Part shown: piece after piece, positions 1 to 64,000 of the stretch
How positions within the stretch are numbered: the first letter of the stretch is position 1
How the letters are laid out: every line of letters starts with the position of its first letter
Assembly (NCBI GenBank): GCA_002189035.1
Contig: CM007991.1
Span: forward strand, 4,030,001 to 4,094,000
Source: Utricularia gibba
Taxonomy: Eukaryota > Streptophyta > Magnoliopsida > Lamiales > Lentibulariaceae
Direction of reading: 5' to 3'
Length of the DNA stretch: 64,000 nt
The notes under the pieces: model-generated
The model's database searches: none
Told to the model about the DNA's origin: nothing
The model's input: only the letters and a program-made list of their open reading frames with translations
Made by a program: the position numbers and the translations under genes

Positions 1-1761
1 TATTATTTAGATAAATGTGTATTATATGATTAAGATAAAATTTTATTTAGTACATAGATTTTGAATATATGTGTTTAAAATAATATTACATGTGATAGAT
101 TGGGTTGTTTAACAAATCCACTTAAAAATGATTCTGAAATACCTAATTCGGAGTGCCTTACAATAATTTTGCAAAATACTCATGTATTGTTAACAAGTAT
201 ATTTAAATACTCAAATCAACCTACCAACATTCCTTATGAGAAAGATTAATGTAAAATAATTATTTTTTTATATAATATTTTGACTAATAGTATTAAATAA
301 AAACAAGGGAATTGAAGTTTAAATAAACTTTTATTAGGTTGTCTTCAGTAAACTTTTACAAAAATTTCTTTTGTATACATATTATTTAATAATACATAAT
401 TTGTAAAACAATTATATATATTTTAAATTATCTATCAAATACGATATTATTTTCATAAAATTTAAACAAATATATCTAACATACTTTTAATTTTAACTAT
501 ATTACACACATATTTATTTAAATATATTATTAATTAAATTATTCCATTAAACCTTCCTCAAATTAAAAAAAAACTATTCCACTTCCAAATTTATTAATTC
601 TATTTGAAATCTATTTAATCACACCAGCAAAATTAATAAAAATGGTGGTTTCTTTCATCTAGTTATATTTATAACTTTTTAATAATTTATAAGTAAAATC
701 ATATTCTAAATTTTGTACTTATAATTAAATTTAGACTGTGACAAATACATTGGGAAAATCCTTAAATTCAGTATTTTATTTTGGTAATTTATTAAATGAT
801 TTGTTCATGATATTTTTCTCCTATTGGGGTGACGTCAATTATTTAATTTTATATTTAAATTAATTCTCGAAAACGGTTTTTATGATAAATAATTACTCAA
901 TAATTAATAAAATTATATTCAATTAACCCTGCAACGACCCCACATTAATTTTTTAATGCCCGAAAATTAAAATGACATGATATTAATAAAAAATCAATAA
1001 AAATAATTTAAAAAACACTGTTCACCAACCAGCGATATCTGCCACCTATGAACCTTTCTTCCTCCTCAGTGTAATGGTGGAGAGGACAAAAAGCAGACAG
1101 AAAAACAAATGTCCGTGAAGTTTTTCTTCACATTGCGTTAAAGCTTTGCTTTGATTTTCCTTGGAAGGACTTCCCATTTGCGTTGCTGTCTCTGGGTCAG
1201 CATCTGGATTACGCGTAACCTTCCTTAACTTCCACTGCACACGCATTCGTTTGTGGGAAACTCTGGGAACGGGAAGCGAACTTTTTCTACTGTGCGCCTG
1301 GATGGTTGTTGCCCAGGGCCTGACGCAAGCAGAGAATTTAATAAATGGCAGGCAGTACATTCCTTCTGGGCGGCTAAGGTGGGAGAGAATCTTTGATCTG
1401 GGTGTCCAGAGAATGGGTTATTGTTCGCGAAGTATTTTGCGGGGTTTCGGATTCTTAGATGAATATGGAAGTGAGATTTGCTGGAGAATTGTGAGCGAAT
1501 CCTCTCTGCTGTTTTTCTTTACTATGCTCTGTGACTCTCATCTTTAGTGTGCTGTTTTGCCACCGATTACGAAATGCATTGTTTGTGTATGTATCCATAG
1601 TTGCCTCTTCATGGCTCTCACACTTCCGGTTTTTTCAGGAAGGTTTCCTCGTTAAATTTCAGATGTTCGTGTTCTGTTCTTGATAGTTGTGTTTGATAGT
1701 CACTCCAAATATCCACAAACCTTGATAATCGGAGACTGAATTCCCACAGAAACAACCAAGA
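1..1761. other. AT-rich intergenic DNA and beta-glucosidase 5' flank
   Basis: Positions 1 to about 1000 are very AT-rich with no convincing coding frame. From about 1020 the base composition becomes mixed and probably holds the promoter and 5' UTR of the GH1 gene that starts at 1762. Two overlapping open frames near 1046-1547 on opposite strands have no recognisable motif and look like chance. Confidence 0.6.
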
Positions 1762-4190
<2,429 letters not shown>

Positions 4191-5735
4191 CAACACTCTG
4201 GAATCAACTAGAAAGAATCTCTGCATACTCAAAAACAAATGTATCTCATCTTATTTTGCTGAACATTTCATACTGCCAAATCATTTCTGATTTTCAGGGA
4301 ATAAAGGAATCATCTCTGAAGGAATTCATATTCTCTTTTTTTGAGGAATCAAACATCATTTGAGTTAGGTGTAAGATCGATTCAAATTGCTTGAAGACTC
4401 CTCAAACTTGCTGCTCTGTCTGCAAAAAGATGACAATCATTTTTTTTGCCATTGAAGGTGGAATCTTTCACATTGATGAGCAGCCCCAACTCCATCATTA
4501 AAAACATGTATCCATTCATGTTTCTTCGATTGAAAGCTCTAGATCCATAGCATATAATATATTAATAGGACATTATTGTGCACTTGAAAGATCGTACCTG
4601 TAAAGAGTAAAATACTGAAATTTGATTGCTCACCGTTTTGCATAATAAATCTTCACCGCTGGGCGGTTATGATGAGATCCTGATTACCCTTTAAGCGTTA
4701 GACTAACAACATCGAAACACACAAATCATGGGCAAAAGAGCTCAACTTTACATGGGTTGGTGGCATCTTCACAGAAATTTGATGGCTCGAGTAATTTTGT
4801 TTGGTGTCATGGTCTTTGTGGCTCGAAATGCGGAAATAGTACGCAAATCACAGGTATTGAATGACGAAATATCCATGAAAAACAAGTTAAAAGGAGGAAC
4901 TTTGTGGGCTATGATCTATGGGCTGGAGGGAAAAACAGGGATATTAGGGTGCTTTCATAGGTTAGAAACTAGAGGAAAGACAAAAACTTTTAAATGCTCC
5001 TGTGAAGTTCCAGTCGCAGCTTCAAATTCCAATGGTTGTATAAGAGCCCCAACTCAAAATGGTGATCATCACACCCAAGGAATGAATACAGGAAATCTTT
5101 GGTGTTTTGATCTGATCCGTAGAGCAAAATCCCACAAGTACACGTGCTGTCCATCTCAGAATCTTACTGTTTAGCACTCGACAGTGGAGCAGTTTGGTTT
5201 CATGCATGGAATTATGCCTCGCTTCAACAACAAACCAGGAACAATAGATACAGAGAGAGAAGAAGAGGTGGTTACTGTGTGTGTATAGGAAGAGGAGAAA
5301 CATAGGGAAGCAAGACTCTCTTTTTGCTTGGGTTCTGGCTAGTTCTAGCCTATCATTAGAGACCCCTCTCTCTAAAAGTTTGATTCTTTCCCAACATTAT
5401 TTCTTTTATTGGATCATGACTCCTTGGGTTGGGAATATTTACGCCTTCCTTCTTTTTTTCTCTCTTTTTCAGTAATATGGAGTGAATTCAGGAGAGTTAT
5501 AGCGTGTAACTTCCATTTTACTTGCCCCAAATCCCCAAGTTTAGCGATTCCTCTTCGTTTGTTGCTGGTTTTGTGCAAAACCCAAGTATCTGATTGATGT
5601 TTTTCCGATCTGGGTTATGTTCTTTATATCTGTTTCTGGGATGGGGGATTGAGAATTATGTTGCATTTGAGGAACAAGTAGAGCTCTTTTCTATTTGAGT
5701 TTTTTTTTATTGATTTGACAGTTGAAGAATCAAAG
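4191..5735. other. Spacer and zinc-finger 5' UTR region
   Basis: The 3' flank of the beta-glucosidase runs into the leader of the zinc-finger gene. A pyrimidine-rich tract and a CAG acceptor at 5719-5721, just before the ATG at 5736, suggest a 5' UTR intron. An unbroken 148-codon frame at 4728-5174 has no recognised domain and biased, repetitive content, so it is not called as a gene. Confidence 0.5.
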
Positions 5736-6668
5736 ATGGAAGAGTTTAAATTTGTTTGCAAGCTGTGCAACAAGAAGTTTCCCAGTGGGAAATCCCTCGG
5801 TGGGCATATGAGATCTCATGTTGATTCCAGAAACATGAAAAGTTCAAAAGGTTCCCAGTTTAAGAAGAAGGTTGCAGTGAAAGTAGCAGAATCCTGGGGT
5901 TCTGATGATGCAAAGAGGATTTGTGATCATTGTGGAAAAGAGTTCCAGTCTCTTAAAGCTCTTTGTGGGCATCTGGCTTGCCATTCTGAGAAGGATCTTA
6001 GAGGCTTGAAGAGTAGAAAGGTAAACAAATTTGCAGAAACTTCATCGTTTTCATCTGTTTCTGAGAATAATTTGGATGAACAAGAACAAGTTGCAATGTC
6101 TTTGATGCTTCTGTCTAAGGATTATTATGCGAGTAAGTCAAATATGGAGTCTTCGGACAACAACTCTGTTAGATCTTCATCAAGTTTCATAAAAAAAACT
6201 TGTTCCAAGATGGAAGATATCCCATTTGCTGCTGCAATGGAGGATTCAGATTCAGGGTATTTCTTGGATCACTGTGATGATTCAGAATCAGATGTGGAAG
6301 TCAGAAACAAGAGCTTGAAAAGCGTCAGCAAACAAGAGACAGTGAAAACTGAAAACAGTATGCATGTCAGCAAGTACTCTTCAATGTTCAGCAACTCAAA
6401 ACCAAGTGGTTTGCGTTCTTATCAAAAGCTGAAAGCAGATCTAAAGAAGAAAAAAGGTCATCCCTGTCCATTCTGCAGCCGCATCTTCAAGACCGGACAG
6501 GCGCTGGGTGGACACAAGAGGTCACATTTTCTCATTGCCTATCGCGAAACTCAGAATACAACTCCCTCTATTAAACCCGAGCTTCCTGATCTGCTTGATC
6601 TCAATCTTCCTGCTCCTGAGACAGGTGAAAATGGTCTCGGGAATCATGATCAGCTCTTTTCCTGGTGA
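5736..6668 (+). CDS. C2H2 zinc-finger transcription repressor, ZAT4/ZAT9-like
   Basis: Intronless 310-residue nuclear transcription factor with three plant C2H2 fingers. Finger 1 is at residues 8-28 (C-x2-C, then SLGGHMRSH). Finger 2 is at 63-83 (CDHC, then ALCGHLACH). Finger 3 lies near residue 250 (CPFC, then QALGGHKRSH). A DLNLP EAR repression motif sits near the C terminus (LLDLNLPAPE). This arrangement is typical of the three-finger ZAT1/4/9 group, which binds DNA through QALGGH-type helices and recruits co-repressors. The middle is Ser/Asp-rich and acidic. The ATG at 5736 is preferred because it opens directly on finger 1 and follows an apparent 5' UTR acceptor. Oddity: finger 2 has ALCGH where ALGGH is usual. 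Target genes are unknown. Confidence 0.94.
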   Translation: MEEFKFVCKLCNKKFPSGKSLGGHMRSHVDSRNMKSSKGSQFKKKVAVKVAESWGSDDAKRICDHCGKEFQSLKALCGHLACHSEKDLRGLKSRKVNKFAETSSFSSVSENNLDEQEQVAMSLMLLSKDYYASKSNMESSDNNSVRSSSSFIKKTCSKMEDIPFAAAMEDSDSGYFLDHCDDSESDVEVRNKSLKSVSKQETVKTENSMHVSKYSSMFSNSKPSGLRSYQKLKADLKKKKGHPCPFCSRIFKTGQALGGHKRSHFLIAYRETQNTTPSIKPELPDLLDLNLPAPETGENGLGNHDQLFSW

Positions 6669-9357
6669 ATCCAAAGATAAATCAAGGTTCCTTTCTACTT
6701 ACTACTCATCCTAGCTAAGAAATGCGGCAGCTATCTGATGTCTCCTCTATCCTTGTCAGTGTTTTCTTTTTTACAGACCCCAGGGAGTGATCTTTCTCCT
6801 TCCCATACCTTCGAGCTGCCATTGAAGCAAAACCAGAGGATCATGGAGCCACTAAAGTGATGTGATGTGATGAAGATGAGTCACAAAAGTAAACCAGAAA
6901 ATGGGCTTGGCTTGATACTCTTCCATCAAGTTCTCTTTTCTATATACAAGTTTGAAGTCTGTGCTAGCAAAACAAGTAATACCCTGCTCCTTGGGATTCT
7001 CAAAGCTCGGTTTCCATGAAACCAAATAGTAGAATTTCTATCATTTGTCCAACAGACGCCAATTCGATCAATGGAGCAGAAGAAGGATGCATCAAGAGTT
7101 AAGGTAACTTGTTGTCTAATTACGGCTGTGGGTTGTGAGTAGAAAAACACAGTGAAGGAGATGCAAGTGCCCAAACAGTTGATGATAAATGAAGCCACAT
7201 TTAATAGGATTCCTACCTTGGAATAAATGAGTGAGCGCTTTCACTTCCCCTCCAAACATGAGTTAATGTCTCAAAACCACTCACATTTCATTAAAATCAA
7301 TTCTCCTTCTATACAAGTGATTCTATATCAGTGTTTTGTAAAATTTTTGAAACATGTTTTTATTTTTAAAATTATTTTATAAAAATACAAATAAGAAGTA
7401 AAAATAATAAACTCACTATCTTTTTAAAAAATAGCTTTTGTATTATAATTTTAAAATTATTTTTGATATAATTAGTTTTATAATTAAAAATGTTTTAAAA
7501 TAAAATTATTTTTAATTATAAAAAATATAAATACGTTTTAAATTTTTTTAAGAATATTATTATATATTTCAATTTTATAGTTAGACAACCTTTGGAAACA
7601 ATCATTTTGGATAGAATTGATTCTATTTTTTAAATATATATTAAATTCTATTCTATGATAATTAATTTTTTAGAATTATTTAGCTTCTATAAAAAAAATT
7701 TCAGATGATAGTTTCTTTATAAAAATTGAGTTTGGAAAATTGATTGTATAATTGAAATTATAGTTATATCCTTTTTATAAATAATTTAATTACTTTAATT
7801 TTTAAATTGTAATTTAAAGAATAGAATATAGATGGAATATAAAAAATATTTTGGAAAATAATATAATATTGTTATAATATAAATAGAATATAAAAAATAT
7901 TTTTAAATTATAAATTTGTAAAATATAATTATTAATAAATAGAGATAAATTTTATGTCATTTACTTATAAAAATTAATTTTTATTTTTTATATTTCAAAT
8001 ATGAATTCATTTAATAATAATTATTATTAAAAAAATTATGAACGCACCTCAATTTTCATTGTATAAGAATTTTTAATTTTAATAAAATTAATTCTAGAAT
8101 GATTTTTTTTTCCAAATGTAGCTTTAATTATACTCTACAAGAATTGATATTTGAGAATAACTTTTATAAGAATCATAGATGGATAGCTTTTAATGCAAAT
8201 TGTTTTCTAAAATTAAATTTACTAATATATTCATTTATTTAAAACTTAAAGTTGTAGAAAATAGTTTCTTTTCCTTAACATCTTTTACCAAAGATCCTTT
8301 ATCTTTTTTGCTCAATGACTTTGAGCATGAGCATAATCTATTTTTTGTATGAACGTAATTGTAGCCCCTACTAAATAAAAAAAAGTAGGCTATGTTTTAA
8401 TCATTTTTATTTAATGATTCTATTGACGTTAATCAATTTTTTTCCATAGTATATCAAAAAAATGTTATTTGAGTTTTATGTAAAAATGTAATATCAACTA
8501 TAGAAGGGGTTTATTATCATTACTAGATGCTATTGATGAATTTTTTGAGTTTTATGATAAAGTAAACATTTTTGTGATTGATTTATAAAAAAAAAATACG
8601 ACTTTGTAAGGAAATCACAAAAAAATGAGCTCATGGACCGAATATCTGAGTTTTAGAGGGGTCGATTGCAATTTCGAGAAAAATTCGTGATAATGATTGG
8701 GAAGGGTAATTTGGGAACCACGCTTGAAAACTCAGGGGTGAAGACGTCAACGAAAATGCTCATCCTCACCGAAAACATGACGAACTAGAAAATCCAACAC
8801 AAGCCCGTCCATATGCCGGGGCGTCATCTCGTTGTTCCTGTCTCCCGTCGAGATTCTGTATCTGAGCGTAGAAATAGGCACTGCATCTTCGTACCCCAAG
8901 GTATTAGGCTTTCCAATTTTACATTTTCCTGTGACTGGCCATCTCTGAGGGTTGTGGGCAATTGAGCACCGGTTTTTTGCTTTTGCTGAGGCGTCTTTGA
9001 GCGAGATTTATGCTCTCTCTCTTTTAATCATATTTACATATGACGCGTGAGCATGTGATTTCTGCGCACTTGGTGTGTTATGTTGAATTGATTCTTGATC
9101 TCGGCTACTTCAGTTCATCATCATCAGAGTTAGGTGGTTCATGAATACTTTCTGGGCCGGTAGAGCGGAGTGGAGCGATTGGGAAGGCAATGATCCGGTG
9201 GTGAAAAAGAAGGTGAAGTGGAGCTGAAAAAAATCCTTCTAGTGTATCAGCTGATCTTTTTGTTGTTTTCATGGCGTATGTGTGGGGTGATGGTTAAGAG
9301 GTATATGTTAATTTTGCAGATTGGGAGAATTGGGTGTTGAAGATCTAGTGCAATTTG
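6669..9357. other. 3' flank, AT-rich spacer and macro-gene leader
   Basis: About 7300-8640 is extremely AT-rich with many short A/T inverted stretches and no coding signal, and it resembles the AT-rich repeats seen elsewhere in the window. About 8800-9357 has higher GC. It is probably the promoter and leader of the next gene, with a likely 5' UTR intron running from a GGTATT donor near 8900 to a GCAG acceptor near 9319. Confidence 0.5.
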
Positions 9358-12300
9358 ATGAATATGTTTAATTCCGGGGTTTCTACAGCTGACCGTGGTG
9401 GTTCCCCCACAGAGAGTGGAGATTCGGTGGTGACTCTTGATCAAATTCCATGTTGGAGTGATTCAGAGTTTAGATACTTTTATGACAATGAAGATCTTAC
9501 CAATGTATACGACCCTTTGACATCTGCTCCTGAGGTTGAGGGTAGTGGAGATGCCGTCTCAAGGTTCCCTGTGGATAAAGAAATAAACTCAAAAATCTAT
9601 CTATGGAGGGGTGATCCTTGGAATCTTGAGGTGGATGCTGTTGTCAACTCAACCAATGAAGTAAGAGTTTCGTTCATGATGGGAACCCCTATGGGTTGGT
9701 TGTAGGAATCTGCAGTTAACATGATCTTCCATTCAACATTATTCTCTTGTGTGCCAACTGAATATTTGAAACTCTTCACCCTTCACAGTGCAAGCTCATT
9801 TTTTCTTATTTCGATTTTGTAATTGGTTGAACCAATTCTCAACTTTTGGATGTTGACTAAAGAAAATTGCCCGTGGCTTCTCATTTACAGAGTTTGGATG
9901 AAGCACACAGCAGCCCAGGTCTGCATGCAGCTGCTGGGCCTGGTCTTGCTGAAGAATGTTTGACACTGGTACGCTTTATTGTTGTTTGCTTTTGTGAAAA
10001 ATAGTGCATGGATGGTTACTGTATCTCTGGTACTCGGTTTTGATCGCAAATCTTGATATTGGACCATTATGTAGTTTCATGGGTGTTGTATGTTACACAC
10101 TTTTTAGTTTACTGAGGGCAGGAAAACCCTAAAACATAATCCAAACGACATGACGATGATGATTATGTAGGGTGGTTGCAGAACAGGGATGGCTAAGGTT
10201 ACGGGTGCATATAATCTTCCATCACGGTACTGCGCTAACTATGTAATGTTGGCACACTAGCTTGTCTTTCATCGTGCGCTAAGCCCAAGCATATATTTTC
10301 GCAATTCTTCATTTTCTCCTTTGGTAAAACTCGAGTTCTTGATCCTAGAGAGTATTGGCTGTAAATATCTACACAATGTATATACTTCATCAGCTTGTTG
10401 TAAAACTGAGCCGAGTATGTAGCATGTCAATGGCCATCCACTCATATAGAGAGTTCATTGCATTTCGCAGAAGGATAATACATACTGTTGGTCCCAAGTA
10501 TGCTGTAAAATACCATACTGCTGCTGAAAATGCTTTGAGTCACTGCTACCGTGGTTGCCTTGAGCTTCTTATTGAAAATGGGCTGCAGAGGTTTGTTAAA
10601 TATTTGATATTGCAGATCAATGTCTCTTATCCATGCAATGGAGTTTTAATTGAATTTCCTGGTTTGAGATTTTTTTTTATTGGTTAATGCAGTATTGCTA
10701 TGGGTTGTATATACACTGAAGCCAAAAATTATCCTCGAGAACCTGCTGCACATGTTGCTATACGTAAGATTCGATTTTGATCTTTATTTTAAAAATGTAT
10801 TGGATTGCTTTGTTGATTTCTTAATGTTCACATATTTGTGGAGAGAATAATTCCTTTTCTTCCATGAAACTGGTTGCTGTTTATTTCCTTTGGCTGCAAC
10901 TTACAATGTTTTTCCTCTTGTGTTGATTAGGAACTGTGAGACGGTTTCTTGAAAAACAAAAAGATAAGGTTCATGCGGTTGTGTTTTGTACAATCACAAC
11001 ATCTGATACTGAAATATATAAAAGGTTTGCTGGCTGAGGTATCATTCAGTTTAACTTCAAGAATTAGTTTGTCAAATTTTTGCTATTCCTCAAGCAGATT
11101 GCTCCCCCTATACTTTCCCCGGGACAAACAAGAGGAATTGATTGCTATTTCCAAACTCCCTGCTGATGTTGGTGACGAATATGGTGGCACAGTCATAGAT
11201 GAACGGAAGATCAGAATACAGCCTTTACCTAATAAAAGGATTATTCCTAGGGTTCCTGAAATCTCTAATGATCTCCCAGTCTCCAATGTTCCTTTGGATC
11301 GAAGGCCAGTTTCATGCATCACTTCTCCACCTAATATCCCATTGTTTTTGTCATAGCAAACCATGCAGCCCGTGTGTTTAAATTATACTTGCAATTCTCT
11401 AGCTGCATGCTCAGATTCTCTTCTGTGGTCACCTGAATAATGTGTCCATTATGCAGAAACTCCTCTTACTTGGATTCATATCTGGATCCTGCATTTATGT
11501 CCTTGATCAAAGATCCAGACCAGAGACGAAGAGAACAATGGGAAAAAGCTGCTGAGGCACGAAGCGGATGGAATTTAGCCAAAATGCTTGGCTATGGAAA
11601 CCTTGGTGGCCCTCCTCTGACTGTTGCTGAGGAATATTCGCTCCATTCTCGCTATCTTGCTAAAGCAGGTTCAACGAACCTTTCAGAAATTGCTGAAATG
11701 AAAATTGTGTAAGATATGAAAATAATGCTTCTCTGGATGCCGAAGTCTTTGTGTCATGGGAAATAGCAAGTTTCATTTGCATGCGTATTTCCTGTTTCAG
11801 TTACAGAGGTGGGGTTGATAGTGAAGGTCGCCCTGTGATGGTGGTGGTTGGGGCACATTTTCTATTACGGTGCCTTGATCTGGAACGGTTTGTTATGCAT
11901 GTAGTAAAGGTGATTAGCCATATCCACTTCATGAGGATCCCTCTAATTTCAATGCGAACTCATTTTTTGCTTGAACATGTGCTAATCATCTTGAAGTTTA
12001 AACTTTTCATTTCAGGAGTTCGAGCCATTAATTCAAAAGCCATATACCATCGTCTACTTCCACTCTGCGGCATCCCTTCAAATGTGTGTGCATCCTTCTG
12101 GTTGTGTGAATACCTGAAGCTCTGAGTTGCACCTTTCCTGATCACTAATGACTCTTGATAAATCAACAGGCAACCTGATCTGGGATGGATGAGGAGATTG
12201 CAGCAAATACTTGGTCGTAAGCATCAGCGCAATCTTCATGTACGACTGATTCTTCTAGTTGAGCTTTAATCCACTAAGCCTTCATAATAGCTTCCCTTTT

Positions 12301-12730
12301 GCAGAAAATCTATGTACTTCACCCAACTCTTGGGCTGAAAGCTGCAATCCTAGCATTGCAAATGTTCGTAGATAATGTGGTGAGACCAGAGTTACCTTCT
12401 ACTATATACATCACCATAAATAATTCTTGCAACTCTGAAAAACACCAAACTTGGGTTTATAGGTATGGAAGAAGGTGGTTTACATGGATCGACTTCTTCA
12501 GCTCTTCAGATACGTTCCTCGCGAGCAGTTAACCATTCCAGATTTTGTGTTTCAGTGAGTGTACAAAAGATCCATCCATCCATCCATCCAAGTTGCAAAT
12601 GGTGACCTTTCTCCTCAACTGATTAACTGGAATCCTGTGCAGGCATGACTTAGAAGTGAACGGAGGAAAGGGGGTGATCGTAGACCCCAGGACAAAGTAT
12701 ATTTACCAGAGAGTCAATGAACAAAGGTGA
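9358..12730 (+). CDS. Macro domain plus CRAL-TRIO (Sec14) protein, GDAP2-like
   Basis: The N-terminal macro (Appr-1''-p/ADP-ribose-binding) domain shows VDAVVNSTNE, GGCRTGMAKVT and RIIHTVGPKY blocks. The C-terminal CRAL-TRIO lipid-binding domain shows RGGVDSEGRPVMVVVGAH, YTIVYFHS and YVLHPTLGLKA. The two-domain layout matches animal GDAP2 and, from memory, Arabidopsis At1g69340. Model exons: 9358-9660, 9891-9968, 10171-10226, 10471-10590, 10693-10763, 10931-11024, 11098-11304, 11457-11708, 11801-11909, 12016-12083, 12170-12239, 12305-12379, 12463-12554, 12643-12730. They sum to 1683 nt (560 residues). The exon ending at 11304 needs a non-canonical GC donor (AAG, then GCCAGT) to stay in phase. 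The alternative is a weak GT at 11350, which adds 15 residues. The TGA at 12728 overlaps a possible donor (AG, then GTGATG). Splicing there to 12922 would stay in frame and add a C-terminal extension now interrupted by a MITE. Role: probably ADP-ribose or lipid sensing, inferred from domains only. Confidence 0.87.
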
Positions 12731-12921
12731 TGGTTTCACCTCCGCTCTCTACCACCTCCTACTGTTTGGTAACTGATCCTCGCTTCGCTCTGTCGTTTTG
12801 TATATTCGTCTCCATTTTTTTCATATCTTTCTGAATGATTTTCTTGTTCTCCATTCGTCCAGACAAGAAATCAAATAAAAAAAAAAAATCTCCCTTCCAT
12901 CATCTTTTCGAGTCCTCATAG

Positions 12922-13584
12922 GAAAGTTGTGCATGAAACTGATGAGGCATGGATGAAACTTCACTACGTCGGTTATCTGTCAAAGCATGCCGCAGCCTTA
13001 AGTAGAGGTGGGTACAGATACGGGTCGCTGGTGACCCGGTGAGTTGAGATCCGTGATGGGTTGGATGCATGACGTGTGTTCGTAAAAAAGCAGATACGAG
13101 TTGAGTCGATAGTTAACGGGTATGGGTTCGACTCATGGGTCAAAATGAATTGGGGCTACAAGTCAATCCATAATGTAAATTTTGCAAATTCGTAGTGTTT
13201 GAAATTTTTACTTATTGATACAAAAGTAAAATCTAGGTTGGTTAAATAAGTATCAAACACTTAATACAAACAGTAAACTAATTTCAGGGGACATATCAAC
13301 AAAAGCTTGCACTTAATACATATTTAAAAAAATGCAAAGGTAATCCATATTAAAAAAAATGGGATTTAACGTGTCCACCTCTAGCCTTTGCAACTGTTGA
13401 TGACGCTGTTTCTTGCATTGTGATGTTGTCCCTCAAGAAAATGGATCTGTTACTTCCCTTGGAAAGAAGAACCCAACAGCAGCCCCTGGTCTCGAAGGCA
13501 GCTGCAGAAGGCAAACTAACTGGACGAACATCATCTTCAGATCCAACCAACCTGAAAGAAGCATTGAGTGCAAGCTCTGGTTGA
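12922..13584 (+). pseudogene. Candidate terminal exon or gene fragment split by a MITE
   Basis: After a TAG acceptor ending at 12921, a frame reads from 12922 to 13002, beginning RKVVHETDEAWMKLHYVGY. It is in phase with a splice from 12726 of the preceding macro/CRAL-TRIO gene. A small transposon then intervenes (13003-13383). Removing the element and one copy of its target duplication joins HAAA directly to FATVDDAVSCIVML and on to a TGA at 13582-13584. The joined frame is about 95 codons with no stop. I do not recognise the sequence. It could be a real C-terminal extension of the upstream gene, a separate gene remnant, or chance. With the element in place, translation would end inside it. 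Confidence 0.4.
13003..13383. mobile_element. hAT-like non-autonomous MITE (381 bp)
   Basis: The left end TAGAGGTGGGTACAG and the reverse complement of the right end, TAGAGGTGGACACG, form imperfect terminal inverted repeats with nine identical outer bases. The flanks are GCCTTAAG on the left and GCCTTTGC on the right, an eroded 8-bp target duplication with five matching bases. TAGRGGTGG-type ends with 8-bp duplications are typical of hAT elements. There is no coding capacity. Confidence 0.65.
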
Positions 13585-13909
13585 TATGCACTGTTCAAAG
13601 AAAAAAAAAAAACATTATAGGCTTTTGTAATGTTTGCAGTTTGATGAAGGGACAGATTTTGTGAGCAGACCCACGACCCAGGTTCTTTTCATTAAGATCA
13701 ACAAAAGAACCAATCTCTAGAAAACAACAACAAAAGCAGGGAGCTCAAATGCTATCTGTCAAGAAAGGAAAGGCTATGATTCATGGACTGGTTTAATTTC
13801 ACTGCTACAGCTTTTTAATATTCCTGTGAATCTGCAGTGTTACAGCTTGTTAAGACTCCTCATTCCCAGTGGTATCCAAAGATAATAGTCTCATTGAGAA
13901 TTTGCTACT

Positions 13910-14935
13910 TCAGCTGCAACATTCTGAATCTGGTTTACTTTCTTCAGCACTTGGAGTCTCCCTGTATTTACAGCTGAAGTAGAAAAGGGTGTTCATCAAA
14001 GAGTCTATCAACAGAAGAAACGAGTACATAACCACCAAAATTGGCGTCTCCCAGATTCCTAAAAATCCTTCTCTGTTACTCTGCGTCCTCACTCTCTGTT
14101 CAAAGAAATTCTGGACTAAATTCATTGCAACAGTTGATCCCAGAAACATCAACAGATCAACTCGGTTTTTTCCTCTAAGCAGAGAAGCTGATCCTAGAAA
14201 TGCCTGTGTGGCTGAGACTTTCTCATGAATCGATATCACGATAGAAATGTTGCATATGATCATAACATTTGCCAAAACACTTTTGAATACTAGTTCAATG
14301 ATGAGTACAGGAACCTCAAGAACGCAAGAAAAGCACTCCATGACGAAGAAGAACCTGCTGATCACGTCCAAGATGGCAATGAACGAAAAGAATCCACTAG
14401 AAATAAGTCCACAGGACAACAAAAATGTGGAAAGAGTGCACCTCCAAATCTTAGAAATGAATGTTGAAAACATTGATAGATGAAATCTCTTTCTTGAATA
14501 AGTGCATTCCACAAAATATACAACCGTGGCCTTTGACATAAGCAATAGGGTCATGTATAATGGGAAACACATGGCATTCGAAACAGCAATCTCTGAAAGC
14601 GTATGGAAAAATGGCTTGAATAATAGTTCGAGGGGAAGCCCATTTGAGTTAGCAAGAAGTAAGAAATGTCGAGCCAACCACTTAACCACGGACTGATGAA
14701 CCAAACCATTTGACAAGAAAACAGCAGAAACAGGAATGATCAACACAACCGCAATGAAGAGTAATCGCGATGCATTATGTCGAAAAATCCTCACATTTTC
14801 TCTAAAGATCTCCAAAGATTCCATAGAAAGAGACTCCAACTGAGAGGTCTGAATATCACCGATTTCGATTTCATCACTGTTTCTGTTCAACGCACGCGCG
14901 TTGGTCCTTGTACTCAACCCAGTAGATACCTCCAT
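13910..14935 (-). CDS. Multi-pass membrane protein of unknown function
   Basis: Single-exon 341-residue protein. The N-terminal 55 residues or so are polar and Ser/Glu-rich. About six hydrophobic helices follow, the first at FIAVVLIIPVSAVFLSNG and others around LYMTLLLMSKATVVYF, LLSCGLISSGFFSFIAIL, VLANVMIICNISIVISI and ILVVMYSFLLLIDSLMN. The C-terminal tail is short, acidic and ends ECCS. It resembles plant proteins annotated only as transmembrane proteins. No catalytic motif is visible. The ATG at 14933-14935 opens the frame and the TGA is at 13910-13912. It converges on the macro-domain gene, with a MITE between them. Endomembrane or plasma-membrane location is inferred only from hydrophobicity. 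Confidence 0.83.
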   Translation of the reverse strand: MEVSTGLSTRTNARALNRNSDEIEIGDIQTSQLESLSMESLEIFRENVRIFRHNASRLLFIAVVLIIPVSAVFLSNGLVHQSVVKWLARHFLLLANSNGLPLELLFKPFFHTLSEIAVSNAMCFPLYMTLLLMSKATVVYFVECTYSRKRFHLSMFSTFISKIWRCTLSTFLLSCGLISSGFFSFIAILDVISRFFFVMECFSCVLEVPVLIIELVFKSVLANVMIICNISIVISIHEKVSATQAFLGSASLLRGKNRVDLLMFLGSTVAMNLVQNFFEQRVRTQSNREGFLGIWETPILVVMYSFLLLIDSLMNTLFYFSCKYRETPSAEESKPDSECCS

Positions 14936-16271
14936 TCCAGCACCTCCTTCCCTTGATGATCACCCGGACAAGAATGGATCAACAAGAGAAGATACAAACC
15001 CTATCCAAGAAACAGCATGCTACACGGAACTCCCAACCACCATTTCCAAGAACCCTGAAATCACAGAATAATTTCCAACAACACGACTGCATGCACCAAA
15101 AGATTTCACCTGGATTTCAAAGAAGGGTGGTTCTCCTTGAAGGAAAAAAAAACGATGGCAGATAGTGAGTGGCGTCGAACAAGCCAACGATTCTCAATAA
15201 AGGAACATGGATTCTGGATATCCAAGAAGAAGAGCGACGACCCCATAACTACCAGTAAACGAGAGTCACCGTTTGAGTCGAGGTGTGGGCACTGGGCAGT
15301 TCGATTGATAATTTTGGCGGCATTTTCTCACATCTCAACGGTCACCTTACCGGGCCGGATTCATCAAAGCCTTCGAATTGGCCCGATTTTTTTTTTCATA
15401 TTATTTCTTAAATTTTAAAAATCATAGACATAATTTAACAAGCATGTATCCCATGCTAGTTGAGATGTTTTTGAGTCTTTTATAGAAATATTATCTGAAA
15501 ATTTTTTTTTATGAATTTGTTGTATTGAGATCCGATGACAATATACCATATTGGTTACATACAAGAAAAGATAATTATTTAAATAGATGTACATATCTAA
15601 TCTTATATAATGGTTTTTGTGGATTTGTTGTATTAAGACTTTATAATATAATTTCACATTGGTTACAGATAAAATAAAAAATATGTTTAAATATATAGAC
15701 ACTCTTAATTTTATATAAGTTCTTTTTCTTGAAAGTAAAAAACATAAAATAATGAGGATTAAATGATTGAAATAAGCAATATCATACAAAATGAAAATGT
15801 GTTGTAACGGTGATGTTTGATAATCAATCTTATCCTTTTGTTCGTGTATCATTATTACTGAAATTTAATAATTTTTTATAATATAATACCTTTAAAATAA
15901 ATATAATTTCATATATATTTTAATTGGTTTAAAATTGGGATAATATGATTTCCTATCAATAAAATGAATAATATGATTGATATTTAATCGTTCCTATTTC
16001 CATGCGGTCACTTAAAATTTGTCGTTTAATGCTGGAGAAAAATTAGGGGTTGATTAGTTTAAGTAAATGGCTGATTAATGAGTAACCACGATTAACTATA
16101 AGTGGCATGTTCTGTGGCCGGTAGGATGGGACCCCATAGCTCAAGGTTTGAAAGAATAAAGGATGGATTTCTATATTTGGAAACTCTGAGAAAACGTTGG
16201 GTTGACAAAGACGGTTATCTCGGTTACAGGTGTAGGAAGAGGACGCGAATGGGGGTGGAAAAATCTGATCT
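14936..16271. other. Intergenic spacer between divergent genes
   Basis: 14936-15360 is of mixed composition and is the likely promoter and leader of the membrane-protein gene. 15400-16070 is AT-rich with no supportable gene; a 145-codon minus-strand frame there is low-complexity. 16080-16271 probably holds the promoter and leader of the kinase gene. Confidence 0.5.
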
Positions 16272-18486
16272 ATGAGCGGGAGTGGAGGAAGCTCGGAGAG
16301 CTCCTCCGGCGCGTCGGAGGAGAGGAGGAAAGGAAGGGCGCGGGCGAGCCGTACGTCTCAAATCTTGTTTTACGCCCACCAGAACGATCCCGCTGCTGTC
16401 AAGAAGCTTCTGGAGGAGGATCCTTCTCTCGTGAATTCCCGAGACTACGATAATCGGACTCCGCTTCACGTCGCGGCGATCCACGGGTGGATTGGAGTTG
16501 CCAAGTGTCTTCTCGAGTACCAAGCCGATGTCAATGCTCAGGATCGATGGAGAAACACGGTAGTTGCTTTATTTGTTTCTGCATGAATCAATTCGTCTAC
16601 GCTTGATCGAATCGAATACCGGTGTTTTTTTATTACTTCTACTGGACAAGCCTTTGGCTGATGCTGAAGGATCTCATAGATCTCGGATGATCGAGCTGCT
16701 CAAGTCCTATGGCGGGCTTTCTTACGTACGTTCTGTTCACGCTCTCCGCTATCAGCTATCTTCTCTCCTGGATGATTTTGTTCATCATTGCCCTGTAATT
16801 TGGTACCCCCTTCCTCTGTTATTTTTGAAATCTTCTCGCGCAGGGCCAGAATGGAAGTCACTTTGAACCAGGCCCGGTTCCTCCCCTTTACCGAACAAGT
16901 GCGATTGGGAGATTAATCATTCCGAACTCGCCTTCTCAAGCTCTACGGTCATAGGGAAGGCTAGGATTCCATCCTTTTTCTGTCACTCAATTTTTGCTAC
17001 TGATCGTCTCAAAAAGCAAAAAACTAGATATTTTGCTCCATGGTGGTTTCAGGGTTCCTTCGGCGAGATACTCAAGGCTTCCTGGCGTGGTACACCTGTG
17101 GCTGTCAAGCGCATTCTGCCGAGTCTTTCAGACGATAAATTAGTCATGTGAGTACCTTGCTTTTCTGGCGGCTGACTTTCTACACACGTGAACTATGAGA
17201 AGGAAAAAAAAGTACTAGCAGACTCGAAGGAATGGCTATAGCTCATCTTTCTGACTAGTAAGTGTTCATTGGCAAGCCAGTCAGGACTTCAGGCATGAAG
17301 TGAACTTGCTGGTAAAGCTTCGCCATCCAAATGTAGTGCAATTTCTGGGAGCTGTTACTGAAAAGAAACCACTGATGCTAGTAACTGAGTACTTAAGAGG
17401 GGTGAGGGCATGTATTTGGAATCTCTCTATGTCAACGTTTGCACCTTCTAATGTGGTTGGTACAGGGAGACCTCCATCAATACCTGAAAGGAAAAGGGGC
17501 ACTCAATCCATCAGCGGCTATAAATTTTGCACTGGATATTGCCAGGTGAGAAAGTCTCACCAATTACTGCATGTAAGATACTTATACGACACTGAGGAGT
17601 TTGCCTTGGCCAGAGGCATGGCCTATCTTCACAGTGAACCAAACGTCATTATACATAGAGACCTTAAGCCTAGGTGAGTTTGTATGAGTTCGTAACCATA
17701 TGGGAAAAAATCATAATGCTCTATTCACTTTCATCTCTTTAACAGCAGCAAAGCCATTTTTCATGTACTTCCAGGAATGTACTTCTTGTCAGTGAAGACC
17801 ACTTGAAAGTAGGCGATTTCGGCCTCAGCAAGCTCATCAAAGTACAACATTCTCATGATGTTTACAAAATGACTGGAGAGACAGGAAGCTGTGAGTAACT
17901 AACTGTCGTTAATCTGGCACACAGCAAGGGTTATTTCTAATAAAGTTATAAATTTTTTTTAAAAAAAATCTCGAAGATTGTTACATGGCTCCCGAAGTGT
18001 TCAAGCACAGGAAATATGATAAGAAGGTGGATGTTTTCTCATTTGCAATGATCATGTACGAGGTAAACCTTTTTCCTAACTTTGGGGCATAAAACTGAAA
18101 AGTGATTTCGCAAAGGCAAGTAGAATCACAAATAACTCACTGCTGCTCTTGCTACAGATGCTTGAAGGCGAACCACCATTTTCGAACTGCGAACCATACG
18201 AAGCAGCTAAATATGTGGCTGAAGGCCACAGACCAATGTTCAGAGCTAAAGGTTACATCCCTGAATTGAGAGAGTAAGCAGCGCCAATAAGATGTCTTGA
18301 ACTTCAACAAATCCCAATTCATGATAAACGATATACTAAGAGGGAACTTACTTGATTAGGCTGACGGATCAATGCTGGGCAGGCGACATGAACAACAGGC
18401 CACCGTTCTTAGAGATTCTGAAAAAACTAGAGAAGATCAAGGAAATGCTACCTTCAGATAACCACTGGCACATATTTCCATCTTGA
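16272..18486 (+). pseudogene. VIK: Ankyrin-repeat protein kinase, VIK/ILK family, frameshifted
   Basis: Raf-like plant integrin-linked kinase: N-terminal ankyrin repeats (RTPLHVAAIHGWIGVAKCLL), then a kinase domain with glycine loop IGKGSFGE, VAVKR lysine, HRDLKPRN catalytic loop and DFGLSK. It matches Arabidopsis VH1-INTERACTING KINASE (VIK) closely by eye. VIK acts with a brassinosteroid-receptor-like kinase and phosphorylates a vacuolar sugar transporter. Exons: 16272-16559, 16651-16725, 16844-16959, 17053-17147, 17281-17401, 17466-17545, 17614-17673, 17775-17890, 17977-18062, 18158-18273, 18360-18486. They total 1280 nt, one short of 427 codons. The shift lies at the C4 run 16883-16886, between VPP and PNKCDW. 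One more C restores 426 residues. Exon 3 ends at a GC donor (AAG, then GCTAGG), and the activation-segment YRYMAPE reads YCYMAPE. It is either a consensus error or a decaying copy. Confidence 0.88.
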
Positions 18487-18755
18487 AGGATCAGCTTTCA
18501 GTATTTCAATTCTTTGTTTGGTGTAACGTCAGATGACAGAAACAGTTACCACATCCTGTGTAAAATGCTCATTCACAAAATCTTGAATTCAAAAACACAG
18601 ACAGATATGAAGGAAACCTGTATATGATCAGGAACTTTTCATTAAGAATAACACAACACTTTCTGAAATTTATTACGGTTCATGGAAGCAAAAGTGAAAA
18701 TTGATCTCCAATCCTTGATAATATTACAGTAGCCATGGAACCAAGAAAGAAAAGT

Positions 18756-20134
18756 TTAGATGAGCTTCTTCTTCTCAAAGAAAGTCTTCAAATGCCATAG
18801 CTGAATGCCGGCAACGGAGAGAGCAAAAATAATAGAAAAGAGTCCCAGCCAGAATAACTTGGAATTGGTGGAGATATTCAGCTGCTGCATCTCTTGTTCC
18901 CTGAGAATCAGGATTTGGTTTCCATCTAAGAGCAGGGCTCAAAAATTTTCTAGTGACTTTAAGTTTCATTACCTCTCGCGTAGATAATACATATCTTCGT
19001 TAATCGTTTGCACCGTGTCAAACATTTTCTTCAGCTCCAGTTGCATAAGCTGGTGAAAATAAGGAGAAGGTCCATGTATCAATAACAAGAGCGATGATGT
19101 AATGGCTACTAGAAAAAAGAGTAGAAAACACATACAACTACTTTCTGTCAATCCAACAATCTTTATTCAGAGGAGAGTGCGCAGATTCTGGTTTAGTAAA
19201 AGATGGTAAAAAAAAATGGAGCACCAAAGAATACATTTTCACATATCATTCATTGCTGAACAAATCGCATTGGAGATGGTGAATGCTTACTTCGACAGAG
19301 CCCTTTTTGGCAACGTTTCCCCAATCCTTGGCAGCAATACCAGATTTCCAATCAAAGTCGACGGTCATTGTAGAAGATGGCTGATGATCAGAAGCAAAAA
19401 AGCAGGCCATGTAGTCTCCTGCCTCAACCGCTTGGAAGGCAAAATTACCCTCGCTTACATGGTCTGAATAGTGATAGCTACTTCCACTCGCAGAGGTAAC
19501 CTGCATATTCCCCCCAGTCAAAGATATTTGTATGATACAAGAGGAAAACAAAAAAAAAAAAAAGAAACTCATTTTCAGATATCAACACAATAAGCGATAC
19601 AGTTAATCAATGCATTGCTAAAATATTCAGTAGCACACGTGATTAGCAAAATGCATCCACAAACATGAGCTAACAGTTATCAAAAGAGGGGAAGATCGAT
19701 ATTTTCTACATACCCAAAAGTATGAAATAAATAACAAGCAAGTTATTAACCAACAGAAAATGGAGAGCATATTGAAACAAAAAAAGCTAAGATTTTTCTT
19801 TGCGGGTGTTAATTTTTACAAAGGACCGCATGATTCATTAGCACAAAAGAAAGAAAACCCAAACTCCTAACACTGCTGAAAACGCGGAAAAGAAAAACAA
19901 AGGGATTCAAAGGATAACTACCCGAACTGTGACTTTATGTGAATCAGGCAAAGGGGTCCCTTCATTGGGATTAACAATATGATACTTTCCCACACTCATA
20001 GCATTGCTCTTGATATCCTCTGATATACATTTCGTATGACCCGGCTCCAGATCAAATCTGATCGATTCAACCCGGCTCCATAGCAGGAAGCATGTGACCA
20101 AAACAACGAAGACGCCGCACCTTTGGAATTGCAT
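18756..20134 (-). CDS. p24-delta family ER-Golgi cargo receptor
   Basis: EMP24/GP25L/p24 family protein of 214 residues that cycles in COPI and COPII vesicles. Exons on the minus strand: 19922-20134, 19291-19500, 18973-19049, 18756-18900 (645 nt). In order: signal peptide at about residues 1-24 ending WSRVES; GOLD domain opening IRFDLEPGHTKCISEDIK; a membrane-proximal coiled coil (LELKKMFDTVQTINEDMYYLRERE); a transmembrane helix (LFWLGLFSIIFALSVAGIQL); and a cytosolic tail LKTFFEKKKLI with a KKxx dilysine COPI-retrieval signal. The start at 20134 is chosen because it gives a clean signal peptide. The gene lies tail to tail with the VIK-like gene, 269 bp apart, and from memory the same pair is adjacent in Arabidopsis (At1g14000/At1g14010). 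Confidence 0.93.
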
Positions 20135-20514
20135 ATTCGTACCACAAACAACAGCAATAAGAAATGACAATACCAAAAAAGAAAGCTCCAATTTTTTCGA
20201 CCGCAACTGGATTCAGGGTTCCAGTGAAGGGGTTTTCTCGTTGAAATTCCTTCTCTGATTACAAAATCGCAGAAGTCAAAGACCACACGAGCAAATCCCT
20301 ACGCCGCCAATAAATCCCGTTCCTCCTCGGATTCAACCCCTGACTCCTAACATCGAGCATCCATTATTTCAATTTCCGTAAGAAAATTAAAACGTCATAT
20401 AATCGTGTCAGAAAACAACCGACCTCCAATCAGAAACATCCACGTGTGCTCCGAGACGACCGAGTCGCCCCGCCTAAGTTCCTCAATTCTCTCTGTCCAC
20501 TCAGAAGAATGACG
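20135..20514. other. 5' flank of p24 gene
   Basis: Mixed-composition sequence, probably the leader and promoter of the p24 gene. It contains a G-box-like CACGTG-related motif (CCACGTGTGC near 20440). No coding frame was recognised. Confidence 0.4.
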
Positions 20515-21025
20515 CAATTATGAAACCACCCCTCAAGAATGCATAATTATGAAATCACACCACAATAAGCCTCAAAATATGGTCACGTCTACAAAATCCA
20601 AAAATTATGTAACCGACCTTAAGAATCCATTTATCATGAAATTACTCTTAAAGGATCCGTATTATGAAACCAACCCTCAAGAGTCCATAAATTAGGCAAC
20701 CATCCCTCTATAATCCATAATGAAACCACCACTAAAGAATCCATATATCAAGAAACCACCCATCAAGAATCAATAAATTATATATATATATTATGAAAGC
20801 CACTCCTCAAGAATCCATATATCAGGAAACCACTCATCAAGAATCAATAAATTCTATATATTCTGAAAGCCACCCCTCAAGAATACATACATATATTACG
20901 AAACCACCCCTCAAGAATCCATAACTTATGAAACCATCACTTATGAAACCATCACTCAAGAAAGCATAAATTTTGAATCCAGCCCTTGAGAATCCATAAA
21001 ATTATGAAACCCCTTTTAAAATCCC
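20515..21025. repeat. Degenerate tandem repeat, unit about 30-38 bp
   Basis: About 14-16 diverged copies of a unit whose core is CCACCCCTCAAGAATCCATA, usually preceded by TTATGAAA and followed by AATTA. Clear copies start near 20527, 20660, 20715, 20755, 20810, 20870, 20907 and 20950. Unit length varies through short AT insertions such as a TA run near 20778-20792. It is an old minisatellite between the p24 and MYB genes with no coding potential. Confidence 0.85.
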
Positions 21026-21360
21026 TAACTTTGGTTGGTTCCATGTGGGCCAACAGGTTGTACCGGGCCTGATTCTGGGCTTGGGAACAGACACAGAAAA
21101 CGAATTTGGACCACATTATCCAATCGGAATACGTAGCCCGAGTCATCGCATTCGAATCTCTGAATCCTAAACTGTAGGCTTTGCAACTTACAGATTATAT
21201 TGAATTTTTTTAATTACATGGATTTCTAAAAGTGGAAACTAGAGAAAAAAAAAACACTCGGAAGCTTCATGGCAGTTATTGGTAATCTTTTGGTACATGT
21301 GGAAGTGACAACTTCTTGAATTTGCCACATTAGCTGAAACATATCCCGTCATCGCCGCCG

Positions 21361-22572
21361 TTAGAATCCCGGCAGCTCCATCGGCGAGCTCACCATACTC
21401 AGCAACTCATTCCAATAGTTCCTCGTATCCTCCATCTCAAGGAACGCCGGAGTCTCCCCGACTGAGGGGATCCCGTTGTAGCAGTCGCCGCTGCTGTTGT
21501 TGGGGACAGCGAGGTCCACGGCGTCGCTGATATAACCGCCGAAATCGAGTTGCTGAAAGGACCCCAGTTCGTCCATGTTGCCGCCGCAGCTCAAGCTTCC
21601 GATCTCGCATGAACCCGTGCTCGTCCCCGCCGCGGCTGCGGCCATCACATCGTTGGCGATAATTGTCGGAACCACCGCCGCGGAGGGGAAGTTGAGCGTC
21701 GAGGTTGGTGACTCCAGCACCGTCTGCGACGAGAAGAAGCAGTTACTCGAGGCACCGCCGGTGGCCTGCCACACCTTGAGCACGTCCAGGCACGGCGGCG
21801 ACGACACCCTAAGCGGCGGCGCCGGCGGCATGATGGACTTGTGTAGCAACTGCAGATTCGAGATAATCTTCGATTCTCGAGCCAGGCGCGCCTCCGCTTC
21901 CAGGCGCGCCGTCTCCCACTGCGCCATGTGGCTGAGATTAGCCGCCTGCTTCGACTGCGCCACCCCGCCGGAGTTGCTCTTGGGCTTATGTGTCACCGGG
22001 TCGATACCCATTCTCGTTAATCTCTTCTTCAGACGCGTGTTCCAGTAATTCTTGATCTCGTTGTCGGTCCTCTTGGGCAGATGAGCTGCTATGGCGGACC
22101 ACCTACGACTAATCCGAATTAATTAATAAACATAATCACAATTATCCCTTAATCACACTCCCAGACTCTTTCCAATTAACCAATCCATACAATGTGGGAC
22201 AAAATGTTCACCTGTTCCCTAGCAAAGCATGCAGCCGGATAATCGTCTTCTCCTCGTGGGCACTAAACTTCCCTCTCTTGATATCCGGCCGGAGGTAGTT
22301 CGTCCACCGCAGCCTGCAACTCTTCCCACACCTCTGCAACCCTGAAACCACACACACACACACCATGCTCACTCGCTCCAGCCTGATTCAAGCTGTTAAA
22401 CACAACAACAGCACAAAAGATGGGCGCGCGAGAGGGAACCTGCTTTAGCAGGGAGGGAGCGCCAGCTTCCATGTCCGTTCTGCTCGATGTACGCGAGCAG
22501 CTTCTGGTCTTCTTCTCGAGTCCAGGGGCCCTTCTTGAGCTCCTCCTTGGCCGGAGAGTCGGGTGTCCCCAT
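21361..22572 (-). CDS. R2R3-MYB transcription factor, subgroup 9 (MIXTA-like)
   Basis: Nuclear activator of the MYB16/MYB106 (MIXTA) type, which controls conical epidermal cells, trichomes and cuticle genes. Exons on the minus strand: 22440-22572 (133 nt), 22212-22341 (130 nt), 21361-22102 (742 nt); 334 residues. The 133/130 exon sizes are the classic R2R3 pattern. R2 starts [18 protein letters not shown]3 contains [20 protein letters not shown]. The subgroup-9 signature [18 protein letters not shown] follows [12 protein letters not shown]. The rest is Ser/Ala/Pro-rich and ends [17 protein letters not shown]. Oddity: the N terminus is [17 protein letters not shown] instead of the usual MGRSPCCDKxGLKKGPW. 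The ATG at 22572 is the only sensible start in frame. Intron 1 holds a short CA repeat. Confidence 0.94.
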
Positions 22573-24413
22573 CGGAGCGGCCGCACAGATGATGTCTCTC
22601 GGGAGGATGAAATGAGACCGTTGTAGTAGAGAGAGGGTCTTGGTGGGGGAGATCCAGAGTGTTGGGGTGGTGTGTGGGGGCTATAAAAAGTAAGAAGACA
22701 CCATAAATAGGGTTAGTCTTGTGGGGGAACCATATTATGGGACATTGTAAATACTTTACCTAAATAGATTTATGAAGGAAAAATGCCCTCCCGAATCATT
22801 ACACATTAAAAAAAATGCACTTTTATTTCTCGATGCGGGCTACAAGAATTGAATGCCCCAAATAAATTTCCCATAAGTCGATAACTATCTATCTATCTTG
22901 GCGTTCCGGGAAGCGTCGCGCCTTAAATACGCATGCAAATGCATTGCATGCACCCCTACCATGTATGTGGGGTTCGGCCTCTCCAGGGGAAGCTGGCGCA
23001 GGGGCGACGGAATCTGCTGGCTTCCCCGGCGGGGCTGCCGGAGGCCACTCTGCAGAGGTGAATGCACTCGACACGATTCAGAGTTGGGTCCAACGTACCG
23101 CAATGCAGACAGCCGAATTCAATTTCCGGGGTGACTTTCGACGATGAAACGTACAGTATGGATCCCGGGTCGTACCCGGATTTTTAAAAATTCTCCCCTG
23201 GTCGGCATTTTCAACAAAAAAAAAACAAGAGTTACACAAAGTAATTGTTATGAATCACACGGCTCCCATACCCCATGAAACCCGGTTGCATCCACACAAC
23301 CAACCATTTGGTTCCAAACCGAAACCGAAACCGTATATTTACAGAATTGGACCTATAGTATTGCCAAATGCAGAAATATCTTTTTTTTTTTCAATTAGTA
23401 CCTAATCAGGGAGCGTGTTGGTGGGAGGATGCATTAATCCAACAAACACGAATGGAGGAGGAGGAGGAGGTTCGTGGGGCTGAAAGCCGGTAAGAATTAA
23501 TCAGGAGATGATCTCACGGTTTTCAGTGCAAGAACATTCGTTCCCCACATTTTACACGAGGGCATTTATTAAAACGGGGGCTTCCTCAACTGGAATTTAA
23601 GGGGAATGCCGTTGATGTCTTAATGCTAATGTTTATATATACTACAAGTGGAAGCAGTGGCCGGACCCCCCTCCACCTCCGCCGTGTACTAATTCATTCA
23701 ATTTCGCCCTAATTAAGACAAGAGTGGCCTCCAGGGCGCACGTTAGCCTCAGGTCATTAGATGGGAGCAGAAGAAGAACCCCACCGAATCGCAGACCCAA
23801 TCTTACAATTTTCGAAATGGGCAATAAAAAAACATATCCAGCGTCGGAACCCTCCGTTTTCCCTAATTTTATAATTTCCCAACCATCGATTTCATGGGTG
23901 ACGCTCCAAGGAAACAAATATTCTACGAAATTAAAAAAATATTATCAGTAAAAAAATAGTAACACAGTGCCCCCATCCTTAGATTTAATAACCATAAGAA
24001 TAGAAAAATAGGAGGAATTAAATGCGCACGATCGGGACACTGTTCGGACATGGGGGGTGCGGGGCCTGACGTAGGGATGACGCCTGGATGATGCGGGGAA
24101 TTTAATTATCAACAAGGTTTTGGGGCCCACTACCTCGTCGTCTGCCTCCCGCCAGCGGGGCTTTCATTTCAGTTGCAGGGAAATCAGGTTTTTTAGGTGC
24201 ATGGATTATTGCTCCATTTGGTATTTTAATATGAGTGCGTAGAGTACCATCTTTTTCTATTACCATTTATTGCATTGTGTGTTGTTACTGCAGACACCCT
24301 CAGTTCTTCTTCAAGTGAAGCCAGCCACATGTGGAGAGGATGATCCGAGGATGGTGCGGAAAACTCTACTGTAACAGCGCCGGAAGTCGGACGGGAATGG
24401 CCGGCCGCGGCGG

Positions 24414-24443
24414 CGGAGGGAGGGAGGGAGGGAGGGAGGGAGG
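24414..24443 (+). repeat. (GGGA)n microsatellite, possible G-quadruplex
   Basis: About seven tandem AGGG/GGGA units directly after a CGG-rich stretch. The plus strand carries well over four G3 tracts separated by single A residues, a strong G-quadruplex-forming pattern. No gene overlaps it convincingly. Confidence 0.85.
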
Positions 24444-25439
24444 CGGTCTGTGTTCTCGTCTTCCTTGTATTGAATGAAAAGGGAGGGGAAAGGACGGGGA
24501 GTAGGTGATGTATTTTGGACCTGGCGCAGAGAGGCAGAGTCTTATCGCCAACGACATTAAAGCCTGCGATCCTTCTTCCACCTTCCCTTCTGCAAAGCCA
24601 TTCAAGACAAGAGGAGGTGCTCAGATTCAACATTTAATTCAACACTTCTCCTCCTCCCTTTTGTTAACTCTAAAGCCGTATAACTGCAAACCAATTAATT
24701 TTACTGTGCTGATGATGAACCAGCAGAAGGATACTTCAATCTCTCACCACTGATTCCCATGCAGCACCAGCAGCAGCAAGTAAAGAAAGAAGAACTGACT
24801 ACGCTTCTACTGTTATCGGCCTCTGTAAGTACTCTGAGAGTCAGACCAAAAAAAAAAGGAAACCATAGCTTTTACTGCTGATGCATCCAGCGTTCCCCTC
24901 TTCGTTTCTTTATCTGTTCCTTTAAAGTGGAAGCAAATGGGCTGAAAACTTCTGTTACCTTGAGGTTTCCATGTGTTCGTAGCCACTGCCCTCCAGACAC
25001 ACACCCCCTTGCAGCCATGCAACAATTACATTACATGCAGTTTCATTACAAGATGATGTAGACTTTGATTAAATTCATACAATTCATAATATTAAAAGTG
25101 ATTTAGCTAGTACATTATACAAGATTTATATTCAAATTTACATATATATCATTAATTAATTAATTAATACATGTATATCATTTATATATTTATTTTTTTG
25201 AATATATGGATAATGTATACTAATGGAATAAGTAAATAATTATATCTATAACACTAACTTACTTAAATTTATATTTTCGTATATAAAATATTATACAATA
25301 ATTACAATATACTTAAATATATTAATATCAAACCAATTTTAATAATATTAGACCTTGTTTTAAATGAAGGTATAAGGTTGCTTTATGACAGATTTAATAA
25401 AATTATATTATTTGATATCTACGTATAATTATACTTTAC

Positions 25440-25469
25440 ATATGAATATAATAATTATTATATTCATAT
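25440..25469. repeat. Perfect 30-bp AT palindrome
   Basis: The sequence reads identically on both strands (it begins ATATGAATATAATAA and mirrors from there), with no spacer. It lies in an AT-rich stretch and could extrude as a cruciform or be the centre of an old AT-rich inverted-repeat element. Confidence 0.85.
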
Positions 25470-26936
25470 AATACCTTCATATATACCATATATGTATACC
25501 CAAGTAAAGATATGAGTATTTTTATATTCACATATTTGAATTTAACTAAACTTAAACAATTTAAATCCACTAATACCTTAAACACATCGACCAATCAAAC
25601 ACATCAACCAAACAATCCATTATGATTGAGGAGGGAGGTGTAAAGAGGGAGCACCAAATAAATTACACCATTTGGTTCCAATTATTACTGGTGTAAAGAG
25701 GAGAGATGTAATAACCCACTCGGCTGGTCCCGTCCCGTAAACCAAAAGCTGTTAGAAATGTCTGTGCCGGCAGTACAGTTAATACGGTTGACTGTTTCCC
25801 CACATAAAACACCAATACCAGGCGTCTTTTCAAACAGCCAAAAACGCATGCATTGTGCACACATTTATTGTTTTGGGGGACTCCTGAACCGGGAGGGGGC
25901 TCGGCCCATCGAGCCGAACCGAACCGAACCGCACCACCTGGTTACCTGTCTGCCCTCTTTACTGCATGCACTAGGGCGTCATCATTTTGTCGTGGCTAGC
26001 AGCTGTCTCTCAGGGGGGTCTCCGCTTGCCCGCTTTTGGCCCGGCCGACTCAGCTCGCCATTCCGATCGATCGGAATGGAATATTTTGGGAGGGCGGTGT
26101 GGTTGCGACTTGCGCCTACCTTATTTATGTGATATAATTGGGGAATTATTGGGCTAAATGTAATGGTGCATAATTGAGACATGGGCACGCATTAAACCAA
26201 CACAGAGTTAAGGTATGGCCTTCCATCTCCAATTACCAAAATGCCTATCACTCTTGACCTACGCACCGCACCCCTTTGGAAAATAAAGGGGTAACGTCGA
26301 TTATAATAGAATTGAAATTTCTGATAAAATTAAAATTTGTATATTTTCGGAAGTGTGTTTTTTTTTGGAAATTATTATTATTAGATTTATTTTTTTTTAC
26401 ATATTTAATTATATTTATTAACAGTTGTATTTTATAAATATATAAATAAAATATGGTTTTTATAAATTATTTATATTATACAAACATTATATAGATTTAT
26501 AAATTATATTTTATATTATTAGTATTTTTTAAAAAAATAAAAAACACAATATATATTATTGTAAATTTAATTCTTAAAATCAGTTTTCGAAAATCATTTT
26601 TCGTTGAAGAAAATTTGATATATATTTAAAAGGTACAAGGTATTTTGGAAATGAGAATTAATTCTATAAGGAATCAATTAGTTTTTGAGACATTGCAAAA
26701 GCTTATTTTACTTCTTCAAGAGATAGAAGTGAAGCAAAGAAAAAGCACATAAATATTATTTTTTGGGAAGGGGAAATTATTTCTATTGTGTTGGGCCGCG
26801 TTTTGGAGGAAAATGGGACGAGTGTTGGATCTCTTGCTCATCGTGCAGGCCCATTTTTTCTGTGTTATCTTTCCTTGATTTTTTGTTTTGGATTGAGAAG
26901 TGGTTGGGAATTTTTCGCAGAAGGATTGCGCTTGGG

Positions 26937-28221
26937 ATGGCAGTTTGTGCATCAAGCATCTGTTTTTCAAGGTGTTACTCGATCCCCAGCAGGGTAAGAT
27001 CAAGCAATGGAGGTCGCGCTACCATGGATACGAGTAGGAGGGATTCGGGAGGTCGCAGAAGTCGATATTGCCCTGTTTGTGATAGACGGCATTTCCTTGG
27101 CTCTGTTGTTGGAAATAGGCTGTTGCCCCTTCTTCATTCTTCTGCTTCTGATGAGGGCGGCTTCGGGGACCCCGTTGTAAGATCCTAATTTCTGCTCCTG
27201 GTGCCCTGATTAATTTGTATGATGATTGATGCTGCAAACTGCTGTTGAATCGATAGGCGGTGATGAATAGAATTCATCCTCGAAAGCCGGATTGGTACAA
27301 TGAATTTTATGCATTGGTGATGAACAAACTGATGGAATCGTATGAAGGAGCGGTGAGTGCTTTTCATGCGTTTTTCTCCACTAGATACATCTCCATGCCT
27401 GAAGCTGCTGTTGGTGACATTGAAAGATTGCAGCATACAAATCACAGCTTTTTGCTAACCTGAAAGGAAGATCAGACAATGTTCTGGAAATTGGAGTTGG
27501 GACTGGTCCAAATTTCAGATACTATGCTGACTCTCCCGGCATCAAGGTTGTTGGAGCCGATCCGAATCCCCAAATGGAGAAGTATGCGCTTGCAGCAGCT
27601 GAAAGGGCGGGACTTCGGCCCTCCGATTTTGGCTTTGTCCAAGCAGTATGCACCCTTTGGCATCATTAGCATGCCCTGAGATTCACCGAAGTAGACACCT
27701 CCCATGAACTGTGTTCTTGGAGCAGGTTGCAGAAGCGTTGCCACTGGCTGATGCTTCCTTCGATGCTGTTATCGGAACTCTTGTCCTCTGCTCAGTCAAA
27801 GATGTCGACAGAGCTCTGGCCGGTATCCCATCACATAAGAATCCCTAACAATCTCTCCTTGCTGCACTCAACCTGATTCTCTCCTGGTGCAGAGGTGAAG
27901 AGAGTTCTGAAACCAGGGGGAGTCTACTTATTCGTGGAGCACGTCGCTGCCGACGGTAACAAAACACTCACTGCATTCCGCTTATTGGCATCCTTCTCAG
28001 ATGAGCGATACCTCCTGCAACTCGCAGAGGGAACAATCCTGAAAACCGTGCAGCAGATTCTGGATCCACTGCAGCAGATTGTAGCGGATGGATGCCATCT
28101 GACCAGGAACACCTCAAGCAATATTGCTGGAGCAGGATTCTCCAGCTACGTTGTCAATGAAGCGCATCTTTCCAACTTCTCAGTGATCAGTCCCCATTTC
28201 TATGGAACAGCTTACAGGTAA
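26937..28221 (+). CDS. SAM-dependent methyltransferase, METTL7-like, probably plastid-targeted
   Basis: Class I Rossmann-fold methyltransferase of 302 residues. Exons: 26937-27176, 27257-27352, 27427-27645, 27726-27822, 27893-27955, 28028-28221 (909 nt). SAM-binding motif I is VLEIGVGTGPNFRYY, followed by KVVGADPNPQM (ribose-binding acid strand), EALPLADASFDAVIGTLVLCSV and EVKRVLKPGGVYLFVEHV, the usual UbiE/METTL order. The first 60 residues or so are Ser/Arg-rich and look like a transit peptide, and HPRKPDWYNEFYALVMNK precedes the fold. Exon 3 begins after GAAAG at 27426. Exon 5 splices at a GTAACA donor to give DEGTILKTVQQILDPLQQ. The stop TAA (28219-28221) sits inside a perfect donor (AG, then GTAAGT), so an alternative downstream end is possible. 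Plant relatives (such as At1g69523, from memory) lack a firmly known substrate. Confidence 0.9.
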
Positions 28222-29669
28222 GTGAAATCTTCCCATCCACATGGGAGAATGATTGACATGTTTTGATTTAGTTTGCAAAATGTCCCATTAAAAATATATG
28301 ATCCCAAAATTCTATAGGGAAGTTTAGTAGATGTTCTAAAGTTGGGTTTGAAGGGATTTTATTTAATAAGAGTATTTAGTAAGAATTTTTAAATTAAACT
28401 GTAATTTATTGTAAATACATTTAAAATTGTCTATCAAATTCATTTTAAAATTTAATTATGTAAAATTTGTTTCATCCATATAAATAATCCTGTCATTGAC
28501 AAAAAACATTAAATCATATAAATAAAATAAGGTACTAGATTACCTCCAATAACTAAAAACAAAAAAATCATTTTTTCCTTATTCATTCGAATGATAGAAT
28601 ATTTTTTAAAACTGAAAAAAAAGTAGGGATATTTTGCAAATACATTTTAAAATGAGAGTTATTATGTTGATTTTATCAAGTTTTCCCATTGTATGTACTT
28701 TTTTTGGGAAGTTTTCCCAAAAAAAGTTTTCATTAATTTATAAAAGTACCCCATATATGTGACCATCTTCGCATTTCCATTGCTTGGAGGATCAAAGAAA
28801 AGTATGAAAAAGATTTGGGGGCAAACGGCAAAATAACTCCTCCCTTTCTTTATTTAACCTTCGAAACCCTAAAATCATGAAACAAGTGTAGCGCGACGCC
28901 AGTCCCCACGTCGCCGTGCTCCCGCCCCTTCAGGTTATTATCAAAATGTGGGAGCTACAAGATATACAATCAATTTGGTTCTCATTCGTTGATGATTGTT
29001 TGGATTTTCTCTAGTTTTTGGTTTTCCAAATTTTCGATCTTGGCGTTGTTCCCGTATATTGCAAGAATGTGAATTTATGGATTGGAGTTTCATTTGGAGC
29101 CTTACGTACTCTTTCACCGTGGTTTCGTTGATTACTGGGGGTTCGGAATTGTTAACTGTGAATTACGTCAAGGGCTCAATGTAGAATGGTGGAGCTTGAA
29201 TGTTGTAAACATGTATTGCTCTGAATTTGCCTCAGGTTCTCTGTCGCATGCCAGTACATTGTAGCCCATATATCAATTCTTTGGCATCATAGTACAGGCT
29301 CGTGTTTCAGGGGCACCCTTTGGGTTCCTGCATCCTCTTGCCTGTCTCCAATTGCCACTACATTTGTATATCCCCACATTCTTCACTATCACTGCAATCT
29401 TGTTCACTCGGATTAAGATTTTGTTGTTCAGATACAAAGTGTCATTTGGCGTGTTGCCTTATCGTAGACATTCCTTTGAGTTGCCTAAAGAGATTGTCAT
29501 TTGCTTATTTTTTTTTTCTCTTCACCTTCTTGTGCATAACTGCTTAGAAAGAGGCTTGTTGCATATTGTCCTTGGCTAAGAACTTTGTTCTTTATTACAT
29601 AAAGTATATGCCAACTAAAGGGAAAGGAATATCAAGGAGAATCTTGGTACCTGGACACTCGTAAGAAAT
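28222..29669. other. Intergenic spacer
   Basis: 28250-28760 is AT-rich. It contains a hairpin at 28698-28726 with 13-bp perfect arms (CTTTTTTTGGGAA) and a 3-base loop. 28880-29600 has mixed composition and a GC-rich patch near 28890-28935 that could be a transcript leader on the plus strand. No coding frame there is convincing. Confidence 0.45.
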
Positions 29670-30549
29670 TTAGATGCTCTCGTGGAAGTTAGCTGATCTT
29701 GATGAAGCTGCTGGATTTGCCATGAGAGCAGCCATCGATCCATCCATGGTTCTACTTCTCTTACTATAGGGATCAGTAGCCTGAGAGAAACCAGCAAATG
29801 GCATCATCTTCTCATTCTTGATTCCCATTGTATGCCATACAGAACTATTTGCTGCTTCAATGGGATCATCAATCTTCATCGGTGGAGCTTTATCCTTAGA
29901 AGCGCAGTGTGATTGAGACAAGAACAACCAATAAAACAAATGGCTTAGAAAATGGACATGGAAACAATGACTTCGGAAGAGCCTGGAATAGTGAACTTTA
30001 CTTCATCTTTTCCTTGATCTTGGGCTAACATCCATAATCTTTTGCAGGTCTTTGCCTTTATGTTGTTACTACCCACAGGTGGAAGACTTTTGCTTTTGGA
30101 TTTTTGCTCATTTCCACCAGTGAGTTCAAATCCATCGTCCTGCGAAACCAAAACTTGAATCAGAAACAGAGCCTCCCTCCTCGCCCTTTGGATCAAAATG
30201 TTCTTTTTTTTTTACAGCTCGCAGGAAACTAACTCAGCCCATGACCGTCAAGAGGGCGAAGGGGTTAATCTTCACAGTATCCCAATTCAGAAAGAAAGAA
30301 ATTCAGAGTGATCTACAACCTTCCCATTTTGTTGAACTGCTCCAGTCTCTGAAACATCTGCATCGCCGATCCCGCGAATAGCTTGATTGAAGAATCATTC
30401 AACGCCTTGGGCATTATTGATCAGATTGCTCGGATCACCGTGCGGCTCCGCTCCCCCCACATCGGTTCTTTATTCAGAGGGTCGGTGGGGTCCACAACGC
30501 CGGCGCAATCTTTAAGTTCGTGGATGTCCTCCGCCGAGTCCAGATCCGC
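29670..30549 (-). pseudogene. Unrecognised protein gene, 3' part clear, 5' part damaged
   Basis: Three minus-strand exons fit in phase: 30320-30549, 30002-30139 and 29670-29894, together about 198 codons ending in a TAA at 29670. Blocks include ADLDSAEDIHELKDCAGVVD, DPSNLINNAQGVE, GIGDADVSETGAVQQNGK, DDGFELTGGNEQKSKSKSLPP, KTCKRLWMLAQDQGKDE and IDDPIEAANSSVWHTMGI. The first exon carries two lesions. A missing base in the C6 run at 30453-30458 separates LNKEPMWG from AEPHGDPSN, and an in-frame TGA at 30395-30397 falls between GVE and FFNQ. No start codon was found: upstream is a TAG that could be either a stop or the acceptor of a further exon. The composition is hydrophilic with no recognised domain. 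It is either a pseudogene or a real gene with sequence errors. Confidence 0.5.
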
Positions 30550-30914
30550 CTACCCCCGATCACTGACACGTGCCGGGAATGGGACCATCACCATGCTTTT
30601 ACACGACGGATAGACGTCATCATCCACGGCCATTGTTGGTTCCCATTTCTTGATCCCACGGCTCCCCTTGATCGGTCTCCCCTCACCACAGACAAGCTTG
30701 TCGTGTCCTAAAAATCTCGTGTCTTAGGCTTCACATTTGAGGAAATTTGCTTTCGTGGTTTGTAAGCGAGTCAAGCGTGTGGTTGGTGTGTTGCTTTTGC
30801 TTGCTTTGTGTGGAGCAGTAGTTAACTTGGTCGGAATTCTAAAGAAAGATGGATTGGATGGTTGGTCGGAATTCTAATCTTGAAGCACAGTAATTGATTT
30901 GGATAACCGGAGCT

Positions 30915-31873
30915 TCAGATGGATGCCGCCGTTGGAAGTAGAGCTGAAGTCTGGGAGTGGAAGCCTTGAAACAGGACTCGTGGGCCGCAGCCGCGTCCGC
31001 GGGGAAGACAGGACACGCGATGAACTTGGAGGCGGACGTGTCCACGCACAGGTAAACCTGGTAGAGCTGATAGTTCCCCTGTGTGTCCACATTGCATTCT
31101 ACGTACGGCAAGTACCCCAGTCCTTGCTGAATGGCCTTCCTTATCTGGTTCACCCCGTAAAACTCCCCTGGAATAATTCCTATCATGCCAAAGAGACACC
31201 CAAATCTGAGTTGGAATGAGTACTCAGAAAATGCGCTAAGGTTTCCTGTCTGCACCTGCGGTTTTGAGTGTTGTGAGAAGATTCGCTTTGTCTCTGAGGT
31301 CGAGGGCGGCCTGGAAGTAAGCGTGCTGATTCAGGGAGGAGCAGGTGCCGTGCTTCTGCCACTCGTGTCCCCAGAAACTCATCCCGTCGGCAGACGGACA
31401 CGCCAGTGTCGGCCATTCCGTTCGTAGCCTTGGCAACAGATCTGATATCTGGAGTCCAACACCACCAGGAATACTTGCAATTAGCTGCATTGCGACATCA
31501 AAAAGAGAAATTCCACTGACCGACCTGTTTCGGGTCTATCCTATCGCCCTGCCGGCAATTGTCCGGGTACTCGCCGGAGTTGTAGTCGGGCCAAAGGCCG
31601 TGGATAGTGAAATCTTTAGCTGGGGTTCCTGCCGTCGGCAAGCAGCAACTTTGCGTTGTCTCGCAAAGGGCCGGCGGCCACTGCACAAGAAAAGAAAACG
31701 AGCCACCGTCCCACCGGTAAACTCAAGAGTCGGAGATTTTCTAGACATTGAACCAATGACTTGCAGGTTACCTGCTGCACCAAGTAGAAGAAATCAAAGC
31801 TCGTAGAAGAGCAGATTGTGGATGACGACAGCAGCACAAAAAGCAAAGACGCGAGTCCCTCCCTTCTCTTCAT
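30915..31873 (-). pseudogene. RNase T2, S-like ribonuclease (copy 1), C-terminal frameshift
   Basis: Secreted or vacuolar T2 endoribonuclease that cleaves single-stranded RNA through a 2',3'-cyclic phosphate. Exons on the minus strand: 31772-31873, 31525-31680, 31256-31448, 30915-31179. A signal peptide covers about residues 1-25. The active-site blocks are both intact: FTIHGLWPDY (His61) and FWGHEWQKHGTC (His114, Glu115, His119). The ATG at 31873 is the first real one. As written, the frame runs on to 30839 with a non-family tail. Adding one base at the G4 run 31001-31004 restores FPRGRGCG, the usual CPVFPRG end with its disulfide cysteine, and stops at 30915-30917 for 238 residues. Likely role: phosphate recycling, senescence or defence, by family. 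It is tandem with copy 2. Confidence 0.88.
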
Positions 31874-31928
31874 CACTGCGTTTCTATCCAAATTCCAACC
31901 CTACGCTGCAACACCACACAAGTTTCCG

Positions 31929-31937
31929 TATTTATAG
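31929..31937 (-). promoter_or_regulatory. TATA box of RNase T2 copy 1
   Basis: The minus strand reads CTATAAATAC about 60 bp upstream of the ATG at 31873, the normal place for a plant TATA box with a short leader. Confidence 0.6.
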
Positions 31938-31989
31938 GGACTTAGCCTATGATTAGTTTCAGTGAAGTAAATAGAATATTATTAGAATA

Positions 31990-32520
31990 AACACTTATAT
32001 TTGATTAATTTTAAATTGAAAAAAATTGGAATAATATATTTGACCATTCAATTATTTTTAATTATTATTTTGCAAACAAATAAATAAATTATTCTGTAAA
32101 TATGTAAGGATTGGATTGAGTTATTCATTTTGTAGACCTCTTATATTGGGCATGTTATATTTCAATAATTTACTGAATTAATTCTGTTTAATTTTTAAAA
32201 ATTCTAATTTTAATCATTTTATAATAAAATAAAAAATTTTGATCATATGATTAACTTCCTAAATTATTAAATTTCTCAAATTTCTATTTTAATGATTAAA
32301 TAATAAATTAATTATAAAAATTATATTATTAATTTTTTATCTTCTAAAAATATATTTATATTATAATATTATTAAAAATTATAATATATAGTTTATGTTA
32401 TTAAATTTTATATCATCACATAAAACAGTTTTATAATAATAAATTAATTTTATTAATATAATTTTAAAAATAATTCTATTTTACATAATTTTAAACATAA
32501 ATAGTAGTTTCACTTTGTAT
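31990..32520. repeat. AT-rich dispersed repeat (copy A)
   Basis: Very AT-rich spacer between the two RNase genes. The part from about 32180 to 32500 is recognisably similar, block by block in the same order, to 59085-59420: ATTTCTC, a run near TTTTTTATCT, TCTAAAAATATATTTATATT, and CTACATAATT-like ends. This suggests two old copies of one non-coding mobile element. The ends and target duplications could not be fixed by eye. Confidence 0.5.
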
Positions 32521-32692
32521 TTTATTGTGTTTGTTTATTTTGCATTGCATTTATTGAAAAAAATAACAATACAAAATACAAAGTGAAAGCACAAGCTTAT
32601 TGTGGCAAGGCTTGATGTGATTGGACCGAGGTGGCCGGAACCTTTCCTTATTGGCTATGGCGATCCGTGAAGTATGGTGACGACGACGTCGT

Positions 32693-33771
32693 TTAAAAGG
32701 AGGGGAACGATATGCTTGAAGGGCAAGGTCCCTCGGTTGGGAAAATGGGGCAGTCGATGAACTGGGTACCGGAATGGTCGACGCAGAGGTAAACCTCGAA
32801 CAATTGCTCGTCGCCGTAGGAATCCTTGTTGCATTGGATATACGGGAGATGCCCAACTGCACTCTGTATCGCGCTTGTCACGCTGCTCAGACTGTAGGAA
32901 TTGCCATTGGGTTGGATTCCTGAATCAAAAGGTAATGGTCGTTGGTAATGTGTAATCGCGGGGTTTAGAGTTGGAAGACTGTCTCACCTGCTTGCGCGAG
33001 AGCTTGGAGGAGGTTGCTTTGGCTTTTCAGTGTCAGGGCTGCGTTGAAGTAGGCGTGCTCATTCAACACCGACTCCGAGCATGTCCCGTGCTTGTCCCAT
33101 TCGTGCGTCCAAAAGGATGTGTCGTCGCTGCTGGGGCAGGAAAGGGAAGGCCATGCGCTTTGCAGTTGGGTTAACAGGTCTGAAATCTGCGTATTCTCTC
33201 AAGGTGTTAGATTATTCGCTTCAATGGCGGGTAGTGGTTCATTGAAATTGTGGTTACCAGAGATGGATCAAAAGGGTTGCTGGGATCGCAGTTTGAGGGG
33301 TATGTGCCATCATTGTTATTTGGCCAGAGGCCGTGAATTCCGAAATCCGATGGTGGCTGCCCTGTTGTGGGGTAGCAGCATCCTTGGCTAGTGTCACAGT
33401 ATGATCCAGGCCACTGTAGTCATCATCAAACTCAACGTGACTTTCTGTAAACTGAACCATTGGCCCTTTTTTTTGTTTTGTTTTGACAGCCATATTACGA
33501 GCAGCAATTGCTTATTATACCAGAGAAAAAACATGTCGACACCGAGCAAAAGAACTATTACGAAGGCTGATGGTTTTTCTTTGTAAAATGCTAGCTCAAT
33601 TCCATGTGTATTTACTTCATGTGCCAATGAATGACTGTGAGACTGCTTATTATGAAAAGAACTCATACATACCTGTTGAACGAAGTAGAAGAAATCATAA
33701 CCCTGTGCAGCGGAGAGAAGAGCAAGAGACTGCAAGAGAAGCAGTCGTAGGAGCAGGGAAGAAGATGACAT
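32693..33771 (-). CDS. RNase T2, S-like ribonuclease (copy 2), intact
   Basis: Complete secreted T2 ribonuclease of 226 residues. Exons on the minus strand: 33673-33771, 33258-33413, 32988-33186, 32693-32919 (681 nt), with the same three intron positions as copy 1. A signal peptide covers residues 1-23 (LLLRLLLLQSLALLSAAQG). The active-site blocks are FGIHGLWPNNN (His60) and FWTHEWDKHGTC (His113, Glu114, His118). Paired cysteines are at CDTSQGCC and NCD. The C terminus is CPIFPTEGPCPSSISFPSF, so the closing cysteine is kept. Copy 1 differs at many positions, so the duplication is not recent. Lack of extra basic residues fits S-like rather than self-incompatibility RNases; this is an inference. 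Confidence 0.93.
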
Positions 33772-33815
33772 GTTTATTCTTCTTCTGATTCTTCACTGTT
33801 ACAACAAAGCTTGCT

Positions 33816-33825
33816 CATTTTATAG
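33816..33825 (-). promoter_or_regulatory. TATA box of RNase T2 copy 2
   Basis: The minus strand reads CCTATAAAATG about 45-55 bp before the ATG at 33771, implying a very short leader similar to copy 1. Confidence 0.6.
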
Positions 33826-33829
33826 GCGG

Positions 33830-35253
33830 GAGCCATCCAAAACTCAACAATGGCATTCCCTTCTGATCATTAAGAGGAGGTGGAAGCAGGTGGACTTTGC
33901 CAGGCATATTCCCAGAGCTTGAATGCATGCGGTACGGTCAAAGCTTGATGGTCGCGCAGTATACATTATAGACAGAAAGTTCTTCCCGAGACTAGGGTGA
34001 AAATCAAATGCTAAAATTCCAAGTTTCTTTGGACAGTTAAGGAGTTGCATTCTGTACCAGTTAGACTCGGTGTTGCATTTAAAATAAGGATTTTTTTTTT
34101 TCATTCTAAAAATAGATTATTGCCCCAGGCCCATTTTCGTAATAAATGCATCTGTAGGCAGGGATAATGGTGTTAGTGAATGTTTCAAAATATGTGATCC
34201 AGACCTATGTTTTCAAATTGGTATTACAAACCGAACCGGGACTGATTCGGTTCAAATTTTGGTTTTGATAATTTAAATCCAGTTTAGATTTGATCGATTT
34301 AAAAAAGATGATAATTTTAAATAAAAGTAAACTATAATAATGATAACTTGCTAAAAACCGGACAGGTTTGAAAACCCAGATGTAGACTCAAATTTTATGA
34401 TTTTTTTATAAAAATTAAAAAAAAATCTGCTTTTAAAATAGTACTTTTAGTTTTCTTGTATTAATTATTAAGGTAGAAGAAAAATGGTTAGAGAATGAAT
34501 TCTAAAACGTGAATTGAAGGTACCCGTGACTAAAACCGAGCCCGAGCGAAGCCGCGTTCAGACTTGGTAAAGGTATGAACTTTCGTAGAGGGGTTCTTGG
34601 CTGCGCTACAAGTTCGCCGAATTCGTCGCCTTTGTTGATTTTCGGCCGTTTTTTCTTCCTCTTTCCGTAGGTGGGTTTCGTTGGTTTGGTCTCTCTCTCT
34701 TTTCCTTTTCCCCCTTTTTTTCGTGCAGCCATGTTTCTTTTAATTAGGGTTTGTTTTGTTCTGATCTGCCATAGATTGGGTATTAGTTGCTTGCTTGATT
34801 CTTGAATTGCAGAAAATTTCTGATCTCGCTGCAAATGGCAGCGTGATCAGCGGTTTCCTACCTCTTTTGTTTTTATTGTTATTGAGGGATTAGAAATTTA
34901 GTTTTCAGCTCATTTTGTTTATGGGCTTTATTGGTTGGGTGGACACTTTTGGATTGCGTTGGTGGATCCTGTTTTGTTGACCCTCGTAAGGTGGGTTCTT
35001 TTATTTATTTTTGTTAAAGATTCCTTCGTTGCTTGTTCGACTCGTCTGGAGTAGAAAAGGGAAATTTGCATTTCCTGAAACTTTTTTTTGAAGTCATTTC
35101 CCTGTTATTTATCTTTAATTATTGTGAAGTGGCTTAAGTTTGTTTTGTCTTGAGATAGCTCCTTTTCATATGTTGTGTTCAGGGATTTGTCTCTTGTTAT
35201 TACTGTTGATTGTGGTGGAGGCCGTTTGAAGAGCTTTGCAGTGTGTGGCGAAT
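33830..35253. other. Intergenic spacer and RING-CH leader
   Basis: 33830-34500 is spacer without a recognisable gene. 34500-35253 has the pyrimidine-rich look of a plant 5' UTR with a long leader intron before the ATG at 35254. A lysine-rich minus-strand frame at 34502-34834 is judged to be a shadow of this pyrimidine bias. Confidence 0.5.
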
Positions 35254-37069
35254 ATGAATCTCTTTTCAAAGCCTCAATTTATTGAGCCTGACCAGCCAGG
35301 GTCATATGTAAAGAAGCCTGAACTGGCTGGGTCCTCATCTGGGTGTTCAGTAGAAGACGGGAAAGTGGTGATCGTAGTGGATAATGAGGCTGGTGAAGAA
35401 ACTCCCTTGATTGGAATTGGGGAGTGCCGAATTTGTCAGGAGGAAGATTCCCTCAAGAATTTGGAAAGCCCCTGTGCGTGCAGTGGGAGTCTTAAGGTAG
35501 CATCTTGTTTTTATGCATACAGTGTTTATTCGAGCATTCCATTTTTATGTTTCAGTGTTTGTACTTTTCTGGATGTTATATGCTTATCGTGTTTTTGATA
35601 ATTGTTATATACTTAGCGTTTTTGTTTTCTGAATTCTTTGTATGCGTCCTGTTCTTTTTCTGACTGATGTATATTTCCTTTTCTCCCAGAATCAAAAGCT
35701 TCTTCTCTCTTAATTTCATAATGAAAAGTATAAATTTATAATCTATCTGAAGCCCATATTGTTGTCTTTAAATTTTCTCTGCTCATCCAATTTCTGATAC
35801 ATATTGTTTCACAGTATGCTCATAGAAAATGTGTTCAGCACTGGTGCAACGAGAAGGGTGACATTACTTGTGAAATTTGTCATCAGGTACAGTCATTCAG
35901 CTTTTGTTTAAGCGTCCTGATTTCTGATCCTCTTGCTTCTTATGGAAGGTTATTATGCCTCTAACTTTTTCGTGGCCTTTGTTGATCATTTTACGAAAAC
36001 TGATGTCGTTCATGTTGTGCCAAGGAATTTCCGTTATGATCTTTCTGAAGTTTTTTTACTCCTTGTTTACATAGTAAAATATGCAAAATATCATCGAATG
36101 CAGTGCACCACTTGTTTGACCTTAACATTATTTTGACGTGTAGGTATATCAGCCTGGTTATACTGCTCCTCCACGCCCCCCTTCTGATGAAACAAACATA
36201 GATATTGGGTGAATTAATATGTCTTATTTATGTATTTTGTTTGTGAGTGTGTGTGTGTCTAAGCTTCTGTGTTTTATGATATATTTGACCTCTAGCGTCA
36301 GACCTATAGATTCCTTCCCTTTCTGCTTCCAGGGGAGTATGGCAGATTTCTGGTACCCCATTGGATATGAATGATCCCCGTGTTCTTGCAATTGCTGATG
36401 CCGAAAGACATTTATTTGAGGCTGACTATGATGATTATAATGGTAGCAGTAGCAGTGGTGCCGCATTTTGCCGTTCAGCTGCCCTTATTGTAAGTTATTT
36501 TTCCTGCATATTGAGGATTTCGTTGTTCTGTTGCTCTGGATATAGGTTTCTTTTGAATTTGCAAGTAATGTTATTTTTTTTCTTAGTTGATGGCTCTCCT
36601 GCTAATGAGGCAAGCAGTATCCATCACAGATGATGGAGATACAGAAGGGGAAGATGGTGCTGCAACGTTCTTATCAGTAAGTGATCAACCAACCGTTTCA
36701 TTGCTTTCTTATCTCTTCACTTGCATGAACTCGCTTTATTCCTTTACGACACAGCTATTCTTGCTTCGAGTTGTTGGCTTTCTTTTGCCTTGCTACATCA
36801 TGATGTGGGCCATTAGTATCTTACAGCGCCGAAGGCAAAGACAGGTACTTGTGAATTCTAGTCAAAATTGCCTATGAGCCATCAGGATGATGCCTATTCT
36901 TTTGCAACAGGAGGCAGCAGCACTGGCGGCCACGCAGTTTGCAATTGTTGTTCAATCTGCACAAACCCGAGGCCTTCTTGTTGCCTCATCTGCCCCAGCA
37001 GTAACTCCTCTGGCCACTCCTACGCATGCCACTTCCTCTCAAGTGCCTCCTCAGCTGGAAAATGCTTGA
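35254..37069 (+). CDS. RING-CH (MARCH-type) membrane E3 ubiquitin ligase
   Basis: Membrane-anchored ubiquitin ligase candidate of 291 residues. Exons: 35254-35496, 35815-35886, 36144-36208, 36333-36489, 36587-36676, 36755-36844, 36911-37069 (876 nt). The C4HC3 RING-CH domain spans exons 1 and 2: ECRICQEEDSLKNLESPCAC, then HRKCVQHWCNEKGDITCEIC. YQPGYTAPP follows, as in the plant family. Two hydrophobic helices come from exons 4-5 (SAALILMALLLMRQAV) and exon 6 (LFLLRVVGFLLPCYIMMWAISIL). The tail is Ala/Thr/Pro-rich. This layout matches plant proteins such as At1g14260 (from memory). The start at 35254 is the first ATG before the conserved part. Substrates are unknown. Confidence 0.92.
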
Positions 37070-37970
37070 TCCACGTTCGTGATCAGAATCTCATATCCAA
37101 GGACCACCTAGTCCAAAAGTTAGTAGCCGAATCAAATGTTTGCAGTGAGTGCCGTCATTCCCTAACGTTCAGAACGTCACCATGTGATAATATGTATGTA
37201 TATATACTCTGGCGGACCTCACCCTGGTGGGCACTGTCAACTAATTTTACATTATGTATCATTGCTAAGATACCAGGGATCAGGAGCTGCTGTGTACCCA
37301 TGTGATTCTTGTACCCTTACCGTTGTTAACTCATCTTCTTTCTTATTTTTCTCTTGGCGAAGCATCATGTTCTTGATCCGTTTGTACTCTTTGGTTTGAC
37401 TAGCAGCTAACTAGAAACGCGGTGGTCAACCCTATGAGTTTGCATTACTGGTGTGACAAAATCAAAACCATTTAATTTTGTTTCAGGATATGACTCGGCT
37501 GTTTGCAGCTGCCTGTTTTCAATTATCATCTTGATGGGATAAGGAAGAAGAGGGTATACGTGTGCTGCATATCACCATCCATGCACAGGGTTACTGATAA
37601 ACCGGGAATGGGATCTTGTTTCTTATGACTGGTTGTGATTCCTGCCATGTGAAATGGTTGAACAGACCATCAGCTTGCGATATTCTCTTCGATAAAGCCA
37701 TATTTTTGCATATCTGCACATGCACTCTACGCCACACAAGCTGCATGAGCACCGAAAACTCACTTCCAAAATGCTGATCAGATTTGGACCGCCCCACAAT
37801 CTCTGTCTTTGATACTGTAGAGTACGGACGCACGCTATGGACCACTCCGTTGGGGATCCATAAAGGTCATTGTTGAATCAAGAAAGCTTTGAAGCGTCCG
37901 AGTGTGAACGTGAAGTCATTGTCTGAACTCTTGTTCTCTTCTTTTTGTTCCCTCCCTGCAACAAAAAAAA
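37070..37970. other. 3' flank of RING-CH gene and PKS promoter region
   Basis: No coding frame was recognised. 37070-37500 is probably RING-CH 3' UTR, and the pyrimidine-rich stretch just before 37971 is the PKS leader. Confidence 0.4.
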
Positions 37971-39158
37971 ATGTTGACACCTGTTGTTTCCCCACGTTGT
38001 CCAACCCCCAAGAGAAGCGCTCAAAACAGCACCGTGGTTTCTCCGTTAACTGATGGGGAAGAAGAGAGCAAGAGATGCGACCAGGAGCTCGACATTTTCG
38101 ATGCCGAGAGGTACTTCAAAGAGGATCTGAATCCTGCTGCTGCTGTTCCTGATATTGGTGGTGGTGGTTTTGATTGTCGGAAGAGATTATCGCCATCCCT
38201 TCTTGCCAACAAAAGAAAGCTGCTGCCTTCGATATCCGGCGCCAGCGTTTCTTCAGGATCAAGTATCAATAGCAGGAGCATTTTGCTTCATACAAGAAAA
38301 TCAGACAGGAAGACGATCGTTGACTCCGCCGCCGTGATTTTCGGAAGATGTTGCTGTACAGGTGAGACGCTTCTGTCTCCTTTAAACTTGGGTTGGTCAA
38401 AATGGAAAACGACGGATTCGATCTTGTCCAAAGCCACAGTTCTATACAACGTCAGTAAGTCATTTTCGTTGGTGGATGCGCAGGCACGAATTCTGTTGAG
38501 ACTTTGACCGGAAAGTCCAGTAAGGGATCGGGGACGAAAACCCATGTCGACTGTTTAAGCAGCAAGATGGAATACAGATTTCAAGACCCGAAGTTGAGAA
38601 TGAACTCCTGCCGCTATTTCAGCTTCCCAACTCAGAATCCCACCACCGGAAATCAAGCAGACTGCGTGGGGATACGCCGGAAAATACGGTCTCATGTTCC
38701 AGAGCATGAGAAGAAACCTGCAATCTCCGCGGGGAGAGTGAAAGTGATTCGAGTTCCGATTTATTCGAAATTGATATCCTTTCCACTGGGAACGGATTCT
38801 CAACGCCCCGGAACTGTTACGCGCCCAGTGAAGCGAGTATACAGTGGAGTATCATCACCGCAAGCGCCGCGGAGATCTCCGTCGCATCGGACTCCGACAA
38901 GCTTACACACAAACCAGGATTCAAGCCGACGGCCAAGCCCGGAGGACCAAAAAGCTTTCTTTCAGGTTCGTCACCTCAAGCAACTTTAACAAGGTTTAGA
39001 AGACAGAGACTCATGCTTATTAACTTTCAGGCTGCAAGAGTGACAAAGCAGTTGGGGTTGTCGAAGACGCACACAAAGAGCAGTCTTTGAGAAAGTCACG
39101 AGAAGAGAAGCAACACCACACGCAGAAGCACAATCCTTCGGTGCATTACACAATATGA
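37971..39158 (+). pseudogene. PKS: PHYTOCHROME KINASE SUBSTRATE family protein, frameshifted
   Basis: Plasma-membrane-associated plant signalling protein of the PKS1-4 family, which acts with phytochromes and phototropins in phototropism, leaf positioning and hypocotyl growth. Exons: 37971-38361, 38484-38965, 39031-39158. Family blocks in order: LDIFDAERYF, SGSSINSRSILL, FGRCCCTGTNS, SDLFEIDIL, a PSEASIQWSIITASAA block and FLSGCKSDKAV near the end. The last blocks are in a different frame from the first ones. The total is 1001 nt, and one extra G in the G4 run at 38731-38734 gives 334 codons (333 residues) and joins AISAG to ESESDSSSDLFEI. Without it, translation continues in the wrong frame into the intron. 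From memory, PKS2 and SBH2 are near neighbours in Arabidopsis, as PKS and SBH are here. Confidence 0.87.
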
Positions 39159-39552
39159 TTCTGTGACAATTCTGCTCATGGATTCATTTTCATTTGTTTC
39201 TGAAGTATATCATCGAGGTTATAGTATCAAAACTGACCTGAAAACCGAACCAGAAACCAACCACAGAACACTCTCAATGTTTACCATCAGGAAGAATCCA
39301 AAATCAATAACAGATAACTTGAAAAACAACAGTAAGCACAGGGTATTGCATCTCAGAGCTCACGAACAAAGTAGAGAGGGGGGATAAGGTGTTCCAAAAA
39401 AAGTGTGGGTCTGAATTTCAGGCTGCAAACTCGAATCTAGTATACAACAATACGCCACAAGGAAACATCTTGATATTTACAACTCATCAATCTCCGCATG
39501 AAGCCGAGTTAGGAATGTAAAGGCAAAACCTTTTGTTCATGAGTACTATCAA
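39159..39552. other. Spacer between convergent PKS and SBH genes
   Basis: Short spacer, probably holding the 3' UTRs of the two convergent genes. Nothing else was recognised. Confidence 0.4.
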
Positions 39553-40539
39553 TCAGTCTTCTTTCGCGCAGTCCAGACCAGGTCGTGCTTCTAGACCGCC
39601 TTCGCTTCTTTTCTCGACTGTGTAAGGCATGTGTGTACCAAGAAACTTATCCCACATCACAAAGAAGGGCTGGGAAAAATTATACTTGCTGCCATAGAGC
39701 TGATGGTGGATGTCATGATAGGCTGCATTGTTTGCGAAGAAGATTTGGAAAAGGTTGCCGGGAAGCCACATTCCGCAGTGATCATCCACTGTCTTCAAGG
39801 TTGCAAAGGAGAAGAAGAAAATAGAAGCATGAGAGGACATGCCTGAAACCAGGAAGGCCAAAGCGCCACCCAAAGTGTCAAGAAGCACACCCTCCAAGGG
39901 ATGATTATACAAAGCTCCATAAGCATATGGAACAATAAGCCGATGATGGTGAGAATGGATATGCTTGTACAAGAACTTGTTATGATGCATATAACGGTGC
40001 ACGAAATACTGCCATGTGTCGAGAACCATCATCGCAACAGCGAATTGTCTAGCAAGAGCAAGCATGGAAGCATCATGATCCTGTGCAGATGGACGGGTAC
40101 TCCCTGTGACCTGGATACGCAAGGCTTGAGTTGCTAATGATCGCAGAAACCCTCCCAACCAATCCCTTACAACCAAATAATCCATTCATTTCTCACATAC
40201 CCAAAAGCAAAATTTGAAACTTTATTATTAAAGAACCAATTTTTTTTTTTAATTGTGCGCCGCCAAAGTAAACAAAAGGAGAAGGAAAAAAGCACGAATC
40301 ACCTGAAACAGAACGGTGGCGACCGCAGCTTGAACAGCTTGCTGAAAGAGAACACCTATGACGACGTCTTTTTTAGGAACCAAATTCTTTTCATCTTCTT
40401 CCCTTTTTGTGTGGAGCCTGTACTCATCGAAGGACCCGGCGATAACATAGAGCCCGGAATAAACCCAATACAAGACTATAGGGGAGAATGTCCCCAACAA
40501 TTCATCAGAAAGTTGCATCCCTCCAAGCAGTATTCCCAT
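39553..40539 (-). CDS. SBH: Sphingoid-base (sphinganine) C4-hydroxylase
   Basis: ER membrane di-iron oxygenase that adds the C4 hydroxyl to sphinganine, making phytosphingosine-type bases for plant ceramides. Two exons on the minus strand: 40303-40539 and 39553-40110 (795 nt, 264 residues). The fatty-acid-hydroxylase histidine boxes are complete: HRYMHH (117-122), HIHSHHH (129-135) and HDIHH (211-215), with DDHCG at 188-192. The start region has transmembrane helices, beginning with LLGTFSPIVLYWVYSGLYVI. The exon junction joins VLFQ to VTGS. An alternative start lies seven codons downstream (MQLSDELLG), which aligns better with the usual family start. A TATATAAGG-like sequence near 40623-40632 on the minus strand may be its TATA box. 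Closely resembles Arabidopsis SBH1/SBH2. Confidence 0.94.
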
Positions 40540-40666
40540 TCTAGGCTTGCTACCTTATTGATAAACCTAACACCAAGACCCTAGTGAGTGGTATCGCGGG
40601 TGTGAAAAATCCAGCGGCGGAGCCTTATATGGTTTTATATTACAACATAGGAACAAATATCACCAA

Positions 40667-40738
40667 ATCAGAGTGGCGCAGCGGAAGCGTGGTGGGCCCA
40701 TAACCCACAGGTCCCAGGATCGAAACCTGGCTCTGATA
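40667..40738 (+). tRNA. Initiator tRNA-Met (anticodon CAU)
   Basis: 72-nt tRNA that folds cleanly: acceptor ATCAGAG pairs with CTCTGAT; the anticodon arm is GTGGG-CCCATAA-CCCAC with CAT; the T arm holds GATCGAAAC. The sequence starts with A1 and carries the AUCGAAA T-loop of eukaryotic initiator tRNA rather than TTCGA, and it has no intron. A CAA-rich stretch (AACAAATATCACCAAATC) lies just upstream and a T-run follows near 40764, as expected for Pol III. It is divergent from the SBH gene. Confidence 0.95.
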
Positions 40739-43624
40739 GACTCAGCAGCGGCTTCCACATCGCCTTTTGTTTTTAAAACCCCTTTTCACATGAAATGAAG
40801 ATAAGGATTGGGGAGGTGAGAGACTGATTTGTAATGAAAGAAAAGAATCAGACACCTGGAAATAAAGTAACTCTTGACACTTTAATACAAGATTTAGAAT
40901 CTTCAACAACTCTTGTGTGCGAAATCCTTATAACACTAATATAAAATTGATATTTCATTTATTAAATCAGTGACCCAATCTCACATGCTTAGGAAGGGTC
41001 ATCATGTGATCTTGAACTCTCACCAAATGACAAATGCAAGGAAACAAAACTTGAAAATCTTTTGAATTCTCAAGAATCAAGATCAAACATTTTCACATAA
41101 AATACTTAGATTCAACTTAAATTCTAGATTTTCAAAGTAATTGATAAATAAAATAGATAATCTTATGAAAAACCTATGAAGTTCAGGATAAATTTAAACA
41201 TTTACAAAAATGATCATTCATATAATATCTCTTACACATTAAGTTAAAATATTTATACTGCAAATGACCACTTTTCTTGTATGATATTTGACACATGATT
41301 AGATTTCTAATTCATCTCAAATGGGGTGATTTGAGGGTTAGTTAGAAAAATGGACATGTGTACACTTTACCTCACACACTAAGTTAAAAAATTTACACTT
41401 TGATCGTTTTTCTCACACAATATATGATACATAAATAGATTTCTAATTTATTCATGATTGGATGAAAGAATTCTATTGTTGTTGCTTAGGTTTCAATTTT
41501 GGTTGTTTGTAAAGCGAAAATAATAGATGAAGACTTTTTATGTGAAAACTATCATAACGGAAAATCATGGAGCTGGAGAAGCTTACTGGAGAAAATGATT
41601 CATTAAGATGAATAAAGAAAAATACACGATATGTATTGAATGTAGAATATTTTTCTCTTAAATTGTACTCCTATTTATATAGATGTCTCAGCTAATCGAT
41701 TCTAACATAATCAAGAATTTTCTACATTTGGTAGAATTTGCTTGATCTTGTTTATGGTACTACCTGATAAAATTTTATGTATTTAATCTAATTATTATTA
41801 AATTATATTCTTAACCCAAACAAAACACTACAACACATTTAATGTGGTTTACCTCACGAATTCTATAATAACCCAAGGTTACGATAGCAAACCGAGGCTA
41901 ATCCACAAAAACCTATAGATTTTATAACAAATACTTAATCATTAGGTTTTACAAGCATCTAACAGAAGAGTGGAGCTAAAGCATATATAAACACTTGAAA
42001 GATTAAAAGAAACAACCCAATTTGAAAACTTATCCAAGAATTCCAAAAACACGTGGGTAGATGCATGATTGTTGTCAAGATTCTTCTTCTTGTTCACTAG
42101 AGTTGAGGTATCTAGCTTGGAAGAAAAGTGTGATGTGCAAACCAAATATGTGTATCCCTACTTCTTGTGTCCCAAATATGAATCACATGAAGAAGACAAT
42201 AAAATGAGCTTATTATATTTTTAACAAATAAACCATGGCCCAAACACATATTATTTAATCGAAAAACTTAAGTGCTACATTTCACACTATCGACAAATAA
42301 CCATTTGCTGCTCTGAATTTTTACAAGTTGACAGCCTTTCAGACTATTTGATTGTAGCTACAAGCCGATACTATCTCTTTATTGTCCCCTTCTTGATGAA
42401 TCCTAAAGACTCCTTCCAATCCGTTTAAATTGTCGATTTATTATTCCGGCTTTTTCAATTTTACTTCAGAGTTTCATGACTTGGAATCATATTTTGTCTT
42501 TTTGCTTTCTCCACGCTACATATCAATTTTCGGCATCATCATTTGTATTTTTCTTGTTCCATGTTGATAGGGGATAAATCGGATCAAGATAACCGGCCTC
42601 TGAAAAGTGATCAAAAGGTACCCTGACGGACTGGTTCAAGGTAACGAACCGATACATATCAAAGATTTTCCAGCAGCGGCCGTTTTGGACAATCTGAAAA
42701 GTAGTCGAATTACGGCGATGGCAGAGCAGTCGGCGGTTATCCGAAAACAGAGCCACAGTCCAAGCAGCAGGCATAGAAAGCAACCGACATCTACAAAGTT
42801 CAGGATTCAATCAGACCGACCTCTCCTATAAACGTAGTAAATTCTAAAGAGGAAAGTATTGGACTCCGAGTCCTCTAACCTATATCTTCCCCTCATTCTC
42901 ATATAGTGAAGTCATTTTTTGGTGAGCTCCGATAGCTTCGTGGTTTTCCTGTTTTTTGATGGTTTCCACGTAAAAAATCCCAATTTACCTTTATTTTTGT
43001 TAACCGCACCTAGTAAAACACTTAAACAATAACCAAATACAACGCATCCCGCCATCTCCATAAATCGAAAATCACCCCATGTCTGAATTCCGATTCACAA
43101 CTGCAACACATGTAAAGGAGTGTGGCTACTAGTAAATCAAAGAAGTGGAAAGAGATAATGGAATAACTTCACTTCATACACTCATCTATTCTATTTTTAG
43201 TTGTAGCTTTGATTTCTAATTTGAATGTGGATAGGAATAAAAGCACATAAGATCTTGAGAAAGTATGGGTGATGCACAAAGTTGTTTTGAGGACACTATG
43301 TGTCTAGCAGGTACGAAATTATGCACGTGAAGGGCTATTACTAGTCAACAAAGGCTACATCACTATGATGAGGATGCTTGTCTAAAGTGCTGAAAGTTGT
43401 GGGTCAATAAGATAACTCTACATTAATAAGTACGGTTGATAAGATGCAAGAAATATGTGACTATAAATGACCATCTCTAATACCCTTCACGAGGTGTGGT
43501 GTGGTGTGAACATAGAGAAGAGTTGGTGAAATTCTGTCTGAGAGCATGAAGGAGATGATTTGTTGCTATATAGAAGTTCTATTCGTAACTTCATGTTGTA
43601 TATCATTAATCTGTTTAACATTTA
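40739..43624. other. Intergenic spacer, no recognised gene
   Basis: Mostly AT-rich with mid-GC patches near 42550-42840. Two minus-strand frames (41942-42145 and 42523-42810) have no motif. Some of this may be old retroelement sequence, but I see no reverse transcriptase, integrase or long terminal repeat. Confidence 0.4.
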
Positions 43625-43947
43625 GGGGCTGTTTGGTAGGGATGTTTAGCTTGGTTTATTATATTTGGTTTAATATAATCCATGTTTGGTAGAAGAGTTT
43701 AATTTAAATCCAAGTTTAAACTAAACACTATTTTTTTGGGCTTCTTGGGTTTAAATTAAACCCACACTCTTGATATGTTTAAAATAAACTGGATATTTAC
43801 TACTAAATAATTCACATTATGAAATCAAGTTTTAAATAAACACCATTACCAAACTAGTTTTTATTTAAAGAGGGATAATTTTAAACACAATTCTAAACCT
43901 TAATAATTCTAACCTCTATTATTTCAAACCTGCTACCAAACATGTAC
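43625..43947. mobile_element. PIF/Harbinger-like MITE (323 bp)
   Basis: The left end is GGGGCTGTTTGG and the reverse complement of the right end is GTACATGTTTGG, with further similarity inward (TAG). Both ends are flanked by TTA (43622-43624 and 43948-43950), the 3-bp target duplication of PIF/Harbinger elements. The interior is AT-rich with AATTTAAA-type inverted tracts and no coding capacity. Confidence 0.7.
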
Positions 43948-44890
43948 TTAGAGTGTTGTACTTCTGTTAAAAACTTATATTAAATTTCATTGCTTGAAGT
44001 TTTCAAACCCAGGAGGTTTCCCAATTTTCTGGGTTTTACCTGGTAAATCTTGTTCTTATTTTTACTTTATAATTTCCATATTTCCAACAAGTTGGGTTTG
44101 AATTGTTTTGTTCTTTTTTAATGTTTTTTCACTTTATATTAGACATCCCGTTTTGTGATTAAAGAAGAGATAAAATATCTTAAAATTTCACTAAACACTT
44201 ACGATCTAAAGGAAATATCAAGGGAGTAGCATAACAAAATAAGTGATTGTTTTGAAAGACAAGATTTCAAAAGAAGCATTTGGAAAAATCAATCAAAAGG
44301 ATCAAGTATTATGTTATAAAAAGACTATGTAAGAGAAGATAAAATTCATCTAAAATACATCACCTCTTAAAAACAGATACGATTAATTCTTTAACTAAGC
44401 TTCTACAATCAAAGGCCTCATGTGACCTCTTGATAATTTGTTTTTTAAAAATATTTAATGATTTTTTTTAAAAAAATACTCCATAAAAAAGATAGTGACC
44501 CCTTAATAGTTAGCCGTTAGATTTGCTGGAAGAACATCATGTAATTAATGCATATCTTCTTTTTTCTTGAAGAATTGAAAGTTTCTCTTCTCCAAATTTA
44601 CAAATTCTTACATTGGCGAAGTTCATCCACCATGTCCGGTTCTTATCAGGCGCATTGGCTCAATTTGTAGGATCCGCATGTTGCGTCCTTTTCTGGTTTC
44701 TTTTCTTTTTTTTTTCTCTACTGTTTTGAGGTTAATTTGTCAGGGTTGGGAGGCGAGCTCTGAATGCTCCTTCGTTCATGGCGAGAGTGAAGGAACCAGA
44801 AGGATGAAGAGTACGGCTTCTCGTGTCTCTTTCGCTGGGACTTGAATGGGAAATCTCAACGCACTGCTGGTTAAAAGCCTAATTAATTAA
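43948..44890. other. AT-rich spacer
   Basis: No gene recognised. From about 44640 the composition becomes mixed and is probably the 3' flank of the small acidic gene. Confidence 0.4.
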
Positions 44891-45277
44891 TTAATTTGCC
44901 TGAAAGAGATTAGCAGCGTCCTCCGCCGGCTCCCATGCTACATTCTCACACAAGGATTCGCCTGTTTCAACGGGAATCCCCAGCTCGTCATCCGAGGCTT
45001 CCAGAAGAAATTTCATCACCGACTCATCCTCGTTCTCTCCGCCGCCGCGGTCGCCGGAGTCACCTGGCACATTCTCTCTCTGAGGCGATGGAGATTCTTC
45101 GAGCTCGCGCTGGAAGCTCGCTAGGATGGCGGTTAGATCCTGATTTTCGTCGCCTTCTTCGTCGGCGTCGAGGAAATCGAGTATCGAGCAATCGAACGCC
45201 TTCTTCAGACGCTTTGGACTTGCGATTGCGTCCTCCTTGGACTCCTCTCGGCCGCGCTTCTGCTTGGTTTCCGCCAT
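44891..45277 (-). CDS. Small acidic protein of unknown function
   Basis: Intronless 128-residue frame starting MAETKQKRGREESKEDAIA and ending NLFQAN. A basic, nuclear-localisation-like stretch near residues 20-26 (SPKRLKKAF) is followed by a long Asp/Glu-rich body (DFLDADEEGDENQDL, EDESVMKFLLEASDDELGI). The charge pattern and short hydrophobic blocks suggest a disordered nuclear protein with interaction motifs. The ATG at 45277 is chosen; the upstream codons in frame begin at GTG only. I do not recognise the family. The GC-rich composition and consistent charge blocks argue that it is coding. Confidence 0.6.
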   Translation of the reverse strand: MAETKQKRGREESKEDAIASPKRLKKAFDCSILDFLDADEEGDENQDLTAILASFQRELEESPSPQRENVPGDSGDRGGGENEDESVMKFLLEASDDELGIPVETGESLCENVAWEPAEDAANLFQAN

Positions 45278-46041
45278 GGATGCGGAGGTCGACACGGGAG
45301 TTCAAATGAACCCAAACGACGCCGTGGGGATGCTCTCAAGGACTGACTCCACACTTGTTTTATATAGGAAGTGGCCGTACTGTTGGTTATTTTGGAAGCA
45401 CTCGTCCTGTATTAGTTACTATTTAGGAATATTTCCAATTTAATAAATTCATTTGTCTTCATTTCTGTAGGCTATTTTTCCAGAAAAATTAAATATAATA
45501 TTTATTGAAATAACGTGTTAGATATGGGGCGGATAGAATATTTTTGAGAATAGGTAAAGTAGGTGCATTAAAAGGCTTCCGGGGACCACAAGTATAATTT
45601 TTAAAACATGGATTGGCAGCGAAAATGAGATGAGGGGGCGGTAAACATAAATAATGGAAAGAAAAGGGGGGTGGGTGTGAACGAAATGAAATAACTGTGT
45701 GGCGTTAGGAATATAATAAATGGACGGTCAGGATGAGTCTGACTGGTGGTTGCGTCTGGTTGCGATCAACCCGTCATTGATGATGGGGGCTTTCGCACAC
45801 CTACCCATACATTTTTTCATTTCTTGTTTTTCACCACCACTAATTCGTTATTTTCACTCGCCCCCCTCTTCTTTTTAGAATTCATGAAACCGACCCTTCT
45901 CCATGGGAGTTCGACTGCTGCAATGTATACGGTTTTTGTCCCTAACCTGGCTGCTTTTATTGCATTTCGTTCTTTTGAAACGACACCAAAACCATTTGTA
46001 AGAATCCCTTCTTGTTATCCATCATCAGCTGAGTGCATGGA
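45278..46041. other. Spacer between the acidic-protein and kelch genes
   Basis: Promoter side of the acidic-protein gene and 3' flank of the kelch gene. An open frame at 45746-46204 on the plus strand is mainly the antisense shadow of the kelch gene end. Confidence 0.4.
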
Positions 46042-47391
46042 TCAGCATTCCATCACAGCACAATTATACACAAAGCTGCTGGAGCGTTTCCGGCCGAGCA
46101 ACTCCCACTGCGGAGGGCCGCCGCCGTCCGAAGGGGTCCAGGAATTGACTTCTATGTATCTTTCTCCGGCGTTCCGAGGCCCCCCAACGACGAGGAGACG
46201 GTGACCGCAGGCTCGGAAGGCTAGACCCCATCCATTCATGGAGCCTGCTCGTTCTGGAAGCCGTCCCATGGTTGTCCAGACACCTCCCTGTTTTATGTAT
46301 TTCCTCACCTCCATATCAGAGTAGTCTGCAGCGTACAATTCATTATGCACGACAGCGACCAAAGGGGGAGCTTCAGATCTGGGAGCAGCAGCCTCGTTTC
46401 CCCTGGCTGTGGCAGCAACTCGAACGGGTGACATGTTTGGTATCATCCGCCATGTTCGAGTTTCCAAGTTGTATTCCTCTCCACACGTAAGGAGTTTCGA
46501 GTCAGCTCCTCCGGTTCCTCCAACAACGTAGAACTTGCCATCCATGAAGACTGCGGAGCACATTTTCCTTGGTTTATTCATGCTGGGAAGCACGGTCCAG
46601 GTGCCTTCTTCTGAGTTGTATAACTCCGCAGAACTCAAAATGTTTCCTTGTGAATCACAGCCACCTGCCAGTATTGCTATCTGGCCTAGACTTGCAGATC
46701 CGAATAGGCATCGAGGCTGGTTCATAGACATTCCAATCTTCCATGTGTTTGTCAGCAAGCTATAATGATGAATGACATGGGACATGAGATCCCTTCCAAA
46801 AACCAGAAGCTCAGTCCCAACAGCCAAAGATACCTTGTCTGCACATATAAAACAGTCATTAGGTGCCATTCGTGGTAGATTCATCCATCGCCTGTGAGTA
46901 GGGTCAAAAGCCTCCCACTCAAGAGGGTGGCAGGATAAATAAACCCAATGCTCCACCATCCCAGACAGCCGTCTCACTTTGTAAACTTCACCACTTCTGA
47001 TGAGCTCTCGGAAGCTCCGGTTCAGAGATGCAATCACACCGTAGTCAGCCCGAGAGCACCGTCTAACACAGCTGATAGAAATGTCTCTACCAATAGCAAC
47101 AATCAGTGAACTTGAATCAGAATCATCCCCGGCATTTCCTTCATTTCCTGAATCACCCCAAGGATCAGAATCCGGCAACAATATCCTACTGTTAGAAAAA
47201 GAAGTGTCCGTCCTATCTCCTAATTGCTTGGGGAACTTCTTGACAAGATATTCTTCTTCATCGTCGTCCTCCAAATGTCTCTTGTTTGAAAGTTCCTCAG
47301 CTTTTGCTGGCAGGAAATTCACCCGCCAGCCACCTTCTCGTTCACAGCTACCACTGAAATCTGCTGAAAAACAAGGTCTATCCTCCAGCAT
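46042..47391 (-). CDS. F-box/kelch-repeat protein, SKIP11-like
   Basis: Substrate-receptor-type F-box protein of 449 residues in one coding exon. The N terminus starts MLEDRPC and has an acidic stretch (LEDDDEEEYLVKKF). A divergent F-box follows (DISISCVRRCSRADYGVIAS, then LNRSFRELIRSGEVYKVRR). Kelch repeats come next: HPLEWEAFDPTHRRW, GTELLVFGRD, IAILAGGCDSQG, ELYNSEEGTWTVLPSM, KFYVVGGTGG, LETRTWRMIPNM and LLVVGGPR. The C terminus is FVYNCAVMEC. It matches the At1g14330/SKIP11 group by eye. The ATG at 47391 is chosen over an upstream in-frame stretch because MLED is the family start and an intron acceptor (TTGCAG) ends just above 47443 in the leader. SCF complex membership is inferred from the family. 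Confidence 0.93.
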   Translation of the reverse strand: MLEDRPCFSADFSGSCEREGGWRVNFLPAKAEELSNKRHLEDDDEEEYLVKKFPKQLGDRTDTSFSNSRILLPDSDPWGDSGNEGNAGDDSDSSSLIVAIGRDISISCVRRCSRADYGVIASLNRSFRELIRSGEVYKVRRLSGMVEHWVYLSCHPLEWEAFDPTHRRWMNLPRMAPNDCFICADKVSLAVGTELLVFGRDLMSHVIHHYSLLTNTWKIGMSMNQPRCLFGSASLGQIAILAGGCDSQGNILSSAELYNSEEGTWTVLPSMNKPRKMCSAVFMDGKFYVVGGTGGADSKLLTCGEEYNLETRTWRMIPNMSPVRVAATARGNEAAAPRSEAPPLVAVVHNELYAADYSDMEVRKYIKQGGVWTTMGRLPERAGSMNGWGLAFRACGHRLLVVGGPRNAGERYIEVNSWTPSDGGGPPQWELLGRKRSSSFVYNCAVMEC

Positions 47392-48260
47392 CCTTCTGGG
47401 ATTTATATCGATCTTGCTTACAGCATAGTCACCCTTAACCAAACTGCAAGAACAGAAAAAAAAATATATCAACTATAAGAATTATTATCGAATTCTGTTG
47501 AATGAAAAGAGTCAGAGCTAGATCCATAAAATGCAGAGACAAAAAAAAAAAAAAAAAAAAACCCGAATCATATACGGAAGTGAAAAGAAAAAACCTTATG
47601 CAGATATTGGTCAACATCCAAGAACAATAAAAAAAGTCAATGCTTTACAAAATAAGAAGCCAATCCTTGGTACAAACTACAAAGTCTTGGGAAGCATGAA
47701 ACCCAAGCAACCCAGATTCGGAAATATATATAGATCAATCATTCCAAAATTCAATCTTTTTTCTTAATCAATACAGATTCAAGAACCTGATTAAGCATGC
47801 ACAGTAATTGCAATATTAACACCAGATCAGTGATCTACAGGCCATAATTACTCCAACCCCCAATTTAATCACTCAAACTCGATCCATCAGCAGTCATTCA
47901 AGAACCGAGGTGCTTACAATCAGTCAAAATTCTACCAGAAAGCACCAGTTTTGAGAACAAAAAAAAAAAAAAAAAAAAAAAAAAACAGAACTCACTAAAA
48001 CGAAAACTTACGAATGAATAGAATTCAAACTATCACTTCCTTCTTCTATCTATTCCCAGCGTGCTAAAATCATTTCCTTTGTCTCCCTCTCCTTTTTTCC
48101 CTTTCCTTCCCCCTTCTCACCAGCATTAGTTCAGTTCAGTATGAAGAGGAGAGAGGGAGAAGGAGGAGGAGATAACTTCAGTTCAGTTCTGCAAATCAAA
48201 GGCTCCGGCGTAGGGGCATGGGCAAGATCTATGAGGACCCCCTTTTTATCTCTGCCGTGC
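47392..48260 (-). other. Leader and promoter of the kelch gene
   Basis: A 5' UTR intron probably spans from about 47444 to the region of 48010. It contains two long poly-A runs on the plus strand (47541-47561 and 47959-47985). Purine/pyrimidine-rich sequence at 48050-48200 is likely the first UTR exon and core promoter. Confidence 0.45.
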
Positions 48261-51200
48261 TTTGCCCAGATGATGCTCTAGTTTGTCTACATTATCTTTT
48301 TGGCCCCAATACTTATCTTTTATAACTCTCAGTTCCATCTTAATCCACGCCCCTATAATTCTTAATTTCAATAGGCCTCCCCATGCCAGATTATTACAAT
48401 TATTAAACAACGTTGTGCAGGGCTGCTTGTTTTTTCTTTACTATTTTTATATTGGCCCCATTATTTTTTTTTCTTTTTTCAAACATTTTCTTTTGATAAA
48501 ATTGTAATAAACACATTTTAAGTTTAGATCAATATAAAAATTTTAATCCTCGAATTTAAAAAAGATAAAAAAACTCAACTTTAAGTTATCAAAAACATAA
48601 TATCCAAATACTTTTCAAAATTTTTTAAAAATGAATTGATTAACGATATTGCAGTTTTGGTGTCAAATCTAACAAAATTTCATACTAAATTTTTTTGCAT
48701 TCGTTAGTGGAGTTCGATAAATCGGATGATACATTTGTTAAGATTATACTGCATTTGTATCTTGTATAATTTAAAGTAACGATTGTTATATTGCATCCAC
48801 GTTTAGTTCTGATATGATATATCATTATAACAGCATTATGGTCAAAAGCGGTTAATTTTGATAATATGAAAGGTTAAACGTACAATTTCATAAATTTAAG
48901 GACAAACTATTTATAAAAAAACAAATTGATGAGTTTATGACACAATTGTTAAACTTTAGAATTAAGGTCTACTTATTATAATTTGGAGTACCTCTAACAA
49001 ACTCCACCCATTTTCTTTTCTGTAATATATATACTTAATTATGACAACATATAGTGTTGTGTAGGATCAACATCTTAGGGACATCAGCTCGAGAGACAAA
49101 ACAGGGCAACAAGCACTGGAGTTAAATTTGAAATAAATGTTTAAGTACATAAATATTGTTTATTCGAAAAAAAAGAACAAATTAAATGTAATTTTCGTAA
49201 AGATAACATTATAGCCAAATCAATAAATACAATCAATCGCATCCATGTAGTAGTTCATTAACAAAATTATCATAATAAAAAGCATATTATACAAGTAGAA
49301 ATAGTTTACAAGAAATAAGATGATTAAATCAATGAATATCATATTGTGCGTAACTGTTATTAAAATAATAATTTTCTAAAAAATAAAATAAAAAAACTGA
49401 AATTTGTATAGGGTCCACTACAAAATCAACACTACTTCATACTAAATTTTGAGAAAAAAAATCAATGCTTATCATAATGAATATAATTTATATTGATAAA
49501 TTATCAAATTTTATTATTCTATTTTACTTTTCCGAAAAACTATATCTAGCACATAGATAAACAAGAAAGAATACTATTTATCTTATATTTCTATTCTATT
49601 CTCATTAATCACTTGAGTTACTACTCATAATTCTACTCAACATAATAGGATTGAGAACTCAGTTGAAGTTACATTAGAAGTATTCTATAGTATGAAGAAT
49701 ACTATAGAATCATTAGGATTCTAATATTACTAGAGAAGATCCTACTCCCATGAGTGTGTGAGAAAAATAACATAGTATATATAAAAAATTAATGATAGTG
49801 TATGAGAGATAAAATCATAATTACTATTTTTCAAAATAGTCCAATTGTAACCCAAATGCCTATTTATGGAAGATTGCAGACTTACTTTACATGTTATAGA
49901 ACTTACAAAAATATTGATAAATGAATTTTGTAACCCAAAAGTCAAGATTTTTACAAAAATGATTTTGTATATAAAATAAAATATTGATAAATGAATTTAA
50001 TAAAAAATATATGTTAATCTGTTTTTATTAAACATGCGTAGAATTTTTAAATTTATATAAAACTACTTTTAAATTAAATACTATATTTTAATTTAATTTA
50101 TTAAATAAAAATCCTGAAAATTGATTTTAAAATATCAATCAAACACAACTTAAAAAATTAGAATTAAATTATTCAGCGCGTGATTGCCACCCGCAACGTA
50201 AAATCAATAAAAAAAGGTGAGGGCATTAGCCATTGATGTCGGAGATTCCTTTGAAAGCTCCGGTCAACGTCATAAAGCAGAAGTTGAACAAAACGTAAAA
50301 AAAAAAAATAATTAATTAATTAACTGAAATCATTACGCCTCCTAACCCATGATTATTAACCGTATTTATGACCCAATGGGGACAACAACTTTTTAAACTA
50401 CCCCTTCCATCATCTAAATAATATTTATAATAAGTCACATGAGTATAAAATATGATTAAAAATATTTTAAAGGATTAATAAATTTTAATTGGATTGAATC
50501 ATGAGTCAATTTCTAAACACTCAATATCTATTCATTTTTATTTTTCAAAAAAATATTTAATAAAACATGGGCTGAATCTTCGTAATTTTTTTTTAAAAAA
50601 TGAAATATTTCTAGATTTTTGTTCTTTTTATATGTTTGAAAATAAATTGTTTCTAAATTATGCTTTAAAAAACACATGTTGCCACACACAAATTCTTGAA
50701 CTATCTTTGATTCCATTTCTCGAAAATCATTTTTTTTAAACAAATAATATTAACAGAACAAAATTTGCGTTTCTGTACGTTATTAAAAATATGATGTGTT
50801 TTTAAATTCACATATTTTTTTAGAATAGAATTTATTTGAAACGTAATGTTAATGTAATTGTATATAAATGGGATTCGGCGGGGCGAATTCCAACTACCAA
50901 ATTGTCTGAAGCCTGGACCATCCACACGAGGACCATTCTGAAATGTAGTAATGCCCGACTACATATGCACGCATACATGTGCACGCATAATTCCACAAAC
51001 TTTTGTTGGGACCATTTTTTATTTTCATTTTTGTTTTCTTTTTTGAAAACTTTATCCATGCCTAGTCTGCAGTGTTGGAAATGCCTGAATCAGACAATCA
51101 CCATTGTGTTTGATTAAGCGCAATAAATGTAAATAATTTATAAGGCATTTTGTTCGGATGGGATTGCGCTGCTTGAATCGAATTGTAAGCTATACGAGCC

Positions 51201-52444
51201 GACCCAATTTATGTCATCATGAATTGAGAAGACCCCGGGGTAGTATAGTTGATAATTGACTTTTTGTCATTAAGTTTTATGGCTTTTGATAATTTTTTAT
51301 GGTTTTTCTACATTTATTGTGTTTGACTTTTTTATGTTTTTACATTTTTTATATCAATTTGATTTTTTTTTGAAGTAAATCACGTTTTGTCATTTTTTTG
51401 GATGACTTTGGCCTAAATTGTGTAAAAATAAAAATGATCATTGAGGGGTGAAAAATGAGTTGTTTGAATGGATATTTAGTCTAAGAAGCTTGGGTTAGAT
51501 AAAATTTGAATCTTATCTTAAAAAATATGATACAAATTCATCAATAAAGCTTAATAAATCTTCTCATCTATATAAAAATGTGATCATCAAGGTTTTTTGA
51601 AGTTCGAAAAGTCTTCAAGTCAGTGTAGTAGTCGTATAATCGAATCTAATATCTTCCGTTTTCATTTATTTTCATTTTTTTTATCAGTTTCATATGTTAG
51701 AATCGTGCTTTTAATACACTGGACGATCACAAATATTTTTGTTTCAAGAAAATAGAATGTGGTGGGGTTTCAATTTGGTTTCATCATATTTACTAAGGTT
51801 AGGGTGTGCTACAAGATGATAATCAGAAATTCAACAGATTTAGTTTGGTTCATATAAGATGAGAGCATGTTTAAGCAGATTCTTGAGAAATAAAAATAAT
51901 AATAAAAGTAAAGCGGAGAAAATTAGTGAAAATTTCTCAGATATGATGATAAACATGCAATCAGCAAACTATTAATAGAATGTGGTGTTGAGAGATAAAG
52001 TGAAAGAAATTAAATTTGATGTGGTAAATATTAAGAAAGGTAAAGGTTGGAGAGGGAGAGTGAGGATAGTCTGAAAAAAAATGGAAATGCCAGTGAATGT
52101 GTAATTTTTATGAGACTAAATAACCATAATTTTAGTTAATCTAAAGATAAATGTAACTGTTTTTATAAAAAATTGAATATTGCTCATCATATTATAAAGG
52201 AAGGTCGAATATTACATCCATACAAAGAAAAACAAAACAAAACCTTCATATTAAATCATGGTAAAGATTCTCTGTTGAAAAAAATAATATGTAGAGGAGG
52301 ATTATAGCTCAATTCATTGGAATACTGGACGAATCAAATGACATGTAATTACTATATTAAAAATGCTATAGTTGAGGATTGTGTACATTAACAATGAGTG
52401 GAAAAGCATCAGATTATCTTTGGTATCAAACACATGGTAGAAAG
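48261..52444. other. AT-rich intergenic DNA
   Basis: Four kilobases with no recognised gene and only short AT-rich frames. 49955-50160 shows the same AT-repeat texture as other spacers. A small GC patch at 50870-51120 has no coding or RNA signature I can identify. Confidence 0.5.
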
Positions 52445-55393
52445 TAGGGCTGTGCAAAATTAATGAAACTCCAAATACTGAATTGAATTTTATGTTATTT
52501 GATATTTGGAATACAGTATTCGGTATTTGGTATATACTTTGTAGATTATTCTTAAAAATTTTGGATTTTGGTTTCGTATTTAAAATAGGAACTATAATTT
52601 GGTATATATCGAATAAGCCAAAGGTTTATATTATTATTTAACTATATATTCTTTAATATCTAAAATATTATATCTTTTAGAATCATTAATAAGAAAAGCC
52701 TTCGCTATTCTTCGTTCTTGAACACACTTTGACTTTAAGAAATCTAGTCCAAATTCAACCACCACCGTTCTTATCTACCATGGATAATGATTCAATTTAG
52801 CCATTATCCATTGAGCAATCTTCTAATCACCCACCTCCTCCACCACTTTTTGGGCAATTTGCAACAACTTCAGTGTCTGCTATTGATAGATCTAGCAGGA
52901 AGAAAAAGGAAACAAATGGCTTTGAGATCACCTTTATAGTCTGATTATAAAAGATTTGAAGGTTCTGATGGAACAATGAAGGCCCAATGCAAGACATGTG
53001 GACTTAAAATAAGAGCTAATACTACGAATGAGATGTATGCACTGAAGAGTCATAATACAACTTGCAAGGAAATGATATAATATATTGATAATGATTAAAA
53101 GCAAACATCTATCACATTTAATTCTAGAGTGAATTCTAATATGACTATTATCAGGTGCGATAGAAAGACTTTGATACGATTAATAATATATGTCGAGCTT
53201 TCTTTTTTATTTGTTTCAAGGCCTGAATTTGCCTATTTTATATCTATTGTTTGTCTTAAGTTTAAATTTTCTTCAAGATGGACAATGCAATGTGATATAT
53301 ATGACTTGTTTTACTTTGAAAATGAAAAATTGAAATAGTATTTTAGAAGCTCACATCAAAGAGTAAGTTTAACTATTGATAGTTGTACTTCGATTCAAAG
53401 AGTGAATTATATGTGCTTGACTGTTCATTATATTAATGAAGATTGGATATTGCACAAACGATTGTTGAGTTTCTGTCCAATTTCATCTTACAAGGAAAAA
53501 GACATTGGTGTTGCTATTGATAGATGCTTATGTGATTGGAGATTGAATAGAATTTTTACAATTACAGTTGATAATGCTAGTTCAAATGATATTGCTATTC
53601 AGTTTTTGAAAGAGAAGTATTGTAATAGGAAAGAAAGTGTGATTAAATGTGAATTACTTCATATGCGGTGTGTTACTCACATAATTAATTTAGTTGTGAA
53701 GGATGGTTTAAAATTGGCAATGGATTATGTGAAGAAAGTTAAAGAAGTGGTAACATATATTAGAGAATCTCCTCAAAGATTGCAGAAGTGTAAAGAATTT
53801 GCAGTGGCTGAAAATATTCAGTGTAAATATTCATTGACATTAGATGTGCTAACTAGGTGGAATGCTAATTATCTAATGTTAGAAACTGCACTTAAATTTG
53901 AGAAATATGATGATGAAAACACCACCAACTTTAGGAAAGATCTTTAAAATGATACATGAATATGCATGATATCAAATGCGAGTAATTGAGATGACGTGAA
54001 AAGACTTATCAAACATCTTGAACAGTTTTATCAACTTATTTTGAAAGTCTCTACTTCTAATTTGGTCACTGCCAATTGTTTTTTCCATGAGATTACAAAT
54101 GTTGATGAAGCTTTACGTGAATGACAAAACTCTAGTGATGTGAACTTGGTTGAAGTGACAATAAAAATGAGAGAAAAATATTTGAAATATTGGGGTGATG
54201 CAGAAAAGATGAACAAGTTGATATTCATTGCTGTTATTTTTTATGCTCGTCAAAAATTTGAGTATTTAGAGTATTGCTGAAATGATATTTATGGTAAAAA
54301 GTCAGTTGACATAATTTTTGAGATTAGAAAAACTCTCTACACTTTATTTGAAGAGTATAAAAGGAAGTTGATGACGGAAAATATAGAGGATGTAATTAGC
54401 AATAATGCAAGTGATGGTAATTGTAGAGACAATGGTCACTTGTCAAAGCAACCCTATAATGAGATTGACAGTGATACCAAATTATTGGAAAGGTTGAATC
54501 GATAGAAGAAGAACAAAGGTATGGGTGCTAAAGTTGATAAATCAGAATTGGATAAATATTTGAGTGAAAATATAGAAACAATCATGGCCAATTCTAAGTT
54601 TGATATTCTATCATATTGGAAAGTAAATGCTATTGGGTTTCATGTGCTTGCTCAAATGCCTCGTTATGTTTTATCAGTTCTTATTTCTACTGTCGCATCT
54701 GAGTCGACATTTAGTACATGTATCACATATTTTTTTCATAAACTATTCTAATTTAATATACAATCTTTCAATTTTTATTTAATATATGATAGATGGTAAA
54801 ATTCTAAATACTTTTAGAAGTTCTTTGAGTCCCAAGAGTATAGAATCACTCATATGCACCCAAGATTGACTTAGAGGATTATATGATCTAGGGAACACTG
54901 AAGAAGATCCTTTGAAACAAGTGAAATTTGAGAATGATAATTATCACATTATTGACGATATTTTTATAATTATATATTATTATTATTTTTATATTATCTA
55001 TCTAAACTAATATTATATTTATTAAATCTTATTGTTTCAGAGATAACATGAATTTCTTCCATCACTTTAGAATAGGAAGTTATGAATTTTTCGTAAAACC
55101 TAAATTATTGTATTTTATTTTATGGAATGAAATTAAGATTTTTTTATATATTATATTTGAAACACTTTTGACATTTTAAATATATGATAAGTATTTTACT
55201 ATTAATATTTAATGAAATAAAAAATTTGGAATTTAATGAACCAAATATTGAATATCGAAATAATTTTAATATTTGATATTTAAATTGACACCATATCTGA
55301 TTTGGATTTAGAATATGAATTTTTACAAATTTTAGTATTTGGAAGTTCCGTATTTAATTCAATATACTGAACACTATCGAATGCTCACCCCTA
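52445..55393 (+). mobile_element. hAT superfamily DNA transposon, full length but decayed
   Basis: A 2949-bp element. The left end TAGGGCTGTGCAAAA and the reverse complement of the right end, TAGGGGTGAGCATTC, are imperfect terminal inverted repeats. The 8-bp target duplication is GTAGAAAG (52437-52444) and GTAGGAAG (55394-55401), seven of eight identical. Subterminal regions carry repeated TATTTGG/TATTCG-type motifs. The interior encodes a broken transposase. Confidence 0.88.
52780..54750 (+). pseudogene. Broken hAT transposase (zf-BED, RNase-H fold, dimerisation domain)
   Basis: Reading from an ATG at 52780 there are several in-frame stops and frame changes, so no functional protein is made. 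Recognisable blocks in order: a BED finger (CKTCGLKIRANTTNEMYAL and a downstream HNTTC); catalytic-core blocks VSLTIDSCTSIQ and FTITVDNASSND with the two expected aspartates; the CxxH-type MRCVTHIINLVVKDGL; LTRWNANYLML; and the C-terminal hAT dimerisation part (SELDKYL, DILSYWKVN, ISTVASESTFST). The best-preserved frame is 53402-53947. It resembles plant RICESLEEPER-like hAT transposases. Confidence 0.88.
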
Positions 55394-55401
55394 GTAGGAA
55401 G

Positions 55402-58400
55402 TTCAAACTAGAGAAAACATTAAGCTTTAATTTGATAAATAGACTTATAAGAGATTGCTGCTGAAAATGTTTTATTAAATATTCATAAACAATGAAATAG
55501 TTATTAATAAAATCAGAAAGGTTAGGGATGGCATGCGGATATGAAAAACCATGTGAAGATCGGCGGTTAGAGATCATGCGACTACATAACTTTAGAAATT
55601 TAGTAAATACTTACAAAGATTGTTATGACTATAAAAGGTGACTAACTAAGATGAATATTGATGTAAATGAAAAGTTTTTAATAGAACAAATAACAGTCAT
55701 ATATGACTCACAATAAAGGAAAATGTGACGTGTCAAATGTAAAATATTAATTGGAATAAATTGTGTCAATAAAAATTAATATGATGAGCAATTAATATAT
55801 AATACCAATTGTGATGAATATAAATCAAGGACATATTTTACTTTTGTTTTGTACAAAGAATATCCGTGATGTATGCTTTGATCGAATGCAATGATATGAA
55901 GATCTTTTAAAATCATGTGAAATAATGTTGTGGTGATAGTTTGGGTAATCAACGAATCAATAGAAAATCTGAATCTGATCACATGTTCTTATACAAAAGA
56001 TATTGAAATATAAAAATGCTATAAATCTGATATTGTATATTGCTGTTTGGTATATTTGAAACTCTTAGAAAACTGTATTTTATAAGGTATCAAAGAATAC
56101 TAATGTGAATACAAATAATATGTTTAATGATTTAAAATGATAAAATTGGATAATTAATCTATGGAATAATTTAAAATTATATGAGACTTATATTCAAACT
56201 TTGTAGTAAAGGTAAATATAATTAACTGTTTTATTTTTTAAAAAATAAATATATTTATTGATAATAAAATAATCTAAAATCGATTGTCAAATAATTACAG
56301 TTTCATTTATTTTCAGAAATAAAAATAACTCATGAAAACATTAGACCCAAGGGCTGGACTGGATCCATCAAGAGGATGTGATGGCCCAACCCAAGTACCC
56401 GAAGAGCCCATGAACTGACCGTTACAAGCTATCGTTTTGTAGATTATGCACCACGCGTTGGATCTGGTAGGCCCCATGGATTAATGGGCCTCGGCCCATA
56501 ATTAATCAAGTTCCATGCTGTTAACGGCTGCCACCTCGCGCGTGGTGTCCACGTTGGAAATTTAATGATATTTTAATTTTTTAAAAAAATAAAAAATTAA
56601 TAAAATAAAAAAAATTATTTTTGGAGTATTAGAATGAATGGTAAATTGAATCTCTAATTTTAAAATATTGATTGTCCCCATGTAAGGTGTGTGAAGATAT
56701 TTCATTGTTGATCGATCCTGCGCGAATCGGCGGCACTTGCAGTCAGTGAAGAGAATTGGGGATTTAATCCCTGATCAGTCATGCTTGTCTCTTCAATGAT
56801 ATAGAGCAATTGATGTGGTAGTTTCTCCAGCAAATATGTGTTTTTTGGTCTATTTATTTCATTGAAGAAATGGCCATGCTTTGTTTTTAGGCCCCATGCG
56901 AATGCCTGCTCGCACCCTTACCGCTGCCAGGGAGATTGTATTAATAAACTAGGACCCTGTGTCAGATATTGCCTCCTGCATGATTGAATTACCTGTTTCG
57001 GAACCGTGTTCTTGAGAGCACAATAGGCGTGGCGGGAATGGCTATGCTTTTTCGATGTTTTATCATGTCATTGTTCTTGAATGTAAATTTTTGGGACATT
57101 GTTGTAAAGTAAGGTGTAAGGGCTTGATCTTAATGGGGCCTTACTGTGGTGGATATGATCCCCTTCTCTACTGCAGTAGTTATCCGCATCATAATAATTC
57201 ATTTGTTGCTGTTTCTTCTAGATTTTAGAAACATTAACTTGTGTTGGACTGGAAAAGAAACGAATTTTTGACTGGTCAATCTCTATTCCTCACTCATGTG
57301 ATGAACAGGCAGTAGAGGGTGAGTTAAATGATGATGGAAAAAAAGTGAAGAATTTTTCACTGCTTGTTCTCAGCACTGCATCTGGCATGAATGAAATGGC
57401 CATGCTGGCCTACACATTTTTCCTCGTGTGCAGTATAAAACTAGCAGTTAATGCCGGTAGATGAAACCAGATGATAAGGAGTTTATCTGAAACAGGAACT
57501 TGAGAATACAAACGCTTCACGTGATTGGAGGGATGATACCACAGAGCCTTGGATACTGTACTAGGTGTGTGTCTGTTCCCATTTCTGGTGGCTGGGAAAG
57601 AAAGCAGGCTGGTTCATGTTGCAAGATGTGCTGTGCTTTTAACTCTTTTTTTTTTTTGAAATGCAACAGGAAAAAGGATCCGAAGATGGAAGACAATGGA
57701 CACCCCACCACAAAACCTTCCTATCAGGTATGCAGCATCTGTCTTTTACCAATTTCCCCGAAATTCAACATTAGATGAACTACAAATCACCGGCTCCGAC
57801 ATGGCATCCGCAGTGGGGTGTTCGTGCATTGTCACAGCTCATACTCTCCCATCAAGTGACATTTTCTTGTCCTTGAAGTTGTAAATGTTACACTTATGTC
57901 CTATCACGTGTCTGGTATGTCGAGGAAAACAGTGTTGAATAATCAGGTTTGTGTGTGAAACATAGCATTGCCTGATTGAAACAAGGCATTGAGTTTTGCT
58001 TGCTGTTGCCTCCATCGATTTATTTCCCTCCCGAAAAAGTCTCCAACTGCTGACAGGTGCTCTTATTTCTATCCACCAAGCAGCTGCTCCCCCCTCCAAC
58101 CTCCAATTATTGCTGTCCCACCCTGGCCTTCCTCCATCTTCTGCGTATAAATGTAACCCTCTCTCCCTCTTCTCAAATGGGATCCAACCTCTTAGCATCT
58201 TGATCATGTAGTTAGTGCATATACGCCCTCTTGACTGATTTACTTCCTTGCAGAAGAGCTGTTTCAAATGCTAGAGCATGTCTGATACAGAGGTTAGCCC
58301 ATGTGATTCCTCAAGTGCTGCCTGGCTGGTTGGCTGGTTTTGATGCAACCTGAAAGGTTGGGTCTTTTCAAGAGGCATCACAGGAGACATTCATTGGCTT

Positions 58401-60225
58401 GAGAGATGATTGGACGGCTGGGAGTGGCAGTGGGAAAACGAGACACGCATTAAATGGTGTTTGTCCTTTTCCTTCGCAACAATGCCTGAGCAAGGCATCT
58501 CGTACATGAATGAACACGGCTCATCGGCGATGCCTGTGTACGGATGTTTTCAATATTTTTCGCTTTGAAACCGGCTATCTTCTTCAAAATCACTCAACGA
58601 AAAATGTAAAAGTATTTCTTTTTTGAAAAATTTATATATTTCTAAAATAAATATAATTTAAGTTTTCTGAAACTTTGAATTTATAATTTATTCAAAAATG
58701 TATAGTTTTAATTTTTCTTGAAATTTATTTAACTAGAATGTTGGTTTTTTTGTGATTGTGAATGCAGCAGCATTTAACCCCCCTCCGAAAAAAAAAACGT
58801 GTTTCCCCACCGTCCAACTGAAAGATCGTTTTCAAGCATTGATTACATATAAAATAATTTATTTATTTTTTAAAATTATTGTTTATATTTCATACCTGTG
58901 TGCTACCTATTCGTCAAGTATGATTTAAAATTTTAAAAATATTATAAAAATAGCTCAAATCCGAATTGAAAATGAAATTGGGAAAGGTTGGTTCTGATTG
59001 GAAATCTAAAGCAGAACCAATTACTACGGGCTTGTTCTTCATAATTTTTTGAAATGACAATGTTTAATTTTTAAATATTTAAATATTTAATTTTTTTATA
59101 GTAAAATAAAAAATTGAGATTCTATAATTGATTTCAGAAATTATTTAATTTCTCGAATGTATATTTCAACCATTAAATGATATATTAATTTTAAAAAATA
59201 TACTATTTATTTTTTATCTATTCTAAAAATATATTTATATTAGAATATTAAATTATATAATAGTTTAATACATTAAATTTTAAATATCTATATATATATA
59301 TTATTCTATTCAATTTTATAATATAATTTTATGTTATTCCATAAGACATTTTTATAATCTCAAATCGATTCTATTTACACATTCTTAAAATTGATTATAT
59401 TCTACATAATTTGATTCATGACTTTAAATTACATAATATGCCATGGATAGCTAAGCTCTCTAATGGCCCCCTCTAGAGAAAGCGTTATAATTCAATAAAT
59501 TTCAATAAGGTGATAGATGATAATTTTATTCTAAAAAGGTATTTAATCCCAGTGGCACGTGTTGATTATAATTGACTCCACGTTTGCATAAAATAATTCC
59601 GCCTTTAAAAAAAGAGGAAATGAACATTCTTTTTCCGGAGGTACTAAGTGCTTTTGTGATGTAAGTTTTAATTTGTTGAGGGTTAATTAAAAATCAGATT
59701 AATTTATACAAAATAAATAAATTAAAAAATATGAATGCTTTTTTTTTGTAGAAAATATTATTTCAATAAGTATTATTAAAATATTTATAATAGATAATTG
59801 AAATATTTTTTTGAAATAATAAGGATAATAAAGTATTATTATTATAGGATTAATTAAACACCTAATTAATGAATTTGTGTTTTATATGTGATTAACAAGT
59901 ATTACTTAACTCAAAGTAATCTATAATATCCTACCAAATAAGTTTTAATTATCAATTATGTGATGGAACCAGGGAAGAAAGTATTTACAAAATTAATTTT
60001 TATAATGAGTTCAATTGAATTTAATAATTTTTAGTTACATTTATTATAAATTTAAAATATAATTAAATTCAAAATTATTATTTATGTTAAGACGTTCAAA
60101 TTTTTAAGATTTTTTTAAATCTAAATTTAGAAACCCAAATGAGAAGTATTGCTATTGTATGCATGAATTTTATATACAATTTGGGGTTGCACGGACAGCC
60201 ATCCCCCGGTTGTCCGAAATGTGGA
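55402..60225. other. Long intergenic region, no recognised gene
   Basis: 55402-56330 and 58600-60120 are AT-rich. 56340-58500 is of mixed composition with several 60-140-codon frames on both strands (for example 57500-57778 + and 57839-58267 -) that overlap and show no motif. An untranslated transcript is possible here but cannot be shown from sequence. Confidence 0.45.
59085..59420. repeat. AT-rich dispersed repeat (copy B)
   Basis: Similar in order and wording to 32180-32500 (shared ATTTCTC, TTTTTTATCT, TCTAAAAATATATTTATATT and CTACATAATT-like blocks). Probably a second old copy of the same non-coding element. Confidence 0.5.
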
Positions 60226-60234
60226 TTTATAAAG
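60226..60234 (+). promoter_or_regulatory. TATA box of the PRE-type HLH gene
   Basis: TTTATAAAG lies about 100 bp upstream of the ATG at 60328, in a sensible place for a core promoter with a leader of about 65 nt. Confidence 0.5.
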
Positions 60235-60327
60235 ACGCACGTATGCTCGCTGTTTTACTTGCTTGTTTCTCTGCATCCATTCATTCTTCTTCTGCTGCAT
60301 CTTTTCCTCTCTTTTGTGACCTACTCC

Positions 60328-60860
60328 ATGGCAATGTCTGAAAGAAGAACACGCTCCAGGGAACCTACTGCTGTCTCCAGAGTCAACGAGCAGCAGGTGA
60401 CTGATCTCCTCGCCAGATTGCAGGAGATCCTCCCGGAGATCCACCGTCGCCACCGCCGGCGCCGCTCCGAAAAGGTGAAGTGAAAACTGCCAAGTATCAG
60501 AAAGCGCTGTTGTCGAAATTTTATCTTGTTTAATGTAAAGTTGGTGTTTTTCCATGCTTATCCGGTTATGCATCTTCATGCACACTATTTTCCTTTTATG
60601 GGGTGGGGTGGGTTGGGGTGGGACTCATCGTTTTGCTAGTCGCTGACAACCCATGCTTTAAATGTTTTCGAGTATCGAGACCTAGAATCGAAATGGCGCA
60701 GGTTTCGGCTTCAAGAGTGCTGCAGGAGACCTGCAACTACATCACAATTCTGCACCGTGAAGTTGGCGATCTCAGCGACCGGCTGTCGTACTTGTTGGCG
60801 ACGCACGACGTGGAAAGCGATGAAGCAGCCGTGATCAGGAGCTTACTGATGAGAGATTAG
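60328..60860 (+). CDS. PRE: Atypical non-DNA-binding HLH protein, PRE family
   Basis: Small PACLOBUTRAZOL RESISTANCE-type helix-loop-helix protein that sequesters inhibitory bHLH partners and promotes cell elongation downstream of brassinosteroid, gibberellin and light signalling. Two exons: 60328-60474 and 60702-60860 (306 nt, 101 residues). Helix 1 is [20 protein letters not shown], then a basic [11 protein letters not shown], then [13 protein letters not shown] for helix 2 and a [11 protein letters not shown] zipper-like end. The intron falls between SEK and VSASRV, as in the family. The family lacks the DNA-contacting glutamate in its basic region. A second in-frame ATG at 60334 ([10 protein letters not shown]) aligns with the usual family start (99 residues). 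Confidence 0.94.
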
Positions 60861-63800
60861 AAAACTGGCAGTTAGAATGTGGTGCTTTTGAAGTTTATGT
60901 TTCATGGCTACTCGTACTGTGCTGTCTACCATTTATTCATAGCAGATTCTGCCTTCTTTCCATGCGATTTTGTTTTCGTATCCGGGATTCTTTTTCTTTT
61001 GTACCAATCAGATTTCCCTAAGAATAATCAAATCCATCAATCATGAAGATGCAAACTTTTTCCGTTCAGAAAGAAGCTCGCTTTACCCAATGTTATTCCT
61101 CGGAAGTCGGAAGGATTAGCAGAAACAGAATGATGACCGGTAAATTTGTTGGGCGTTCGGAAAATATTGTCGCGCGTGGGATCATATGATTGTGCGGAAA
61201 CTGGTGTGAGAATCTCCACTAGGGTTTCCGCAAGCTCGATAAGTCCATGAAAAAGTTTAGAAGGCGTGATAGAAAATGTATCACTAAAGTAAGGAAGTAT
61301 TGGAGCCGAAGCCGCAAGTGAAAAAGGCGGAATCGGAAAACTCCAGACGGAAATTGACACGAACTTTGATAAACACAGAGTAGAAGTGAAGGGTAAGTAG
61401 AGAAAATAGAGATAACTTCCAGAATGCCTGGCCATTGTAACATTGGGTCTTACTCAAGAGGAAAATTGACCTAATGCCATGAATTGAAAGTGCGGATATG
61501 GAAATCGAAGAGGAAAATGGGCTTACCCAAGAGGCTTCTGTGCACAAACTCCATTGGGAACCGGGTGTAGGAGGAAAATGATGCTCGTGTTTGTGCTGTG
61601 TGGGCTCCTGATTTTCCTCGGCAGGCTGTTGCAGCTGTGCTCTCTTTGTATCCATGCGTGTACTCAGTTGTATTCCACGGCTTCATAATGAATTGACCAG
61701 GAGGTTTACCAGGTTCTGCCACTACATCAAATACTACACGAGTCAAGCAGCGGCGGTTCGGGTGTACAAGAACACTGTGCTGCAGTGCCCGAGTGCCTAC
61801 ACCGGGGAAGATGAGCGCCGAGGAATCGGACAAACGGCGGTCTCTGGTGTGCCCTACGGTGGAAATCGATACATCGATTTTGATCAACTCCGGGATTACT
61901 GCAGCTTTTGGAAGCATGTTTAGTTTTAGGTAGGTTTGCAAGCTTGATGTTAAGCCCGTTGGTTGACATAGATGGATCAGTGTGATGGGCCCGGAGTGAG
62001 ATGAAGGGCTTGTGTTTGAGCTATGTGGTAGTCGAGCTTCCCCTGTATCGCCTCTTTCAATTATTCTGGGTATCTGTTCTTTCTTTGTCGAGCCAGTGTG
62101 CCAATTCATTGGACCAAGGCTGGTTTGGGCTAGTAGCAGTGGTTTTCTGTTTGTTTGCATGGTTGGGATTACTAGCTTCATAATTCATATCTTCAAGAAG
62201 GGAAAAAATCTCAAATTTCACAAATGATGATGAAAATCCAGGCCATTGTCTATTGCTGTCAGACGTTTTTCTGTGGATCTTCACGAATGACACTCAGATT
62301 GTAATACCCCTTGTGCAGATCCATGGGAGCCCTCGAGTTGATCCCATGGTAACATGTGCTGGACTTAAAAGTCAGGAGTTTCTGTTCATGTTCTGTTGGA
62401 ACTGGTTACTCTGTAAAGTAACAAATTCACATCTCAAGATTCCCGTTTCTGCAGAATGGTTCTCTGTAGCTTTCACTTGCAAAACTCATTGGTGAATGAT
62501 ATTTCTCAAATCTTCAGAAAAGAAAAAAGGGGTAATGAAAATGGGTGATTTGAAAACCTGAAGGAAAGTGGTTAGCAAGTTGCTTTCAAGTGGAAGAAAA
62601 GGATGAAACTGGGGTGTCAGTTAAGAGGCTGCTGTCACATGGCCTTTCCCCCCTTTGTCATTAACTCGCGGTGCATTGAAACAAGTGGAGCGGGAATAGC
62701 ATCCATACCTGTCTGCTGCTTGTCTATATTGTACGCGCTCCCAGCTTTTATCTTTTGTTCTTGCCGCACCCCATGCGCACCATATCATGTCTAACAGAAG
62801 CCCTTTGAGTAAGGTGAACAAAACAATACCAGGCTTGCTATATATTCACTCAGTCGAGTGGTGAGATGTCAATATTCAGTGTTTCAGCCCGTGATTCATT
62901 GATGGCACCCTGTTACATATGGGGGTCATTCAGCTATCTTGGTCTTGTGTGTAGTTGCCGAGACCAATTGAACCATCCACCAACCTTGGTAAATGGTTAG
63001 AGGACAGAAGTGTACTGTACACAAGGGAAAGAAAGTGAGGACAAACGACAAAAATGAAAAGGTCCCTCCAAGATAGGGATATATGGAAGAAAGCAAGGCA
63101 AGCAAAGGAAAAAGACACTTGGAGGGGGCCGCCATCACAGGAAATAGAAAAGCTGGGTAATCCCTGTGCAGACAGATTCTTTTCCAATACAAGAGATGAA
63201 TACATTTCTGATGATAGAATGTATTATTCATAAAAGATGGTTTTTTATGCTCCATTCTTTTTGGTTTGTGGGGAATGGTATTGGGGATAGTGAATGTGGA
63301 ATGGTCTCAGGCACGATGGCTGTTGGTGGATTAGTTAGCAATCCCTGACCCCTCACTTTCTGATCCACACATATTCCCATATGGGGTTGTACCCTGCAAT
63401 AACTTGCCCTCTATTAGATTTTCTTTAATGAATCTTACGTGCGTTTGACTCTGTGAAGGCGCCTTCATTCTTCCTGCATGTGAGATATGTAGGTATATGT
63501 AAAGGTAAATGCAGTGATGCACACGAGTTGAATGAATGCATTAGATTGGCCCCATGTTGACAATGAGTGAATGAAGTTGATCCAGACATCAGGTTTAGAG
63601 ATGAAAAGGACATGTCACCATGAAATATGAATTGAATGAGATTAGATTCCTTCTTTTTCTTACAAATGCTTCAACCTTTCATGTCTACTGATGTTCTGAT
63701 TGCTGAGAATGAATTGTAACCTGAATGACTTGACGAGGCTGGGTGGTATATATCCACCAGAGGTATGAATGTGTCTCCCTCTAAGGCCAGCTCACATCAT

Positions 63801-64000
63801 TGTAATTTAGTTTTCTCTGTTTTGTGTAGGACAAAAAATGATGGCCCTTTTCTATGGTTCTTGGATATAATATTTACTCCAATCGTGACTATTTCTTCTT
63901 TCATCAGTTTTCAGTCTCCATCTCCAGAACTGGCATGATGGGTGCTGATAGATCATCTTCACACAAATTGTTCATTGATGATCTGCAGTTAGCACTGATT
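60861..64000. other. Distal region, no gene recognised
   Basis: Mixed-composition sequence downstream of the PRE gene. Long open frames lie at 61471-62181 (minus, 236 codons) and 61654-61923 (plus, 89 codons) on opposite strands of the same stretch. Neither shows a known domain. The rest has only short frames. No tRNA or known microRNA core was spotted. Confidence 0.4.

Follow-up and report, generated by a model that had tools for sequence, protein, structure and literature searches.

Single-base frame breaks in four Utricularia gibba genes are best explained as G or C bases dropped from a long-read consensus

Four genes in a 64,000-nucleotide stretch of the Utricularia gibba genome (C3:4030001-4094000, hereafter the window) are each interrupted by an apparent loss of one base. 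We consider it highly likely that all four interruptions are errors of the assembly consensus; in the plant itself the genes are very probably whole. In this model one G or C would have been lost from a short run as reads collapsed into the consensus. The error is systematic, specific to G and C, commoner in longer runs and assembly-wide. A preliminary description of the window had already favored homopolymer undercalling in a long-read consensus over four inactivations. Undercalling predicts deletions only, a location in G/C runs, a rise with run length, the involvement of essential genes too, and differences between two assemblies of one locus. All five predictions were tested, and all five agreed with what we observed in the window and in the genome searched (100.09 Mb, 516 contigs). 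The window features concerned are the following.

16269..18487, forward strand: VIK-like kinase gene (ankyrin repeats plus protein kinase; Pfam Ank and PK_Tyr_Ser-Thr), with an apparent -1 in exon 3 at C4 16883-16886
29673..30415, reverse strand: CDF-like gene without a Dof domain (the "unknown" gene of the preliminary description), carrying a C-terminal CDF motif, with an apparent -1 at G3 (CCC 30371-30373)
30453..30458, no strand assigned: C6 run upstream of the CDF-like coding sequence, within the non-coding 5' leader; does not break the frame
30917..31873, reverse strand: RNase T2 copy 1 (PF00445), with an apparent -1 at G4 31001-31004, directly before the last conserved cysteine
32693..33771, reverse strand: RNase T2 copy 2 (PF00445), frame intact, used as control
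37971..39160, forward strand: PKS (phytochrome kinase substrate-like) gene, with an apparent -1 at G4 38731-38734, before SDSSSDLFEID

The names VIK and PKS are those of the preliminary description and are based on resemblance; Pfam backs the ankyrin-kinase layout only.

The four G/C runs at which the genes had been said to switch frame are all present (C4 at 16883-16886, C6 at 30453-30458, G4 at 31001-31004 and G4 at 38731-38734). Frame-aware alignment placed a single net -1 switch at 16883 in the VIK-like gene, at 31000 in RNase T2 copy 1 and at 38732 in PKS, so that the proposed position held for these three genes. It failed for the C6 run, which lies outside the coding sequence. The count of four genes, each with a -1, nevertheless stands, as the CDF-like gene switches frame at G3 30371-30373, about 80 bases from the C6. 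Apart from the single switch, the exons of the broken genes are open, and their splice sites and conserved residues are kept. In the aligned parts of the VIK-like gene, RNase T2 copy 1 and PKS we found none of the further lesions typical of pseudogenes (stops, insertions or larger gaps).

Homologues that read straight through support each of these three switches. Once joined, the VIK-like protein was matched by Pfam over both its ankyrin and its kinase domains. Its paralogue at C328:1921019-1921153 is open, encodes GQNGSHFEPKPVPPPLPNKCDWEID within one frame, and has a C5 where the window gene has a C4, the run being one base longer. Past its switch, RNase T2 copy 1 encodes GRGCG, which aligns with RNase NGR3, a solved homologue (PDB 1vcz) that continues in one frame; no switch was detected by frame-aware alignment in copy 2, its neighbor. 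The PKS paralogue at C2:5037788-5038696, which served as the alignment reference for the -1 at 38732, is in a single frame throughout. Two other features of the VIK-like gene were observed. It seems to have a GC-AG intron at 16960 (AAG|GCTAGG), the corresponding donor of the paralogue being GT, and its kinase domain reads YCYMAPE at 17976-17990 in place of the usual YRYMAPE, a difference of one base.

The fourth gene corresponds to the C-terminal part of a protein resembling a cycling Dof factor (CDF). The C-terminal CDF motif is common to the window gene, to a Dof protein at C244:2262400-2263700, where it follows the Dof domain, and to a paralogue at C414:249770-250840 (reverse strand). The Dof domain is absent from both the window gene and the C414 paralogue. 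Alignment with this paralogue placed the C6 in a non-coding 5' leader, contrary to the coding break claimed there: the stretch with the C6 shows gaps of 2, 5, 4 and 15 bases as well as longer ones and keeps no frame, whereas gaps in the downstream exons are mostly multiples of three. The likely start codon follows the C6 at a distance of about 40 bases, where the window gene would begin MPKALNDSS... and the paralogue MPKVLNGSS.... The -1 falls within exon 1, at the reverse-strand G3 opposite 30371-30373, and its position was unchanged with frameshift penalties from 4 to 12. The support for this switch comes from one exon (15/31 identity to the paralogue) of a fast-evolving gene, and the error rate of G3 runs is low. 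There is a possible trace of an N-terminal IKLFG motif in both Dof-less genes, whose products might compete with CDF proteins; a literature search for Dof-less CDF proteins returned no match.

To place the window in a genome-wide context, we carried out a census of 37 GRAS and 8 HSP70 genes, comprising 53.9 kb of coding sequence. GRAS genes were chosen because their domain lies mostly in one exon, so that a switch inside it is visible. Two copies at contig ends (L045 and L051) and the GRAS pseudogene L052 were excluded, and switches in L043, L048 and L053, together with a second one in L046, were dropped as likely introns. Among the 45 genes we counted 24 net -1 switches and no net +1, all of them at G or C. 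Of the GRAS genes whose domain was usable, 13 of 37 were broken, each by one to three net -1 switches, as were 4 of the 8 HSP70 genes, including cytosolic copies that are 94-96% identical to an intact copy and carry no other lesion. On average, conserved coding sequence contains roughly one break every 2.2 kb, and about a third of the sampled conserved genes are affected. The broken genes are spread over many contigs, and breakage in the two families is unrelated to gene function. At 24 per 53.9 kb, about 3.3 breaks are expected in the window's coding sequence, which we estimate at about 7.5 kb, and the probability of at least four is 0.43. The four breaks in 22 kb match the genome-wide rate, and therefore do not form a local cluster.

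The frequency of the breaks rose with run length. The proportion of G/C runs one base short was 4%, 14%, 50% and 100% at true lengths of 4, 5, 6 and 7, respectively, and runs of at least five differed from runs of four (Fisher p 1e-4); the assignment of a break to its run is clear at five and six, while for short runs it is partly a choice, in that we took the longest G/C run of an ambiguous stretch. In the census, 8 breaks other than the CDF-like site were read as G3 or C3. None of the 362 A/T runs of at least 4 in the census was affected. G/C runs of 7-11 were almost absent, with 4 seen against about 22 expected in 286 kb of non-redundant sequence, and A/T runs showed no such drop. Correctly read G5 runs had been raised as a caveat against a universal error. 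The G5 at 27916 is indeed in frame (KPGGVYLFVEH), but the caveat loses its force, since about 86% of the length-5 runs in the census are read correctly.

Redundant contigs that repeat parts of others (C422/C414/C416, C316/C412 and C241/C304) offer an internal gauge of error. One GRAS gene was assembled three times, as an open copy in C422 and as broken copies at the C414 end and the C416 start. Aligned with C422, the C414 copy shows 11 gaps and 0 substitutions and the C416 copy one of each. Between the C316 and C412 versions of another GRAS gene there are 10 gaps, each a deletion in the small contig C316, and 1 substitution. In C241 and C304, a truly diverged pair, the balance is reversed, at 16 substitutions and 2 gaps (Fisher p 4e-8). 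Even GG was rendered as G in duplicate contigs. The duplicates stem from small contigs or the ends of contigs, where coverage is probably low, and their error rate is not that of the interior of large contigs, which the census covers. No duplicate contig over the four window sites was found in the assembly. An HSP70-like gene shows the same apparent -1 at a G5 on both C304:2235823-2237462 and C241:16598-18237, which may reflect a systematic error made twice or a real change that the two have in common.

Which of the four breaks could nonetheless be real? It is unlikely, though worth weighing, that one or two of them are true losses and the others errors. The CDF-like gene, short and without a DNA-binding domain, would be the best candidate, as its break falls in a G3, where the census places few errors, and it evolves fast, as its exon 1 identity indicates. 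Against such a loss, its remaining coding gaps relative to the paralogue are mostly multiples of three, and both the further G3/C3 breaks of the census and the shortened GG of the duplicate contigs show that runs this short are affected elsewhere.

We regard it as very improbable that the four genes are pseudogenes with a genuine single-base deletion apiece, perhaps the product of deletion-biased mutation in a shrinking genome. The assembled letters do not encode full proteins, and genuine-looking pseudogenes exist in this genome; one GRAS copy (C244:2105347-2106219), for instance, contains two stops, has lost codons and shows frame shifts of both signs. Like pseudogenes with a single-base frameshift, the window genes show a one-base switch in an otherwise recognizable gene; unlike them, they lack stops, insertions and relaxed sequence, and too many conserved genes are affected. 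A third of the GRAS and half of the HSP70 genes carry the same lesion, which never takes the form of an insertion and never falls in an A/T run, and identical loci that were assembled twice differ essentially by indels. A real germ-line slippage bias toward G/C deletions in Utricularia, under which about a third of the conserved genes would be disabled or else rescued by an unknown expression mechanism, is extremely improbable. The idea that the shifted frames are expressed through programmed ribosomal frameshifting or transcript slippage is barely credible: the switches do fall in runs, but the VIK and PKS paralogues are single-frame and do not conserve the switch, no other signal is common to the sites, and the run-length pattern is genome-wide and independent of function.

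Consensus error is thus the reading we retain for the four breaks. Having observed the -1 switches, their location at G/C, the dependence on run length, the presence in conserved genes and the indels between duplicate contigs, we infer that each window site is an error and not a real deletion, and that the errors stem from the long-read-only U. gibba assembly. The PacBio assembly of this species has 581 contigs with an N50 of 3.4 Mb and was produced with HGAP/Quiver at 88x (PMC5793159); such coverage and processing would be expected to do better, and a literature search on single-base deletions by Quiver gave no match. A precedent is the azuki bean PacBio and Quiver assembly, in which a short-read check revealed 38,889 deletions, 8,611 insertions and 1,631 substitutions (PMC4663752). 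The indels were mostly in homopolymers, the long-read consensus was wrong at 91/91 indel sites tested by Sanger sequencing, and the authors noted that such indels would disrupt coding frames (PMC4663752). Both are plant assemblies with a deletion-dominated, homopolymer-bound error, few substitutions and broken reading frames. Unlike in azuki bean, we observed deletions only, at G/C only, with coding A/T runs spared in the census.

The artefact is technical and of low biological interest. If the source is the public U. gibba long-read assembly, however, many of its gene models will be split or truncated by error, and any published tally of gene loss, truncation or pseudogenisation that derives from it needs a short-read check. 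One such claim concerns a truncated DCL3 reported for U. gibba (PMC8333044). We identified a fourth Dicer-like gene at C213:2761967-2762970 in which RNase III domains are present. In its vicinity no frame gave a match to a helicase (Helicase_C) or dimerisation (Dicer_dimer) domain, in contrast to the three other Dicer-like genes. We rejected a frameshift artefact as the origin of this truncation, because the domain searches ignore frame and still lack a helicase match. The C213 gene thus agrees with the truncated DCL3 (PMC8333044), and that gene-loss claim stands.
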